In this document: piece after piece, positions 1 to 64,000 of the stretch | Position numbering within the stretch: the stretch's first letter is position 1 | How the letters are laid out: each line of letters opens with the position of its first letter | NCBI RefSeq assembly: GCF_009834875.1 | Contig: NZ_WVHT01000005.1 | Location: forward strand, 310,001-374,000 | Direction of reading: 5' to 3' | Length of the DNA: 64,000 bases | Source of the DNA: Hufsiella arboris | GTDB lineage: Bacteria > Bacteroidota > Bacteroidia > Sphingobacteriales > Sphingobacteriaceae | The notes under the pieces: model-generated | Seen by the model: only the letters and a program-made list of their open reading frames with translations | Told to the model about the DNA's origin: nothing | Databases searched by the model: none | Made by a program: the position numbers and the translations under genes

Positions 1-80
1 AGAAGTCCTAGTAGCAAAATTTGTTTAATTTGCATTGCTTTTTAAATAACACTTTGAGGAGCAACCCAAGTAATTGGGCA

Positions 81-113
81 AGCCGTACAGTTCCCGCTGT
101 GCGGCTATTTTTT
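81..113 (+). terminator. Intrinsic terminator of a gene left of the window
   Basis: The arms AGCCG-T-ACAG (81-90) and CTGT-G-CGGCT (97-106) pair with one T-G wobble around a 6-nt loop. A run of six T follows at 108-113. The polarity fits a plus-strand transcript that starts before the window. No convincing gene lies in bases 1-231; the only open frame there has no recognisable content. Confidence 0.6.
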
Positions 114-231
114 AATGATGCAAATATATCTTTATTTAGACTTATTACAAATAATGTTTCAATTTGTCTGAATAGGCCTGTCAGGTTTATCGGTCGTAAT
201 AGCTTTAAATCTCGGAGATAACGGTTTGCTG

Positions 232-1056
232 CTAGCTAAAAAGTGGCTTTGGTATACTGAAAGGGCACTTTCTCGACTGGTGGAATGGCTGCTCGGCTAT
301 GTCGAGATTTTTGAATTGCTTTTTATATTGAGCTGGCAGAAGGCAGTCTCTTACTTGCTTCTGCAGCTGGAGGTTATTTAATATTCTATATATGCGAAGT
401 AGGGGCAGCAACAGCGTTCCGTTGCCGAGCGATAATTTTTTCTGTACAATTTCCGGGCATAACGTAGCTTGCACCAATCTTAACAGAAGATACCTGGCGG
501 TTCCCAAATGCTTTTTATATTGCTTAAAAAGGTGAATAGAATAGTCGCTTAACGCGAGATTGGTTTGCAAATGATTATCCCTGGCAAATTTCCAGGCTTG
601 AAAGTTTTCAGGTAGATCTTTAACCTGCATGCGTATACCGACGTCGTGAAACGTCGCAAAAATTTCTTCCTTCTGTTCATCGGTCAGTTTGCGTTCCAGG
701 AGTTCGTACGAGCGGATAGAATAATCAATCAGCATAAATAACACATCGCGATATGCCCAGTCTGGAATTGATTTTCCCCGCGACTGTTCAACGTGTTTAT
801 GTATAAATGTAATCTGGTCAATGGATGCAAGGGCATCTTCGTAAGGTGAAAAGATGATTTTTTTTGCATAGGCAACCGTCGAAAATAATCGGCCGATTGG
901 ATCCGCAGGAAGTTTGCCGGTAAAATAAAGCCAGTCCACTGCCTTGTTTAAGGCAAATTCTGCAGCGGCGCCGGCGAATATAAACAGGATTGTGTCCGCC
1001 TTGCTCCAAACCTGCCGTACAATCGAATTCTCATTAACGAAAAAGTTCCTGTTCAT
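232..1056 (-). CDS. MpaB/rubber-oxygenase-like (DUF2236) family protein
   Basis: A 274-residue protein of the oxygenase MpaB / DUF2236 family, related to haem-dependent latex-clearing oxygenases. The family block is clear at residues 28-64: AGAAAEFALNKAVDW followed by FTGKLPADPIGRLFSTVAYA. An IHKHV segment near residue 86 could contribute a haem-ligand histidine, but that is inference. No signal peptide is seen. It is the last gene of a minus-strand unit; its start overlaps the stop of the preceding DUF2809 gene by 4 bp, so the two are probably translationally coupled. The substrate is unknown. The family call is firm, the reaction is not. Confidence 0.8.
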   Translation of the reverse strand: MNRNFFVNENSIVRQVWSKADTILFIFAGAAAEFALNKAVDWLYFTGKLPADPIGRLFSTVAYAKKIIFSPYEDALASIDQITFIHKHVEQSRGKSIPDWAYRDVLFMLIDYSIRSYELLERKLTDEQKEEIFATFHDVGIRMQVKDLPENFQAWKFARDNHLQTNLALSDYSIHLFKQYKKHLGTARYLLLRLVQATLCPEIVQKKLSLGNGTLLLPLLRIYRILNNLQLQKQVRDCLLPAQYKKQFKNLDIAEQPFHQSRKCPFSIPKPLFS

Positions 1057-1454
1057 AATGTCGTTGTATTGGTTCGGTTAGAGTTTAAATTATATAGCAT
1101 CCTTTCGGCAGACCAGATCACCAACATACCCCAAGTGTACATCAGCATATCAATCCATGAAAACGACGTTTCCATCAGGATCCTTGCCGTGGGCGAATTT
1201 TTTAAACCAAGTATGTTTAATATATCAAAAAGTTGCAGGATCTCAATGAGATACGAGAACAACAGCACACCGAGCGCCGCGATGTAGTCATCAGTTTGAA
1301 CAAAGCTTTTTACAAGGCAATAAAGCAGGATCACGACGAGGAAGTCGCCTACGAAGGGGCGTATTATTGAATCGTGGCAAAATAGCGCGATTAAAATTTC
1401 GATCGCCAAAAGGATGGACGCGGAGATTAAGTAAGTTGATCGAAGCTTAAACAT
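1053..1454 (-). CDS. DUF2809 family small membrane protein
   Basis: A 133-residue integral membrane protein with about four hydrophobic segments. The segment IIRPFVGDFLVVILLYCLVK near residues 30-49 is the hallmark of DUF2809, whose function is not known. It overlaps the upstream membrane-protein gene by 8 bp and the downstream MpaB-like gene by 4 bp, so all three should be one transcript. That transcript starts just after a 19-bp palindrome at 1986-2004. A joint role in an envelope-linked process is inferred from the tight packing only. Confidence 0.75.
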   Translation of the reverse strand: MFKLRSTYLISASILLAIEILIALFCHDSIIRPFVGDFLVVILLYCLVKSFVQTDDYIAALGVLLFSYLIEILQLFDILNILGLKNSPTARILMETSFSWIDMLMYTWGMLVIWSAERMLYNLNSNRTNTTTL

Positions 1455-1950
1455 AAAGGGTGCGATTTTGTAAATCTCTCAGATCAACAGTCGCTCGATA
1501 TGCGATCAGCAAAGGAATTAGACCTAAAATGCCGAAAGAGCAGTCAATAAGCCGCCAGAACATGGGGATGTGCCGGGCCTGACCCGCAATGATAACGAAC
1601 GGAACAACAAGCAGACAAGCAAGGATGCCAAATTCAATTACCCAGATATTTTTTACAGGGTCTTTTAATGGCCCGATAAACAATACCGCTAAATTCAAGT
1701 GTGCAAATGCTAACCAGTCGGTTCCATAACTTAGGTACGGATATATATTATTAGTCGAAACAATAGCATGATAAACAGTTTCGAACCATTCTGCCACCAC
1801 AAAGGGAAAACTTGTTGAATGATTAACCAGCCATTTTAATTCGGTTTCAATTGGAAAGGCTGTAAGGCCACTGATCAGCAAGCCAACTATCATGATACTG
1901 ATGCAAATCCTTATTCTTAGCAGCAGGCGATTTTCGATTTTCATGTACAA
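1447..1950 (-). CDS. Uncharacterised membrane protein, first gene of the MpaB-like unit
   Basis: A 167-residue protein with about four membrane segments: near residues 13-31, an AFAHLNLAVLFIGPL segment near 81-95, IWVIEFGILACLLVVPFVII near 102-121, and a C-terminal pair-like stretch near 136-150. I do not recognise the family. It opens a three-gene minus-strand unit with DUF2809 and MpaB-like genes. The only preceding space, 1951-2019, contains a perfect-arm palindrome that also occurs before the winged-helix regulator unit, so this gene is probably controlled by that regulator. Confidence 0.65.
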   Translation of the reverse strand: MYMKIENRLLLRIRICISIMIVGLLISGLTAFPIETELKWLVNHSTSFPFVVAEWFETVYHAIVSTNNIYPYLSYGTDWLAFAHLNLAVLFIGPLKDPVKNIWVIEFGILACLLVVPFVIIAGQARHIPMFWRLIDCSFGILGLIPLLIAYRATVDLRDLQNRTLYV

Positions 1951-1985
1951 AGCCAGTTTTAAAGTTTTTCGATTTTTTTTAAAAG

Positions 1986-2004
1986 TACTTTGAAAATCAA
2001 AGTA
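1986..2004. promoter_or_regulatory. 19-bp palindromic operator, copy 1
   Basis: TACTTTGAAAATCAAAGTA: perfect 7-bp arms TACTTTG/CAAAGTA around 5 nt. It lies 36 bp upstream of the start at 1950 and just behind the end of the winged-helix regulator gene. The same arms with the same spacing recur at 2943-2961 before the regulator's own unit. The natural reading is an operator for that regulator. Confidence 0.65.
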
Positions 2005-2019
2005 TCTTATTAAAAAAAT

Positions 2020-2322
2020 TTATAATTTTTGTTGTTTGATTAAATTTTCAAGGGCTTCTAAATGTTTTTTAAATGCGGATATACCTTTTTTTGATGCCTG
2101 GTAACGGGTGTTAGGTTTCCGGCCGACAAACGATTTACTGACTGTAATATATTCATCCTTTTCCAAAGCTTTTAAGTGCGATGCAAGATTGCCGTCCGTT
2201 ACTTCCAGGAGTTCTTTCAAAGAATTGAAATCGTAGCTTTCGTTTGCAACCAGAACGCTCATAACTTGTAAGCGAATCCTGTTTTCGAATGCCTTATCAA
2301 AATTAACCAGCGCTATTTTCAC
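2020..2322 (-). CDS. Winged-helix transcriptional regulator (MarR/ArsR-like, HTH_27 type)
   Basis: About 100 residues. I chose the GTG at 2322 because the family-like sequence begins close to it (VNFDKAFENRIRLQVMSVL); the longer frame reading from 2421 runs inside the preceding gene and looks non-coding. The recognition-helix region VTDGNLASHLKALE (about 42-55) and the wing GRKPNTRYQ (about 68-76) are typical of single-domain winged-helix regulators of Bacteroidota. It overlaps the upstream 210-residue membrane protein gene by 20 bp. The 19-bp palindromes at 1986 and 2943 are its likely targets, implying self-control and control of the MpaB-like unit. The signal sensed is unknown. Confidence 0.85.
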   Translation of the reverse strand: MKIALVNFDKAFENRIRLQVMSVLVANESYDFNSLKELLEVTDGNLASHLKALEKDEYITVSKSFVGRKPNTRYQASKKGISAFKKHLEALENLIKQQKL

Positions 2323-2935
2323 GATCGTATTTAAAGTACATAACAGCACCGTAGATGATGTGTAATACACCAAAGCCCGCCGCCCAAAAAAATAAACCAT
2401 ATCCCGGAAGCAGTGCAGCAATAAGTCCGAGGACTATTTCAAAGATGCCAAGCCACTTTACATCGCCGTAAGTATAATTGCTTGCCGCCACCAGCGAGAG
2501 ACCATAAAAGATAAGGCAACCCGGAGCGATTACGCCAATGAAACCTTTGATCAATAAAATTATCACGAAAATGCCGCCGGTGATTAGCGGGAGTATTCCG
2601 TTCCTCAGTAATAATTTGCTGCTTTGATTCCATGCGTTTTCGCCTTTTGCTCTGGCCTTGCGAATAGTAAGTAAAACGCCGGTCGAGATTGCCAGAACTA
2701 AAACAACAAGGGCGAGTATAACAAGTTTAATTAGTAAAGCCTGCCCATAATCCGGATCAGAAAATGGCTTGAAATCATTGTTTATAGTAATTAGATTGTA
2801 TGCTATAACGGCGCCGATCAGCGCATAAATTCCTGCCAAAACGCCCGATAAACCGCTTAAAGAAATAAATTTCGTCGAACGCTCCATCAGCGTTCTGATC
2901 GAACTTATTTCAGCGTACAAATCTTTTTCTTCCAT
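2303..2935 (-). CDS. Multi-pass membrane protein paired with the winged-helix regulator
   Basis: A 210-residue protein with a charged N-terminal stretch (1-20) and about six membrane segments near 23-50, 67-90, 112-132, 134-152, 160-177 and 178-198. I know no function for it. Genes of this layout often precede a small winged-helix regulator in Bacteroidota, and here the two overlap by 20 bp, so they are co-transcribed and probably co-translated. The palindrome at 2943-2961 ends 8 bp upstream of its start codon, where a bound regulator would block transcription. Confidence 0.7.
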   Translation of the reverse strand: MEEKDLYAEISSIRTLMERSTKFISLSGLSGVLAGIYALIGAVIAYNLITINNDFKPFSDPDYGQALLIKLVILALVVLVLAISTGVLLTIRKARAKGENAWNQSSKLLLRNGILPLITGGIFVIILLIKGFIGVIAPGCLIFYGLSLVAASNYTYGDVKWLGIFEIVLGLIAALLPGYGLFFWAAGFGVLHIIYGAVMYFKYDRENSAG

Positions 2936-2942
2936 TTTAAAG

Positions 2943-2961
2943 TACTTTGTAGTTCAAAGTA
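2943..2961. promoter_or_regulatory. 19-bp palindromic operator, copy 2
   Basis: TACTTTGTAGTTCAAAGTA: the same 7-bp arms and 5-bp spacing as at 1986-2004, with a different centre. It lies immediately before the membrane-protein/regulator unit starting at 2935. Conservation of the arms but not the spacer is what is expected of a dimeric regulator's binding site. Confidence 0.65.
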
Positions 2962-3048
2962 AGCGGAATTATGTCAAATATCCAAATCTTTTAAAATAAT
3001 GTTTTACGCTTTAACTTCATTATCTCTATCCGGAAGTTACTTAAAATG

Positions 3049-4080
3049 TTACCCCTTTCTAAGCGACGACTTACGAATAACCAGGTCAGCGCTGATAACT
3101 ATTGTATTGATGTTTTGTATATCACTGATTCCCTTGAGATGATCAGTAAGACTTCTCGCAGCTACTTCACCCATATGTTTACCCGGGTAATTGATTGTCG
3201 TTAACGAAGGCTCTATCAGATTTCCTATAGCATCATTATTGAAACCCACCACAGCAATATCTTTAGGGATCCTGATTCCGTTTTCTTTCAACGTTCGCAT
3301 GCACACTGCGGCAACAAAATCATTAGTAATAAATACGCCGTCCGGGCGGGGATTCATCTTAAGTATTTTCCATGCGGATTCTATTCCAGCATTCTCGCTC
3401 AGGTCGTTAATAATGAGCATGTTGTCTTCGATGGGTATTTTGTTGTCAGACAGTGCATCACGGTAACCACGAAATCTTTCCGAATACACATTACGCTCGA
3501 GGCTCGAGGTGACATGTGCAATTCGTTTGCATCCCTGCTCAATTAAATGCCGGGTTGCCTGGTATCCGCATCGGTAGTTGTCAATAACCACTGTTGTGTT
3601 GCCAAAGCTTTTTTCTACACGATCAAAGAAGATCACTGGAACACCTTTGTCAATGAAGGGTTTAAAATGATCGAGGTTTTGGGAGTCGAATGAAAGAGAA
3701 GCAATAATACCATCCACTCGGCGGTGAAAAAGATTTTTAGCGTTGGCTGCTTCCTTAATGTATTGTTCGGAAGAGTGGGCAATAATAATATTGTAGCCCG
3801 TTTCGGCAGCAACCTTTTCAACCCCGGCCAATACAGAATTAATAAAGTTACTATGTAACTCATGAACCATGAAACCGATTGTATTTGTTTCCCGTGTTCT
3901 GAGGTTCCTGGCGAAGTGATTTGAGCGATAGCCTAGTTTTTCTGCAAGGTCAAAAACCTTTTTTCGCGTTTTTTTACTAACAACCGAATCATCATTTAAA
4001 GCCCTACTGATCGTCGCTGTTGATACATTAAGCTCATTTGCAAGGTCATAAATAGTTATCTCTCTTCCTTTGATCGCCAT
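3049..4080 (-). CDS. LacI/PurR family transcriptional regulator of the xylan loci
   Basis: A 343-residue regulator. The N-terminal LacI helix-turn-helix is clear: ITIYDLANELNVSTATISRALNDD at 8-31 and the hinge helix region to about 62. A periplasmic-binding-protein-like effector domain follows (about 66-340). It is divergent from plus-strand susC. Between the two lies TGCAATCGGTTGCA (4136-4149), a typical LacI-family operator with a central CG. The same or a near-identical palindrome lies before the SDR/GH115 unit and before the ECF sigma gene. I infer that this protein represses the glucuronoxylan genes and its own gene, and is released by a xylan- or glucuronate-derived sugar; the effector cannot be read from sequence. 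Confidence 0.92.
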   Translation of the reverse strand: MAIKGREITIYDLANELNVSTATISRALNDDSVVSKKTRKKVFDLAEKLGYRSNHFARNLRTRETNTIGFMVHELHSNFINSVLAGVEKVAAETGYNIIIAHSSEQYIKEAANAKNLFHRRVDGIIASLSFDSQNLDHFKPFIDKGVPVIFFDRVEKSFGNTTVVIDNYRCGYQATRHLIEQGCKRIAHVTSSLERNVYSERFRGYRDALSDNKIPIEDNMLIINDLSENAGIESAWKILKMNPRPDGVFITNDFVAAVCMRTLKENGIRIPKDIAVVGFNNDAIGNLIEPSLTTINYPGKHMGEVAARSLTDHLKGISDIQNINTIVISADLVIRKSSLRKG

Positions 4081-4135
4081 AAAAAGGTTTAATTTCTAGC
4101 TATAGATCTACCGATCTGATAAAAATAAAATTTTT

Positions 4136-4149
4136 TGCAATCGGTTGCA
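4136..4149. promoter_or_regulatory. LacI-type operator overlapping the susC -33 box
   Basis: TGCAATCGGTTGCA is palindromic in 12 of 14 positions. Its right half contains the TTG (4145-4147) of a plausible Bacteroidota promoter. After a 19-bp spacer comes TTACTTTG (4167-4174), 7 of 8 to TAnnTTTG. A bound repressor would cover the -33 box. The site is also 56 bp upstream of the divergent LacI gene. Confidence 0.75.
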
Positions 4150-4263
4150 TTATTTAACAAATCTTTTTACTTTGGTCTTAAATTATAAACCGGCCAGAAG
4201 AAATATCTGGTTTGATAGCCAAAATCTTTTTTAACCTTTTATTAACCAATTAAAAGTAATCTT

Positions 4264-7200
4264 ATGCGAATTACTGTTTACTCAAGAGAGAAGGTAATCG
4301 GATTTAGCGGGTTTCTTGTCAAGCGAGCAATTACTGTTGCGTTTGTAGCCCTGTTAACTCTTTTTTCCGTGTCGCTTTATGCACAAAACCTTGCAATCCG
4401 CGGAAAAGTTGTCGACTCTTCCGGTCAGCCAGTACCGGGCGCTACCGTCAAGGTAAAAGGTACACAGAATGGCGTTTCTGCCGATGCTAATGGAAGTTTC
4501 CAGATCTCGGCTCCCGGAAATGCCACATTAGAGATATCGTCAGTGGGGTTGGCCAAACAGGAAATGTCGATAAACAACCGTACCAATATTACTATTAAGT
4601 TATTGGCAGACAGCCAGACATTGCAGGATGTGGTGGTAGTGGGATACGGCAGCCGTCGCAGAGAAGCGGTGACGGGTTCTGTGGCTTCTATCAGCGGAGC
4701 TACGCTAAACGAAGTTCCATCGGCCAATATCTCGCAAGCTCTGCAAGGCCGTGTAGCAGGCGTGCAATTGGCACAAACTTCAACAAAACCTGGAGCTACC
4801 ATGCAGATCCGCATCCGCGGAACACGATCAATAAATGCTGAAAACGATCCGCTGATTGTGTTGGACGGTATTCCATTTGCCGGAACAATCGCGGATATCA
4901 GCCCGGACGATATAAAGAGCCTGGATATACTCAAAGATGCTTCTGCAACTGCTATATACGGATCACGCGGAGCCAATGGAGTTATACTTGTCACAACAAA
5001 AAAAGGTAACAAAGGACAAGCGTCACAGTTATCTTACAGCGGTTACTACGGCGCAAAGGATGTAATGAAATATCCGATGATGACCACCGATAAGTACATC
5101 GCGTTAAGAAAAAGAGCAGGTTTAAATATGAATCCGGGAGCTGATGAAGACATCTCGGGAGCGACGAATACAGACTGGCAGGATTTGTTTTACAGATCGG
5201 CTAACGTACAAAACCACGACATAAGTTTAACCGGAAGCGGAGCTAACAATACCTATAAGGTTGGTGCCGGCTACTATAAAGATGAGGCTCCGATACCATT
5301 GTCTGATTATAGCCGTCTTTCTTTACGCGCATCCCTTGATCAGGAAGTAGGTAAACTGTTTCGCATAGGATTTACCACAAATAACAATTTCAATATTACC
5401 AATGGCGCAAACCTGGGAATGTATGGGGTTTTAAGCATGTCTCCGCTGGCAAATCCTTATGCTGCTGACGGAACGTTTAAGAGGGTGGTGAGCATGCCGC
5501 AGGATAATCAGTGGGTTTATACCGAACAAACGATGAATGCGTTGGGAGATAAATACGTCAATAAAACAAAGGAATTCGGTACATACAATTCAGCTTATGG
5601 CGAGATGAAAATTCCAGGAGTTGACGGCTTGAAATATCGTTTAAATCTTGGAGCGAACTATCGTACAGGTAATACCGGAAGCTATACCGGAATCGGAGTT
5701 TTCAGTGCGGATGCGGCGAATCCTAACACCGCTTCGGTTAATAATTCTCTTACCACCCAATGGGCCATCGAAAACTTGTTATTTTACGATAAGACTTTTG
5801 CGAAAAAACATACACTTAACGTAGTGGGTCTGTACTCATCAGAACAAATAAGATTCAATAGCTCGTCTATAGGCAGAAGAAATATCGCGGGGGATAACTT
5901 CCAATACTTTAACCTGGGACAGACATCAACAGGCAGCAACGATGATATCTCGTTAGATCCTAACAATCAGAATTACTGGGTTAGTGGCCTGATGTCGTTC
6001 ATGGGACGTGTTATGTATTCTTATGACGACCGTTACATGATCAGTGCTACTTTCCGTAGTGATGCTTCTTCGCGCCTGGCCGAGGGGCATAAATGGCACA
6101 GCTATCCGGCAGTTTCTGTGGGATGGAACCTTCACAGAGAGTCGTTCATGGAGAATGTAACATGGTTAAACTCTTTGAAGCTACGTGCAGGTTACGGACA
6201 AACTTCCAACCAGTCGGTAGCACCATACGCTACGTTGGGACGTTTAAGTGTAAGGCCGTATAATTATGGAGCCACAAACGCGAACGGTTACTATGTAACT
6301 GAGTTGCCTAACCCGAATTTGGGGTGGGAGTATTCTAAAACAAAAAACTTTGGAGTTGACTTCTCTTTATTCCAAAACAGGCTTTCGGGTACGGCAGAAT
6401 ATTACGACACCAAAACCGAAGATCTTTTACTTGCCGTGGGCCTTCCGCCTACATCAGGCGTAAGCAGTTATACCGGGAACGTTGGATCCACTCAAAATAA
6501 AGGGTGGGAGCTTTCGCTTAATGGTGTAATATTAAACAATCTGAACGGCTGGACATTGGAAGCTGGTGTAAATGTCTATCGCAACGTAAATAAAATTGTC
6601 AGTCTGGCTTCAGGACAAACACGTGATGAGGGTAACTGGCTTTTTGTTGGGCAGCCTTTGAACGTGATATTCGACTATAAAAAAGTAGGTATCTGGCAGG
6701 CTGATGAGGCTACGGCTGTAAAGCAATATGAAGGCAGCGGTGGCCAGGTTGGTATGATAAAAGTACTTTATACGGGTGGTTACAATGCCGATGGCTCGCC
6801 TACCCGTGTTATTGGATCCGATGACAGGCAAATTTTGAATGCTGATCCTGACTTTCAGGGTGGATTCAATACCCGCGTTGGATATAAGTCTTTTGATCTT
6901 AGCATTGTAGGAACTTTCCAGAGCGGTGGTCTTTTAAACAGCACGCTTTATGGATCAAACGGTTATCTGAATCTTGAAGATGGCCGTCGCGGACAGATTG
7001 ATATTGACTACTGGACCCCGGAGAATCCTGGCGCCAAATACCCGGATCCATTAGGGCCTAAAAACAGTAACAATCCAAAATATGGTTCCACATTAGGCTA
7101 CTTCGACGGGTCATTTACGAAAATACGTACCATCTCACTTGGTTATAATTTTTCAGGAAAATGGATGGGTTCTACAGGAATAAAGAGATTGCGCTTGTAC

Positions 7201-7398
7201 GCAACGGCGCAAAATCCATTCGTTCTGTTCTCTCCATATTATAAAGGGTCGGGCATGGATCCTGAAAGTAATTCATATGCTAACGACAGTGCAAATATGG
7301 CCGTTGCTTATGGATATGGACAAAGAAGGTTGCTGACTGTAGGATATAACACGCCTACAACCCGCAATTATTTATTAGGTATTAATGTAACATTTTAG
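4264..7398 (+). CDS. SusC/RagA family TonB-dependent outer-membrane transporter (xylan locus A)
   Basis: A 1044-residue TonB-dependent glycan importer. It has a signal peptide with a long n-region (cleavage near A40), a carboxypeptidase-regulatory-like domain (about 45-118), a TonB-box-like LQDVVVVGYG (120-129), a plug (about 130-245) and a beta-barrel ending in the terminal aromatic of LGINVTF. It has no STN domain, so unlike the SusC at 29218 it should not signal to an anti-sigma factor. It is followed 10 bp later by its SusD partner. Expression probably depends on the LacI operator at 4136. The substrate is inferred to be acidic xylo-oligosaccharides from the neighbouring enzymes. Confidence 0.95.
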   Translation: MRITVYSREKVIGFSGFLVKRAITVAFVALLTLFSVSLYAQNLAIRGKVVDSSGQPVPGATVKVKGTQNGVSADANGSFQISAPGNATLEISSVGLAKQEMSINNRTNITIKLLADSQTLQDVVVVGYGSRRREAVTGSVASISGATLNEVPSANISQALQGRVAGVQLAQTSTKPGATMQIRIRGTRSINAENDPLIVLDGIPFAGTIADISPDDIKSLDILKDASATAIYGSRGANGVILVTTKKGNKGQASQLSYSGYYGAKDVMKYPMMTTDKYIALRKRAGLNMNPGADEDISGATNTDWQDLFYRSANVQNHDISLTGSGANNTYKVGAGYYKDEAPIPLSDYSRLSLRASLDQEVGKLFRIGFTTNNNFNITNGANLGMYGVLSMSPLANPYAADGTFKRVVSMPQDNQWVYTEQTMNALGDKYVNKTKEFGTYNSAYGEMKIPGVDGLKYRLNLGANYRTGNTGSYTGIGVFSADAANPNTASVNNSLTTQWAIENLLFYDKTFAKKHTLNVVGLYSSEQIRFNSSSIGRRNIAGDNFQYFNLGQTSTGSNDDISLDPNNQNYWVSGLMSFMGRVMYSYDDRYMISATFRSDASSRLAEGHKWHSYPAVSVGWNLHRESFMENVTWLNSLKLRAGYGQTSNQSVAPYATLGRLSVRPYNYGATNANGYYVTELPNPNLGWEYSKTKNFGVDFSLFQNRLSGTAEYYDTKTEDLLLAVGLPPTSGVSSYTGNVGSTQNKGWELSLNGVILNNLNGWTLEAGVNVYRNVNKIVSLASGQTRDEGNWLFVGQPLNVIFDYKKVGIWQADEATAVKQYEGSGGQVGMIKVLYTGGYNADGSPTRVIGSDDRQILNADPDFQGGFNTRVGYKSFDLSIVGTFQSGGLLNSTLYGSNGYLNLEDGRRGQIDIDYWTPENPGAKYPDPLGPKNSNNPKYGSTLGYFDGSFTKIRTISLGYNFSGKWMGSTGIKRLRLYATAQNPFVLFSPYYKGSGMDPESNSYANDSANMAVAYGYGQRRLLTVGYNTPTTRNYLLGINVTF

Positions 7399-7408
7399 AC
7401 ATAAGACA

Positions 7409-9388
7409 ATGAAGCGAATTCTCACACAATCATTAAGACTTTCAGTTCTGGCTGCATTGTTCCTTACAGGATGCACCAAAATATTGGATGAAGAGCCGCG
7501 AAGCATTTTTACCCCGGAGTATTTCAAAACGGAAGCAGGCGTCCAGGGCGGTATCACATCATGTTATGCTCACCTGCGCTTAATGTTCGGTAACGGCTAT
7601 TTCATCAATTCCAACCAGATCAGTACGGATGAGTCTACCTGGGGACAAAACTCTGATGGAAATGTAAAAAACCTGGATTTTTCAGGGGTAGGAAATATCG
7701 ACCCTGCAAGCAGCAATACAGGTATACTTTGGGGAGCGGCATTTCCCAATATCAATACGGCCAGCGGTGTAATTGAAAACGGAGCGGCGGTTGGCGTTGC
7801 CGAATCACTTGTCGCTGAAGCCAGGTTTTTCCGGGCGTTTGATTATTTTTTGCTGGTTCAAACTTTCGGTGGCGTGCCATTGGATCTGGGTGCCGGCGAG
7901 TTAAAATTCAATACTTCTACCGTGCGGACGTCAAAACGTAATACGGTGCCGGATGTATACACCAAGGCAATCTTTCCTGATTTATTAATCGCAATTGACA
8001 AATTACCAACTGCAGGACGCGTTGTAGGCGGTGTTACCAAAACAGTTGCAAGCCTGTATCTTGCGAAAGCTTATTTAACTTACGGCTGGTGGTTACAAAA
8101 TCCAAATAACATCCCAACTTACCCGGAGGCGCCAAGAACTGACCCGGCCGGGCACGATGCGGCATGGTATTTCAAGGAAGCTTATAATGTTGCAGCAACT
8201 GCTATTGAAAGCCCTGGTTCGGCAGGCCTTCAGCCTACATTTTATGATGTGAGTATCGCCACCAACGACCGTAATAATGAAGTGCTGTTATATGCTGATC
8301 ACACAGAAAAAAGCAGTATTTACAATGGTGGAGATCTGAGTTATAGCGGCGGCGGTTTTGGTACCGATAGCTTTGCCCAGTGGTTTGAGCAATGGAACTA
8401 TACAAATATCAGAAGCAGCAGTTCTAATTCAAGCTGGGCTGCAGTAAGCACTGTGCAGCGTGCAGCAGTCCAGTCATTGGGCCGCCCATGGACTATGCTG
8501 GCGCCGCCTCAAGGCATATTTAAAAATACCTTCGCAGACAAAACGAACGATTCGCGTTATGATGGCACGTTCGTAACACGCTACCGCAGCAACTGGAAAG
8601 AAGCCGGAATGAAGGTCGAAACAATGTTCAATGCCAATTTTCTGCCAGTGGCCAATGGTGATCCGATTCTTAGCTTTTTAGACCAAGATGTGGCTGGCGT
8701 AGACTATTCAAATTCAAAATTCAATAGTAACGTCGGCGCAGGAGTTTTGCCTGGAAGAGCAGATTTTGTTGTTGAGCCAAGCGCCTATAGCCGCATTTGT
8801 TATCCGGGTAACTGGAAATTAGGCCCTTACCGCACCGATAATAACGGTGGTTTAGGACAGCCTAATGCAAGTCTTACCCGTCCCTTCCCTGTAGCTAAGT
8901 TTTCTGAGTTATTTTTCATCGCGGCCGAAGCAGCTGTTAAGGGCGCTCCTACAAGAGGTATTGCCGGTGCGTATGCAAACGACGGCAGCGCCAGAGGATT
9001 AATTAATGTTATCCGTGCGCGTGCAGGTAAATGGCGTTGGGATAATGGCGGAAACGTAGCCAAAATACAGGATAACAGCGCTGCAATGATCGCTGCTACG
9101 CCTGCTGCAATTGATATCAATTACATTTTAGCAGAAAGATCACGTGAATACTTTGGTGAAGGTTATCGCTGGACAGATCTGGTTCGTACGCAAAAGTGGG
9201 TTGAGTTGAGCAGCTCATTCGTGATAGCAGGTAAAACAAATCCTAACGACTGGAAGGATCATACCGTCGGAACGGTTACCCGCACTATTTCAGCGAATTA
9301 TTATCTCCGCCCAATCCCGACATCTCAGCTGGACGGAATGGATATGACCGCTGAAGAAAAGAAATCTTATCAAAATCCTGGATACTAA
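7409..9388 (+). CDS. SusD/RagB family surface glycan-binding lipoprotein (locus A)
   Basis: A 659-residue partner of the SusC encoded 10 bp upstream, predicted to sit as a lid on the transporter. The lipobox FLTGC gives a lipidated Cys22. The typical SusD start follows (CTKILDEEPRSIFTPEYF), and the RagB-type C-terminal end contains YILAERSREYFGEGYRWTDLVR. It is longer than many SusD proteins (about 500-600), with an extended middle containing many Ser/Asn residues. A strong hairpin terminator lies right after the gene, so it is the last gene of the full-strength transcript. Confidence 0.95.
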   Translation: MKRILTQSLRLSVLAALFLTGCTKILDEEPRSIFTPEYFKTEAGVQGGITSCYAHLRLMFGNGYFINSNQISTDESTWGQNSDGNVKNLDFSGVGNIDPASSNTGILWGAAFPNINTASGVIENGAAVGVAESLVAEARFFRAFDYFLLVQTFGGVPLDLGAGELKFNTSTVRTSKRNTVPDVYTKAIFPDLLIAIDKLPTAGRVVGGVTKTVASLYLAKAYLTYGWWLQNPNNIPTYPEAPRTDPAGHDAAWYFKEAYNVAATAIESPGSAGLQPTFYDVSIATNDRNNEVLLYADHTEKSSIYNGGDLSYSGGGFGTDSFAQWFEQWNYTNIRSSSSNSSWAAVSTVQRAAVQSLGRPWTMLAPPQGIFKNTFADKTNDSRYDGTFVTRYRSNWKEAGMKVETMFNANFLPVANGDPILSFLDQDVAGVDYSNSKFNSNVGAGVLPGRADFVVEPSAYSRICYPGNWKLGPYRTDNNGGLGQPNASLTRPFPVAKFSELFFIAAEAAVKGAPTRGIAGAYANDGSARGLINVIRARAGKWRWDNGGNVAKIQDNSAAMIAATPAAIDINYILAERSREYFGEGYRWTDLVRTQKWVELSSSFVIAGKTNPNDWKDHTVGTVTRTISANYYLRPIPTSQLDGMDMTAEEKKSYQNPGY

Positions 9389-9425
9389 TTGGTTAGGTGT
9401 TTGCCGTAATCTTTGGGATTACTCT

Positions 9426-9456
9426 AAGGAGAGATGTCTCATCTCTCCTTTATTTT
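9426..9456 (+). terminator. Terminator/attenuator between susD and GH2
   Basis: AAGGAGAGATG (9426-9436) pairs perfectly with CATCTCTCCTT (9440-9450) over a 3-nt loop, followed by TATTTTT. A weaker hairpin GTAATC/GATTAC (9406-9422) precedes it. No second LacI palindrome is seen before GH2, so the enzyme genes may be expressed by read-through. Confidence 0.8.
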
Positions 9457-9486
9457 TAATACCTGGCGAAATCATTACTATCTTAT

Positions 9487-12273
9487 ATGAAACAGTCAAT
9501 CCCTTTATTTTTAAAACAACTAATTCTTTTTAAAGAACTTTATCAACGATATAAAGGCAGATTGAAATTGTTATCGTTAATTATACTGTTAGTTCACTTT
9601 TCATGTGCCGCACAAAGAAAAGGAACCGATCAACCTCATGCCAGGGAAAGGATTAATATAAATAAAGGCTGGATGTTCATGCGTTACGATGGCAAAGCTG
9701 ATGATTTGATGTATGACGAACGACCCGCTGTCACCAACCGGAAAGATGACATTGTAGCCGATAGTAGACCATCTCAAACCGCATTCGAAGGCACATCAGA
9801 GAATGTGCTCAAAAAATGGATATTGCCTGCGGCAAATGATTTTATTAAAGATCCCGCGAAGCATTTTGTAAGGCCCCAGGGAAACCCTGGCAGTAAATTT
9901 CCATTTGTCGGGCCAGACTTTGATGACAAGAACTGGGAGCACATAAACCTCCCTCATGACTGGGCCGCCAAAGGCCCTTTCTATAAAGAAGCCGATGCTA
10001 TTGTTGGCGGAGGGATGGGAAGACTGCCAATTCAGGGTGTGGCCTGGTACCGGAAGAGAATTGATATTCCGGCGGCAGACCAAGGCAAATCTATCTACCT
10101 GGAAATAGACGGCGCCATGTCTTATGCAATGGTGTGGTTAAACGGAAGTCTGGTGGGTGGTTGGCCGTACGGTTATAACTCTTTCCGACTCGATCTTACC
10201 CCGTATGTTAAATTTGGCAAAGACAATCAAATTGCCATTCGTTTAGATAATCCGACGAATTCATCAAGGTGGTATCCAGGCAGCGGATTGTACAGGAATG
10301 TCTGGCTTACAAAAACTAATCCTGTGCAGATAGCGCAGTGGGGCACTTGTATTCGAACGTCAGCTGTTTCCAAATCATCTGCAACCGTAGATCTGGATGT
10401 TACTGTTGAGAATAAAGGCACTACCAGCCGACAAGTGAAGGTACTTACAGATATTTATAGCCTGAACGAGAAATTTGAAAAAGTAAGAAAGATCAGCAGT
10501 TTCACTCCGTTAACCGCAAATCTTGATAAACACACAAAGCATTCAGTTAAAGGCCAAATTCAGCTGACTAATCCGGCTCTATGGGGGCCTTTGCCTAAAC
10601 AAAAACCTAACCTGTATGTAGCGGTAACCCGATTATTTCTGGGTGGACATGAGGTTGATACTTATGAAACACCATTCGGTGTCCGGGATATTAGGTTTGA
10701 TCCTGTTAAAGGAGTGATGGTTAACGGCGAGCCGGTTAAAATACAGGGTGTTAACCAGCATCACGATCTCGGCGCTCTCGGAGCAGCTTTTAATTACAGA
10801 GCCGCTGAACGACAGCTCGAAATGTTACAGGAACTTGGCTGCAATGCCATTCGCTTGTCCCATAATCCGCCCGCACCTGAATTGTTGGATCTTACGGATA
10901 GAATGGGATTTTTGGTGATCGACGAAATTTTTGATTGCTGGGAGCAGGGCAAGACACCGTTAGATTTTCACCTGATCTTTCCTGATTGGTACGAGGCAGA
11001 TATCCGGTCATTTATCAGACGCGATAAAAATCATCCTTCCGTTATTGCATGGAGTTTCGGCAATGAGGTAGGCGAACAATACACGGCTGAAGCAGGAGCG
11101 AAACTGGCTTCTAAATTAAGTGCGATAGTAAAAGATGAAGATCCTGACAGACCTGCAACTGCTTCGATGAACTTCGCTAAACCCAATATGCCATTTCCGG
11201 CGGTCATGGATATTCTTTCACTCAATTACCAGGGCGAAGGTATCCGGGATGCGACGGCATATGCCCATTTGAAAGGAATCAGAACATCGCCGTTATATCC
11301 CGCCTTCCAAGAGAAATTTCCAGAAAAGTTAATTGTCAGCAGCGAAACGGCATCGACACTAAGTACACGCGGAACATATATTTTTCCGGTAGTTAATGGA
11401 TACAGCGCGCCGGTAAGCGATTCTACCGGCGGTGATCCTAAAAATCAATATGTAAGCGGGTACGAATTATATACAGCTCAGTTCGGCGCTTCGCCGGACA
11501 AAGTTTTTGCCTCACAGGACAAACATCCTTTTGTGGCTGGTGAGTTTGTCTGGTCTGGCTGGGATTACCTGGGGGAACCGACACCTTATTACGGTGCTCG
11601 CAGTTCCTATTCGGGGATCATTGACCTTGCAGGATTTAAAAAAGACCGGTTTTATCTGTATCAATCACGCTGGCGGCCTGATCTCCAGTTTGCACATATT
11701 CTGCCGCACTGGACCTGGCCCGGCAGGGAAGGAGAAATTACGCCGGTTCATGTTTTCTCGTCGGCGGATGAGGCCGAACTATTTATTAACGGCAAATCAG
11801 CGGGGCGAAAAAAACGGGGTGAGTATGAATACCGTTTCCGCTGGGACAATGTAAAATACGAACCCGGTGAACTTAAGGTAGTAACTTATAAAAATGGCAG
11901 GGATTGGGCAACGGAAACGGTGAAAACTGCTGGTGAACCCGTTAAATTAGAACTTAAGGCCGACCGAAATGAGATCGCAGCCAATGGCTCTGACCTTTCG
12001 TTTATCACCGTGAGAGTTTTGGATAAAAATGGTAATATGGTACCGCAGGCTAATAATAATATTGCATTTTCCATAGCCGGTCCAGGAGAAATCGTTGCGA
12101 CAGATAATGGTGATCCTGCGGATTTGGTTGCTTTTCCGTCCAGAGAGCGTAAGGCACTTAGCGGTATGGCGCTGGTGATCGTCAGATCGAAAGATAAGCA
12201 GCCGGGTAAATTTACCATAACGGCTGCCGCGAAAAATCTCGTTCCGGCGAAGCTCGAATTATCCGGTAAATGA
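9487..12273 (+). CDS. Glycoside hydrolase family 2 (beta-galactosidase/beta-glucuronidase-like)
   Basis: A 928-residue GH2 enzyme. The order is an N-terminal export signal (hydrophobic core about 28-38, ending FSCAAQ, so lipoprotein or simple signal peptide), a sugar-binding jelly roll (about 120-270), an Ig-like domain, a TIM barrel (about 390-740) and C-terminal Ig-like domains. The acid/base is E527 in AWSFGNE and the probable nucleophile E620 in SSETAST; their 93-residue spacing suits GH2. The residues around the active site do not fix the substrate. In a glucuronoxylan locus it could remove galactose capping glucuronate side chains, or another beta-linked substituent. The start gives an unusually long n-region; a later non-ATG start is possible. 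Confidence 0.88.
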   Translation: MKQSIPLFLKQLILFKELYQRYKGRLKLLSLIILLVHFSCAAQRKGTDQPHARERININKGWMFMRYDGKADDLMYDERPAVTNRKDDIVADSRPSQTAFEGTSENVLKKWILPAANDFIKDPAKHFVRPQGNPGSKFPFVGPDFDDKNWEHINLPHDWAAKGPFYKEADAIVGGGMGRLPIQGVAWYRKRIDIPAADQGKSIYLEIDGAMSYAMVWLNGSLVGGWPYGYNSFRLDLTPYVKFGKDNQIAIRLDNPTNSSRWYPGSGLYRNVWLTKTNPVQIAQWGTCIRTSAVSKSSATVDLDVTVENKGTTSRQVKVLTDIYSLNEKFEKVRKISSFTPLTANLDKHTKHSVKGQIQLTNPALWGPLPKQKPNLYVAVTRLFLGGHEVDTYETPFGVRDIRFDPVKGVMVNGEPVKIQGVNQHHDLGALGAAFNYRAAERQLEMLQELGCNAIRLSHNPPAPELLDLTDRMGFLVIDEIFDCWEQGKTPLDFHLIFPDWYEADIRSFIRRDKNHPSVIAWSFGNEVGEQYTAEAGAKLASKLSAIVKDEDPDRPATASMNFAKPNMPFPAVMDILSLNYQGEGIRDATAYAHLKGIRTSPLYPAFQEKFPEKLIVSSETASTLSTRGTYIFPVVNGYSAPVSDSTGGDPKNQYVSGYELYTAQFGASPDKVFASQDKHPFVAGEFVWSGWDYLGEPTPYYGARSSYSGIIDLAGFKKDRFYLYQSRWRPDLQFAHILPHWTWPGREGEITPVHVFSSADEAELFINGKSAGRKKRGEYEYRFRWDNVKYEPGELKVVTYKNGRDWATETVKTAGEPVKLELKADRNEIAANGSDLSFITVRVLDKNGNMVPQANNNIAFSIAGPGEIVATDNGDPADLVAFPSRERKALSGMALVIVRSKDKQPGKFTITAAAKNLVPAKLELSGK

Positions 12274-12334
12274 TAACAAAGAACTGCTAGCAGGTTAGGG
12301 ATATGAAATTTACAGTTATAGCAATATTCTATCT

Positions 12335-14386
12335 ATGAAAATAAGTTATTTATCGATTTTATTCATGTTGCTTAACACCTTTACGTTTGCACAGGATGGC
12401 CATGATCTGTGGTTGTATCGATACAATCCAAATCCGGTTAAAATTTTGTCTTCCCACCATTCGGTTATTTTGGCAACCGCAAAACAAGAGCTCACGCAGG
12501 GCTGGAAAGGAAACCCAAATGCGACTGTGAAATTTGTTCTTAAAAAAGATAAAAGCCTGGCTGCAGATGGATTTACGATCAACAGTAATGTTATAACAGC
12601 AAACACGGATAAAGGAATTTTATATGGCGTATTTGATCTGCTGCGCCGCCAAAATACGGGCGAAACTATATCCGATATAAAAGAAAATCCTTCTTACCAG
12701 GTAAGGATACTGAACCACTGGGACAATCCCGACGGATCAGTAGAACGTGGTTATGCCGGAAACTCTATATTCTGGCGAAATAATGACGTTAACGTAACCG
12801 AAAACGACTTAAAGCTTTGGAAGGAATATGCGAGGGCAAACGCTTCAATAGGCATAAATGCTGCGGTACTGAATAATGTTAATGCATCGCCATTAATACT
12901 TACTCCGGAATACTTGCAACGGGTTAAGGCTATCGCTGCACAACTTCGCCCTTACGGGATTAAAACGTACCTGTCGGTCAAATTTTCCTCTCCGGCACTA
13001 TTAGGGAAACTAAAAACATCAGACCCGTTAAATCCTGAAGTCATTAGATGGTGGAATGAAAAAGTAAAAAAGATATATACTGTGATTCCCGATTTTGGCG
13101 GATTTCTGGTTAAAGCAAGCAGTGAAGGCCAGCCCGGACCCCAGGATTTTGGACGCACGCATGCAGACGGTGCCAATATGCTTGCCGATGCGGTAAAGCC
13201 TTACGGTGGTATCATTATGTGGAGGGCCTTTGTATATAGCCCGCACGACATGGACAGGGCTAAGCAAGCCTATAACGAGTTTATGCCTTTGGATGGTAAG
13301 TTCAGAAGCAATGTCATAGTCCAGGTGAAGAACGGGCCCATCGACTTTCAGCCTCGTGAGCCGTTTAGCCCATTATTTGGAGCAATGAAAAAGAACGCGG
13401 TTATGCCGGAGTTTCAGATCACCCAGGAATATCTTGGGCACTCCGTTTACCTGGTTTACCTGTCAACGATGTGGGAGGAATGTCTTAAGGCGGATACTTA
13501 CCAGGCGGGAAAAGGAAGTACCGTAGCAAAAGTGACTGATGGAAGTGTTTTTAAGCAAGCTCTTACAGCCATTGCGGGTGTTTCAAATATCGGTTTAGAT
13601 ACCAATTGGACAGGCCACCAATTCGGACAGGCAAACTGGTACGCGTTTGGCAGACTGGCCTGGAATAATAACCTAAGCAGCGAGCAAATAGCGGATGAAT
13701 GGCTGAAACTTACGTTTTATAATTCTCTGTCAATTGCCGGGAAAGAAAAAAAGCAGGAATGGGAAAGCAAATTCTTAGCACCTGTAAAACAGATGATGAT
13801 GGATAGTCGGGAAGCCGCTGTAAATTATATGACGCCGCTTGGATTGCATCATATTATGGCGGCTAATGAGCATTACGGTCCTGGACCCTGGTGGGGCCCC
13901 AAAGGCGTGCGTGCGGATTGGACGCCGTTATATTATCACAAAGCTGGAGAAGACGGCGTTGGTTTCGACAGAACGCATAAGGGAAGTGATGCCGTAAGTC
14001 AGTATCATGAACCCCTGGCCGGGCAATACAATGATCCGAAAACCTGCCCGGAGGAGTTACTGCTCTGGTTTCATCATATACCCTGGAACTATCAAATGAA
14101 AAGCGGGAAGACTTTATGGAATGAGCTTTGTCTCCATTACGATAAAGGTGTCAGCCAGGTACGGAATTTTCAAAAAGTTTGGGACGAGGTTGAGCCTTAT
14201 GTTGACCAAACAAGATTTACAGAGGTTCAGCGAAAGCTTAGAAAGCAGGCTACGAACGCTATTCTTTGGAAGGACGCTTGTTTGCTTTACTTCCAGAAAT
14301 TTAGCCATATGCCTATTCCTTATGATTTGGAACGTCCGGTCAATAATCTGGATGAGATCATAGCTAATGATAAATACAGCAAGTAA
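12335..14386 (+). CDS. aguA: GH67 alpha-glucuronidase
   Basis: A 683-residue alpha-glucuronidase that removes (4-O-methyl)glucuronic acid from the non-reducing terminal xylose of xylo-oligosaccharides. A signal peptide ends near A19, so it is probably periplasmic. The N-terminal GH67 domain is followed by the catalytic barrel with LNHWDNPDGSVERGYAGNS near 126-144. The three catalytic residues of the family are present: E264 in LVKASSEGQPGP, D337 in GPIDFQ and E365 in ITQEYLG. Their spacing (73 and 28) matches the Cellvibrio Glc67A residues as I recall them (E292, D365, E393). The GH8 gene starts 12 bp after its end. Confidence 0.96.
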   Translation: MKISYLSILFMLLNTFTFAQDGHDLWLYRYNPNPVKILSSHHSVILATAKQELTQGWKGNPNATVKFVLKKDKSLAADGFTINSNVITANTDKGILYGVFDLLRRQNTGETISDIKENPSYQVRILNHWDNPDGSVERGYAGNSIFWRNNDVNVTENDLKLWKEYARANASIGINAAVLNNVNASPLILTPEYLQRVKAIAAQLRPYGIKTYLSVKFSSPALLGKLKTSDPLNPEVIRWWNEKVKKIYTVIPDFGGFLVKASSEGQPGPQDFGRTHADGANMLADAVKPYGGIIMWRAFVYSPHDMDRAKQAYNEFMPLDGKFRSNVIVQVKNGPIDFQPREPFSPLFGAMKKNAVMPEFQITQEYLGHSVYLVYLSTMWEECLKADTYQAGKGSTVAKVTDGSVFKQALTAIAGVSNIGLDTNWTGHQFGQANWYAFGRLAWNNNLSSEQIADEWLKLTFYNSLSIAGKEKKQEWESKFLAPVKQMMMDSREAAVNYMTPLGLHHIMAANEHYGPGPWWGPKGVRADWTPLYYHKAGEDGVGFDRTHKGSDAVSQYHEPLAGQYNDPKTCPEELLLWFHHIPWNYQMKSGKTLWNELCLHYDKGVSQVRNFQKVWDEVEPYVDQTRFTEVQRKLRKQATNAILWKDACLLYFQKFSHMPIPYDLERPVNNLDEIIANDKYSK

Positions 14387-14398
14387 AAAAGAAACCAT

Positions 14399-15634
14399 AT
14401 GAAAGCAACTATCACATTCATCGTTTTCATCACAGTAGGATTGCAAAGTTTTGCGCAAACAGATCCGGCAAAATTAAAGTACCGGAACTACTTTAAAGAA
14501 GCCGGATATAAAGAAAAGGATATCGATAAGAAAGTTGCCCGGGCATATACGGCGCTTTTCGAAGGGCCCAACAAAATTTATTTTGAAGTTGGCGATTCCA
14601 TGGCTTATGTGTCCGATATAAAGAATCATGATGCCCGGACAGAAGGACTGTCGTATGGAATGATGGTGGCTGTGCAGTTGAATAAAAAAGAGGTGTTTGA
14701 CAGAATCTGGAGATGGTCGAAAAAATACTTGCAGCACCAGGACGGCCCCAGGAAGGGATATTTTGCCTGGAGTATCAACCCTGAAACCATGAAAAAGAAT
14801 TCTGAAGGTTCGGCTTCTGATGGCGAATTATATTATATTACAGACTTACTCTTCGCGAGTAATAAATGGGGGAACAATACCGGGATAAATTATTACGCCG
14901 AAGCCAGGTATATCCTGGATGCGATGTGGAAAAAGGACGGCACAGGTAATATTTATAATCTAATCAATACCGGGCATAAGCAAATCACGTTTGTACCTGA
15001 GGGCGATAATTATAACTGGACCGATCCGTCTTATCATCTTCCGGCATTTTATGAAGTGTGGGCGATGTATGCCAAAGACGGTCATGAGGATTTTTATAAG
15101 GCTTGCGCCGATACATCCAGAGCGTATCTAAAAAGAGCGACACACCCTGTTACCGGCCTTACTCCTGATTATTCGGAGTTCAGCGGCGCACCGCACAACG
15201 CGCGCTGGATGCCTGTAGCTTTTCGTTATGATTCGTGGCGGGTGCCAATGAACATTTCAATGGATTATGCCTGGTTTAAAAAGGATAAAGCATGGCAAAG
15301 CGGTTATGCGAAAAGAATTCAGGGATTTTTAAGATCAAAAGGTATCAGCACTTTTGATGATCAGTATAACCCGGATGGTACAAAGCCGGATTGGATATTA
15401 GAAGCAGGTGGGTTTAAAAAACTGCGGCATTCTTTGGGGCTGGTTTCCACCGCGGCAACAACGGAAATGATCTATAACCGGAATAAGGACTTTGATTTTG
15501 TGAATGCCCTCTGGAATGCAAAATTGGAACCTTATGAGGATGGATATTTCGATCCCTATTACGATGGATTGCTATATCTTTTTAGTCTGATGCATCTTAG
15601 CGGCAAATATCAATTGATAACGCCTCAGAAGTAA
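14399..15634 (+). CDS. GH8 xylanase or reducing-end xylose-releasing exo-oligoxylanase
   Basis: A 411-residue GH8 enzyme with a signal peptide (cleavage near A19), likely periplasmic. It resembles the Rex group, which releases xylose from the reducing end of xylo-oligosaccharides: EVGDSMAYVSDIKNHDARTEGLSYGMM contains the general acid E82, and FRYDSWR contains the probable base D278. It sits 12 bp after GH67, which fits stepwise breakdown: GH67 clears the non-reducing end and Rex trims the reducing end. An endo-xylanase role is the alternative. The GH2-GH67-GH8 run ends here, followed by 266 bp of regulatory DNA. Confidence 0.92.
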   Translation: MKATITFIVFITVGLQSFAQTDPAKLKYRNYFKEAGYKEKDIDKKVARAYTALFEGPNKIYFEVGDSMAYVSDIKNHDARTEGLSYGMMVAVQLNKKEVFDRIWRWSKKYLQHQDGPRKGYFAWSINPETMKKNSEGSASDGELYYITDLLFASNKWGNNTGINYYAEARYILDAMWKKDGTGNIYNLINTGHKQITFVPEGDNYNWTDPSYHLPAFYEVWAMYAKDGHEDFYKACADTSRAYLKRATHPVTGLTPDYSEFSGAPHNARWMPVAFRYDSWRVPMNISMDYAWFKKDKAWQSGYAKRIQGFLRSKGISTFDDQYNPDGTKPDWILEAGGFKKLRHSLGLVSTAATTEMIYNRNKDFDFVNALWNAKLEPYEDGYFDPYYDGLLYLFSLMHLSGKYQLITPQK

Positions 15635-15660
15635 TGAAAGATTGCATAGTGACATATTCT

Positions 15661-15759
15661 CAACCGATCTTCAATACATCGCCAGCGCAACCTGGTTGCG
15701 TCATTGTTATGCAATCGGTTGCAATAAACTTTTTTAAAAATTATACTAGCCCAACCGAT
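15661..15759. promoter_or_regulatory. LacI-type operator cluster and promoter of the SDR/GH115 unit
   Basis: The space 15635-15900 holds a full operator TGCAATCGGTTGCA (15710-15723), identical to that before susC; a perfect 15-bp palindrome CGCAACC-T-GGTTGCG (15686-15700); and two half-sites CAACCGAT (15661-15668 and 15752-15759). The TTG of the full site (15719-15721), a 20-bp spacer and TATACTAG (15742-15749, 6 of 8 to TAnnTTTG) form a weak promoter. That would give a leader of about 145 nt before the SDR. Confidence 0.7.
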
Positions 15760-15900
15760 ATAAATCACCGACTTATTTATTTAAAGCAATGCAGTTTGAC
15801 AACAACTTGAGAGAGTAATAAAATATTGATAGTCAAATAGATATTTAGAATTAAAGAATGAGTTACACTCTTTTTTATCGAAACTTATAAAATATATCCA

Positions 15901-16659
15901 TTGAACCGAACAGATTTAAACCGTAGACAGATAGCTGTAGTAACCGGAGGAGGCTCTGGCTTAGGATTTGCAATTGCGCAAAAATTTACCGAAAACGACA
16001 TTTTTACGATCATTATTGGCAGGAGCGGGGATAAGTTAAAGGCTGCTGCCGAAACGCTGGGTGAAAATTGTGCATTTCTCGTTGCCGATCTCGTTAAGCT
16101 GGATGCTATCCCTAAGCTGGCGGATGATATCGTAGGGCAATTCGGCCCAGTGGACATTCTGGTGAATAACGCCGGGGTCAACATGAAAAAGGATTTCGAG
16201 GAAGTTACAGATGCTGACTTTAGCGACGTCATGCTCACTAATGTTCATGCTGTTTTTTCCCTGAGCCGAGAAATTGTAAGGCACATGCTCCCCAGGAAAT
16301 CAGGCTGTATCATCAACATAAGTTCGATGGCCGCGCAGTACGGAATTCCGAAAGTGATAGCCTATACAGCCAGCAAAAGTGCAATCGAGGGCATGACGAA
16401 AGCCATGGCCGTAGAATTGTCACCTAAGGGAATCAGAGTGAATGCTATAGCGCCGGGCTTTATCTACTCAGCCATGTCTGCCAAGGCGCTGGATGATGAT
16501 CCCGAACGAAAAGCAAAAGTTTTTGGCAGAACACCTATGGGCGAGATGGGTCAGCCTGAAGACATCGGGAGCGCAGCTCTTTTCCTCGCGGGAGTAGGTG
16601 CAAAATATGTAACTGGTATAATTCTCCGGGTTGATGGAGGTAATGCTATAGGATTTTAA
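15901..16659 (+). CDS. SDR family NAD(P)-dependent oxidoreductase, possible uronate-pathway enzyme
   Basis: A 252-residue cytoplasmic short-chain dehydrogenase. It has the cofactor motif TGGGSGLG (15-22), NNAG near 87, and the catalytic Ser about 142, Tyr155 and Lys159 (YTASK). The start is a TTG; no in-frame ATG gives a better fit because the frame is stopped upstream and the cofactor strand starts soon after. It is the only intracellular enzyme in the locus. By position it may reduce fructuronate to mannonate or handle another uronate/aldonate product, as SDRs do in some bacteria, but the sequence alone does not show the substrate. Confidence 0.85.
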   Translation: MNRTDLNRRQIAVVTGGGSGLGFAIAQKFTENDIFTIIIGRSGDKLKAAAETLGENCAFLVADLVKLDAIPKLADDIVGQFGPVDILVNNAGVNMKKDFEEVTDADFSDVMLTNVHAVFSLSREIVRHMLPRKSGCIINISSMAAQYGIPKVIAYTASKSAIEGMTKAMAVELSPKGIRVNAIAPGFIYSAMSAKALDDDPERKAKVFGRTPMGEMGQPEDIGSAALFLAGVGAKYVTGIILRVDGGNAIGF

Positions 16660-16698
16660 TTAACTAATTTAAAGCAAACGATAGCCCAGTTTAATTCG

Positions 16699-19227
16699 AT
16701 GAGAAGACCATTTCTGCTACTGATTTTTTTGGCATTTGCCGTAAATGCTTTTGGACAATGGGTAAGTGAAAAGTCATCCACCGGTGCTTTCCCAATTCAT
16801 AAATCTGCCATTTACGTAGATCTGAAAGAGCAGGCGTTAGTGCAGAAATCGGCTGAATTATTTCAAAAGGATATTGAAGCAGTGACTGGCTACAGGCCTG
16901 CGATAGTTCATGGCCTGAATCAGAAACATGAGAATCTGATTATTATAGGTTCATTTAGCAATTCTGTACTACTGCAGAGACTTGTTGCCGGCCAAAAGAT
17001 TAAAAATCAGAATCCGGGAAAGTGGGAGGCGTATCAGCTACAAAATATTAAACTGAATTCAAATGGTATAAGCAATGCGCTGATCATCGCCGGCGAAGAC
17101 CGTCGGGGCACGGCTTATGGGGTTTTCGATCTTTCCAGGGAAATAGGGGTTTCGCCCTGGTACTGGTGGGCAGATGTTCCGGTTAAAAAATCTGAACGGC
17201 TGTTCGTTAAAGCCGGTTTGAATCAAACGAACGCACCAAAAGTGAAATACCGTGGCATTTTCCTGAATGATGAAGCGCCTGCTTTAAGCGGGTGGAGCAA
17301 GGAAAAATTCGGCGGGTTTAATCACCTGTTTTATGAAAAAGTTTTCGAACTGGTTCTCAGATTGAAAGGCAATTATATCTGGCCGGCAATGTGGGGTAAC
17401 GCTTTTTATGATGATGATCCCGAAAATATAAAAACGGCAGATGCGTATGGCATCGTTGTAGGCACCTCACACCATGAACCGCTGATGCGTGCGCATGACG
17501 AATGGCGACGTTACGGTTCAGGGCCCTGGGATTATGAAAAGAATAAAGACCGCTTGCAGGACTTTTGGAAAAAGGGGATGGAGAGGGCATGGAATGAAAA
17601 AATTGTAAGTATCGGAATGAGAGGGGATGGCGACGAGCCTATGAGCCGGGAGACTGCGACAGCCTTGCTGGAAAAAATTGTTGACGATCAACGTGTGATC
17701 ATTAATAAAGTAACCGGCAAGCCGGCTTCACAAACTCCGCAATTATGGGCGCTGTATAAAGAAGTGCAGGATTATTATGATAAAGGTATGCGTGTGCCAG
17801 ACGATGTAACCCTTTTATTATGTGATGACAATTGGGGAAACATTCGTAAGCTGCCTAAATTAACTGACCCTGCACGAAAAGGCGGCTACGGTATCTATTA
17901 CCATTTTGACTATGTTGGTGGCCCCCGGAATTATAAATGGCTTAATACCAATCAGTTTCCGCGGATATGGGAGCAAATGCACCTCGCGTACGAATACGGA
18001 GTAAAAGATATCTGGATTGTAAACGTGGGCGACCTGAAGCCGATGGAAGCGCCTATTTCTTTTTTCCTGGATTATGCCTGGAACCCCGAAGCAATCGGGC
18101 CTGACGATGTTCAGCCTTATATCCTAAAATGGGCTGCTGAGCAGTTTGGAAGCAAGCATGCTGCAGAAATTGCCCGTATTATCGGCCTTTATTCCAAATA
18201 TAATTCGCGGAGAAAACCTGAATTGCTGGACGACGGCACTTATAGCTTAACCAATTACCATGAGTGGGAACGGGTTTTTAACGAATATCAGGACTTGTGG
18301 TTAGAGGCAAATGTCTTAAAAGAACAAATACCATCAGCCAGCCGCGATGCTTACTTTCAGCTGGTTTTGCATCCTGTTATGGCATGTGCCAATTTGTATA
18401 AAATGTATTATTATACTACCCTAAATAAAGAGGCATATAATAACAAATATACGCAGGCGAATGCCTATGCAGATAGTGTAAAGGCTGCTTATGGAATGGA
18501 CTCGGTGATCACCCGGCAGTACCATGAGATTAACGGAGGCAAATGGAATCATATGATGAGTCAGACACATATAGGTTACACTTACTGGCAGCAGCCGGAA
18601 AAACAGAAAATGCCGGCCGTAAATTATATAGATACCGGCGGCGCCGGAACACTAAAAACTGGGAAGAATGAATCTGCTACTTCTTCATTAAACAACGCAG
18701 ATATTTCCAGAGAGCGGGCAGGATATATTGCAATAGAAGCTGATCATTTTTCTTCCTCTCATGGCAGTAAAGGAGTTTCATGGAAGATTCTTCCGGACCT
18801 GGGTAGAACAGGAAACGCAGTGACCAGCTGGCCGGTAAACAGCTCTTCTATACCATTGTCCGTTACATCGCCCTACTTAACTTATACTTTCAAAACCAGT
18901 CAGCCGGGCGAAATAAAAATTCAGGGTTATTTTTCACCTACCTTGAATTTTCTTCACAATCCTGATGGATTGCAATTCGCCATATCTGTTGATGATGACA
19001 AACCTCAGATCATAAGTTTAAATAAAGAGGACAATACCGAAGTATGGAATAAATGGGCGGCTGAAAACATCATCATCAAAACAACAAATCACACGATCAG
19101 TAAGGCAGGCGAACATACACTGAAATACTGGATGATCGATCCCGGAATTGTATTGCAAAAGCTGGTCGTGGATCTGGGGGGATTAAAACCCAGTTATCTC
19201 GGAGCGGAGGAGACAAATGGAAAATAG
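16699..19227 (+). CDS. GH115 xylan alpha-1,2-glucuronidase
   Basis: An 842-residue GH115 enzyme that releases (4-O-methyl)glucuronic acid from internal as well as terminal xylose residues of xylan. A signal peptide ends near residue 19. The N-terminal domain (about 20-170) has RRGTAYGVFDLSREIG; the barrel begins near YRGIFLNDEAP and contains the family block VVGTSHHEPLMRAHDEW (253-269) and MRGDGDEPM. A C-terminal beta-sandwich domain (about 675-835; GYIAIEADHFS onward) closes it. It complements GH67, which acts only on terminal residues. Its stop overlaps the GH10 start by 11 bp. Confidence 0.96.
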   Translation: MRRPFLLLIFLAFAVNAFGQWVSEKSSTGAFPIHKSAIYVDLKEQALVQKSAELFQKDIEAVTGYRPAIVHGLNQKHENLIIIGSFSNSVLLQRLVAGQKIKNQNPGKWEAYQLQNIKLNSNGISNALIIAGEDRRGTAYGVFDLSREIGVSPWYWWADVPVKKSERLFVKAGLNQTNAPKVKYRGIFLNDEAPALSGWSKEKFGGFNHLFYEKVFELVLRLKGNYIWPAMWGNAFYDDDPENIKTADAYGIVVGTSHHEPLMRAHDEWRRYGSGPWDYEKNKDRLQDFWKKGMERAWNEKIVSIGMRGDGDEPMSRETATALLEKIVDDQRVIINKVTGKPASQTPQLWALYKEVQDYYDKGMRVPDDVTLLLCDDNWGNIRKLPKLTDPARKGGYGIYYHFDYVGGPRNYKWLNTNQFPRIWEQMHLAYEYGVKDIWIVNVGDLKPMEAPISFFLDYAWNPEAIGPDDVQPYILKWAAEQFGSKHAAEIARIIGLYSKYNSRRKPELLDDGTYSLTNYHEWERVFNEYQDLWLEANVLKEQIPSASRDAYFQLVLHPVMACANLYKMYYYTTLNKEAYNNKYTQANAYADSVKAAYGMDSVITRQYHEINGGKWNHMMSQTHIGYTYWQQPEKQKMPAVNYIDTGGAGTLKTGKNESATSSLNNADISRERAGYIAIEADHFSSSHGSKGVSWKILPDLGRTGNAVTSWPVNSSSIPLSVTSPYLTYTFKTSQPGEIKIQGYFSPTLNFLHNPDGLQFAISVDDDKPQIISLNKEDNTEVWNKWAAENIIIKTTNHTISKAGEHTLKYWMIDPGIVLQKLVVDLGGLKPSYLGAEETNGK

Positions 19228-20365
19228 AACTCAACCGGGTGCCATTAAATCTAAAGTAAGAGGATTTTTTGGTGCGATATCCATTTCTATCAGCATAATA
19301 TGGGTAAGCTCTGCACAGGAGAAGCAAAATAATAGCATAAGTCTTAAACAGGCTTATCACGCAGATTTTTTAATAGGCACAGCGCTCAATGCCGCTCAGA
19401 TAGAAGAAAAAGACAGTCGGGCCGAACAGCTCATAAGTCAGCAATTTAACGCTATCACTTCCGAAAATATTCTCAAGGCTGTAATAGTACACCCGCAGTG
19501 GGATCGATACAACTTTACTTTAGGCGACAAATATGTAGACTACGGCGAACGCCACCATATGTTTATCGTAGGGCATACGCTCATCTGGCATCGTCAGCTT
19601 CCCGGTTTTGTGCACCGGATCCGTACGAAAGATTCGCTGAATTTGTTCATGAAAACGCATATTAACGCGGTGGCTGGCAGATACAAGGGAAGGATTAATG
19701 GATGGGATGTACTGAACGAGGCGTTGAATGAAGACGGCACATACAGAAACTCTGTTTTCTACAGGATCTTGGGGTTTGATTATATTCCTTACGCCTTCAA
19801 ATTAGCCGAGCTGGCCGCACCTGGGGCAGAACTATATTACAACGATTACAATATTGAGCAGCCGGCAAAAAGGGCCGGAGCCATTACGCTGATAAAAAAG
19901 ATACAGGAGACCGGAGCCCGGATAGACGGTGTGGGTATACAAGGGCATTGGCATGTAGGTAAGGTACCGTTTAAAGATATCGAGGAAAGCATTTTACAGT
20001 TTGCCGCGTTGGGTATTAAGGTGATGGTCACGGAGCTGGATATTGAAGTATTGCCCAGGAACTCTTCAGAAGCCGATGTAAACCAGCGGATGCGAAGCAC
20101 ACCAGATACAAATCCATATACAAAAAGATTGCCGGATAGCGTGCAGCAACAGCTGGCATCAGACTATGAGAACCTGTTTAAACTGTTCCTGAAGCATAGA
20201 GATAAGCTTAGCCGGGTAACCTTCTGGGGCGTGAATGATGGGCAAAGCTGGCTGAATAATTGGCCGATAATGGGAAGAACCAATTATCCTTTAATTTTTG
20301 ACAGGCAATACAAGCCTAAGCCTGCTTATGATAAAATAATGAGCTTAAAAGCTCAAACCAATTGA
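19217..20365 (+). CDS. GH10 endo-1,4-beta-xylanase
   Basis: A 382-residue GH10 xylanase. The N-terminal export signal is long (core about 18-32, ending near VSSAQ). The acid/base is E168 in GWDVLNEAL, the nucleophile E273 in VMVTELDI, and the WHRQLP and GHWHV motifs of the family are present. The start lies inside the end of GH115 (11-bp overlap), so translation is probably coupled. The enzyme cuts the xylan backbone, feeding decorated oligomers to SusC/SusD and to GH67/GH115/GH8. It has no carbohydrate-binding module. Confidence 0.95.
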   Translation: MENRTQPGAIKSKVRGFFGAISISISIIWVSSAQEKQNNSISLKQAYHADFLIGTALNAAQIEEKDSRAEQLISQQFNAITSENILKAVIVHPQWDRYNFTLGDKYVDYGERHHMFIVGHTLIWHRQLPGFVHRIRTKDSLNLFMKTHINAVAGRYKGRINGWDVLNEALNEDGTYRNSVFYRILGFDYIPYAFKLAELAAPGAELYYNDYNIEQPAKRAGAITLIKKIQETGARIDGVGIQGHWHVGKVPFKDIEESILQFAALGIKVMVTELDIEVLPRNSSEADVNQRMRSTPDTNPYTKRLPDSVQQQLASDYENLFKLFLKHRDKLSRVTFWGVNDGQSWLNNWPIMGRTNYPLIFDRQYKPKPAYDKIMSLKAQTN

Positions 20366-20395
20366 AATATCTTCGATTCGATATGAACTACACTT

Positions 20396-20412
20396 TGCAA
20401 AAGCTTTTTGCA
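20396..20412. promoter_or_regulatory. Near-palindrome upstream of the acetylesterase
   Basis: TGCAAAAGCTTTTTGCA: TGCA ends and an AAAAGCTTTT core, one base from perfect. It lies in the 109-bp space between GH10 and the esterase. The TGCA ends resemble the outer bases of the LacI-type operators here, but the centre differs. It could be a regulatory site or just a short hairpin. Confidence 0.3.
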
Positions 20413-20474
20413 CAACCCAGAAGACAACTGATACAACAGGTAACTATATTGAAATGGCGGTAAACTTGAATGGA

Positions 20475-22400
20475 ATGAAGAAACTTAAATACCTGTATTT
20501 CCTTTGGTTTACAATAGGTTGTTTTTCGCTGCAAGCGCAAATTAAACTTCCGGGAATCATTCGCGATAGCATGATTCTTCAGCGCGATCAAAAAATTAAG
20601 GTTTGGGGATGGGCGAGCCCGGCGGAAAAGGTTACACTCGATTTCAAAGGAAAAAGGTATAGCGCCAATACCAGCACTGACGGTAAATGGCAGCTGACAT
20701 TGCCAGCGGTTAAAGCCAGCGGGCCATATACCATGAAGTTTAGCGGTAAAAAAAATACCATTCTTTTGAGCAATATTCTTTTCGGAGATATGTGGCTGTT
20801 TAGCGGGCAGTCTAATATGGTACACCAGATGAATATCCATGATATTACCTATGCCAACGACATTAAGGAAGCCAATTACCCGCAGATCAGGCAATTTTTA
20901 ATTCCTACTTTAACGAATATGCAGGGGCCAGCCGAAGACCTGCAGGGAAAATGGCAGGTTGCTGTTGGCGATCAGGTAAGGCCGTTTACTGCTGTAGGAT
21001 TTTTCTTTGCCCGTAAAGTGTATGAACAAACCAAGGTGCCGATTGGCATTATCAATGCCAGTGTGGGCGGCACACCGATCGAAGCCTGGATAAGCGAGAC
21101 AGGGCTTAAAGATTTTCAAAATATAGAAAAAACGATTGAAAGAAACAGGGATATAAGCCTGCAAAAAAAATCGCAACGGCCGGCATCCAATCCTGTCATT
21201 ACTCCTCCTGTTGACGCTGGAATGTCAGCGGCACTTAAATGGTTTGATCCCGCTTACCAGCCAAGAGGCTGGCACAGAATTAATATTCCTGGTTACTGGG
21301 AAGACCAGGGTGTCAAAGATCTCAATGGTATCGTATGGTATCGCAGGGAAATTGCTATCCCTAAATCTATGACGGGCAAACCTGCGAAAGTATTTCTGGG
21401 AAGAATAGTAGATGCCGACGAATTGTACATCAACGGGGCGAAAGTAGGTAATACTACCTATCTGTATCCTCAAAGAAGATATCCTGTGCCGGCAGATCTG
21501 CTTAAGGAAGGCAAAAATCTGTTCGTTATCCGGGTGACAAATAACTCCGGTAAAGGTGGCTTCGTTCCTGATAAGCCTTATTGTATTTTCGCAGGTCAGG
21601 ATACGGTAGACCTTAAAGGTTACTGGGATTATAAAGTTGGATTGGTAAATCGTCCCTTTGCCGGCAGCCTGGGAGACGGCATTAATGTTCAAAACCAGCC
21701 GTCGGCGCTGTATAATGCTATGATAGCGCCTGTTACCCGATACGCCATTAAAGGTGCCGCATGGTACCAAGGGGAAGCCAACGCGAATCAGCCGGAGCTT
21801 TACGATAAGCTGTTACCCGCATTAATCAAGGACTGGCGTAATCAGTACCAGGACCAGAACTTGCCATTTTTTTATGTGCAGTTGCCGGGGTTTATGGATT
21901 ACAATTACCTGCCTTCAGAAAGTCAGTGGGCCAGGTTAAGGGAAGCGCAATTGAAAGCGTTAAGCATCCCTCAAACTGCGATGGCGGTAGCCATTGACGC
22001 CGGAGAATGGAATGACATTCACCCGGACAATAAAAAAGCTGTTGGTGAACGCCTGGCTCTTGCAGCGCTGGTCAAAGTTTATGGAAAAAAAATAGAATAT
22101 TCGGGCCCTGTGTTTCAATACGCCCAAGTTAAAGACAACCAGATAATTCTTTCATTTGATCACATAGGCAGCGGTTTGATCAGTAATGATGGAGAAGCCC
22201 TGAGTGAATTTGCAATTGCCGGTGCAGATAAAAAATTTGTTTGGGCTAAAGCCAAAATTGAAGGAGAAAAGGTGATTGTTTGGAGTGACGAGATAAAGCA
22301 ACCTTTATATGTTCGCTATGCCTGGGCTGATAATCCTGTTAATCCTAATTTGTACAATAAAGAAGGATTGCCCGCTTCTCCATTCAGAACAGACAAATGA
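20475..22400 (+). CDS. CE20-like acetylxylan esterase (sialate O-acetylesterase family, SGNH)
   Basis: About 641 residues from the ATG at 20475, which directly precedes a normal signal peptide (MKKLKYLYFLWF to about LQAQ); an ATG 21 bp earlier would add seven residues. The SGNH nucleophile is S113 in FSGQSNM, and the Asp/His pair D514/H516 lies in NDIHPDNK. Between the two catalytic halves sits a GH2-like jelly-roll insert (about 225-370; IVWYRREIAIP, DELYINGAKVG), an arrangement known from CE20 acetylesterases. It should remove acetyl groups from xylan so the hydrolases can act. Automatic annotation would call it a sialate O-acetylesterase. Confidence 0.88.
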   Translation: MKKLKYLYFLWFTIGCFSLQAQIKLPGIIRDSMILQRDQKIKVWGWASPAEKVTLDFKGKRYSANTSTDGKWQLTLPAVKASGPYTMKFSGKKNTILLSNILFGDMWLFSGQSNMVHQMNIHDITYANDIKEANYPQIRQFLIPTLTNMQGPAEDLQGKWQVAVGDQVRPFTAVGFFFARKVYEQTKVPIGIINASVGGTPIEAWISETGLKDFQNIEKTIERNRDISLQKKSQRPASNPVITPPVDAGMSAALKWFDPAYQPRGWHRINIPGYWEDQGVKDLNGIVWYRREIAIPKSMTGKPAKVFLGRIVDADELYINGAKVGNTTYLYPQRRYPVPADLLKEGKNLFVIRVTNNSGKGGFVPDKPYCIFAGQDTVDLKGYWDYKVGLVNRPFAGSLGDGINVQNQPSALYNAMIAPVTRYAIKGAAWYQGEANANQPELYDKLLPALIKDWRNQYQDQNLPFFYVQLPGFMDYNYLPSESQWARLREAQLKALSIPQTAMAVAIDAGEWNDIHPDNKKAVGERLALAALVKVYGKKIEYSGPVFQYAQVKDNQIILSFDHIGSGLISNDGEALSEFAIAGADKKFVWAKAKIEGEKVIVWSDEIKQPLYVRYAWADNPVNPNLYNKEGLPASPFRTDK

Positions 22401-22472
22401 TAAACCGATAAAGTCTTAACTAAGCCAGTTTCAGGGACGTTTGGAACCGACAAATATTACTTCAACATCCAA

Positions 22473-24023
22473 TCACTTATGGGCAATAAACTTATCAGCC
22501 CATTGAATAAAATATTTAACGTTGGGGGCATCGGTATGTCCACCGTCATGCTGGCGCCAGGCTAGTTCACCGTCAAGAAGGCCGGTATTTATCGGCGGCA
22601 TGTTCTCTTTGTTGTAATCATTTGACACGCCAAGGTCTTTTGCGCCTAAAAGCTTAAATACCGGGCCGGCGGCTACGGTTGCCATATAACTTCCCTGCTG
22701 ATCCAGCCATTTAGCATCTCCTTGTTCGGGAATGCCGTAACTGATAAAAGTCAGTCTCGGCGCACATAAAGCAATTAGCTCATGGGCGTCAACAGGAATA
22801 TCATTCGCAGTTTTGGCTCCAAACGTAGCTTCTAAGGCACCGTATTTCAAAAAATTGCCGGCCATCCAGTAATAACCACCCCCGGTAAGGTTTTCAACCG
22901 ACTCACCAAAGTTACGCCTGTGGAGCTTTGCACCGCCTTCGCCGGAGGAACCTATCAGCCCCATTTTAAAACGCGGTTCAAATGCCAGGGTTACCAATGC
23001 CGCCTTGCCGTAACGTGATACGCCTTCGATTCCTACATTTTTTGAATTGACGGCGGGCTCAGTTTCCAGGTAATCCAGTGCACGCGCAGCTCCCCACGAC
23101 CAAGCACGTAAAGCACCCCAATCATCTGGTTTACGAGGTTGACCCTTGTTAACCAAACCGATAATTCCCCGGGTTAGTCCTGCTCCGTTATCCGCCTGGA
23201 TACTCGCCGGGTCGATAAGTACATAGCCCCATCCAGCGGCTATGAGTTGCTGGTTTGTGGGCGGATCTCCCGGATCTCGTGGTGCGCCGAATCCGGGAAA
23301 TTCCTTTTCCTGGATAGGGTTGTAAGCCGGATAGCGTTCAAAAACGGCTTTTAGTTCGGGATGCTCTTTAATTAGAAGTTCCTTGATTGCCGAGTTGATC
23401 TTTTCAAGATCTTCTGCCAGTGGCTGAGCCGGTGCAGGCAGCGTGCTACGGCCAAACATCATCAATACAGGAACCGGACCTTTTGCATTCGCCGGCAGAA
23501 CTAAGGTCATTTTGATGTTTACGTCAATCAGCGGGTAGGCTGAATTATCGACGTGTCCAATAAGTTGTTTGGCAACTACCGGGAAAAATCCCACGAATTC
23601 CCTTTCGGCAACTTTTACAGACCAGGTTACTTTCGGCACATTTGCTGGTATACGGCCATAGACTTCACATTCAAAATCCTCTATCAGCTCCGGACGTCTT
23701 TGATTAATCCATTGCTTGGCGGTCGTAACTTTTCCCCCATTTTTTAATGTCAACACATCCGGAAGCCTTGGGTATGGATTAGCAAGAGCTTCGTCATAGT
23801 TTGCATGATTAGGAGCTTTTTCATCGCCGCTAGGGCCTGGACGAAGCGCCTTAATGCCTAATTGGTTCATCATATTAGCCTGATCCTGTTCGGCCGTAAA
23901 CGTTACTGGCGGTGGATAAGAGCCCGATTTTTCAGCTAGTTGCTGAGCATATAAAGGAAAACTAAAAATCAATACAAGGTATAATGTCGCTATCTTTTTT
24001 ATCGGCTTATTAAATAGGATCAT
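22473..24023 (-). CDS. CE15 glucuronoyl esterase
   Basis: A 516-residue alpha/beta hydrolase with a signal peptide (cleavage near A26). The nucleophile is S336 in GVSRYGKAAL, the CE15 GxSRxGK elbow with Val where many members have Cys. The probable acid is E362 in GSSGEGG and the His lies in QHDGGHTD (H492 or H496). CE15 enzymes cut the ester between lignin alcohols and the glucuronate of xylan, freeing the side chain for GH115/GH67. It is the last gene of the ECF-sigma/SusCD unit, 1 bp after the FG-GAP gene, and converges on the acetylesterase gene with 72 bp between them. I see no clear terminator in that space. Confidence 0.92.
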   Translation of the reverse strand: MILFNKPIKKIATLYLVLIFSFPLYAQQLAEKSGSYPPPVTFTAEQDQANMMNQLGIKALRPGPSGDEKAPNHANYDEALANPYPRLPDVLTLKNGGKVTTAKQWINQRRPELIEDFECEVYGRIPANVPKVTWSVKVAEREFVGFFPVVAKQLIGHVDNSAYPLIDVNIKMTLVLPANAKGPVPVLMMFGRSTLPAPAQPLAEDLEKINSAIKELLIKEHPELKAVFERYPAYNPIQEKEFPGFGAPRDPGDPPTNQQLIAAGWGYVLIDPASIQADNGAGLTRGIIGLVNKGQPRKPDDWGALRAWSWGAARALDYLETEPAVNSKNVGIEGVSRYGKAALVTLAFEPRFKMGLIGSSGEGGAKLHRRNFGESVENLTGGGYYWMAGNFLKYGALEATFGAKTANDIPVDAHELIALCAPRLTFISYGIPEQGDAKWLDQQGSYMATVAAGPVFKLLGAKDLGVSNDYNKENMPPINTGLLDGELAWRQHDGGHTDAPNVKYFIQWADKFIAHK

Positions 24024-24024
24024 G

Positions 24025-27000
24025 CTAGTTTAATTTGATTTTTCGGCTTTGGCCGTTTGTATTAAATATGGTTATGTCAGCTGTGTTTGGTCCGGCTGAA
24101 ATGAACCGGCCTGATTGTGAAAGGAACGATGAACCGTAGTAAAACTCCTGTTTATTGGATGTTCCGTTTTTATATTTTACGATCGCGCTTTGGTCCTTTG
24201 TTGTCAGCGGTAAGCATTTAGTATTCATAGTTGATTCGAATATTTTTAGCTTGTCGTTCCGCTGGCTAGCCGCCAGTAGTAGTGATCCATCACTTTTCCG
24301 GAGTTTTACGAGGGCTTTACCATCTCCGGGAATGTAGATACCGCTTTGTGCAATAGATAATGCCTTAAAGTGCCCGTGTCCATCGCCTTTCAGAAACAAT
24401 CCATTAAGCGCATCATATCGGCCGATAGAAACATCGGTTCCGAAATCGTTGCCGTTTATCACGACATCAAGATTGCTGTCGCCATCAAAATCATCAACCA
24501 CCATTCCATTGATTACTGAAACCTGCGCTTCCGGATTCAACGGAATCATCGAAAACTTTCCATTTCCTTCATTCCGCAGGTAGCAGCTTCTTAGTTCATT
24601 GGCATGAAGCCTGATAGATCCCTTCATTTGAGCAGGTGTGAACATCTCGGGCATAGTTGTCAGCGCGTATGATTTATAGTTTGTGAACTTTTTGCGCAAG
24701 CTTATCATTTGTTTAACCGCATCGTCGCGAACGTTGGCTGGAAATTCTTTTTTGGTGCCATTCTGGTCGGGCAGATAAAGAGATGGGAATGCATCAAAAT
24801 ATCCCCTGTTATCAAAGTCGTTTGCAGTGATATAAGCGGGATATTGATCGCTAACCTGGTATAACGTGTTGAGCCCGGTGTTGCCGATAATGTAATCCAT
24901 TTGTCCGGTATGCCTGAAATCTCCGGCAACGATGCTTGTCCACCAACCAGTTTTATTTTGTAAACCCGTGCCTGTCGAAACATCTTTAAAAGACCCGTGA
25001 TCATTCCGTAAAAACTTGATGGGCATCCATTCTCCTGCAAGTATGAGATCTGGCCATCCATCATTGTCGAAATCCGAAAACAGCGCGTCGCAAACCATCC
25101 CGATTTTTTGCAGGACAGGAGCGAATTGTTTTGTTACATCAGTAAACTTTACCACACCATCGTGTGAATCATTGCGGAATAAAAAGCTTGATACCGGCTT
25201 AGGATAATTCCAGGGATCAACACGGCCCGAAACAAAAAGGTCAGGTTTTCCATCTTTGTTAAAATCAGTTGCCCGAACACACAGCTTACTGGTATGATTT
25301 TTTGGAAGCGCATCTTCTGCGAGCCTGAAATTAGCCTGTCCGTCATTCAGATAAAGCCTGTCCTGATACGAGGGCGAGTTATGCGGGTTCTGATAGCCAC
25401 TGCCTGCAATATAAACGTCAGGCTTGTTGTCACCATTAGCGTCAAATATTAATACACCTCCATCTTTACCCGGTTCCGCAGACTGGCTATTTTCCAAAAA
25501 TAAATTCCGCTGTTTGAATTTTCCATCCGTTGTTTGCAGGAAAATCTTTGCCGGAGACTGGCTGTTGCCGCCAATAATAATATCGTCTCGTCCGTCAGCA
25601 TTTAAATCAGCAGTGGCCAGTGCCGGGCTGTATTCCGACAGTTTATGGGGAAGAAGTTTCTGAATGTTGAAATCGATGAAATCCTCTTCGGTGTCTTTGT
25701 AATTTATTCCAGTTTGTTTTGTTGCTTCCCTGAATATCGCTTTAGCGGATGTTTGCGCTATCTGCCAGTTAAAGCTATCGTGCGCCTCTTTTTCGTTTAC
25801 ATGAAGCACCTGATCCGCAGGTATGTTTCGTAGGATTTGCTTCTTATTACCAGGCCAACAGATGATAACAGAGTCAATCATCTTTGTAGTATTCAGCCCG
25901 AAGTGTGCAGCATTTTCTATTGTAGAGAGGTAGCCTCGATAAGGATTGTTTTCGTAAACCTGGTGCCTGCCATTGGCATAATAGATGTCGGCCCAGGCAC
26001 CAATTCCGTTTACATTTTCCTTGCCGCCTCCGAATTTTATCTGCAAAAAATGATTAGCGTTTTTATCCTCGTTTCGGGCATTGTTTTTATAGATCAGAGC
26101 CTCATCATTGATATTGTTGATGATCAGATCCATTGCGCCATCGTTGTTCAAGTCTGCGTAAACCGCGCCGTTCGAAAAAGTGGGAGTAGAAAGTCCCCAG
26201 TCGTTGCTGACATCGGTAAATTGGGCGCCGCCAGAGTTTTTAAAAGCGTAATTGTGAATCTTAACCTCAGGAATCTGTTTCAGGATTTCCATTTTAGAAG
26301 CCGACAGATACGGATTGTTTCGAAAAACGATAAAGTCGTGGTCCGTAACATCCTTTGGATAACCGTTGGTTACGATTATATCCCGGAGGCCGTCATTGTC
26401 AAAATCTGTAATTAACGGCGCCCAGCTCCAGTCTGTTTGAGCCACACCGCTCATAAACGCTGTTTCGCTGAATATCGGATCACCGATCGAGTCGTTTTCG
26501 CCCAACCTGGTACCTTGATTTAATTGAAGGGTGTTTCTTACATACTGATATTGATATCCATAATGATCAAAGTTTTGAAAGGTTTGATAGCTGCCGGCCA
26601 TGCTCATCATTTTCTTGCGATAGTTATCTTCAGGATTCATGTCTAGCTCGAAAATATCGGCGAGGCCATCGTTGTTTATGTCGATAATATCCTGGCCCAT
26701 GGCATTGAACGAAGTGTGTTTGAAATACTCTTTCGCCTTGTCAGTAAAAGTGCCGTCATGGTTATTAATGTACAGTAGATTATTAGACAGGAAATCGTTC
26801 GTTACGTAAATATCCTTCCATCCGTCTCGGTTGATGTCAGCTATCGAGACGCCGTGGCTGTAACCTTCAATTGTAATGCCTGCTTCTGCCGAAACGTTTG
26901 TGAATACAGCATGCTTAAGATGTTCATTCCAGTCGTTACGGTATAGTTTTCCCGTGCTGGGATAAGATCCGTTGGTGATAATCGGCCGGAAGTTGTTAGC

Positions 27001-27600
27001 ATAAGAGTTTGAATTTGGCCAGTTAACCGCCTGGTACATGTCGAGGTCACCGTCATTGTCGTAATCAAAAAAAGCGGCCATTGTTGAATGTGCATGAAGG
27101 TCTAGTCCATATTCACCGGCCTTATCTACGAAATGAGGAATACCCTTTTTGTCGACACCCATGTTAATATAAAGCAGGTTAGTACGCCTGAGGGAATCGT
27201 TCACGAAGGAGTTGCTTATATACAGGTCCAGCATGCCGTCGTTATTAATGTCAATAACGCTGATACCGCGGGCCCATCTCCCTTTTCCCTCAACGCCGGC
27301 TACATCGGTAACATCTTCAAAAGTGAAGTCACCCCGGTTCAGGTATAATTTATTCGCGACCATATTGCCTGTGAAATAAATATCCAGCAATCCGTCGTTG
27401 TTAAAATCGCCTACACCAACACCGCCGCCATTGTACGTGTAAGCATTGTCGATTGGGTTGATGGAGTCGTTCTCAGTTATAATATTATTGAAATGAATAT
27501 TCGAATGCGAAGAAGGGATCTGTTCAAACAGGGTAGGCCTGTTACAAGAGCTATATATAACGACGAACAAAGAGGCTACCAAAAACAGTTTAAACCGCAT
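24025..27600 (-). CDS. FG-GAP/VCBS-repeat ASPIC (UnbV) lipoprotein
   Basis: A 1191-residue secreted protein with a probable lipobox at C19 (VIYSSC). It is full of calcium-loop FG-GAP repeats, for example DFNNDGLLDIYF, DINNDGMLDLYI, DYDNDGDLDMY and DINRDGWKDIYV, which should form one or two beta-propellers. An ASPIC/UnbV-type segment with GIGAWADIYYANGRHQVYENNPYRGYLS lies mid-protein, followed by a second propeller. These proteins are commonly linked to SusC/SusD genes in Bacteroidota, but their job is not established; surface glycan binding is one idea. It lies between susD (after a terminator-like hairpin) and CE15, 1 bp before the latter. Confidence 0.88.
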   Translation of the reverse strand: MRFKLFLVASLFVVIYSSCNRPTLFEQIPSSHSNIHFNNIITENDSINPIDNAYTYNGGGVGVGDFNNDGLLDIYFTGNMVANKLYLNRGDFTFEDVTDVAGVEGKGRWARGISVIDINNDGMLDLYISNSFVNDSLRRTNLLYINMGVDKKGIPHFVDKAGEYGLDLHAHSTMAAFFDYDNDGDLDMYQAVNWPNSNSYANNFRPIITNGSYPSTGKLYRNDWNEHLKHAVFTNVSAEAGITIEGYSHGVSIADINRDGWKDIYVTNDFLSNNLLYINNHDGTFTDKAKEYFKHTSFNAMGQDIIDINNDGLADIFELDMNPEDNYRKKMMSMAGSYQTFQNFDHYGYQYQYVRNTLQLNQGTRLGENDSIGDPIFSETAFMSGVAQTDWSWAPLITDFDNDGLRDIIVTNGYPKDVTDHDFIVFRNNPYLSASKMEILKQIPEVKIHNYAFKNSGGAQFTDVSNDWGLSTPTFSNGAVYADLNNDGAMDLIINNINDEALIYKNNARNEDKNANHFLQIKFGGGKENVNGIGAWADIYYANGRHQVYENNPYRGYLSTIENAAHFGLNTTKMIDSVIICWPGNKKQILRNIPADQVLHVNEKEAHDSFNWQIAQTSAKAIFREATKQTGINYKDTEEDFIDFNIQKLLPHKLSEYSPALATADLNADGRDDIIIGGNSQSPAKIFLQTTDGKFKQRNLFLENSQSAEPGKDGGVLIFDANGDNKPDVYIAGSGYQNPHNSPSYQDRLYLNDGQANFRLAEDALPKNHTSKLCVRATDFNKDGKPDLFVSGRVDPWNYPKPVSSFLFRNDSHDGVVKFTDVTKQFAPVLQKIGMVCDALFSDFDNDGWPDLILAGEWMPIKFLRNDHGSFKDVSTGTGLQNKTGWWTSIVAGDFRHTGQMDYIIGNTGLNTLYQVSDQYPAYITANDFDNRGYFDAFPSLYLPDQNGTKKEFPANVRDDAVKQMISLRKKFTNYKSYALTTMPEMFTPAQMKGSIRLHANELRSCYLRNEGNGKFSMIPLNPEAQVSVINGMVVDDFDGDSNLDVVINGNDFGTDVSIGRYDALNGLFLKGDGHGHFKALSIAQSGIYIPGDGKALVKLRKSDGSLLLAASQRNDKLKIFESTMNTKCLPLTTKDQSAIVKYKNGTSNKQEFYYGSSFLSQSGRFISAGPNTADITIFNTNGQSRKIKLN

Positions 27601-27606
27601 AGATTG

Positions 27607-27657
27607 TATCGTAAAAAAACAATGGCCTCTGTAATTTAACAGCTGCCATTGTTTTTT
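27607..27657 (-). terminator. Terminator/attenuator between susD and the FG-GAP gene
   Basis: On the minus strand, AAAAAACAATGGC pairs perfectly with GCCATTGTTTTTT (13 bp; 27645-27657 and 27614-27626) over an 18-nt loop. The T-run at its 3' side makes it a Rho-independent terminator directly after susD. Downstream FG-GAP and CE15 genes would depend on read-through. Confidence 0.8.
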
Positions 27658-27665
27658 CTCTGGTT

Positions 27666-29198
27666 TTAGAGATTAGGATTGTTATCAACTTCTGCCTGGG
27701 GAATAGGCAGGTATTCCTTCGCTGCCGTATACCATGACAATGGTTCTACAGCGAAATAGCCTTTTCTTCTCCATCTTAAAATGTCAATGTTTCTGACTTC
27801 CTCGTTGCTCATTTCCGCGGTCTTTTCATGCATAATAGCTTTTGCAACATCTGCTTTTGAGGATACCGGATATTGTGCGGTCGGGTATGACGGCATCGCT
27901 ACGCTTGGCCGTGCCCTAACCTGGTTCAGATAGGCTACAGCTGCCGGAATATTTCCAAGTTCATTTTCGCATTCAGCAAGATTGATCAGTACTTCCGCAT
28001 AGCGCATCAAACGCTGATTATTACTTCCCGGATGAAAGGAGGCAAACGCTTTATCTTCTTTGTAAATCAGCTGAAATTTGCGGAAGCCAACTTTCAATGT
28101 CTTGCCATTCACTGTTGATGAATTACCGTTTTGATCGGTTTCTACAAGAGTCGATTGTCCGTTATTATAAGTGTCTCCGCTTTGATAAAAGCTGTAGGCA
28201 TAACGGGGATCCGTTTTTGCAGCGCCAGTGGCGGTATTTTCAAACTCATTTAGCACTTTGTCCGAAGGGATAAGGTTTCTCCAGGCAATCGGGTTATATT
28301 CCTGGTTACGTACAGTTGACTGTGCAGCGGAAACACCATCGCCTACAGCTCCCCAATTAAAACCATTGTCGCCTTTGTCAGAGTAAACCATCTCAAAAAT
28401 GGACTCATTATTAAACTCGGTTTCTTCTTCGAAATTATCCAGGAATCGTGATGTCAGCGAGTAACCGTCAGCTCCTGAAGTCGGGATTTTCAGCAACGCG
28501 TCTTTCGCACCTTGATAATCGCCCGACTGCATATAAACCCTGCCCAGCAAAGCATAAGCGGCAGCGGCTGTCGCGCGGCCCTTGTCCGTTGCTGATTTTC
28601 CGGGAAGTACGCTTGCAGCTTCGCTCAGATCCTTTACTATTTGCGCGTACACATCTTCGATTTTTGCCCGGGGATGGGAATCCGTGGGGCTTTTTACTGT
28701 TGTTGTGTAAACAGGAACGCTTCCCCACATACTTGCCAGTTCAAAATAAGCCCAGGCTCTTGCAAATTTCGCTTCTCCAACAAGCTTATCTCTTTCTGCG
28801 GGGTTGTCGGTTACGTTAGGGGCGGCGTCAGTTACCGTGTTTGCACGATGAATCATAACATAAAGGCCATTCCAAACGGAGTTCATTACCGGATTCGCCG
28901 GATCCACTACCCCAATAAGAATTTGATTACGGGGTGCCTCCAACTGGCTTCCTCCTGATACTACGTCGTCGCTCCGAAGGTCGTGCAGGAAAAACCATTC
29001 CCTGCCCACCAAATTTACGCTATGCCATGCGGAGTAGATGGCAAAAGTACCCGCAGTTAGCTCACTGGTGTTTATGAAGTAGTTTTCAGTGGGTACCACA
29101 TTCGGATTGCTGATGTCTAGATCTTTCTTACACGAAAAAACTCCTGCACCCATTATCGTTAAAATGGTGAGGCATTTATATATTGTTTTACTTTTCAT
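27666..29198 (-). CDS. SusD/RagB family surface lipoprotein (xylan locus B)
   Basis: A 510-residue SusD with lipobox GVFSC (Cys23), the usual CKKDLDISNPN start, TPR-like middle (ARAWAYFELASMWGSVPVY; YALLGRVYMQSGDYQGAKDALL) and the C-terminal YLPIPQAEVDNNPNL. It is encoded 19 bp after the STN-type SusC at 29218 and should form its lid. It differs strongly in length and sequence from the locus A SusD, so the two pairs probably take up different forms of glucuronoxylan fragments. Confidence 0.95.
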   Translation of the reverse strand: MKSKTIYKCLTILTIMGAGVFSCKKDLDISNPNVVPTENYFINTSELTAGTFAIYSAWHSVNLVGREWFFLHDLRSDDVVSGGSQLEAPRNQILIGVVDPANPVMNSVWNGLYVMIHRANTVTDAAPNVTDNPAERDKLVGEAKFARAWAYFELASMWGSVPVYTTTVKSPTDSHPRAKIEDVYAQIVKDLSEAASVLPGKSATDKGRATAAAAYALLGRVYMQSGDYQGAKDALLKIPTSGADGYSLTSRFLDNFEEETEFNNESIFEMVYSDKGDNGFNWGAVGDGVSAAQSTVRNQEYNPIAWRNLIPSDKVLNEFENTATGAAKTDPRYAYSFYQSGDTYNNGQSTLVETDQNGNSSTVNGKTLKVGFRKFQLIYKEDKAFASFHPGSNNQRLMRYAEVLINLAECENELGNIPAAVAYLNQVRARPSVAMPSYPTAQYPVSSKADVAKAIMHEKTAEMSNEEVRNIDILRWRRKGYFAVEPLSWYTAAKEYLPIPQAEVDNNPNL

Positions 29199-29217
29199 GA
29201 TGTTACGTTAACGTTGT

Positions 29218-32200
29218 TTAAAAACCAGCCTGAATGCCAAATTGAAATGATCGTGCTGCCGGATACTGACCGAAATCTACCCCATTGGTCAGCGTACCTC
29301 CGGAAGTGTTCTGGTTTTTATTGCCGACTTCCGGATCAAAGCCATTGTATTTTGTAAATGTGAAAAGGTTTTGTGCAGACACATAGAATTTCAGGCGGCT
29401 GATTGTGTTTTTTGCAAATGATCTTAAAACCGTAGGCGACATTGTGTAGCCAATAAGCACATTTTTCATTCGCAGGTATGAGCCATCTTCTACCCAGCGT
29501 GTGGACAGCCTTCCGTTTCGGTTTGGATCTCCTGCGATTGCTCTTGGAATTGTCGAGCTTGAGTTTTCCGGTGTCCATGCGTTAAGAACGTTTATGCCGG
29601 AGTTAAACAGCCTTGGCATACCTTCAACAATGATGTTTTCCGCGTTTAAAACGTCATTTCCCTGTACGCCCTGGAAGAATAAGGTTAGATCAAAATTTTT
29701 GTAATTCGCCGAATAGTTCAACGAGTATGTGAATTCCGGAAGAAAGCTGCCTATAAACGTACGGTCATAAGAATCGATCACACCGTCGGGAGCACCGTTC
29801 GGGCCACCGATATCTCTGAATTTAATATCACCGGCGGCTGCATTGTCCTGTTTAGGGCTGTTTGCAACTTCCTGGGCATTTTTAAAAATGCCGTCAGCTA
29901 TCCATCCGTAAAATGACTGAACAGATCTGCCGGCCACAGTGTTTGTGAATGGATCACCGCCACCGAAATCCGCATCGCTGCCTGAAAAAATCGAAGCATT
30001 GGGCGTATTTAAACTTAGTACTTTATTGCGGATTACACTGAAAAGGCCTTCAATGTCAAACGTGAAATCACCAGATCTTTTGTGGTAACCTAACTGAAGC
30101 TCGCCGCCTATATTTTGCATAGCGCCGACGTTAGCGTATGTTCCTACGCCAAGGAAACCCTGGCTTGGAGCTGTGGGTACGGTTAGGATCAGGTTATCAG
30201 TTTTACGTTTAAAATACTCGGCTACTACGGTGAATTTGTTGTCGCTGAAACCCAGGTCGAGGCCAATATTCAGCTGTTTTGTTTTTTCCCAGCTCAGGTC
30301 CAGGTTGGTAAGGCCATTGGTGTAAGAAGCGTTCCCGCCTCCTGGAGCAACGTTGCCGATAGGATAAAATGCCTTGTTTGAGTTAACCGGAGACAGGTAC
30401 GGGTAATTGCCCAGCCCGCCGGGAGGAATGCCCGTTAAACCGTATCCAGCCCGCAATTTAAGTTCTGATATGACTTTGCTGTTTTTAAGGAAGTTTTCCT
30501 GGTCAATTTTCCAGCCAACAGATGCTGAGGGGAAGTTGGCAAACTTGTGGTCAGGGGCCCATATTGAAAATCCATCGCGACGAATTGATGCGCTCACGAG
30601 ATACTTTCCTTCAAAGTCATAGTTAACGCGCCCTACGAGCGATTGCAAAAGATTGCTCTCGTTGGTATTGTTAGCGGCCACATTTGACGCGCCGTTAAGC
30701 GTTTTTATCAGATTAGTAGACTGGTTACCCGAAGATGTTTCGGTGATAACTTTGTATCCCTGCTGTTCATATACCGCTGTGGCAGAAACGTGGTGTGAAC
30801 CGAATGATTTGTCAAACGTAAGCTGTTCAGTAAATAACTTGGTAGTTGATGATACCCGTTGGTTGGCAATGTTTGCGGACGTTGCACTGAGTGTTCCACC
30901 GTCATTGTAAATCGGGGTATAGTTTTGGGTATAGCCGTTGGTGTAATCAATGCCGAACGTTGAACGAAATCTTAGCCAGGACGTAAAATTTATATCCAGG
31001 TAAGCGGTTCCCAACGTTTTATTCGTTTTAACAGTATTGGAGCCAATCAAAGCTGCTTCAACTGGGTTGGTTGGGTCAGAGCCATCAAAACTGCTTATCG
31101 GGCCCTGGTAACCACCGTTCGTTGTGGGGTCATGAAGCGGGATGTATGGCGTCATGCGGATAACGTTAGTCAGTGGAGTCCGGTTGCCTTGTGTAGCATC
31201 GTAATGCTGATTTCCCACCGCGGTGTAAAAGTTTTCGCCGAACGTAAACACCTTGCTGATTTTGTGTTCTGAGTTTATTCTGAAATTATATCGATCATAG
31301 CTTAATCCCTGCGCAATGCCATCCTGGTAAAAGTAACCTCCCGAGGCATAGAACTTTGACATTGCATTTCCTCCGCTTAATGAAAGATTGTTTGAAGTTA
31401 AAAAGGCATTCGTTTTAAAATAGGCGTCTTGCCAGTCGGTATAGGTTTGCGCATAAGTTTGGGTTGCGCCTGCGTAGATAGGGCTGTTAAAATTAGCCGG
31501 ACTAAAGCGCGGCGGCAAATTATTAGCTCCATTTAATGCGGTGGCATACTGTACGTATTGTTCCGTGTTCAGCAAATCTAACCGGTTAGATGGACTTTGA
31601 ATGCCGGCGTAAGAGTCAAGAGCTACCTGCAGTTTGTTATTTGAATTTCCTTTTTTCGTTGTAATGAGTATGACGCCGTTGGTTGCCCTGGATCCATAGA
31701 TCGCTGCAGCACTCGCATCTTTCAAAACTTCAACAGACTGGATATCTCTTGAGTCGAAACTTGAGAGGTTGCCTGTCGGAAAGCCGTCTATCACATATAG
31801 CGGATCAGACGCAAAGTTTATTGAACTGATACCGCGGATAGTTACAATTGGTTGTGTGCCGGGCGATCCGTTATTGGTTACGTTTAATCCGGCTACACGG
31901 CCCTGTAAGGCTTGTTCGACGCTCGCTACAGGCAAAGCGTTAATTTTAGCTGAACTTACAGAAGCAATGGCGCCGGTTAATGTACTTTTTTTCTGGGATC
32001 CGTAACCTACCACAACAACCTCGTTAAGTGCCTTTGTGTCGCTTTTTAGCTGAACATTAAGAACTGTATTGCGGCCTACTGGTATTTCCTGTGATACATA
32101 GTTTACTGATCTGAAAATCAGTACCGCATTTTCGTTCGGTACATTTATACGAAAGGTTCCGTTTATGCCAGTGGCAACTGCGACAGAACCACCCTTAACT

Positions 32201-32664
32201 AGGACGCTCACTCCAAGCATAGGCTCGGAATTTTCGTCGGTGACCGTTCCGGTTATAGTTATATCCTGCCTTGGATCAATAGTAGCTGATTCTGCAAGGT
32301 TGATTTCGTCGGGTGAAACCATTCGGTTCAGCACTATCGCGTTACCGGAAACTTCATATTTGATATTTCTGGAGGTTAGCAACTTTGACAGGACTTGTGC
32401 CAATGGAATATTTTTAAAGTTTACAGATACCTTGTTAGATGCTGGTATTAATACCGGACTATAAACAAACGTTACATCTGCGATTTTTTCGATGCTTACC
32501 AAAATCTGGCTGATCTCCAGATTCTTCGCATCCAGACTAATCTTTTGATCAAGTACCTGGGCGCTGGAATTGCCGGCCAGAGCTCCGCTGATCAGGGTAA
32601 GACTAAGAGCCATGTGAATAACCGTTATACGCATTATAGCAGTTAATGAAGATTTTTTTTTCAT
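29218..32664 (-). CDS. SusC/RagA TonB-dependent transporter with STN signalling domain (locus B)
   Basis: An 1148-residue transporter. The order is a signal peptide (cleavage near A35), an STN secretin/TonB N-terminal domain (about 40-112; LDAKNLEISQILVSIEK), a carboxypeptidase-regulatory-like domain (about 135-208), TonB box LNEVVVVGYG (213-222), a plug and a barrel. The STN domain is what relays substrate occupancy to a FecR anti-sigma factor, and a FecR/ECF pair lies directly upstream. The unit is thus positively autoregulated by substrate, in addition to the LacI-type site before the sigma gene. Confidence 0.96.
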   Translation of the reverse strand: MKKKSSLTAIMRITVIHMALSLTLISGALAGNSSAQVLDQKISLDAKNLEISQILVSIEKIADVTFVYSPVLIPASNKVSVNFKNIPLAQVLSKLLTSRNIKYEVSGNAIVLNRMVSPDEINLAESATIDPRQDITITGTVTDENSEPMLGVSVLVKGGSVAVATGINGTFRINVPNENAVLIFRSVNYVSQEIPVGRNTVLNVQLKSDTKALNEVVVVGYGSQKKSTLTGAIASVSSAKINALPVASVEQALQGRVAGLNVTNNGSPGTQPIVTIRGISSINFASDPLYVIDGFPTGNLSSFDSRDIQSVEVLKDASAAAIYGSRATNGVILITTKKGNSNNKLQVALDSYAGIQSPSNRLDLLNTEQYVQYATALNGANNLPPRFSPANFNSPIYAGATQTYAQTYTDWQDAYFKTNAFLTSNNLSLSGGNAMSKFYASGGYFYQDGIAQGLSYDRYNFRINSEHKISKVFTFGENFYTAVGNQHYDATQGNRTPLTNVIRMTPYIPLHDPTTNGGYQGPISSFDGSDPTNPVEAALIGSNTVKTNKTLGTAYLDINFTSWLRFRSTFGIDYTNGYTQNYTPIYNDGGTLSATSANIANQRVSSTTKLFTEQLTFDKSFGSHHVSATAVYEQQGYKVITETSSGNQSTNLIKTLNGASNVAANNTNESNLLQSLVGRVNYDFEGKYLVSASIRRDGFSIWAPDHKFANFPSASVGWKIDQENFLKNSKVISELKLRAGYGLTGIPPGGLGNYPYLSPVNSNKAFYPIGNVAPGGGNASYTNGLTNLDLSWEKTKQLNIGLDLGFSDNKFTVVAEYFKRKTDNLILTVPTAPSQGFLGVGTYANVGAMQNIGGELQLGYHKRSGDFTFDIEGLFSVIRNKVLSLNTPNASIFSGSDADFGGGDPFTNTVAGRSVQSFYGWIADGIFKNAQEVANSPKQDNAAAGDIKFRDIGGPNGAPDGVIDSYDRTFIGSFLPEFTYSLNYSANYKNFDLTLFFQGVQGNDVLNAENIIVEGMPRLFNSGINVLNAWTPENSSSTIPRAIAGDPNRNGRLSTRWVEDGSYLRMKNVLIGYTMSPTVLRSFAKNTISRLKFYVSAQNLFTFTKYNGFDPEVGNKNQNTSGGTLTNGVDFGQYPAARSFQFGIQAGF

Positions 32665-32754
32665 AAATTTGAAATGGTTAATTGGTTTTGATAAAATTCC
32701 ATACCTGACTTCCTTTTCTACTGTTTGCTACTGAGTAAAGGAAGAAACCGACTT

Positions 32755-32783
32755 CATCGGCAGTGTGATCAGCACTGCTGATG
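32755..32783 (-). other. Hairpin in the FecR-susC intergenic leader
   Basis: CATCGGCAGTG (32755-32765) pairs with CACTGCTGATG (32773-32783) with one G-T pair and a 7-nt loop. A second stem CTTCCTTT/AAAGGAAG lies at about 32709-32744. No T-run follows on the minus strand, so these look like mRNA leader structures rather than a terminator. The space is 162 bp. Confidence 0.4.
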
Positions 32784-32826
32784 ATTATTTCTGACTTGGT
32801 TGAGTTTTCTACATATTTTTCTGAGT

Positions 32827-33909
32827 TTAATTAGTGTTGTCAATCTGTTCATTGCCGCAGCCTTTCCCTTCAATTATAACCTGTCCGTTTACATATTTGT
32901 AATCTGCTTCAATAGCCTTACAAATAAGTTTTAAGCGTTCGTCGAGTGATTGCCTGACCAGAGATGCGGTTACCTGGCAGTTTTTCATTACAGCTTCGTC
33001 GTATAAAATATGTATGCCATAAGCCTTTTCAATGGTTGAGATAACTGTTGGAAAAGGCGTTTGTGAAAATTTAAAATGAATTGCGGTAGATACTTCGGAA
33101 AGCAGTACAGGCTTAGCCAGAACATCTTTCTTCAGCCTCAATTCCCGACGGTCCAGAACTGCGTGTTGATTAGGCATTAAAACCATTATCAAAGTGTTGG
33201 CTTGCCGATTTTTCAGGTTGCCCGCAAAAACTTCAACTCTTCCGGTACTCACCAATACCTCGAATGAATGAGTGTCCTCGTTAGCCTTAACATTAAAGCT
33301 CGTTCCCACAACCCGAACGGTCATCTCCTTTGAAAAGACGTAAAAAGGCTTGTTGGGATTTTTAGTCACCTCGAAGAACGCTTCTCCGATTAAATTCACT
33401 TCCCGCTGCCGCGAATCAAATGTTTTTGGATAAATAATTTGTGCATTTGGTTGTAAGACAGCCAAACTTCCATCCGGCAGCTTAATGATGGCGGATTTAT
33501 TTTGGTTATTTTTTATCCGCTGAAAGGCTGTTTGTGACTTCTGTTCGTTGGCCGGCTGTAATAATACATAACTAATATAGCCAGCTGAACAAAATAGTAT
33601 AATAGCCGCAGCAATACGGAAGGGCCGAAAATTCCAAAAATTGATTAGGTCACCAAAATTTTTTTTAGATGTTTTTGCTTCGAAATTTGAAACCATTCTG
33701 TCAATTGCCGACTGTGATAAATCCTTTTCGGGTTTTATTTTGAGTGATTTGGCGATTATACAGGCCTGATGGAACTTTTCTTCATTCTGTGGAAACGCTT
33801 TAAGGTAGTCATTCCAGAATTCGTTCGGTCTCGAGTTTCCCAATACCCATTCAATAAATGAATCATCCAATAGATAATCTTCAACCTCTTGAAAGTTATT
33901 GTTTGTCAT
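32827..33909 (-). CDS. FecR family anti-sigma factor
   Basis: A 360-residue single-pass inner-membrane protein. It has an N-terminal cytoplasmic sigma-binding region (about 1-95), a membrane segment at 98-117 (FRIAAAIILFCSAGYISYVLL), a periplasmic FecR domain (about 130-235; AIIKLPDGSLAVLQPNAQIIYP, GEAFFEVTKNPNKPFYV) and a C-terminal DUF4974-like domain (about 285-350). It should hold the ECF sigma factor encoded upstream until the STN domain of the downstream SusC signals substrate. It lies 95 bp after the sigma gene. Confidence 0.95.
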   Translation of the reverse strand: MTNNNFQEVEDYLLDDSFIEWVLGNSRPNEFWNDYLKAFPQNEEKFHQACIIAKSLKIKPEKDLSQSAIDRMVSNFEAKTSKKNFGDLINFWNFRPFRIAAAIILFCSAGYISYVLLQPANEQKSQTAFQRIKNNQNKSAIIKLPDGSLAVLQPNAQIIYPKTFDSRQREVNLIGEAFFEVTKNPNKPFYVFSKEMTVRVVGTSFNVKANEDTHSFEVLVSTGRVEVFAGNLKNRQANTLIMVLMPNQHAVLDRRELRLKKDVLAKPVLLSEVSTAIHFKFSQTPFPTVISTIEKAYGIHILYDEAVMKNCQVTASLVRQSLDERLKLICKAIEADYKYVNGQVIIEGKGCGNEQIDNTN

Positions 33910-34004
33910 GAAGTAAGGGTATAATTGGTTTCTACTATTATATATTCAGAAAAGACAGAAATCTACTGTATAAATTGAAAATATTTTTAGCAACAGGCCA
34001 ACTG

Positions 34005-34586
34005 CTATAAGCTGTTGTACACGGGGCTTTTTGCCCAATACTTGCGCATGCTTAAAATAGATTCATGCAGCAGGTTATATACTGATTGCCGGTTTAGGTT
34101 CATGACTTCGGCTATTTTCTCCTGTGACATACCTTCGTAAAACCTTAAGTACAGAATTTCTTTTTGTCTCTTAGGAAGGTTCATTAAAATCGATTTAAGT
34201 TTGGCGCATATCTCCTGCGACAACTCTTCATGGATAATAGCAGATTCCACGTTAAACTCAACTAGGAAGTCAGGGTTATCATCGATAGGTATAATTTTCT
34301 TCCACTTCGGTCTTTCGTGGAAAATTCGCAAGCGTAGTGCCTTAAATAAATACGACTTAACAGATTCTGCCTGTTTGATCTTTCCTCTTCTGTTCCAAAG
34401 TTCAAAAAAAACGTCTTGTATACAGTCTTCTACAAATCCCGGATCGTCAATAAATCGGATGCCATATTTATACAAAGGACTGGCGAATGTTCGGATTAAA
34501 ATGCCATAAGAGACATCGTTTCCTGCACGCAAATCACTCCATAGTTGAAGAGCACTTTCACTGGATATAAAAGAGTTTTTTCGCAA
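34005..34586 (-). CDS. RNA polymerase ECF sigma-70 factor
   Basis: A 193-residue ECF sigma factor of the SusC/FecR-linked type. Region 2 contains IDDPGFVEDCIQDVFFELWNRR (about 40-62); region 4 contains LPKRQKEILYLRFYEGMSQEKIAEVMNLNRQSVYNLLHES (about 137-176). It is the first gene of locus B. Its promoter carries a LacI-type palindrome over the -33 box, so the sigma factor itself appears to be under LacI control, while its activity is under FecR/SusC control. Confidence 0.96.
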   Translation of the reverse strand: MRKNSFISSESALQLWSDLRAGNDVSYGILIRTFASPLYKYGIRFIDDPGFVEDCIQDVFFELWNRRGKIKQAESVKSYLFKALRLRIFHERPKWKKIIPIDDNPDFLVEFNVESAIIHEELSQEICAKLKSILMNLPKRQKEILYLRFYEGMSQEKIAEVMNLNRQSVYNLLHESILSMRKYWAKSPVYNSL

Positions 34587-34639
34587 TGGTTTAAATTTGG
34601 TTACGGTGGATTGTAAAATTGGCGTTACAGTCCTTTAAA

Positions 34640-34678
34640 CAAATCTATAAAAATATTTCAATTCCGCAATCGATTGCA
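34640..34678 (-). promoter_or_regulatory. ECF sigma promoter with LacI-type operator on the -33 box
   Basis: On the minus strand, the palindrome TGCAATCGATTGCG (34665-34678) contains TTG (34667-34669). After exactly 19 bp comes TAGATTTG (34640-34647), a perfect match to the Bacteroidota -7 TAnnTTTG. The predicted leader to the ATG at 34586 is about 50 nt. The geometry equals that of the susC promoter at 4145-4174, which supports both. Confidence 0.8.
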
Positions 34679-34946
34679 TAAATTAATTTGCATTAGCGAC
34701 TGAAGGTGATTCAAAGGCATCGGCTACAATTAAATGAAAAGCTGAAACTGAGGAAACGGACGATCCTTTTCGGTTCTCCTGTAGGCTATTCGCCTATTGT
34801 AATAATCAAAAAACCAGCTGTGTTGCGGGGTGTACGGTGAGTTTGAGTGTTACTCAATAGTAAGTTGGTATAAATGCATATCTTGGGGTATGCAAAAAAA
34901 GGCCTTAATAATTAAAAAGGCTCTTTGTATGTTTAAATGTTTTTGG

Positions 34947-35034
34947 CGGAGAGTGAGAGATTCGAACTCTCGATACACTTTTGGCGTATACACACTTTCC
35001 AGGCGTGCTCCTTCAACCACTCGGACAACTCTCC
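34947..35034 (-). tRNA. tRNA-Ser (anticodon GGA)
   Basis: Minus strand. The acceptor arms GGAGAGT/ACTCTCC pair fully. The anticodon stem CACGC/GTGTG encloses the loop CTGGAAA with anticodon GGA. A long variable arm typical of class II tRNA-Ser follows, then a GTTCGAATC T-loop. The discriminator is G, and CCA is encoded next to it (34944-34946). The rest of the 34587-35136 gap holds the ECF promoter and a small hairpin TAGGC/GCCTA near 34783-34797, with no gene. Confidence 0.95.
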
Positions 35035-35136
35035 AATTAAAGGCTGCAAAAGTATTAAAAAGTTTAATATTGCTTCGTACAATGTAAAAATAACTAAACT
35101 AAATTCGGTTAGGTTGGTTAAAAGGAGAAAATTCTA

Positions 35137-35436
35137 ATGGCAAATTTTAAAGAGATCATAAACTCTGGGAAACCCGTCCTCGTTGATTTTTTTGCAACAT
35201 GGTGCGGGCCCTGTAAGACAATGTCACCAATTTTAGATAGCCTTAAAAAAGAGGTGGGCGATGAAGTTGTCATTTTGAAAGTCGATGTCGATAAAAACCC
35301 GCAAGCAGCTTCGTCACTAAATGTACAGGGCGTGCCAACATTGGTGCTGTTCAAAGACGGTCAGGTAAAATGGCGTCAGTCGGGTGTTGTGCAAGCCAAC
35401 TTATTGAGGCAAATCATTAATCAATATCAAAGTTAA
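35137..35436 (+). CDS. trxA: Thioredoxin
   Basis: A 99-residue thioredoxin. The redox centre is WCGPC (C23, C26), with the cis-proline region VQGVPTLVLF near 68-77. No signal peptide is present, so it is a cytoplasmic disulfide reductant. A good ribosome binding site AGGAG (35123-35127) precedes the ATG, unusual in this window where most genes lack one. It stands alone between a tRNA and a convergent gene, closed by a bidirectional terminator. Confidence 0.96.
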   Translation: MANFKEIINSGKPVLVDFFATWCGPCKTMSPILDSLKKEVGDEVVILKVDVDKNPQAASSLNVQGVPTLVLFKDGQVKWRQSGVVQANLLRQIINQYQS

Positions 35437-35467
35437 AGCCTCTATAATTGGAGGCTTTAACTTTTTA
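35429..35467. terminator. Bidirectional terminator between trxA and the His-tailed protein gene
   Basis: AAAGTTAAAGCCTC (35429-35442) pairs perfectly with GAGGCTTTAACTTT (35451-35464) over an 8-nt loop, with T-rich sequence after it in the trxA direction and an A-rich side for the opposite strand. It overlaps the last codons of trxA and ends 4 bp before the stop of the convergent gene. Confidence 0.85.
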
Positions 35468-35470
35468 AAT

Positions 35471-36847
35471 TTAGAAGCATGCATCATCATTTCTTCGATG
35501 AGGATGGTGGTGATGATGATGACGTCCCAGATTGCTAAGGAAAGGATGATTCCTCCTCCATTCTATACAAGGATCAATCCTTGGTGTACCTTTGACTTGC
35601 GGCGTTTTAGGAAAGGGTGTCCTTGCTATAAAACTGTTAACGATGTCATTATATTCAGTAGCATCAGAATCTATCAATCCTAAAGTAGCCTCTGATGGCG
35701 TACTTGCTCTTGCTTTCTTCTCATTAAATAGCTCATACTCAATATAAAAGTCTGCGTCATTCCAATAATTATCATACATTAGTTGCCTAAATTCGGCGTC
35801 AGTTAAATTGTCCGGGTTCGCCCTGGTATCGTAAAATCCAATTTCGGAAAAGCCTGCCAATGTAGTACGCTCCGCTTCGGTAAATTTTAACCTTACTCTA
35901 TCCACTGCCTGCCCTTCCATTGGCACGGAATCGGGCGATGTGTTATGAGAATTATCTGTAAAGTACTCGTCGCTATTATACCAATGATTAGCGATAAAAT
36001 CAAATTTTGCTCCGTCGTTCAAATTAATCATATCATCATAAAATCTCATAAACAGGCCATAGTGTATATTAGCATAATTCATTCCTATTTTGCAATCTTG
36101 GTCAAATAGTTTTATTCCATTATACATTCCTTTTATATAGTGAAAATAGGCACCGTAATAACTCATGTCCCAACAAACGTTTTCGCCATTATATGTACTT
36201 GCCCAACGTAACGGATCTCCGGTAGGATCTGCAGGTTCACCGGTACCACTTCCATACCGAAGTTTCATGTGGTCGTCAATTACGTCCAATTCGTTCCCAA
36301 GTTCAATCCATTTAATTCGTCCGTAATATTTGAGGATGAAACCCGCACCTTTTTTTAACCCCTTTTTATATAATTCATCGTATTCTGATTGAGACCAGTT
36401 TCCTGCCACGCCTGAAGCGGGAGGATTTGATCCGGCTGCGCTCACGCTTAGAACGGCCATAATTCCAATACCTGCTGCTTGTGCAGCATCCATAAAAGGA
36501 TCAAAACTTGGATTTTCAGGGGTTCCAACTTCGTCAGTAGTGGCATCTGTCCTGGCAAAATTGAAATGCATATCCTTCATCAGTTGGATAGCAAACGGAA
36601 TAGTATCCGTTGTATAATCTGCATGACCAGTTCCTTGCCCGTAGTGCACACTTACTCCATAAGGAACCACATCTGCTGGTGGAGATGGTGTGCCGTCTTG
36701 AACATTTAGTGTCACGGTATAGGTTTTGTCTCCGTCTACGACCTCATAAGTGGACGTTCCTTTGGTCGTCAGCGCGTCAATTAGCTGATTACTTTGATTC
36801 GTCAGTAATTGTACAAGGGAAGTAATGGATGAAATGTAAATTTTCAT
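35471..36847 (-). CDS. Clan-A glycoside-hydrolase-like protein with C-terminal histidine run
   Basis: A 458-residue protein that looks like a TIM-barrel glycosidase but that I cannot place in a family. Barrel-like landmarks are YGVSVHYGQGTGH (63-75), IKWIELGNELDV with the acid/base-like N185-E186, FIANHWYNSDEYF (284-296) and GFSEIGFYD with a nucleophile-like E335. The N-terminal 60 residues lack a signal peptide. The C-terminus is odd: LGRHHHHHHPHRRNDDACF contains six consecutive His. It is a lone gene between trxA and the polyprenyl synthase. The protein may be cytoplasmic or exported by an unrecognised route; activity is not proven by sequence. Confidence 0.7.
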   Translation of the reverse strand: MKIYISSITSLVQLLTNQSNQLIDALTTKGTSTYEVVDGDKTYTVTLNVQDGTPSPPADVVPYGVSVHYGQGTGHADYTTDTIPFAIQLMKDMHFNFARTDATTDEVGTPENPSFDPFMDAAQAAGIGIMAVLSVSAAGSNPPASGVAGNWSQSEYDELYKKGLKKGAGFILKYYGRIKWIELGNELDVIDDHMKLRYGSGTGEPADPTGDPLRWASTYNGENVCWDMSYYGAYFHYIKGMYNGIKLFDQDCKIGMNYANIHYGLFMRFYDDMINLNDGAKFDFIANHWYNSDEYFTDNSHNTSPDSVPMEGQAVDRVRLKFTEAERTTLAGFSEIGFYDTRANPDNLTDAEFRQLMYDNYWNDADFYIEYELFNEKKARASTPSEATLGLIDSDATEYNDIVNSFIARTPFPKTPQVKGTPRIDPCIEWRRNHPFLSNLGRHHHHHHPHRRNDDACF

Positions 36848-37188
36848 ATTCAGGCTTGTTAAGTTCCGTAAGTATTAAAAAAAAACGAAGCCTGGGGACA
36901 CTCGATTTCGTTTGTGTTTAGCAGTTAAAAGAGATGATTAACGATTCTTAAATCGATACACTAAAAATAATTAATTACTAGTGAAGTTGTCGTGGGAGAC
37001 GCTACACAATAAAATGCACAATTGACGTGTAAATATCTCAATATGAGTGCAAAATTCAATAGCATGATTAGCTTGCTTCGTTATAAGAAATGAATTTGCC
37101 GACCAATTACCACTCGTCAAATCCGTTTTTTGAGTTATGTTTGCAAAAAAGCTATCAGGCAGTACATTCTGCTACGTAACTATTGTTC
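36848..37188. other. Divergent intergenic region
   Basis: 341 bp between two divergent genes. Apart from a perfect Bacteroidota -7 box TATGTTTG at 37136-37143, about 46 bp before the polyprenyl synthase ATG, I see no operator-like palindrome, RNA gene or reading frame worth naming. No -33 TTG sits at the usual spacing. Confidence 0.5.
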
Positions 37189-38160
37189 ATGCTGAAACTT
37201 AACGAGATCAGAAAACCCATTGCCGCAGAATTGGATGTTTTTGAAGACAAGTTCAAAGAGTCTATGCAAAGCTCAGTTCCGCTACTCGATCGAATTACTC
37301 ATTATATTGTTAAAAGTAAGGGCAAGCAAATAAGGCCCATGTTTGTGTTTTTTTCCGCGAGTTTATGTGGAGGAATCACAGATGCTACCCACCGCGGAGC
37401 GGCTTTGGTTGAACTTCTGCACACAGCTACTTTGGTGCATGATGATGTGGTTGATAACTCGTACGAACGCAGAGGACTATTTTCAATTAATGCGTTATGG
37501 AAAAATAAAATCGCTGTTTTAGTCGGCGATTTTTTGCTTGCAAAGGGATTGTTGCTTTCTGTAAATAATGATGATTTTCAACTGCTTAAAATTGTAAGTG
37601 AGGCGGTAAAACAAATGAGCGAAGGCGAATTGCTGCAAATTGAGAAAGTACGAAAGCTGAACATTGATGAAGCCGTTTACTATGAAGTTATCCGCCAGAA
37701 AACCGCGTCCTTAATTGCGTCATGTTGTGCATGTGGTGCGGCGTCGGCTGGCGCCGATATCCAAACTGTCGAAAAAATGCGCGCCTTTGGAGAGAAGATT
37801 GGGATTGCCTTTCAAATAAAAGACGATCTGTTCGACTTTGGAACTGATGATGTGGGTAAACCGCTTGGCATCGACATTAAAGAAAAAAAGATCACTTTGC
37901 CGCTTATTTACTCCTTAAATAAGGCATCATCCGCGGAAAAAAGAAGGATAACAAACCTGGTTAAAAACCATAATGAAGAACCTGATAAGGTTGCCGAAGT
38001 GATTCATTTCGTGCGAAACAGCGGCGGCCTTGCTTATGCCGAAATGCAAATGCACCGCTACCAGGAAGACGCTTTCAATATTTTGAATACTTTTCCAAAC
38101 CATGAGGCTCGCACCGGACTTGAACAATTAGTGAGATTTACAACGGAACGGAAAAAATAA
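37189..38160 (+). CDS. Polyprenyl diphosphate synthase
   Basis: A 323-residue trans-isoprenyl diphosphate synthase from the ATG at 37189 (a TTG six bases earlier is less likely). The first Asp-rich motif is DDVVD at 85-89 in HTATLVHDDVVDNS; the second is DDLFD at 212-216. GKQIRP (45-50) is the usual substrate-binding start. By sequence it is of the long-chain (octaprenyl/menaquinone side chain) type, but a geranylgeranyl product for carotenoids is possible given the downstream genes. The TerC gene begins 2 bp after its stop codon. Confidence 0.92.
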   Translation: MLKLNEIRKPIAAELDVFEDKFKESMQSSVPLLDRITHYIVKSKGKQIRPMFVFFSASLCGGITDATHRGAALVELLHTATLVHDDVVDNSYERRGLFSINALWKNKIAVLVGDFLLAKGLLLSVNNDDFQLLKIVSEAVKQMSEGELLQIEKVRKLNIDEAVYYEVIRQKTASLIASCCACGAASAGADIQTVEKMRAFGEKIGIAFQIKDDLFDFGTDDVGKPLGIDIKEKKITLPLIYSLNKASSAEKRRITNLVKNHNEEPDKVAEVIHFVRNSGGLAYAEMQMHRYQEDAFNILNTFPNHEARTGLEQLVRFTTERKK

Positions 38161-38161
38161 G

Positions 38162-39208
38162 ATGTCAAACGAGCTTTTGTCTTTTGGAGGCTTTATCATT
38201 TTTATTGTCATTGCACTGGCAATTGACTTAGGCCTTTTCAAAAAAGATCATGTAATAAGCTTCAAGGAAGCGGCTATCATGAGCTCGATCTGGGTGTCTT
38301 TTGCAATAGCTTTTTATTTCCTGTTGATTTATGCCGGTGAGCATTTGCATGGCATTTCTACCTATGGCGACTTAGCAGACATTGTAAAAAAGCATTCGCA
38401 CAATGTGAAGCTGATTCCGGGAAATTTTGAATCAAGCCTGAATAGTTATCGTCATACGCTTGGTGTTGAATTTATAACAGGATACATTGTCGAGTACGCC
38501 TTGTCCGTTGATAATATCTTTGTCATGGTCCTTATTTTTTCCGCGTTCGGCGTTGAGGAAAAATATTATCACAGAGTATTGTTCTGGGGCATTATTGGCG
38601 CGTTAGTCATGCGTTTTGCATTTATATTTTTAGGCGCAGTATTAATAGCCCGATTCAACTGGATAACATACGTGTTCGGAATATTCCTGGTTTATACAGG
38701 AATTACTATGTTCTTTGCAAAAGATGATGACGAAAAAATCGATCCTGAGAATCATAAAGTAGTTAAGCTGGCCTCTAAATATCTTCGTGTTCATCCGTCG
38801 TTTGAGGGTAATCATTTCTTTTACAAGAGCGCCGGCCGCTGGCTTGTTACACCGCTTTTTATCGTTCTGTTGGTTGTTGAGTTTACCGATTTAATATTCG
38901 CTGTAGACTCTATTCCGGCGATTTTCTCGGTTACCAAAGATCCGTATATCGTTTTCTTTTCAAATATTTTTGCCATACTGGGCTTGAGATCCATGTTCTT
39001 TTTGCTGATAAATGTTATCCGGAAGTTTCATTATCTGAAAACCGGACTGGCAGTTTTACTGACATTTATTGGTTTAAAGATGCTGGGTCATCATTGGCTA
39101 ACGGAATGGGGATTTAAAACCATCCACTCCCTAATCATAATCGTTGGTATCCTGGCTTTGAGTATTCTGGCATCATTGATATTTCCAAAAAAAGAAGTTG
39201 CCGGTTAA
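38162..39208 (+). CDS. TerC/Alx family membrane protein
   Basis: A 348-residue integral membrane protein with about nine segments. The family hallmarks are EYALSVDNIFVMVLIFSAFGV (about 116-136) and VEFTDLIFAVDSIPAIFSVTKDPYIVFFSNIFAILGLRSMFFLL (about 240-283), each with the conserved acidic residues thought to bind metal. TerC/Alx proteins export manganese or act in metal homeostasis. It directly follows the polyprenyl synthase gene and precedes the carotenoid tailoring genes by 35 bp; a functional link is not evident. Confidence 0.93.
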   Translation: MSNELLSFGGFIIFIVIALAIDLGLFKKDHVISFKEAAIMSSIWVSFAIAFYFLLIYAGEHLHGISTYGDLADIVKKHSHNVKLIPGNFESSLNSYRHTLGVEFITGYIVEYALSVDNIFVMVLIFSAFGVEEKYYHRVLFWGIIGALVMRFAFIFLGAVLIARFNWITYVFGIFLVYTGITMFFAKDDDEKIDPENHKVVKLASKYLRVHPSFEGNHFFYKSAGRWLVTPLFIVLLVVEFTDLIFAVDSIPAIFSVTKDPYIVFFSNIFAILGLRSMFFLLINVIRKFHYLKTGLAVLLTFIGLKMLGHHWLTEWGFKTIHSLIIIVGILALSILASLIFPKKEVAG

Positions 39209-39243
39209 CCGGTAAAATTTCTCATATTAGAAAACAGGCCGGT

Positions 39244-39867
39244 ATGAACACACCAAAAACTAGTAAACTTCTTTATATATTTTTTTCCTGGTTTATTGGT
39301 AGAATTATGCGCTCTGACTTCGACCGCGTAATTTATAAAGGAACTGAAGAAGAAGCTGGCTTGCCAATTTTGCTGCTTGCCAATCATTTTTCATGGTGGG
39401 ATGGCTTTATTCTTTTTATATTAAACAAGCGATACCTCAAAAAAAGATTTTATGTGCTGGTAACCGAAGAGAATTATCATAAAGTTTGGTTTCTTAAATA
39501 TTTGGGAGCGTTTTCGGTAAAAAGGAAATCCAAATCAGTTATCGAAACGTTACATTATGCCGGTCAGCTTCTCAATAACCCTGATAATTTAGTTTTGTAC
39601 TTCCCGCAGGGAAAGCTATATTCCAATCATTTAGATAAGATAAGTTTTGAGAAAGGCATTTTGCGAATCATTAATGCGTGTGAGACCCAATTTCAATACG
39701 TTTTTGCGGCTTCGTTCGTTGATTACTTTGATAAACGAAAACCGACCTTAACTTGTTATTTAAAAAGATGGACGCCTGCAGAGCCGTTGGATTTAACGGC
39801 GATTGCCGACGCTTATAATGACCATTACGAAACATCGCGGCAGCAGCAATGCGCCATTAGTGTATAA
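39244..39867 (+). CDS. PlsC-like acyltransferase, possible carotenoid-glycoside acyltransferase
   Basis: A 207-residue acyltransferase of the lysophospholipid acyltransferase family. The catalytic HX4D is H48-D53 in ANHFSWWDG, and FPQGKLYSN (about 120-128) corresponds to the substrate-binding FPEG-type block. It is followed 4 bp later by a GT2 and then a CruF-like hydratase. In Chlorobi a PlsC-type enzyme (CruD) acylates the sugar of carotenoid glycosides made by a GT2 (CruC), so that role is plausible here. General phospholipid acylation is the alternative. Confidence 0.82.
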   Translation: MNTPKTSKLLYIFFSWFIGRIMRSDFDRVIYKGTEEEAGLPILLLANHFSWWDGFILFILNKRYLKKRFYVLVTEENYHKVWFLKYLGAFSVKRKSKSVIETLHYAGQLLNNPDNLVLYFPQGKLYSNHLDKISFEKGILRIINACETQFQYVFAASFVDYFDKRKPTLTCYLKRWTPAEPLDLTAIADAYNDHYETSRQQQCAISV

Positions 39868-39871
39868 TTGA

Positions 39872-40966
39872 ATGATCCTGCTGTACCTGATTTTCTGTTT
39901 TCTCATACTTCGATTTTCGGTTACGGTATTCAATTTTATCTCTAATCCAAAACTTCCTCATTCTCCGCGTCACTATCACGAGCTTGTGTCGGTATTAATT
40001 CCTGCTCGTGATGAGGCCAACGATATTGTGGCGTTACTAACCTCCTTAAAAATTCAGGATTATCAGCACATTGAAGTAATTATTTTAAACGACAATTCTT
40101 CAGATGATACGTACACCGTATGCCGGGAATTCTGCAGCCTGGATTCCCGCTTTAAAATTATAAACGGCAAAGAGTTGCCAGCAGGGTGGCTCGGAAAAAA
40201 TTTCGCATGCCATCAACTTGCGGAAAATGCGACCGGAAAATACCTGCTTTTTATGGATGCGGATGAGCAGATTGCTGATGGAGCCATTGAAGCGGCTATT
40301 CACCGCATGCGCGTTTCCCGGCTCAGCTTGTTAAGCTTGTTCACTAATCAGGTGACTGTTAGTTTGGGCGAAAAACTGGTTGTGCCGTTGATGCATTTTA
40401 TTCTGCTTAATTTGTTGCCGCTGCGATTAGTGCGTTTATCGCGGAACGCTTCATTTGCCGCCGCAAGCGGCCAGTTTATGTTTTTTAAAGCAGAGGATTA
40501 CCGGCTTAACAAATGGCACGAACAAGTCAAAAACAAAGTGGTGGAAGACATCGAAATTATGAAGCTTGTTAAATCATCAGGTTATAATGGCGAAGCCCTG
40601 CTTGCCAATGGCTTTGTCTTCTGCAGAATGTATAAAACGTTTGACGAAGCGATAAGCGGCTTTGGTAAGAATCTCCTGGCTGGGTTTAACAACAGCATTG
40701 CAGGATTACTATTTTACGAGTTTCTTATCTTCGGCGGTCAATTGTATACATTATACTATATGGATGTCAGCTTACTGCTGTTTGCAATCACGTTGATTAT
40801 TCTGAGCCGGGTAATGATTTCGCTGCTTTCCGGGCAGAGCGTTATATACAACGTGATACTTCATCCGTTTCAAATGATCGCCTTGCTCACGGTCGCAATC
40901 ATCTCTATCAAAAATTATCTAACTAATCGAATTGTTTGGAAAGGCCGCATCATCAATCCAGGTTAA
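39872..40966 (+). CDS. GT2 glycosyltransferase, CruC/CruG-like
   Basis: A 364-residue family 2 glycosyltransferase with an N-terminal membrane anchor (about 1-22), the nucleotide-sugar domain with LIPARDEANDI (42-52) and LNDNSSDDT (72-80), the DxD motif D129-D131 in LFMDADEQ, and C-terminal membrane segments (about 278-350). The blocks GWLGKNFAC and VVEDIEIMKLVKSSG are those of the carotenoid glycosyltransferase group. It sits between the acyltransferase (4 bp) and the CruF-like gene (overlapping), which suggests glucosylation of a 1'-hydroxylated carotenoid. Confidence 0.85.
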   Translation: MILLYLIFCFLILRFSVTVFNFISNPKLPHSPRHYHELVSVLIPARDEANDIVALLTSLKIQDYQHIEVIILNDNSSDDTYTVCREFCSLDSRFKIINGKELPAGWLGKNFACHQLAENATGKYLLFMDADEQIADGAIEAAIHRMRVSRLSLLSLFTNQVTVSLGEKLVVPLMHFILLNLLPLRLVRLSRNASFAAASGQFMFFKAEDYRLNKWHEQVKNKVVEDIEIMKLVKSSGYNGEALLANGFVFCRMYKTFDEAISGFGKNLLAGFNNSIAGLLFYEFLIFGGQLYTLYYMDVSLLLFAITLIILSRVMISLLSGQSVIYNVILHPFQMIALLTVAIISIKNYLTNRIVWKGRIINPG

Positions 40967-41592
40967 TAAGCCGTATTTGTTGTTCGCTGGTGATAGTTTT
41001 TCACATCGTTGGCCTGGCGGGCTTTTTGAATGCTCAGACGGTTTCTATATTTCTAAAGCTCGTTCCTTTTCATCTGCTGCTGATGTTTTTGCTGATATAT
41101 GTTGATCAGGCTAATAAGAACAATGCTTTTTTTTTCGCCCTTCTTACTATTTATTTGTCCGGATTTTTTATTGAATTGGCCGGTGTAAAAACCGAATTAA
41201 TTTTTGGTAAGTATGCGTACGGAAGCACCCTGGGTATTAAACTGTGGGACATACCGTTATTAATTGGCATAAACTGGGTTTTGCTTGTATTCGGGGTTAG
41301 CTCGGCCTTATCTTACGTTCCGTTCGGGAGCAAATACTTTAAAGTGTCAATTGGTGCGATAGTTATGGTGTTACTCGACCGTTTGATCGAACCCGTGGCA
41401 GTTAAGTTTGATTATTGGAGCTGGCAATCGGGAAGAATACCTCTACAAAATTACCTGGCTTGGTTCGTTATTTCATGGTTGATGTTGTTTGTGATTTTTC
41501 GATTTAAATTTGAAAAACGAAACGCAACAGCGGCTGTATTGCTTCTGGTTCAATTTTTATTTTTCGCCATTTTAAACAAGTGGGCGTTCTGA
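40936..41592 (+). CDS. cruF: CruF-like carotenoid 1',2'-hydratase (DUF422)
   Basis: Up to 218 residues with about six membrane segments. The carotenoid biosynthesis family signature is seen in FIELAGVKTELIFGKYAYGSTLGIKLWDIPLLIGINW (about 77-113). CruF adds water across the psi-end of gamma-carotene-type pigments, giving the 1'-hydroxyl that a GT2 then glycosylates. The TTG at 40936 overlaps the GT2 end by 31 bp; a GTG near residue 23 (VIVFHIVGLAG) is an alternative start. The symbol rests on family and neighbours, not on tested function. Confidence 0.82.
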   Translation: MERPHHQSRLISRICCSLVIVFHIVGLAGFLNAQTVSIFLKLVPFHLLLMFLLIYVDQANKNNAFFFALLTIYLSGFFIELAGVKTELIFGKYAYGSTLGIKLWDIPLLIGINWVLLVFGVSSALSYVPFGSKYFKVSIGAIVMVLLDRLIEPVAVKFDYWSWQSGRIPLQNYLAWFVISWLMLFVIFRFKFEKRNATAAVLLLVQFLFFAILNKWAF

Positions 41593-41604
41593 TAAACAAT
41601 TTCG

Positions 41605-41612
41605 TAATTTTG
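41605..41612 (+). promoter_or_regulatory. -7 promoter box before ispH
   Basis: TAATTTTG is a perfect match to TAnnTTTG, 16 bp before the ispH ATG, in the 36-bp space after the CruF-like gene. The leader would be very short. No -33 TTG at standard spacing is evident, so it may be a weak internal promoter. Confidence 0.35.
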
Positions 41613-41628
41613 CCATTAATTAACTATC

Positions 41629-42477
41629 ATGAGTTATAACTTACAGGTTTCTATCGATCGTTCGTCCGGGTTTTGCTTCGGAGTAGTTTATGCGATCGAA
41701 ATGGCGGAAGAGATATTAGAGGAGCAGGGTTACCTGTACTGTTTAGGAGATATTGTGCACAACGATGAGGAGGTTGAGCGACTGAAGGCCAAGGGTCTGC
41801 GGATCATTGACCATTCGGAACTTAACAATTTAAGTAATGAAAAAGTGCTGATCCGTGCGCATGGTGAAGCTCCCGAAACATATAGACTTGCACTTGAGCG
41901 AAATATTATGCTTATTGATGCATCCTGCCCTGTGGTTCTGAAGCTGCAAAACCGTATAAAAACTTCGTATGATGAAGGAGACAACATTCTCATTTTTGGT
42001 AAACATGGCCACGCGGAGGTAGTAGGATTGGAAGGGCAAACAAATAATGAAGCCCTGGTTTTTCAGGATATCCGCGAATTGGATAACCTGGATCTGCCCC
42101 AGAAATTTACACTTTACAGCCAGACCACGAAAAGCACCGATAAGTTCTACCAAATTAAGGCCGAACTGCTTAGTCGCGGACATGAGGTTAAAGCAAATGA
42201 TACTATCTGCCGGCAAGTATCGAACCGGTACGAAGAACTTCGAGAATTTGTGTCTGAATTCGACAGAATCGTTTTTGTGGCCGGGAAAAAGTCATCCAAC
42301 GGCAAAGTGCTTTATGAAGTTTGCAAAAAGTATAATCCACATACTTATTTTATAAGCAGCGCGGAAGAACTTACTTCCGGCATGTTTGCCGCAAATGAAC
42401 GAGTTGGAATTTGCGGTGCAACCTCAACACCCATGTGGTTAATGGAGGATGTTAAAAGCCGCCTTCAGACTTTCTAA
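41629..42477 (+). CDS. ispH: 4-hydroxy-3-methylbut-2-enyl diphosphate reductase
   Basis: A 282-residue IspH, the last enzyme of the MEP pathway, making IPP and DMAPP. The three cysteines that bind the iron-sulfur cluster are C16 (SGFCFGV), C100 (DASCPVV) and C194 (DTICRQV). The conserved His of the AHGE motif (about 78) and the C-terminal GICGATSTPMWL segment are present. Its place among polyprenyl synthase and carotenoid genes fits precursor supply for pigment. Confidence 0.97.
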   Translation: MSYNLQVSIDRSSGFCFGVVYAIEMAEEILEEQGYLYCLGDIVHNDEEVERLKAKGLRIIDHSELNNLSNEKVLIRAHGEAPETYRLALERNIMLIDASCPVVLKLQNRIKTSYDEGDNILIFGKHGHAEVVGLEGQTNNEALVFQDIRELDNLDLPQKFTLYSQTTKSTDKFYQIKAELLSRGHEVKANDTICRQVSNRYEELREFVSEFDRIVFVAGKKSSNGKVLYEVCKKYNPHTYFISSAEELTSGMFAANERVGICGATSTPMWLMEDVKSRLQTF

Positions 42478-42486
42478 AACCTTTCT

Positions 42487-43173
42487 ATGCCTGGCAATAA
42501 TAAATCATCAAAAGGGCTTTTAATCGCGCTAACCATTATTTGTATATGGCTGCTTAGCTTTGTTTTGCTGATGCAATGGCATTTCTCATTTAAAAATCCG
42601 CTTGCCTATCTTGCTGTGTTCTGGATGATGCATTTATATACCGGACTTTTCATTACGGCTCATGACGCGATGCACGGGACTGTCACTCACGATAAAAAGG
42701 TAAATACAATCATCGGTCAACTGTGTACCGCCTTATACGCCGTTTTTCCCTACCAGAAATTATATATTAAACATCATAAGCATCATAAGAACGTTCATAC
42801 AGATGATGATCCAGACTTTTCAGAAAAAGGTTTTTTAGGTTGGTACGTAAAATTTATTTCCGAATATCTGTCGTGGTGGCAAATTGTTCTGATGGCCATC
42901 ATTTACAATCTGTTAAAGTTGTGGATCAGTGAAGCGAACTTACTTTTGTTTTGGGTGTTCCCGTCGTTGTTAAGCACCTTGCAACTTTTTTATTTCGGCA
43001 CATGGCTTCCTCATCATGGCGAACATACTAATAAGCACTTTTCTCGCACTCAATCGAAAAATCATTTTGTAGCGTTTATAAGTTGTTATTTTTTCGGCTA
43101 TCATTATGAACATCATGAAACGCCGCATCTTCCGTGGTGGAAATTATGGAAAACTAAGTCCGTTGGTCATTAA
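42487..43173 (+). CDS. crtW: Beta-carotene 4-ketolase (CrtW type)
   Basis: A 228-residue membrane di-iron enzyme. The histidine clusters are HDAMHG (59-64), HHKHHKN (96-102) followed by DDDPDF, WLPHHGEH (about 177) and YHYEHHETPHLPWW (about 204-217). The order and the FGTWLPH and CYFFGYHYEHH blocks match CrtW ketolases rather than CrtZ hydroxylases or fatty-acid desaturases. It should put a 4-keto group on a beta-ring. It follows ispH by 9 bp. No crtB, crtI, crtY or crtZ is in the window. Confidence 0.9.
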   Translation: MPGNNKSSKGLLIALTIICIWLLSFVLLMQWHFSFKNPLAYLAVFWMMHLYTGLFITAHDAMHGTVTHDKKVNTIIGQLCTALYAVFPYQKLYIKHHKHHKNVHTDDDPDFSEKGFLGWYVKFISEYLSWWQIVLMAIIYNLLKLWISEANLLLFWVFPSLLSTLQLFYFGTWLPHHGEHTNKHFSRTQSKNHFVAFISCYFFGYHYEHHETPHLPWWKLWKTKSVGH

Positions 43174-43228
43174 GCGGTAAAAAACTAAATGCGGTTGTTT
43201 TGATAGCCAACTACCTGATTGAATGAAT

Positions 43229-43236
43229 TACTTTTG
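43229..43236 (+). promoter_or_regulatory. -7 promoter box before hemH
   Basis: TACTTTTG is a perfect TAnnTTTG match, 37 bp before the hemH ATG. A TTTTG lies upstream but with a 26-bp spacer, longer than usual. It suggests that hemH has its own promoter in the 100-bp gap after crtW. Confidence 0.4.
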
Positions 43237-43273
43237 CAATCATTTTTCATAAACCAGCTGAGAATATAATTGA

Positions 43274-44290
43274 ATGAGTAAGCAAGGAATTCTACTTGTA
43301 AATTTAGGTACGCCAGACAGCCCATCGGTGCCGGATGTTAAAAAATATCTCGATGAATTTTTAATGGATGGACGGGTAATTGATATTTACCTTGTTGGCA
43401 GGACTTTTTTAGTTAAAGGCGCGATAGTACCATTTCGTGCGCCGAAATCAGCTAAGCTTTACAAAGAAATATGGAGTGAAAAAGGCTCGCCGCTTTTATA
43501 TTACAGTATTCGTCAAAAGGAGCTTTTGCAGGAAAAATTAGGCGATCAGTTCCAGGTAGAACTGGCCATGCGCTACCAGAGTCCTTCAATTGAAGATGCG
43601 TTGGAGCGGATGAAAAAATCGCTGGTTAGCAGCATTAAAGTGCTTGCACTTTTCCCTCAGTACGCTTCGGCCAGTACCGGTTCGGTACACCAAAAAGTAA
43701 TGGATATTGTGAGTAAATGGCAAACGATTCCGCCAATTAGCTTTGTTAATTCCTTCCACGATAACACAGGAATGATTGAGACATTTGCTGAGAATGGTAA
43801 AAAACATAACCCTGAATCGTACGACCACATACTTTTTAGTTTCCATGGATTGCCGCAGCGGCATTTGAAAAAATGCGATCATACACACCAGTATTGTCTG
43901 CAGGTTAATGGCTGCTGCGATTCATTAAATGATACCAATAAGTTTTGTTATTCTGCACAATCTCATCATACCGCGAAGCTCATTGCTGCACAGCTTGGTA
44001 TCACCCAGGAAAAATATTCTGTTTGCTTTCAGTCCCGGTTGGGTAAAGACCCATGGGTACAGCCATATACCAGCGAAGTGATTGCGAAGCTTGCGAAAGA
44101 GGGCAAAAAACGATTATTGGTATTCTGCCCGGCATTTGTGGCTGATTGCCTCGAAACGGTTTACGAGGTTAGCGTCGAATATCACGAAGAATTTAAGGCA
44201 CTGGGTGGTGAGCACGTTCAGCTGGTGGAAAGTTTGAACGATGAGCCGAAGTGGATCGATGCTCTTACTGCACTAGCAACCTCCTGCTGA
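43274..44290 (+). CDS. hemH: Ferrochelatase
   Basis: A 338-residue ferrochelatase, inserting iron into the porphyrin as the last step of haem synthesis. The start GILLVNLGTPDSP (5-17) and the metal-binding His191 in LFSFHGLPQRH are standard, as is CFQSRLGKDPWVQPYT (about 253-268). It is soluble and of normal length. A Cys-rich stretch after the catalytic His (KKCDHTHQYC, NGCC) occurs in many Bacteroidota members. It is separated from crtW by a likely promoter. Confidence 0.96.
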   Translation: MSKQGILLVNLGTPDSPSVPDVKKYLDEFLMDGRVIDIYLVGRTFLVKGAIVPFRAPKSAKLYKEIWSEKGSPLLYYSIRQKELLQEKLGDQFQVELAMRYQSPSIEDALERMKKSLVSSIKVLALFPQYASASTGSVHQKVMDIVSKWQTIPPISFVNSFHDNTGMIETFAENGKKHNPESYDHILFSFHGLPQRHLKKCDHTHQYCLQVNGCCDSLNDTNKFCYSAQSHHTAKLIAAQLGITQEKYSVCFQSRLGKDPWVQPYTSEVIAKLAKEGKKRLLVFCPAFVADCLETVYEVSVEYHEEFKALGGEHVQLVESLNDEPKWIDALTALATSC

Positions 44291-44342
44291 TAAGTATAGG
44301 GGAGCAGTAAATTATTTCTTATATTGGAGTAAATCAATTACT

Positions 44343-44852
44343 ATGAAACCAATACGAAAAATTCTACTCTTGCTAACCATGTTTTCATCGTTTGGGTTTG
44401 CAGCTTACAGCCAGACAAAAGAACAAAAAAAGGCGAAGGCCATCGCTGATACCAAAGCGCTCGTCGATTCAAAAAAATTCAGATTTATCGCGCAATTTGC
44501 GCAGCCAATGGGAGGGCGGAATATCCAGCTTACATCGGAGTATGATGTTCAGATAAAAAATGATACGATGATCGTTTTTCTTCCGTATTACGGACGTGAT
44601 TACGTAGCTCCGATGGATCCCAGCCAGGGCGGTATAAAGTTTACTTCTACAGATTTTACTTATACAAAGTCGGCAAGAAAGAAAGGCGGTTGGCAAATTT
44701 CGATCGTGCCTAAAAATCAGGATGTGCGTCAAATGTATCTTACCGTTTCCGATGAAGGGTACTCCAGCCTCCAGGTTACAAGTAATAACCGGCAAGCAAT
44801 ATCGTTTAATGGAATAGTTGACAAGCTTCGGGAAAGCAAGAAAAAGAAGTAG
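44343..44852 (+). CDS. DUF4251 family exported protein
   Basis: A 169-residue exported protein with a signal peptide (MKPIRKILLLLTMFSSFGFAAYSQ). The mature part has the DUF4251 layout: KALVDSKKFRFIAQFAQPMGGRNIQLTSEYDVQIKNDTMIVFLPYYGR (about 38-85) and SLQVTSNNRQAISFNGIV at the end. The function is unknown; such proteins are periplasmic or envelope-associated in Bacteroidota. It converges on the GH3 gene with only 3 bp between stops and no hairpin. Confidence 0.88.
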   Translation: MKPIRKILLLLTMFSSFGFAAYSQTKEQKKAKAIADTKALVDSKKFRFIAQFAQPMGGRNIQLTSEYDVQIKNDTMIVFLPYYGRDYVAPMDPSQGGIKFTSTDFTYTKSARKKGGWQISIVPKNQDVRQMYLTVSDEGYSSLQVTSNNRQAISFNGIVDKLRESKKKK

Positions 44853-44855
44853 CAG

Positions 44856-47018
44856 TTATTTGATAGTAAAAAGAGCAACCACTTCATCATCCAGGGCGTT
44901 TTTTCCGACTATCAGTTCATACTTTCCCGGATAAAGTACTGCCTTGTTTTTAGCCGCATCCCATTTCATTAATTCACTAACCGGTATTTTAAAAGTTACC
45001 AGGCCGCTTTGCTGAGCCTCCAAAGTTAGTCGCGCGAATGCCTTTAATTCCTTAACAGGCATACCATCAATTTTTGGATAATGGATATAGCCTTGTATAA
45101 CGTCATCAGCTTTTATGCTGCCTGTATTAGTTGACTGGCAGGTTACTGTTATCGTATCCGATTGACGGTATTCTTTTTTCAATGTTGATTGAAGATTATG
45201 ATTGAAGGTAGTATAGCTCAATCCAAATCCAAAAGGATACTGGACTTTTCCGGTAAAGTAACGGTAAGTGCGGCCCTTCATTGCATAATTATCAAAAGAG
45301 GGCAGGTCATCTACAGAATTATAAAAAGTTAGCGGCAAACGCCCGGATGGTGATACTTTTCCTAAAATAATATCAGCGAGTGCATTGCCAGCCTGTTCAC
45401 CCGGATACCAGGCCAGGATGATTGCATCTGCATAAGGCTCAATTGCTGCAATGTTAACATCGCTGCCCGCGGTCACAACGGCGATGATCGGCTTTTTAAC
45501 ACCTTTACGCAGCGCCTTCATAAGCGCTAATTGGTTGTCAGGAAGATTAAGGTCTTTTTTATCGCCACCCGCTGCTGATAAGAATGCATCGCCGGCTTCA
45601 CCTTCATAAACCGGAGTTAGTCCGATGACTGCTACTGTAACATCGGCATTGCCAGCCCCCCATATTCCACCGAAATGTGATGAATCATTATCGCTCGTCC
45701 CTAAATCGTATTCCACACGTGTACCTTTACTTACGGCACCTGAAATACCTTCTACAAAATTGACCATTTGGGCATTTACACCATGATAACTCCCAACAAT
45801 AGCGTCGAGAGATGCTGCATTTGGCCCAAGAACCATGATGCTGTTAAAGCTCTTATCTTTTAAAGGAAGCAGTTTGTTATCGTTCTTTAGCAGAACCATG
45901 CTTTGTTGTGCGGCTAGTCTGCTTAAAGCGACATGTTTCGAATTATGAATACTATCGTCCCGGTAATTATAGTAAGGAGATTTTTGCGGATCATTATAAA
46001 AGCCAAGCTTCATTTGAGTCAGAAGCAGTGGTCTAAGTGCGTTATTAACGTCTTCGTTGGTAATGAGTTTTAGTTTTACAGCTTCTTCCACGTCTTTCTG
46101 AAGTACGCTTGAACAGTCGAGATTAACGCCCGCTTTTATCGCAGCCGCAGCCGCTTCTACAGAAGTTTTGACGTACTTATGAGTATTGAATACATCGTCA
46201 AGTGCGCCGCAATCGGTCACAACGTATCCTTTAAAACCCCACTCTTTCCTTAAGATGTCCCGCAGCAGGGCGGAGTTTACTGAATTCGGAACACCATTCA
46301 CGCTGTTGTAAGCCGTCATGACACTTGAGACACCTCCCTTCACCAATTTTCCGAAAGCATACAAGTAAGTGTCGTTCAAATCTTTTCGGCTCACATTCGA
46401 GTTAAAGTAATCTCGTGTATTTTCAGGGCCGCTGTGTGCCACAAAATGTTTGGCAGTAGCAGATATTTTTAGCTGATTGAGATTTGATCCCTGCATACCT
46501 TGCACATAGGCAAGCCCCATCACGCTGGTAAGAAATGGATCTTCTCCGTAAGTTTCTTGTCCACGGCCCCATCTCGGATCCCGGAATATATTGATGTTGG
46601 GCGACCAGTAAGTGAGGCCTACGTACATGCCATGATCGCCGCGAGCAATAGCAAGATTATATTTAGCGCGCGCCTCCGTAGAGATAACTGATCCTACCTG
46701 GCGCAAAAGCGAGGGGTTAAACGTTGCAGCCATGCCAATTGCCTGCGGAAAAATCGTTGCTTCACCAGCTCTCGCAACTCCGTGCAAGCCTTCGTTCCAC
46801 CAGTTGTAAGCGGGAATCTGTAAACGCTCTACCGCTTGACTGCGATACCCTAGCAATAATGCCTTTTCCGTAATAGTTAATTGCTTTATTAAATCTTCAA
46901 CCCGGCTTTCATTTGATAAACTGGCATTTCTAAAAGCAGGTAAAGTTTGACTAAATGATTGGGTGATGCAAAAAATTATAAGTAAGGTGGTGCGTGTAAA
47001 GCAGCTAAATAATCGCAT
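44856..47018 (-). CDS. GH3 beta-xylosidase/beta-glucosidase
   Basis: A 720-residue GH3 enzyme with a signal peptide (ending near SFSQ, residue 24), likely periplasmic. The NWWNEGLHGVARAG (about 62-75) and KHFVAHSGPENTRDYFN blocks are those of the beta-xylosidase-like GH3 group. The nucleophile is D269 in GYVVTDCGALDDVF. The second alpha/beta domain and a C-terminal fibronectin-III-like domain (about 600-715) are present. It could finish xylo-oligosaccharides from the xylan loci, but no LacI-type palindrome precedes it, so it is probably under different control. Confidence 0.92.
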   Translation of the reverse strand: MRLFSCFTRTTLLIIFCITQSFSQTLPAFRNASLSNESRVEDLIKQLTITEKALLLGYRSQAVERLQIPAYNWWNEGLHGVARAGEATIFPQAIGMAATFNPSLLRQVGSVISTEARAKYNLAIARGDHGMYVGLTYWSPNINIFRDPRWGRGQETYGEDPFLTSVMGLAYVQGMQGSNLNQLKISATAKHFVAHSGPENTRDYFNSNVSRKDLNDTYLYAFGKLVKGGVSSVMTAYNSVNGVPNSVNSALLRDILRKEWGFKGYVVTDCGALDDVFNTHKYVKTSVEAAAAAIKAGVNLDCSSVLQKDVEEAVKLKLITNEDVNNALRPLLLTQMKLGFYNDPQKSPYYNYRDDSIHNSKHVALSRLAAQQSMVLLKNDNKLLPLKDKSFNSIMVLGPNAASLDAIVGSYHGVNAQMVNFVEGISGAVSKGTRVEYDLGTSDNDSSHFGGIWGAGNADVTVAVIGLTPVYEGEAGDAFLSAAGGDKKDLNLPDNQLALMKALRKGVKKPIIAVVTAGSDVNIAAIEPYADAIILAWYPGEQAGNALADIILGKVSPSGRLPLTFYNSVDDLPSFDNYAMKGRTYRYFTGKVQYPFGFGLSYTTFNHNLQSTLKKEYRQSDTITVTCQSTNTGSIKADDVIQGYIHYPKIDGMPVKELKAFARLTLEAQQSGLVTFKIPVSELMKWDAAKNKAVLYPGKYELIVGKNALDDEVVALFTIK

Positions 47019-47038
47019 ATCTTCTTAATTCTGGAAAG

Positions 47039-47078
47039 ATTTTACATAGTTAATGAATTATGACTATTTATGTAAAAT
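47039..47078. promoter_or_regulatory. Interrupted inverted repeat between GH3 and GH92
   Basis: ATTTTACATA (47039-47048) and its exact reverse complement TATGTAAAAT (47069-47078) are separated by 20 bp, with further AGT/ACT pairing inside. It lies in the 198-bp divergent space just upstream of the GH3 start. It may be a binding site for a regulator of either gene, but the sequence is AT-rich and the match could be chance. Confidence 0.3.
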
Positions 47079-47216
47079 ATATATTTCGTACGTAGGTTTG
47101 CGATGATTTTTTTCATTTTTAACCGACAGCACTTTCTTGAAAACGGGTATTGTCCAATAGTTACTTTTCAGGCTGACGTTCTGAATGTTTTGGCAACTTG
47201 CTGTAAATTCTGTTAA

Positions 47217-49457
47217 ATGATGGCTATTAGAAAACTTTATATAACTTCTTCAATACTTTTAGCTGTTGCAATGTCAGGCTACAGCCAGGTAAAAAAACAA
47301 ACGGTAGCTGCAACGCCCAGCCTTACAAAGTACGTCGATCCATTGATAGGAACGGGCTTTCATGGCCATGTTTTCGTCGGTGCATCGGTACCTTTTGGTG
47401 CTGTACAGCTTGGCCCTACCAATATTCACGAAGGCTGGGATTGGTGTTCCGGCTATCATATTTCCGATTCTACCATTCTTGGGTTTCAGCATACACATTT
47501 AAGCGGCACAGGTATTGGAGATTTGGGTGATATCTCGGTAATGCCTACAACCGGCCCTGTCATGACTCATGCCGGAGGGCCTAAAGACTCTCAGCAACAG
47601 GGTTATTATTCATTGTTCAGCCATGCGGATGAAACGGTTAAGCCGGGATATTACAAGGTGAAACTTAAACGCTACAATATCGGCGTGCAACTCACCGCGA
47701 CGAACCGTGTAGGTTTTCATGAGTATACTTTTCCGGCTGCAAACGATGCGCACATAATTATCGATCTGGAACAGGGAATTGGTTGGGACCAGCCGGTTGA
47801 AACCTACATCAAACAGGTGAACAGCACCACTATAGAAGGGTACCGGTTCTCAAAAGGTTGGTCCAGGGATCAGCGTATTTACTTTACAGCCGTGTTTTCA
47901 AAACCGATAAAAGAATTCGCCGTTTATGACTCCACCACATTGGCGACCGGGGCAGAACTGAAAGGTAAAAAGGTAAAGGGCGTTACATCCTTCGTAACAA
48001 AGGCAAATGAAAAAGTATTTGTTAAAGTCGGAATTTCACCCGTGAGTTCGGCGAATGCGATGCTCAATATCAGCAAAGAGATTCCCGCCTGGAACTTTTC
48101 GGAAATTGTCGTTCGAGCCGACCAGGCCTGGAATAAACAGCTGAGTAAGGTCTCGGTAAAAACCGACTCACTTTCTCAAATGAAGAAGTTTTATACGGCG
48201 ATGTATCATACGATGATTGCGCCTTCAACCTTCAATGATGTCAATAACGATTACCGGGGCACAGATAAAAAAGTTTACCGGAAAGCATCATTTCAAAATA
48301 CGACCACTTATTCACTTTGGGATACTTACAGAGCGCTGCACCCGCTTTATACGCTTATCCAGCCTGAACGCGTTAATGACATTATTAATACGATGCTCGC
48401 TGTTTATGAACAGCAGGGAAGTCTCCCGATGTGGCACTTGATGGGATGTGAGACAAACACCATGGTTGGTTATAGTGCGGTGCCTGTAGTGGTTGACGCC
48501 TATCTTAAAGGCTTTAAAGGTTTTGATTCAAAATTGGCATACGAAGCTGTAAAAACCACTGCTATGCGTGACAATTTCGGCGGTTTAAACTTGTACAAAA
48601 AATATGGTTTCATTCCAGCCGACAGCACAGTTGAGAGCGTTGCAATGGGGCTGGAGTACGCGATCGACGATTATGGTATATCACAAATGGCCAAAAAGAT
48701 AGGAAATAATACCGACTACAACTATTTTTTCAAACGGGGGCATAATTACCAAAACTATTTCGATAAACAGTCAGGTTTCATGCGAGGCCGTCTAAGCGAG
48801 ACCGAATGGCGAACGCCATTCAGCCCGTTTGTATCACGTCACCGGCAGGATGATTACACAGAAGGAAATGCCTGGCAATATACCTGGCTGGTACCGCAGG
48901 ATGTCGAAGGGCTTGTTAAGCTGATGGGCGGTAAAGATGCGTTCATCAAAAAACTGGATTCGCTGTTTATAGCCAAAGGCGATATGGGAAAGGAAGCATC
49001 CCCCGATGTTAGCGGTTTAATAGGGCAGTATGCACATGGAAATGAGCCAAGCCATCATATCACGTACCTTTATTCTTTTGTTGACCAGCCATGGAAGACG
49101 GCCGAAAATGTGCGTTTTATTCTGAATAATTTTTACACAGATAAACCTGATGGAATTATAGGTAATGAAGACGTCGGACAAATGTCGGCCTGGTATGTAT
49201 TATCCAGTCTTGGGTTTTACCAGGTAAATCCCGTAAGCGGACAATATGTTTTTGGTAGTCCGACTATTAATTCAGCGGTGATCAGCTTGCCTGAAAATAA
49301 AACGTTTACAATCGATGTTCAGAATAACTCATCTAAGAATATCTATATTGATGATATCACGTTAAATGGCAAGAAGTATGACCATTTTTATATTAGCTAC
49401 CAGGATGTTATGAACGGAGGAAAGCTGGTGATTAGAATGACGGACAAGCACAAATAA
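47217..49457 (+). CDS. GH92 family glycosidase (exo-alpha-mannosidase type)
   Basis: A 746-residue GH92 enzyme with a signal peptide (ending near residue 22). Family blocks are VDPLIGTGFHGHVFVGASVPFGAVQLGP (about 41-68), HTHLSGTGIGDLGD, DYTEGNAWQYTWLVPQD with the probable acid E549, HGNEPSHHITYLY and IIGNEDVGQMSAWY with the probable base D652. GH92 enzymes are calcium-dependent and remove alpha-mannose from glycans. There is no mannose-related neighbour, so the natural substrate is open. An alternative start is the next codon, also ATG. Confidence 0.95.
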   Translation: MMAIRKLYITSSILLAVAMSGYSQVKKQTVAATPSLTKYVDPLIGTGFHGHVFVGASVPFGAVQLGPTNIHEGWDWCSGYHISDSTILGFQHTHLSGTGIGDLGDISVMPTTGPVMTHAGGPKDSQQQGYYSLFSHADETVKPGYYKVKLKRYNIGVQLTATNRVGFHEYTFPAANDAHIIIDLEQGIGWDQPVETYIKQVNSTTIEGYRFSKGWSRDQRIYFTAVFSKPIKEFAVYDSTTLATGAELKGKKVKGVTSFVTKANEKVFVKVGISPVSSANAMLNISKEIPAWNFSEIVVRADQAWNKQLSKVSVKTDSLSQMKKFYTAMYHTMIAPSTFNDVNNDYRGTDKKVYRKASFQNTTTYSLWDTYRALHPLYTLIQPERVNDIINTMLAVYEQQGSLPMWHLMGCETNTMVGYSAVPVVVDAYLKGFKGFDSKLAYEAVKTTAMRDNFGGLNLYKKYGFIPADSTVESVAMGLEYAIDDYGISQMAKKIGNNTDYNYFFKRGHNYQNYFDKQSGFMRGRLSETEWRTPFSPFVSRHRQDDYTEGNAWQYTWLVPQDVEGLVKLMGGKDAFIKKLDSLFIAKGDMGKEASPDVSGLIGQYAHGNEPSHHITYLYSFVDQPWKTAENVRFILNNFYTDKPDGIIGNEDVGQMSAWYVLSSLGFYQVNPVSGQYVFGSPTINSAVISLPENKTFTIDVQNNSSKNIYIDDITLNGKKYDHFYISYQDVMNGGKLVIRMTDKHK

Positions 49458-49461
49458 TACT

Positions 49462-49486
49462 AAAGCGGCGATGAAGCCGCTTTTTT
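49462..49486. terminator. Terminator between GH92 and the haloperoxidase-like gene
   Basis: AAAGCGGC (49462-49469) and GCCGCTTT (49476-49483) pair over 6 nt, followed by TTTTTTA. It closes GH92 and overlaps the stop codon of the convergent gene at 49485, so it can serve both strands. Confidence 0.85.
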
Positions 49487-50813
49487 ATTGACGGATAGGT
49501 TTTACTCCGGCCTTTTTTATTTTCTCGATAACGTTTGTTGCAACGGCTACGCCCTGTCTGTTCCCTTCTTCAATGCTATCCCGGTAATGGATGCCGCCAT
49601 ACAAACGTGAGATGGAAGCTTCCGCCGCGGCTTGCTTAAAGGATTTAAACGACCGCGGACCTAAACCAAATGGAAGTTCGGTATCATCGGTATAGGCGAA
49701 ATTGTCGCCGAGCAAATACGTTAGTATGGTGGCAGAAGAATTTGAAACAACGGCGTGCCCGCTGGTGTATTCTGGAAAGGGGGGAGTTTGCAGATAAGGC
49801 TTCCAGTTAATATCAATAATACGATTGATGTAAGTTTCCGGCCGCACACGGCTGCTACGATACTTTTCGTCCCAACATCCGATAAACCCATCCATCAGGG
49901 TGATCGCTTCAATTGTCATGACTTCTACAGATTCGTCCGTGCTCAGATTCGCTTTTTTCACAGCCAGCGCGGCAATATTCATCCAGTGGCCGCCGGGGCT
50001 GATCTTTTTAAAGCCGATGTTCATGTGCCCTGAAGTGGTGATAGCAAAAGGGTTACAGTCCCAAAACGATGCCATTAAAATTTTTCCGTTATCCGCTTGT
50101 TTAACTGTTGTATACACTTCCTTCGCCATTTTGAAAAACTTGCTGGTAGAGTCTTTACTGAATGCGACCGGAGGCGCAGGCTTAAATTGTGCAGCTGAAT
50201 CGATTACCAATGGACGAATGCGATTCCAGTTAGGTTCAACGGCATCCAGGTAAGACGGCGGTGTCGGATACCAGAACGCGTCTCCTTTTATTGGTGTATA
50301 ACGCAACATCGCGCTTAATTTGCTGTAATTGTCCGATTTCGAAAAACTGATCACTTCTTCCGAAGATTTGGCAGCCATCGCAATAGCCTTGTCAATTACC
50401 TCCTGACGGATTTTGTTCTTTTTTAATAACCGGATATAATTGTCCTGATCATCCTGAATCATATATCCTGACGGCAGCATTATTTTGGCGGTTTCCAGCA
50501 TACTGTAAATAGCGGCAATCGTATATGCTTCATCCTGAGCGGCGCTATTGTTTTTTGGAAAATTTTTAATGAATGTACCGGCTGCGGGAATACCTTTATT
50601 GTTTTCAGAGATAATTTTATAAGCCGACAACATGGAGTACGCATAATACCTCGCAGCAACCGGAGGGCTGATCACATCGTGAATCATCACCATGTTTATC
50701 GAGTTTATAACAGGTGCGATTTCGAGATAAGCAGGCTGATTTTTTTTGCTGTCGGCAAAGCAAACACTGGCGCTGAAAAACAGGATAAAGACGACGTTTT
50801 TTAAAAATTTCAT
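49485..50813 (-). CDS. Vanadium-dependent haloperoxidase-like / PAP2 family exported protein
   Basis: A 442-residue exported protein of the PAP2/vanadium haloperoxidase superfamily, with a signal peptide (cleavage near A20). The vanadate/phosphate pocket is complete: a KX6RP motif in KYRSSRVRP, SGH at 351-353 in EYTSGHAVVS, and SRLYGGIHYRD with R403 and H409. It could oxidise halides or be an acid phosphatase; sequence does not separate these. Its start overlaps the stop of the FG-GAP/ASPIC gene as ATGA, so the two are translationally coupled. It is the last gene of the SusC/SusD unit starting at 59042. Confidence 0.88.
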   Translation of the reverse strand: MKFLKNVVFILFFSASVCFADSKKNQPAYLEIAPVINSINMVMIHDVISPPVAARYYAYSMLSAYKIISENNKGIPAAGTFIKNFPKNNSAAQDEAYTIAAIYSMLETAKIMLPSGYMIQDDQDNYIRLLKKNKIRQEVIDKAIAMAAKSSEEVISFSKSDNYSKLSAMLRYTPIKGDAFWYPTPPSYLDAVEPNWNRIRPLVIDSAAQFKPAPPVAFSKDSTSKFFKMAKEVYTTVKQADNGKILMASFWDCNPFAITTSGHMNIGFKKISPGGHWMNIAALAVKKANLSTDESVEVMTIEAITLMDGFIGCWDEKYRSSRVRPETYINRIIDINWKPYLQTPPFPEYTSGHAVVSNSSATILTYLLGDNFAYTDDTELPFGLGPRSFKSFKQAAAEASISRLYGGIHYRDSIEEGNRQGVAVATNVIEKIKKAGVKPIRQ

Positions 50814-53800
50814 TGTTCTTTGTAAAACTTAACCGGTTCATTTGCCTGGCCGATTACCAGATAATTTGTGTTATTAATCCTGATTTCCAGCGCGGATTTA
50901 ACATCTCCTTTTACTGAAAGTCCACTCACTGTTTGCGATTGATAACTGAAACTCCCTTTCCCGTCTCCGGTTAAGAGAACGCCATAATTTGCATCAATAC
51001 TTCCCATCTTCAGGCGGTTATCTGAATGGTTGCCCAATAATAGGAGATCTATTTTTCCGTCGCCGTTAAAATCACGTGCAATCGTCGCCGTGACCGGCGC
51101 GAACTGGGCTTCGAGCGGTAGTGCTGCAGGCTGATACTTGCCGTCGCGGAAAATGTAGCAAGTTGTTTCGGTAGTTGTCGCCTGAAGCTTGCCGGCTTTG
51201 TTAAGTTGTTCCTGCGTGAAAATATCTTTCATTGAAACGTCGGCATAAGCTTTGTAAGAACCGAACTTTTTCCGCATCGGGTAGATCTGTTCATTTAATT
51301 CGTCGCGGCTTACGAATGGATATGATGTGTCTCCATTATAGAAATTAAAAAAGGGATCGATAGAGCCGTTACTGTCGAAATCATCAAAATACAATTCGGC
51401 AGGTTGAGCAACTGTCGCATGCACCGGAGAGTTTAACCCGAGATTGCCGACTATCAGATCCGGCGAGCCATCAGCGTTGATGTCTGCGACTGTCAGAGAA
51501 AACCACAATCCGCTTTGCGGCGCTGAGAAATATTCTGAAGATTTATCTTCAAAGCCACCTGCTGTGTTTTTGTAGACTTTTATTGGCATCATCTCTCCAC
51601 ATACAATAAGGTCTTTTCTGCCGTCTTTATCAATGTCTGTCCATTGAGCGTCGGTAACCATTCCGGCATCTGCAAAGGGCGTTTGTGCTACCGTGAACAT
51701 TCCTTTTCCCCCGTTAACGAGGAGATAGCTTTTAGCGGCTTTAGGGTATTCGCCCGGAATAACGCGTCCGCCGATAAAAAGGTCTATGTCACCGTCTCCG
51801 TCGAAATCACACGGGCGAATACAGGATTTGCTGCTTGCTGAAACATCCGGAAGAGGTGCTGAATTAAAAATGCCCTTGCCATTATTGATGAAAAGCTGAT
51901 CCTGCAACTCGGGCGTATTCGGCTGATAAAGGGAATATCCTCCTTTGGCCAGGTAAAGATCCGGAAAGCCGTCGCCGTTAGCATCAAAAAAAGCCGCTGC
52001 CGAGACCGTTGAAGTTTGGTTTCCACCCAAAAGGTCTGAAAACTGAAAACTGCCATCGCTTTGCTGAATAAAAATTTTTCCGGGCGATTCCTGATCGCCG
52101 CTGATGAAAAGATCTTCAAGCCCATCCTTATTTATGTCAGCTTTGGCCAACACCGGCGAAGTTTTCGAATACATGAAAAGCATCAGCAGCTGGCGCTTAA
52201 AATCATTAATTGTATTTTCTTTAGGCTGAAAACTTATCAGCGGCGCGTTTTCTGTTAAATATGGTTTTCCTGTTTTAGGAAGATCTGCGAACGAACCTGT
52301 CTCCGGTTTATAATTGACCGTCAGATGCTGGTTTGATTTTATATCCTTCAGGCGCTGTACTTTTCCGTCAGGCCAGATGATGCGAATTGAATCGGCATGA
52401 TCTTCCTTTCCTAGCCCAAAATTGAGCACCGTTGAAATGCTTGAAAGATAACCGCGACCTGGATTTAACTCCTGGTATTGCTGTGTGTTCCTGTTGTAAA
52501 TATGAATTTTTGCCCCGACGGCGTTAGTATTTATCGGATAACCAGTAAGTTTAATAGTCAAAAAAGACGCTTTCCTAGTGTCACTAGCCGTGTTTTGATA
52601 AAGCGATGCTTCTTCGTTTATGTTGCTAACAACCAGGTCAAGGTCGCCGTCATTATCCAGGTCTGCGTAAACTGCTGCACTTGAGATCGACGGATTCGTC
52701 ATCCCCCAGGCCGATTGTTCGTTTGTAAATGTCAGATCTTGATTATTTCTGAAAATATAATTGGGAAGTTTTGTTGAAGGCATTGCCGTCACCAGATCCA
52801 TCAGAAGAAATGGTTCCCGGGCCATCGCTTTTTTTATTTTATAATCGCCCCAATAACGGAGGAAATCTTTATTGGTATAATCACGGAGATATCCGTTCGT
52901 TATGAAGATGTCTTTATATCCGTCATTGTCGAAATCGGCAAATAACGGACACCAGCTCCAATCGGTTGCGGCCAGGCCTGTCAGCTGAGCAATTTCGCTG
53001 AATGTTTCGTTGCCATTGTTGAGCTGGAGCATATTCCGCATATATTGTTTGTATAAGCCTTGCGTTTGCATCAGCGCGAATGACTCATAGTTTTCTTCCA
53101 GCTGCAGCGATTTCTGACGATGATTATCCGGCGGAAGCATATCGAGGGTTAATACATCGGGGAGCGCGTCATTATTGTAATCAGCAATATCCACCCCCAT
53201 AGAAAAATGCGAGAGGTGTTTAAAAAAGCTTTTCGATTTATCGGTGAATGTGCCGTTGTGATTATTGATATAGAGATAATCGGGTTCGTTATAATCATTG
53301 GTGACATAAATATCCTGCCAGCCATCCTTATTCACATCAGCGATGGCGATACCAAGGCCAAACGTAAGCGGGTTTTGGATAATTCCCGCTTTTTTTGATA
53401 CGTCGGTGAAATGATTTCCATTGTTTTCAAAGAGTTTATTCTCTGCATATTCGTCGGTCATGCTTTTGACCTGAGCCAGCTCCATATTATCAATTTTTTT
53501 GATATTATGATTGATCAGCATCATATCGAGATCTCCATCGTTGTCATAATCAAAAAATGCAGCTTGTGTGCTGTAGCCGGAGTTGTCAAGTCCGAATTCC
53601 TTGGCCTTTTCGGTGAAAGTGCCGTTTTGGTTGTTTATAAAAAGTTGATTTTTTCTTTTGTCGGGTTCCGCAGTACCTGAATAGCAAACATAAATATCCA
53701 GCCAACCATCACTATTTACGTCGGCCATTGCCACGCCAGTTTTCCAGCTTCCGGGCCGGCCTTCCAAGCCTTTTCCAGCATTTTTTGTGACGTCTTTAAA

Positions 53801-54115
53801 TTTCAAGTTTCCCTGGTTCAGATAGAGCTTGTTGGCTGTCATGTTGCCGGTAAAAAAAAGATCGGGAAGACCATCATTATTTACATCGCCAACGGCCACT
53901 CCGCCACCGTTATAAAAATATTCGTAGGAAAGCACATTGAGTGCTTCGTTTTCCTTGATGTCATTACTGAAATGGATACTTGTTTGCTTCGGATCAAGGA
54001 GATTAAAAAGGGGTTGTTGAGCCACCGACGGAACAACAGAGAGTATTAGACCAGTTTGTAAACAGCATCGCAAAAGCCAGGATGAAGACGAGAAGAGAGC
54101 TTTAATTTTAGACAT
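50810..54115 (-). CDS. FG-GAP/VCBS-repeat ASPIC (UnbV) protein
   Basis: An 1101-residue exported protein, the counterpart of the one at 24025. A signal sequence lies at about 11-32 and ends in a Gln-rich VAQQP, so it may not be a lipoprotein. Calcium-loop FG-GAP repeats are frequent (DVNNDGLPDLFF, DVNSDGWLDIYV, DYDNDGDLDMML, DVNKDGWQDIYV), with the ASPIC segment GAKIHIYNRNTQQYQELNPGRGYLS in the middle. It follows susD after a strong terminator hairpin and overlaps the haloperoxidase-like gene by 4 bp, which suggests the two work together at the cell surface. Confidence 0.88.
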   Translation of the reverse strand: MSKIKALFSSSSWLLRCCLQTGLILSVVPSVAQQPLFNLLDPKQTSIHFSNDIKENEALNVLSYEYFYNGGGVAVGDVNNDGLPDLFFTGNMTANKLYLNQGNLKFKDVTKNAGKGLEGRPGSWKTGVAMADVNSDGWLDIYVCYSGTAEPDKRKNQLFINNQNGTFTEKAKEFGLDNSGYSTQAAFFDYDNDGDLDMMLINHNIKKIDNMELAQVKSMTDEYAENKLFENNGNHFTDVSKKAGIIQNPLTFGLGIAIADVNKDGWQDIYVTNDYNEPDYLYINNHNGTFTDKSKSFFKHLSHFSMGVDIADYNNDALPDVLTLDMLPPDNHRQKSLQLEENYESFALMQTQGLYKQYMRNMLQLNNGNETFSEIAQLTGLAATDWSWCPLFADFDNDGYKDIFITNGYLRDYTNKDFLRYWGDYKIKKAMAREPFLLMDLVTAMPSTKLPNYIFRNNQDLTFTNEQSAWGMTNPSISSAAVYADLDNDGDLDLVVSNINEEASLYQNTASDTRKASFLTIKLTGYPINTNAVGAKIHIYNRNTQQYQELNPGRGYLSSISTVLNFGLGKEDHADSIRIIWPDGKVQRLKDIKSNQHLTVNYKPETGSFADLPKTGKPYLTENAPLISFQPKENTINDFKRQLLMLFMYSKTSPVLAKADINKDGLEDLFISGDQESPGKIFIQQSDGSFQFSDLLGGNQTSTVSAAAFFDANGDGFPDLYLAKGGYSLYQPNTPELQDQLFINNGKGIFNSAPLPDVSASSKSCIRPCDFDGDGDIDLFIGGRVIPGEYPKAAKSYLLVNGGKGMFTVAQTPFADAGMVTDAQWTDIDKDGRKDLIVCGEMMPIKVYKNTAGGFEDKSSEYFSAPQSGLWFSLTVADINADGSPDLIVGNLGLNSPVHATVAQPAELYFDDFDSNGSIDPFFNFYNGDTSYPFVSRDELNEQIYPMRKKFGSYKAYADVSMKDIFTQEQLNKAGKLQATTTETTCYIFRDGKYQPAALPLEAQFAPVTATIARDFNGDGKIDLLLLGNHSDNRLKMGSIDANYGVLLTGDGKGSFSYQSQTVSGLSVKGDVKSALEIRINNTNYLVIGQANEPVKFYKEQ

Positions 54116-54187
54116 GAGACCTAGCCGGATTTAAATGCAAAAGTTAATAGTTTGTCGGCAAAAAAAGTGTTTAGATTGCTTATAAAT

Positions 54188-54217
54188 ACATAAAGAGACC
54201 AGTAGGTCTCTTTATGT
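54188..54217 (-). terminator. Terminator/attenuator between susD and the FG-GAP gene (third locus)
   Basis: ACATAAAGAGACC pairs perfectly with GGTCTCTTTATGT (13 bp) over a 4-nt loop, 20 bp after the susD stop on the minus strand. No long T-run follows, but the stem is strong. It repeats the susD-hairpin-FG-GAP layout of xylan locus B. Confidence 0.7.
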
Positions 54218-54237
54218 AAAAGATTTTAATTCGTTAA

Positions 54238-55830
54238 TTATTTATCCCACCAAACTCTTGTTGAAAAAGTGTCGCCACCCATAGCTGACACTGCAGCCTG
54301 GAAGTTCGCACCATTGGTTTGTGGTAAAGTAATCGGATATGGCATTCTTCTGGGAATTCCGCCAGCGATATATTGTCCAGGGTACGACACAGGAGTGAGT
54401 ACAGGAAATCCTGATCTTCTCCAATTCGCAAATGTTTCATTGAAATTGAAGGTAGCAGAGGTATGAACCCAATACTCCATGTTAATTTGCTGTAAGGCAG
54501 TCGCCGGAACCAATGGATGAGCAGCAACATAGCTAGCGATGCTTCCAGCATCAACTACGGCAGCCGGTGTTGAATTTAGCTGAGTCAGTGTCAGCATATC
54601 GGCAGTCAGGGCATTTGAAAAGTGAGTCGCTGCTGCTCCCGTATTCCAGCCTCTTGTAGCCGCTTCGGCAAGTAATAGCTCCGACTCGCCATAAGTTAAT
54701 ATGATGTTCGAAGCACTCCGATCGCCATAAACAGCATAACGCGGACGAGAGTATTTTCCATCGGGCGCAGCTGCGTCATTGGCAACAGTAGGATCCGCAG
54801 GGGAAACTCCAGGGTAGCCGGGCGCCTTAGAAATGTCGGTAGCTCCACCGTTAAGGTCGTAACCGTTGGGCATTCCTATTTGCACTTCATACGTAGATAT
54901 ACCAGCACTCTGCTTTTCGTTAGCGGCTTTGCCGGTGCCTGCTGAAATTTCAGCAATGGCCGAAACACGTGGATCGTTATTCGATAACATGTAGTCCATC
55001 AGCGTTTTTGCCCAACGAACTTCGCGGAAATCGTCTGTAACCAGATATGCATTCGTGTTGTCGTTTGCATTTCCGTTCGCGTTATCGGTTCTAACAAAAG
55101 CGTTATCAGCGATACTGGTCATTGTTCCGGCTGCGTATGCTTTTTCTGCATACTTTTGAGCGGTTCCAGGATCGACCTTAACTAAGCGCATTGCAGCATG
55201 AAGCATCAGCGTATTTGCCAGGCGTTTCCATTTCGCAATGTCTCCACCATAGAACAGGTCAGATGTTGGTTTATCCTTTGATACATCCAGCGCTGCGGAA
55301 GCGGCCTCTAATTGGGTCAGCATCGCAGTGTAGATATCTTTCTGCGAATCAAATTTAGGCGTTGTATTACCTGTTTTTCCTTGTCCTTCTTCAGAATAAG
55401 GAACATCTCCATATAGGTCGGTAACACGTTGAATGAACATTACGCGAAGGATTGTGCCACAGTTGTCGAGGTTGTTGTACTCTGGTTTCCCCGCAACTAA
55501 GTTTTTCATTTCGTCAACCAGTGTTAGGGCTCCATAGCCCCTGTTCCAGGTGCGGCTATAGTAACTGGTTCCACTACCTCCCAAAACGTATTTGTCGCCA
55601 TTGCTATAATAACTGAATGTAGAGGCAAGCGATTGAGTCCACATACTTTGAAATAACAACTGGTCATATCCTGTTTGTGAGAATTGCAATTGCGCCTGAG
55701 ACATCAGGTAATTCGGATTAAACAAATCTGCTGTTGTCTTATTCGGATTCGTGTTTATATCATCGAAATCCTTGGTACAGCTAGCCATAAAAGAAGCGGC
55801 TGCAATAAGATATATGAGTCGTTTTTTCAT
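54238..55830 (-). CDS. SusD/RagB family lipoprotein (SusD-like_2 type, third locus)
   Basis: A 530-residue lipoprotein with lipobox MASC (Cys18) and the typical CTKDFDDINTNPNKTT start. YGDVPYSEEGQG and FDSQKDIYTAMLTQLEAA are hallmarks of the SusD-like_2 subgroup, and the end NFRRSGFPVLTPVSYP-like region plus RRMPYPITLPQTN fits it. It follows its SusC by 5 bp. It resembles the SusD at 60602 (both end in RVWWDK), so the two pairs are probably paralogous with related ligands. The ligand is unknown. Confidence 0.94.
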   Translation of the reverse strand: MKKRLIYLIAAASFMASCTKDFDDINTNPNKTTADLFNPNYLMSQAQLQFSQTGYDQLLFQSMWTQSLASTFSYYSNGDKYVLGGSGTSYYSRTWNRGYGALTLVDEMKNLVAGKPEYNNLDNCGTILRVMFIQRVTDLYGDVPYSEEGQGKTGNTTPKFDSQKDIYTAMLTQLEAASAALDVSKDKPTSDLFYGGDIAKWKRLANTLMLHAAMRLVKVDPGTAQKYAEKAYAAGTMTSIADNAFVRTDNANGNANDNTNAYLVTDDFREVRWAKTLMDYMLSNNDPRVSAIAEISAGTGKAANEKQSAGISTYEVQIGMPNGYDLNGGATDISKAPGYPGVSPADPTVANDAAAPDGKYSRPRYAVYGDRSASNIILTYGESELLLAEAATRGWNTGAAATHFSNALTADMLTLTQLNSTPAAVVDAGSIASYVAAHPLVPATALQQINMEYWVHTSATFNFNETFANWRRSGFPVLTPVSYPGQYIAGGIPRRMPYPITLPQTNGANFQAAVSAMGGDTFSTRVWWDK

Positions 55831-55835
55831 GTCTG

Positions 55836-58800
55836 TTAGTTTTTAAATTTAAAGTTTACGTTAAATCCATAGGTTCTTGTTGCAGGTAAACTCGTGCCTT
55901 CAATACCCGTGTAACGGATATCATTTGAGATTCCTGATTCCGGATCAATGTTGTCCGTACGCTTCATGATCGTCCAGAGGTTACGTGCAACGAAAGACAC
56001 GGTTATACCGTTGAATGGTGTTTTGGCAAGTATGTTTCTTGGTAGAGAATAACCAAATGTTACCTGTCGCAATTTGATAAAGCTTCCGTCAAGCACGTTT
56101 AACGACGAAATCCGGCGTGCTAAATTTTGGTAATAATCCTGTGCATTTATATTGACTGTATTAGCCGCCCCTGTTGAAGTAACTCCATCTACAGTGACAC
56201 CTGTTTCACGACCATCCAGTGTCATTTCATTCAAGCCGCGGAAAATACTGTAGTAGTTGGTTGCAGATAAAACTTTGTTGCCAAACTTGTAATCGGCAAG
56301 GAACGACAAGTTAAATTGTTTGTAAACGAAGTTGTTATTAAATCCTCCGTAATACTTCGGAATGGTTGAACCCATCGCCTGGAGAGGACCCTGAACCGGA
56401 ACTCCAGTGCCATCAACAACGATTTTTCCGTTTGCGTCGCGTACGTAATCATTGGCCATAATCTGAGGACCTGGCAGGCCAGCCACAAGTGCAAGACTCG
56501 CATTTAGAGGGCGGTAAGTTCCTAATGCGACGTTTGAGTTTGTAACGCCATCGGTTTGCAGGATCTTATTCTTAACATACGTAAAGTTAAAGGAAGGTGT
56601 CCAGACAAATCCGGAAGCCGAGCGTACGGGAGTTCCATGGATTTCTAATTCAACGCCGCGGTTCTGAGTAGATCCAGTACCAATGAACTTGTTATTGTAG
56701 CCGCTTGACGGATCGATCGTACTGTTAATGATCTCGTTTTTAGTTTTGCGGGTAAAGTAGGCAATGTCGAATCCTAACCGGTCACCGAAAAATTTAAATT
56801 CCAAACCGGCCTCTACTTCGCGAAGAGTGAATGGTTTTAAAAATAAATTTGGCAGCTGAGTTGAAAAACCTCCTGCAGGCACACCATTAATTGAGTTGTT
56901 TACATTGTAATAAACAGTGTTGGTGTAAGCATCCGGGTCGCCGCTGGTTTGCGAATACGACAAACGCGCTTTTCCATAGCTCAGTTTGTCAGAGTTTAAA
57001 AGCTCAGAAAAAATGAAGCTTCCTGAAACAGATGGTGAGAAAATTCCTCTTCCAACATCTTCCGAAATGCTGCTGTACACATCATAGCGTCCTGTTGTGC
57101 TCAAAATCAAATAATCCTTAAAAGAGAAGTCGGCTGAATAGTAAGCTGAGTTTACTTGCTTTTTCGAATTGTTATCGATAGGTCGTGCATTTCTAGCCGA
57201 GAAGTTGGTAATGTTGTAGTAATACGGAATAATAAATCCATTCAAACCAGCAATTGAAGTCCCATCATACGAGCTTTTACGAATATTTCCTCCTATCGAA
57301 AGATCAAGATTCAGTAGGTTTTTTACCAGGTCATGTCTTCCGTTGATCAGAGCGTCGTAGTTGATCTCATTTGTTACATAGCCGTATTCGGTCATTGTTC
57401 CGTTGTCATTTCGGTATGCAGTTCCAGTTGGTTCGATGTCGGTACGATCGTCATTGATGTTGTCATATCCAACACGGACCTGTGCGAATAACCAGTCGGT
57501 AAAGCTATATTTAGCCGCAATAGACGATATCAAGCGCTTTCTATCAGTGTTTTTTGAGAAATTATAAGCTGCGAAGTAAGGGTTGGTTACATACGTGTCA
57601 TTTGTAAAAGTTAACTCGCGTCCATTAGCCGCTGTTCCGGGAGATAAAATGCTTGGGTCTTCGTTTGCTGCTAGAAACTGGACGTTGTTTGGGTTTCCTG
57701 GCCCGTCACTCAGGGAAGGTCTGTTTTTCGCCCGTTCGATTAAATAGTTGGCTACCAGTGTTACTTCTAACTTTTTAGAGATATTTTGAGTTCCGTTAAA
57801 GTTGAACGATTTTCGGTCGAGGTAACTGTTTGGGATGATTGAATTTCCCCTATAATCAGCAATTGATAACCTGGCATTTCCGTTTTCGCCACCACTTGTT
57901 AATGAAAGTGTATTTGTGAAACTTGGCGCCGTGCGGTAAAAGGACAAATAATTATTACCGGCATTTGCATATGGATATGAGTTGCCGTCAAATTGAATAA
58001 CCTGGGAACCATCTAATCGCGCTCCCCATCCAAGGTTTCCCGCAAGAAGCGCTGCCGCGGCAGTTGCCGGTTTTGCGCCATATTGGCCTTGCCCATAAAC
58101 ATCCTGGAAATCAGTATTATCAACAGGCTGATCAAACTGACCGTTACTGTTAAATTCAACGCCAAAGCCGCTGTTTTTCTTTCCGGACTTTGTTGTTATC
58201 AAAATAACACCGTTTGCAGCGCGCGATCCGTAAAGTGCGGAAGCTGATTGTCCTTTCAGAACTGTCATTGTTTCAATGTCGTCCGGGTTTAAATTGGAAA
58301 TACCGTCGCCATAATCAGCTCCGCCCCACTCTCCGGATGCACCTCGTTGCGTGTTATCCATCGGGACGCCATTGATAACGTAGAGCGGAGATCCAGCGCT
58401 GAAACTTGTTAAGCCGCGAAGCAATACACGGGCAGATGAACCAGGGCCGCCATTAGCGCCACTAACGCTTAATCCCGCAACTCGTCCTGATAAGGACATT
58501 GCAACATTTGATTCTTTTGCCTGGTTTAAATCAGTGCCATTGACGGTCGTAACTGCGTAGCCCAATTTTTTCTGATCCTTTCTGATACCAAGGGCTGTTA
58601 CAACCACTTCAGTTAGATTTTTAGCATTTGGTGTCATTGACACGTTAAGCGTAGTTTTCCCTGCTACCGCTATTTCCTGCGTATTATATCCGATATAAGT
58701 GAAAACGAGCGTGGCATTGTCCGGTACTGTCAAACTGAAAGAACCCGATGCGTTTGTTACGACCCCGGTGTTTGTAGATTTAATTTTTACCGAAACGCCA

Positions 58801-59042
58801 ACCAAAGGCTCACCTTTTTCGTCTACAACTTTACCGCTGATTCTGATATCTGCATTGTTTGTAAAAGGTGTAAGGAATGTGGTAGACCCGGATGTGTTTA
58901 TGAGAGGGCTAAGTACATTAGCATTTGCTGAGGCGTCAAAATGTAAGAGGAATAAGGACGCAACCGCAAGTTTAGTAGTCAGGTTAAGCCGAGGAAAGCT
59001 ATCCTTAACCTTCGTCTTTTTTACGTGGTTATTGATTTTCAT
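55836..59042 (-). CDS. SusC/RagA TonB-dependent transporter (third locus)
   Basis: A 1068-residue transporter with a signal peptide of unusual length (core 22-36, cleavage near residue 40), a carboxypeptidase-regulatory-like domain (about 66-140), TonB box LTEVVVTALG (143-152) followed by IRKDQKKLGYA, a plug and a barrel. It has no STN domain and no sigma/anti-sigma neighbours. It is divergent from a ROK regulator 301 bp away, which is the obvious candidate for its control. Downstream are SusD, the FG-GAP protein and the haloperoxidase-like protein. Confidence 0.95.
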   Translation of the reverse strand: MKINNHVKKTKVKDSFPRLNLTTKLAVASLFLLHFDASANANVLSPLINTSGSTTFLTPFTNNADIRISGKVVDEKGEPLVGVSVKIKSTNTGVVTNASGSFSLTVPDNATLVFTYIGYNTQEIAVAGKTTLNVSMTPNAKNLTEVVVTALGIRKDQKKLGYAVTTVNGTDLNQAKESNVAMSLSGRVAGLSVSGANGGPGSSARVLLRGLTSFSAGSPLYVINGVPMDNTQRGASGEWGGADYGDGISNLNPDDIETMTVLKGQSASALYGSRAANGVILITTKSGKKNSGFGVEFNSNGQFDQPVDNTDFQDVYGQGQYGAKPATAAAALLAGNLGWGARLDGSQVIQFDGNSYPYANAGNNYLSFYRTAPSFTNTLSLTSGGENGNARLSIADYRGNSIIPNSYLDRKSFNFNGTQNISKKLEVTLVANYLIERAKNRPSLSDGPGNPNNVQFLAANEDPSILSPGTAANGRELTFTNDTYVTNPYFAAYNFSKNTDRKRLISSIAAKYSFTDWLFAQVRVGYDNINDDRTDIEPTGTAYRNDNGTMTEYGYVTNEINYDALINGRHDLVKNLLNLDLSIGGNIRKSSYDGTSIAGLNGFIIPYYYNITNFSARNARPIDNNSKKQVNSAYYSADFSFKDYLILSTTGRYDVYSSISEDVGRGIFSPSVSGSFIFSELLNSDKLSYGKARLSYSQTSGDPDAYTNTVYYNVNNSINGVPAGGFSTQLPNLFLKPFTLREVEAGLEFKFFGDRLGFDIAYFTRKTKNEIINSTIDPSSGYNNKFIGTGSTQNRGVELEIHGTPVRSASGFVWTPSFNFTYVKNKILQTDGVTNSNVALGTYRPLNASLALVAGLPGPQIMANDYVRDANGKIVVDGTGVPVQGPLQAMGSTIPKYYGGFNNNFVYKQFNLSFLADYKFGNKVLSATNYYSIFRGLNEMTLDGRETGVTVDGVTSTGAANTVNINAQDYYQNLARRISSLNVLDGSFIKLRQVTFGYSLPRNILAKTPFNGITVSFVARNLWTIMKRTDNIDPESGISNDIRYTGIEGTSLPATRTYGFNVNFKFKN

Positions 59043-59343
59043 ACTTTTTACTTGGTTTGGTGATGAGTGTGTTTTGCAAGGCAGTTTAGAGAGATGGCTG
59101 CAAGCCTTGCGGTTACAGCGATTAAAATTTGTTGTTTTTCGTCATGTGTTTATAAATTAAGTGAGATGTGTTTGCTTAGGAATGTTCGAAACAGTCAATT
59201 TACATGCATTATTATTTGTGCTTGTAAAAGAATAAATTTGTTAAGAAACTAATTTCCAAGGTAAAAATTCTTTTACGTAAACGCAAATACTTTGTAAATT
59301 TTTTAAAAAGTATAAAATTTATTTTTAATTGCCAATTATAACT
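59043..59343. promoter_or_regulatory. Divergent control region of SusC and the ROK regulator
   Basis: 301 bp without a gene. A 10-bp perfect palindrome TTTACGTAAA lies at 59272-59281, just before TACTTTG (59288-59294), a promoter-like box in the ROK direction. A looser pair TTTACA (59199-59204) and TGTAAA (59223-59228) is also present. These are candidate ROK operators; I cannot confirm them from a single copy. Confidence 0.4.
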
Positions 59344-60546
59344 ATGTCTACTTCTAAGCTTGAAATTCTGGTTACGCACAGCGAGACGATAAAGTGTTTG
59401 TATTATAATAAGGTAGCGACGAGTACTGAGGTGAGTAACCTGACAGGAAAGAGTATTCCTCATGTGATTAAAGTTTTGGGGGAACTGACAAAAGCGGGCT
59501 ACGTGACGGTGAACGGTTATGCCAGTTCGAGCGGGGGCCGTAAGCCTCTTGTATATTCTCTTGTTGCCGATTCCCATTATATATTGTCGGTGGCGATGGA
59601 TCAGTTTTCGGCCCAGATGGTTATAGTGGATATGAATAACGCGTTTGTAACTGACACGGAGCGTTATGAATTTCCTATTAACGAACTGACACCGGATGCA
59701 TTGATTGCTTATATCAATGAATTTCTTGAGAAGAAGGAGATAGCAAGAGAGACGATCATTGGTGTCGGATTAACGATGCCGGGTTTCATTGACACGGAGC
59801 AAAATGTCAATTATACTTATTCAAGTATTGCTGGCGAGTCGCTGGTGGGCTATATCCAGCAACAGATATCAATTCCGGTATTTTTAGAGAACGATTCAAC
59901 GGCCATTGCCATAGCAGAACAGAAGTTCGGTGTGGCGGCGCATATCAAAAACGTGATGGTACTGAACCTGGGCTGGGGGATCGGGTTGGGGATGATTTTA
60001 AACGACCAGTTATTTACAGGCAACAATGGGTTGGCTGGCGAGTTCAGCCATATTCCGTTGTTTAAAAACGGGAAGTTATGTACCTGTGGCAAGCACGGTT
60101 GTTTGGAAACAGAAGCCTCGCTGATTGCTGTAACGGCAAATGCCAGGCAGGGGATAAAGGAAGGCTTGACAACGAGCCTGGCGAATTACCCGGAAATCAA
60201 TGCAGATATCATCATCGCCGAAGCAATTAAGGGCGATGTATTCTCGGTAAAGCTGATATCAGAAGCGGCGTATCATGTAGGTCAGGGACTGGCAATACTG
60301 ATTCACCTGATGAATCCCGGAGCGATTGTATTGAGTGGAAAAGGCAGTATGGTAGGGAAGTTGTGGCTGGCGCCGATTCAGCAGGCGATTAACGAACACT
60401 GCATTCCAAGACTGACACAGTTTACCGAGTTTAAGATATCAGATCTGAATACACGGGCTCAGCTGATCGGAGGAGCCGCGCTGGTCGTGGAGAATTTTGA
60501 AAAAGCACTTCATCAAAAATTCAATCAAATAAAGATGGAAGTTTAG
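59344..60546 (+). CDS. ROK family transcriptional regulator
   Basis: A 400-residue protein from the ATG at 59344 (a TTG 15 bp earlier would add five residues). It has an N-terminal winged helix (about 10-75; KVATSTEVSNLTGKSIPHVIKVLGELTKAGYV) and a ROK domain. The sugar-kinase-like catalytic Asp is kept (D184 in LENDSTA), and the zinc site is complete: H236 in GEFSHI and CTCGKHGC (246-253). Such NagC/Mlc/XylR-like proteins repress sugar genes and are released by a sugar ligand. It sits between two SusC/SusD loci and likely governs one or both. Base composition is slightly G-richer than its neighbours. Confidence 0.93.
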   Translation: MSTSKLEILVTHSETIKCLYYNKVATSTEVSNLTGKSIPHVIKVLGELTKAGYVTVNGYASSSGGRKPLVYSLVADSHYILSVAMDQFSAQMVIVDMNNAFVTDTERYEFPINELTPDALIAYINEFLEKKEIARETIIGVGLTMPGFIDTEQNVNYTYSSIAGESLVGYIQQQISIPVFLENDSTAIAIAEQKFGVAAHIKNVMVLNLGWGIGLGMILNDQLFTGNNGLAGEFSHIPLFKNGKLCTCGKHGCLETEASLIAVTANARQGIKEGLTTSLANYPEINADIIIAEAIKGDVFSVKLISEAAYHVGQGLAILIHLMNPGAIVLSGKGSMVGKLWLAPIQQAINEHCIPRLTQFTEFKISDLNTRAQLIGGAALVVENFEKALHQKFNQIKMEV

Positions 60547-60604
60547 TAATTATTATAAACAAAGAAGGCTGCATAATTGCAGCCTTCTTTGTTTATAATA
60601 ATTA
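60547..60604. terminator. 27-bp perfect-stem bidirectional terminator
   Basis: Perfect 27-bp arms (60547-60573 and 60578-60604) enclose a 4-nt TAAT loop. The inner part is GC-containing (AAGAAGGCTGCA) and the outer part AT-rich, so T-runs lie on both sides. It fills the whole space between the ROK stop codon and the stop of the convergent susD. Confidence 0.92.
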
Positions 60605-62233
60605 TTGTTTATCCCACCACACACGAGAAGTCATCTTATCTCCACCAGATAAACGATTCACAGCATCCTGGTAATTTTGGGGATTAACTGCTGCTTCATT
60701 TGTCGGATAAGTATAGCGTCTCGGAATGGTACCGTTGGTTGCATTTCCCGGATATGCCGCAACAGGAGTAAGCGCAGGAATTCCACTTCTTCTCCAGTTA
60801 GTCCATGCTTCATATTCATCGCCAAAACTAGCAACCCAATACTGGGTGTTTATCTGGCTGATTCCGGCAGCACCGCCAGCATAAGGATTTTTACTTAAGA
60901 AATAGGCGATTTCAGATGCAGGAACATTAATTCCCGAAACTGCACCTAAATTATATTGAGCAAATTGCTGCATCGCCGCTGTAACCCCCGCTGTATAAAA
61001 GGTTGCCGCACTTCCGCTTACATATCCACGCTCGGCTGCCTCTGCCAATAAAAGTTGTGTTTCTGCAGCAGTTAAAAAGAATGTCGGGGCTTCAAAACGA
61101 GCAACAGTGTAACGGTTAACAACAGAATATTTGTACTGTGCGCCAGGCCAGTTGGGAGCGGTGTTGATGCCTCTGGTGCCTGTCACATCGTAGCCATTTG
61201 GCTGGCCTAACTGTTTGGTAACAGTTGTGTCGCCATAATCAATCGTATTGGTATTGGCATCATAACCGGGAACTGCCGGATCGGTATTGGTACCGATATT
61301 TGAAGGAGTTACCAATGTCGCAATAAATCGCGTTCTCGGATCACCAGACGATTTAAGATAGTCCATAAATGTCTTACTAATGCGAGTTGCGTTCGGGTCT
61401 TGTGAGATCAGAACGGATCCGGTGCCATTTGCTAAATTATTTTGTGGCGCCAGATTGGGATGCTGCAATATCGCATTGTCAGAAATAGCTGTCATTACTC
61501 CTCCAGCAGCCGCTTTTGCAGCCCAAGTTTTTGCATCCTGTGGCTTAACTTTAATTAATCTCATCGCCAAGCGAAGCATTTCAGAATAGGCGAATTTTTT
61601 CCACTTCGACACATCTCCTCCGTATAGCATATCGGCTGCTCCAACAGTATTAGGTGATGCAGCATTTAAGGCAGCAGCGGCCTCGTCCAATTCCTTCAAC
61701 ATGTCTGCATAGATTGATTCCTGTGAATCATAAACCGGTGTGAGGTTTTGCGACAAATATGCCTGACCTGACTGGCTGTATGGAATATCTCCATAAAGAT
61801 CTGTCATGCGTTGAAACATAAAAACTTTAAAAATTCGGGAAATATTATAAAAGTTTGTTTGATTGGGATTACTTTTTACATTTTCAATAATGTCCGTAAT
61901 GTTTTTTATACTGTTCGGATAATTGACATCCCAGTATGCAGACAAGTAACCGCCATTCAGGGTGTATTTGTCGCCGGCCCAATATCCTGTGGTAGAAGAC
62001 AAATGTTGAACCATTGTTGACGCGTAAATCAGGTTTCCTCGCCAATCTTCATAAGCGTTTGCATCACTATTACCCGAAGTAACCAACTCAGCTGTTGTGA
62101 AAAGAAAATTATAATTCATTGACGCTGAATTTAATTTTGTAGGGTCTGTGTTTATTTCTTCAAAATTTTTATCGCAACCTGCGGTGATTAACAATCCTGC
62201 AAGTGCTGGTATTAGTATATATTTCTTTTTCAT
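60602..62233 (-). CDS. SusD/RagB family lipoprotein (SusD-like_2 type, fourth locus)
   Basis: A 543-residue lipoprotein with lipobox ITAGC (Cys20) and CDKNFEEINTDPTKLN start. LYGDIPYSQSGQAY, YDSQESIYADMLKELDEAAAAL and NWRRSGIPALTPVAAYPGN are close to the SusD at 54238. It pairs with the SusC encoded 26 bp upstream. The unit ends here at the large bidirectional terminator. The ligand is unknown; no enzyme of this locus is inside the window. Confidence 0.94.
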   Translation of the reverse strand: MKKKYILIPALAGLLITAGCDKNFEEINTDPTKLNSASMNYNFLFTTAELVTSGNSDANAYEDWRGNLIYASTMVQHLSSTTGYWAGDKYTLNGGYLSAYWDVNYPNSIKNITDIIENVKSNPNQTNFYNISRIFKVFMFQRMTDLYGDIPYSQSGQAYLSQNLTPVYDSQESIYADMLKELDEAAAALNAASPNTVGAADMLYGGDVSKWKKFAYSEMLRLAMRLIKVKPQDAKTWAAKAAAGGVMTAISDNAILQHPNLAPQNNLANGTGSVLISQDPNATRISKTFMDYLKSSGDPRTRFIATLVTPSNIGTNTDPAVPGYDANTNTIDYGDTTVTKQLGQPNGYDVTGTRGINTAPNWPGAQYKYSVVNRYTVARFEAPTFFLTAAETQLLLAEAAERGYVSGSAATFYTAGVTAAMQQFAQYNLGAVSGINVPASEIAYFLSKNPYAGGAAGISQINTQYWVASFGDEYEAWTNWRRSGIPALTPVAAYPGNATNGTIPRRYTYPTNEAAVNPQNYQDAVNRLSGGDKMTSRVWWDKQ

Positions 62234-62259
62234 TGTAATTACTAATTAAAAATTATCGC

Positions 62260-64000
62260 TTAGAACTTGACATTTAAGTTAAATCCAAGTGATCGGATAT
62301 AAGGATATCCTGTCAATTCAAGTCCTTGCCCGTTTCCGCCTGTCAGATTTGATTCCGGATCGATATTTGGAGTGTGCTTCATAATGGTTGCCAAGTTGCG
62401 ACCGATTAATGAAATTGTTAAACCCTTTACTGGTGATTTTCCCAATACGGAGGCTGGCAAACTGTATCCGATTGAAGCGCTACGGAGCTTAATAAAACTA
62501 GCATCGTATACAAATTCCTCCGTTACATGATGATCGTCTTGTGCCGAAATCGCCTGCCAGTATGTTTGTGCAGGAACCGCAACGGTGTTCGGCTGGCCGG
62601 CTTCGTTTACACCCGGTCCAACGTATCCGCCTTCTCTTCCTCCAAGTGTTTTTTGTTGAAGGCCATCGTTGTATAACAACAAGTTGGTTCCAGAATAGAT
62701 TTTTGCACCGTATTTGAAGTCAAACAAAATCGAGGCACTAAATGACTTGAACTTAAAGTCATTGCTAAATCCACCGGTCGTTTTGTATACACCCGACCCA
62801 AGTGGCACTGGCAGGTTAGATCTCTCAGGCAGACCGTCTGCATCATATATTATCTGGCCTCCTTCATTTCTTTTATATGCGTAGCCTACAATTTGTGCGT
62901 ACGGTTTACCAACTACCTGCTGAATGCTCACGCCGTTACCCCAACGAGGAAACGCTCCGTCAACTACAATGGCATCTTGTCCAGGCGCTAGTGCAATAAC
63001 TTTATTATTATTTATACCGATATTAAACGAGGTATTCCATACGAAGCTTCCGAATTTCAACGGTGTGGCGTTTAGCAATAATTCAAAACCTCTATTTTGC
63101 ATCTCGCCGATATTTATATTACGGCCAGTGTATCCTGATGTTGGAGATATCGTAACCGGAAGTATGTCATCTTTAGTGGTTTTATCGTAAAAGGCCACAT
63201 CGAATCCGACTCTGCTATCAAAAAAATCCATGTTAAGGCCTATCTCTTTTTCGGAGATTTTTACCGGTTTAAGATTTGGATTTGGAACAGCATTTTGTGT
63301 TATGTATCCAACAGTTTGGTCATTAATTGTATAACCTTGCAATCCGTAAGTCAAAACATTCAAATAAGGGTCAGCGCCTTTTGAGCTTCTGGCTGTTGAA
63401 GCCCGGAGTTTACCGAAGCTGATAAAATCTGGAAGTTTAAACGCATCTGAAAAAACGAAACTAGCCGCTGCGGAAGGATAGAAAATCGTGTTTGAGTTTA
63501 TTGCGAGAGTTGAATACCAGTCTTGGCGGCCGGTTAACGTTAAAAACAACCAATTTTTGTAACCCAAATCGGCACTTGCGAATAATGAGTTCACTCTAAG
63601 ATGAGTGTATTGGTATTCAAGCGGCTTTCTGCTTATATTACTCGGAGTGTAAAACCCGGGAACAATGAATGGACTAGCTCCAACAATGCCATTACGAGAA
63701 GTCAGATCATCCTGAGAATTGCCTCCTAAAAGAAGCTTAGTCGAAAATTCGCCAAATTTTTTATTGAAATCTAAAGATCCTCCATAGTTGAGTTCACGAT
63801 AGGTGTCTGTATATTGTGTTAAGCTCCCACCTGGTTGATAACCTGTTCCCGATGGAAGCACGTTAACTAAATCAAGAGTATTTCCATCACGAGTTACTTG
63901 GCCCTGAGCAGTTAACCAATTAGTGATTTCATATTTCAAAGTCACACCACCAGTTAACCTACTGCGCTTGGTTGAATTTTGATAGGCATAAGCTACGAAG
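62260..64000 (-). CDS. SusC/RagA TonB-dependent transporter, N-terminal part outside the window
   Basis: The C-terminal about 580 residues of a SusC barrel. The frame stays open to the window edge (FVAYAYQNSTKRSRLTGG before the first GTG), so the apparent start at 63945 is not real and the plug, TonB box and signal peptide lie beyond 64000. SusC barrel blocks include FLTLTGRQDWYSTL, FPSVSVGW-like FYPSAAASFVFSDAF, and the end RSLGFNLNVKF. It is followed by its SusD 26 bp downstream. It resembles the third-locus SusC (NFARxLATIMKHTPNIDPES against NLWTIMKRTDNIDPES). Confidence 0.95.
   Translation of the reverse strand, partial: FVAYAYQNSTKRSRLTGGVTLKYEITNWLTAQGQVTRDGNTLDLVNVLPSGTGYQPGGSLTQYTDTYRELNYGGSLDFNKKFGEFSTKLLLGGNSQDDLTSRNGIVGASPFIVPGFYTPSNISRKPLEYQYTHLRVNSLFASADLGYKNWLFLTLTGRQDWYSTLAINSNTIFYPSAAASFVFSDAFKLPDFISFGKLRASTARSSKGADPYLNVLTYGLQGYTINDQTVGYITQNAVPNPNLKPVKISEKEIGLNMDFFDSRVGFDVAFYDKTTKDDILPVTISPTSGYTGRNINIGEMQNRGFELLLNATPLKFGSFVWNTSFNIGINNNKVIALAPGQDAIVVDGAFPRWGNGVSIQQVVGKPYAQIVGYAYKRNEGGQIIYDADGLPERSNLPVPLGSGVYKTTGGFSNDFKFKSFSASILFDFKYGAKIYSGTNLLLYNDGLQQKTLGGREGGYVGPGVNEAGQPNTVAVPAQTYWQAISAQDDHHVTEEFVYDASFIKLRSASIGYSLPASVLGKSPVKGLTISLIGRNLATIMKHTPNIDPESNLTGGNGQGLELTGYPYIRSLGFNLNVKF

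Follow-up and report, generated by a model that had tools for sequence, protein, structure and literature searches.

In Escherichia coli, Fur represses fecI beside the FecA/FecR/FecI surface signalling pathway (PMC9249621). Fur control of fecIR in this organism and of hasI in Serratia is the closest arrangement to the one described here, with a cytoplasmic repressor at the sigma promoter and an STN-bearing TonB receptor acting with FecR. For glycan loci, the reviews PMC3878776 and PMC10766802 have the external substrate as the driver of ECF sigma/anti-sigma control. PMC3878776 (Ravcheev 2013) also describes the LacI-family uronate regulators UxuR, KdgR, UxaR and UxmR of Bacteroides, and some Bacteroides monosaccharide regulons which also include a few extracellular functions. 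There, ECF sigma/anti-sigma pairs are handled as a separate type of control, without prediction of ECF promoters, and in the part of it used here no ECF sigma gene is mentioned as having a LacI site. A precedent joining LacI with ECF sigma, FecR and SusC was not found in the literature searched, which is weak evidence given its incomplete coverage.

The locus considered here, locus B, lies in a window of 64,000 nucleotides (contig NZ_WVHT01000005.1, positions 310,001 to 374,000) from the plant-fibre-digesting soil bacterium Hufsiella arboris. It is like the SusC (STN)/FecR/ECF sigma PULs of the Bacteroidetes in gene set and domain architecture, the mechanism of which is given in PMC3878776. 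In the standard account of such PULs the extracellular substrate alone suffices, whereas the sigma gene of locus B has a LacI operator besides. Compared with Fur and fecI, locus B has a glycan substrate and a LacI-family repressor. Moreover, the internal signal for Fur is a corepressor, so that iron sufficiency shuts the system, whereas the LacI of locus B would be lifted by an inducer; both inputs would then be positive, the internal one acting in the opposite sense to that of the Fur system. The likeness to the Bacteroides uronate regulons of PMC3878776 is one of regulator family and pathway: in both cases LacI proteins of Bacteroidetes would govern the catabolism of glucuronate.

Gene content of loci A and B

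The genes of locus B are read from the minus strand, starting with the ECF sigma gene:

34005-34586, minus strand: ECF sigma factor, FecI-like (Pfam Sigma70_r2 and r4; TIGR02985, TIGR02937; TTG start as listed)
32827-33909, minus strand: FecR-type anti-sigma factor (Pfam FecR and FecR_C; transmembrane segment at residues 99-117 by hydropathy)
29218-32664, minus strand: SusC-B, TonB-dependent transporter with STN signalling domain (Pfam STN, CarbopepD_reg_2, Plug)
32329-32475, minus strand: STN domain of SusC-B, residues 64-112 (Pfam PF07660, E 1.6e-11, 44.2 bits against a cut-off of 28.4)
27666-29198, minus strand: SusD-B (Pfam SusD_RagB)
24025-27600, minus strand: FG-GAP/UnbV_ASPIC surface protein (Pfam)
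22473-24023, minus strand: CE15-type glucuronoyl esterase (Pfam GCE_fung)

Thus the transporter carries STN, and a FecR with a transmembrane helix adjoins an ECF sigma factor having regions 2 and 4, as in surface signalling. Locus A, on the plus strand, converges with locus B at about 22.4 kb and encodes a SusC without STN, SusD, GH2, GH67, GH8, SDR, GH115, GH10 and a SASA-type esterase; its lacI gene is divergent from susC-A. Glucuronoxylan is the substrate that the enzymes of both loci fit. Two sites of the operator class treated below are found in this locus:

3049-4080, minus strand: LacI-family regulator, divergent from locus A (Pfam LacI 49.9 bits, Peripla_BP_3 107.8 bits; tree)
4136-4149, no strand: LacI-type operator TGCAATCGGTTGCA between lacI and susC-A (sequence match, regulon comparison)
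4264-7398, plus strand: SusC-A, no STN domain (Pfam)
15710-15723, no strand: LacI-type operator TGCAATCGGTTGCA ahead of the SDR-GH115-GH10 genes (sequence match, regulon comparison)

According to Pfam, the regulator has the helix-turn-helix and the sugar-binding domain of a LacI protein. An earlier note on this DNA had placed an STN-SusC, a FecR and an ECF sigma factor in locus B and a SusC lacking STN in locus A, and the Pfam assignments agree on every point. Its further claim, that locus A would be the first to respond, is not supported, since the sites of loci A and B are of one motif class and the sequence gives no timing. As part of an overall explanation which we consider likely, locus B is a SusCD locus for glucuronoxylan and lignin esters with the ECF sigma gene at the head of the cascade.

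Operator and promoter of the sigma gene

Upstream of the sigma gene and between the genes that follow it, these elements were recognized:

34665-34678, no strand: LacI-type operator CGCAATCGATTGCA in the sigma-gene promoter (perfect 12-bp palindrome; kept in 7 of 8 orthologous sigma promoters)
34667-34670, minus strand: ATTG, the predicted -33 element, lying within the operator's right half (sequence; constant distance of 19 bp from the -7 box across 7 aligned promoters)
34640-34647, minus strand: TAGATTTG, predicted as the sigma gene's -7 element of Bacteroidetes type (sequence and alignment; TAnnTTTG enriched at that operator offset)
34612-34629, no strand: TGTAAC-N6-TTTACA, an inverted repeat lying downstream of the predicted start (of 8 orthologous promoters, 5 to 6 keep it)
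33943-33967, minus strand: AGTAGATTT-N-GAATA, a putative sigma-dependent promoter preceding fecR (like boxes in most sigma-FecR gaps of the family)
32756-32781, minus strand: conserved inverted repeat CGGCAGTG...CACTGCCG upstream of susC-B (alignment of 8 loci)

The operator, situated 78 bp upstream of the sigma gene, contains the CpG-centred palindrome GCAATCGATTGC at 34666-34677. Alignment showed that the operator, a 19-bp gap and then TAGATTTG or TATATTTG are fixed in all 7 operator-bearing sigma promoters. ATTG-19 bp-TAnnTTTG is presumably a -33/-7 pair, as judged by the Bacteroidetes promoter consensus, and with this arrangement fixed in 7 of 7 promoters the expected -33 element falls on the operator's right half. 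The predicted overlap is the geometry of repression by occlusion. Across the family, the TAnnTTTG box peaked at two offsets from 110 distinct operator sites, being present at 12 and 7 sites respectively, compared with 0.17 per offset; one puts the operator over the -7 element and the other in the -33 arrangement seen at the sigma gene, and both predicted placements suit a repressor. The operators are therefore positioned to block the promoter, by sequence overlap with a predicted -33 or -7 element, as expected of a LacI regulon, and the sigma-gene promoter has a predicted site for a cytoplasmic repressor as fecI has for Fur. The site itself is of the LacI regulon class and not one for Fur (iron); locus B would operate in the manner of the Fur-fecI system while being a different one.

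The TGTAAC-N6-TTTACA repeat has 4 copies in the genome and could be the site of a further regulator. The candidate sigma-dependent box before fecR is the only match in the window, and with it transcription of fecR and susC would depend on sigma. A stable RNA hairpin upstream of susC-B was considered and rejected; the repeat there is kept but covariation is weak, and it may equally be a DNA site.

Distribution of the operator in the genome and family

The 4.8-Mb genome has only 8 sites with the pattern GCAATCGNTTGC, of which 3 fall inside the window. Other sites lie in the divergent promoters of xylB/LacI and uxuA/LacI, at a GH43 gene and at a transaldolase-like gene. One is located between SPFH and methyltransferase genes, for which no explanation was found, and may be due to chance. 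In the family, TGCAAYCGRTTGCA was present in 111 of 301 genomes, and the reversed-pattern control gave only a handful of hits. Genes next to the sites fetched from many of the operator-bearing genomes were mostly LacI, SusC-A, GH10, GH67, GH115, GH43, SASA, SDR, uxuA, xylB and ALDH, with CE15 genes also among those preceded by the motif. Since these neighbours are of the xylan, xylose and glucuronate type, the motif was assigned as a xylose/glucuronate/xylan operator. The CpG-centred palindrome is common to the lacI promoter and the targets and kept across genomes, which is the mark of a LacI regulon. The sigma gene of locus B would belong to this family-wide regulon for xylose, glucuronate and xylan, a statement which shares the good odds of the overall explanation.

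Orthologous STN loci were compared in 8 genomes: the window, Mucilaginibacter sp. OK268 (G269), G287, M. gilvus and four further records. An operator matching at 12 or more of 14 positions was found in 7 of the 8 orthologous sigma upstream regions, 76-92 bp from the sigma start, so that 6 of the 7 other genomes with the same locus have an operator-bearing sigma gene; the M. gilvus operator is a 12/14 match. The STN locus L318 had no operator upstream of sigma, though the LacI and 8 further sites are present in that genome. In each of the 8 STN-bearing genomes there is at least one LacI from the clade of the window and uxuA-linked proteins. None of 20 non-orthologous sigma-FecR loci had an operator at 12/14 or better, and the same match arose in 34 of 16000 shuffled sigma upstream regions (200 bp, dinucleotide model) versus the 7 of 8 real orthologues. 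The palindrome, the conservation among orthologues and the rarity of the motif thus bear out the LacI-type operator that had been proposed at this gene. That ECF sigma genes in general have LacI sites was not borne out: of 94 ECF upstream regions, those of the 3 orthologues and of 2 others had LacI-type palindromes, against 15 in 1880 shuffles.

Alternative wiring in relatives of SusC-B

Orthologues of SusC-B were found in 33 of 399 family genomes, and only 4 of the 33 have the STN domain. Upstream of the aligned susC start, the operator (at least 12/14, within 700 bp) was present in 16 of the 29 STN-less loci, placed before susC itself. It was not found at this threshold in the other 13, and membership of the regulon is therefore not constant for locus B. 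An orthologous sigma-FecR pair adjoined susC in none of the 29. An unrelated ECF gene was noted further off in two of the fetched flanks of STN-less loci. In a quick SusC-B tree, the STN forms fell into two groups nested among the STN-less forms, by which the sigma-FecR-STN module may either have been gained more than once or have been gained and then lost. As the operator precedes sigma in STN loci and susC in STN-less loci, it marks the head of the cascade, the first promoter, in either wiring. We give about even chances to a history in which the module was inserted between susC and a LacI operator that already served it, so that a locus with one input acquired two, inside AND outside, with the supply of sigma under an inducer-type repressor and possibly three LacI paralogues feeding the operator.

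LacI proteins that may read the operator

The same genome encodes a LacI beside uxuA, 51% identical to the window LacI, and another beside xylB, 40% identical; both of their genes have the same operator class. In the LacI tree, the window LacI and one relative (G036) grouped with the uxuA-linked proteins in a clade of good support, and the xylB-linked proteins formed a separate clade; at least three LacI clades adjoin the motif in the family. Recognition-helix positions differ between the window LacI and the uxuA-type proteins, so the window LacI need not be the one that binds the sigma operator, which may be read by it, by the uxuA-linked or by the xylB-linked paralogue, up to all three. Xylose, glucuronate or a derivative would be candidate effectors, and the neighbours of the window-clade LacI genes (uxuA, SDR, GH67, GH115) favour a glucuronate-derived one. 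The earlier note had offered loss of the one LacI as a refuting test. With two paralogues beside the same operator class in the genome this is unsafe, since removal of a single LacI may have no effect.

Proposed mechanism and alternative explanations

As long as no sugar signal arises inside the cell, a repressor of the LacI family on 34665-34678 would cover the -33 element and keep sigma low, and FecR, made by read-through, would probably also be low while LacI is bound. A catabolite derived from xylan or glucuronate would lift LacI, and sigma would be made and held by FecR. Extracellular oligosaccharide on SusC-B would then act through STN and FecR to free sigma, which would transcribe fecR, susC, susD and the downstream genes. 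A signal from inside the cell and another from outside are thus probably both required to induce locus B. Serial control, a LacI operator on the sigma gene followed by STN/FecR action on the sigma protein, had been suggested before; conservation of the motif, promoter geometry and the wiring of relatives uphold it, and as an architecture two-layer control is well supported by these comparisons. The parts, the operator, its conservation and its geometry can be read from the sequence; LacI binding, the sign of repression, the effector, the sigma targets and AND behaviour are inferred, the AND gate with an intracellular sugar as inducer being drawn from knowledge of the family. The whole explanation, LacI-gated supply of sigma and then its release by STN/FecR, is in our judgement the likely one. 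Points against it are the operator-free sigma gene of L318, the weaker 12/14 match in M. gilvus, the 13 STN-less loci in which no operator was found at 12/14 or better, and the differences of the window LacI in the recognition helix.

It is very improbable that the palindrome is a chance match or an element for another gene. Its 8-mer core AATCGATT is not rare, but conservation in orthologues, the fixed spacing, the near-empty reversed-pattern control and the shuffles speak against chance, and a role for a rightward gene was rejected because the minus-strand tRNA-Ser (34944-35034) and a thioredoxin gene more than 450 bp away are all that is nearby. The LacI family includes activators and CcpA-like members, and the site could in principle be a positive or catabolite-type element instead of a repressor operator; the overlap of the operators with -33 or -7 at fixed offsets and the presence of the motif at divergent lacI promoters, as in autorepression, make this quite unlikely.

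LacI control could also be real with STN/FecR being a weak modulator, so that locus B acts like a simple LacI locus. Most orthologues do without STN, and many keep the operator before susC (16/29, above), but 8 genomes retain STN, the transmembrane and C-terminal domains of FecR, and sigma side by side and intact, and a conserved box stands before fecR; we hold this to be unlikely. More weight, somewhat short of even, is given to reading of the sigma operator mainly by a paralogue, uxuA- or xylB-linked, or by all the LacI proteins, in which case the gate would report general xylose/glucuronate catabolism and not the regulator of locus A. The identical 14-mer TGCAATCGGTTGCA is found at the window lacI and the uxuA-linked lacI, a related site is at the xylB-linked lacI, and G269 and G287 combine an operator-bearing sigma gene and uxuA-type LacIs with no orthologue of the window LacI. 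That the window LacI and its own operator share one locus counts against it, a point which is not decisive.

Significance

LacI-gated sigma supply with STN/FecR release would be built from known parts, double control like that of Fur at fecI and LacI uronate regulons; against the literature searched, what appears to be new is their joining, with a sugar-inducible repressor. At locus B the supply of sigma appears tied to intracellular sugar catabolism. For a whole family of soil Bacteroidetes, the comparison also provides a defined operator and a regulon predicted to serve xylose, glucuronate and glucuronoxylan. Its members are a natural comparison, since one and the same SusC-B would be controlled by LacI directly in some and by LacI together with STN/FecR in others, and through such relatives the question of why a locus gains a second sensing layer becomes testable.

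Sequence elements at locus B

Besides the genes of locus B (ECF sigma factor, FecR, STN-bearing SusC-B), four features of the window may bear on its expression:

32756-32781, minus strand: inverted repeat CGGCAGTG...CACTGCCG, between fecR and susC-B
33943-33967, minus strand: AGTAGATTT...GAATA box, between the sigma gene and fecR
34612-34629: inverted repeat TGTAAC-N6-TTTACA, just 3' of the predicted sigma-gene start point
34944-35034, minus strand: tRNA-Ser(GGA), upstream of the sigma gene and in the same direction

The GAATA box was seen again in most sigma-FecR gaps in a family-wide comparison, and is a candidate for the promoter consensus of FecI-like sigma factors of these bacteria. The repeat upstream of susC-B, strongly conserved and clear in most of the eight STN loci, may be an RNA hairpin or a regulator site. 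The repeat at the sigma gene was kept in most orthologues and is possibly a third regulatory input to this gene. No terminator was predicted between the tRNA and the sigma gene, and read-through into the latter is possible.

A second SusCD locus (50810-59042, minus strand), adjoined by a ROK regulator (59329-60546), encodes an FG-GAP/UnbV_ASPIC protein resembling that of locus B.

LacI operators and the STN domain

Two LacI paralogues elsewhere in the genome have operators of the same class as that of the window LacI:

L020:7204-7217: operator of the LacI beside uxuA
L016:10836-10849: operator of the LacI beside xylB

Given this common class, the same sites may serve in the control of both xylose and glucuronate use. 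Another operator-like site, TGCAATCGGTTGCT (L019:9804-9817), is flanked by SPFH and methyltransferase genes.

The STN domain was absent from 29 of the 33 SusC-B orthologues (loci L254-L283). The STN-bearing forms were nested as two groups, which suggests that the surface-signalling module was gained or lost repeatedly.
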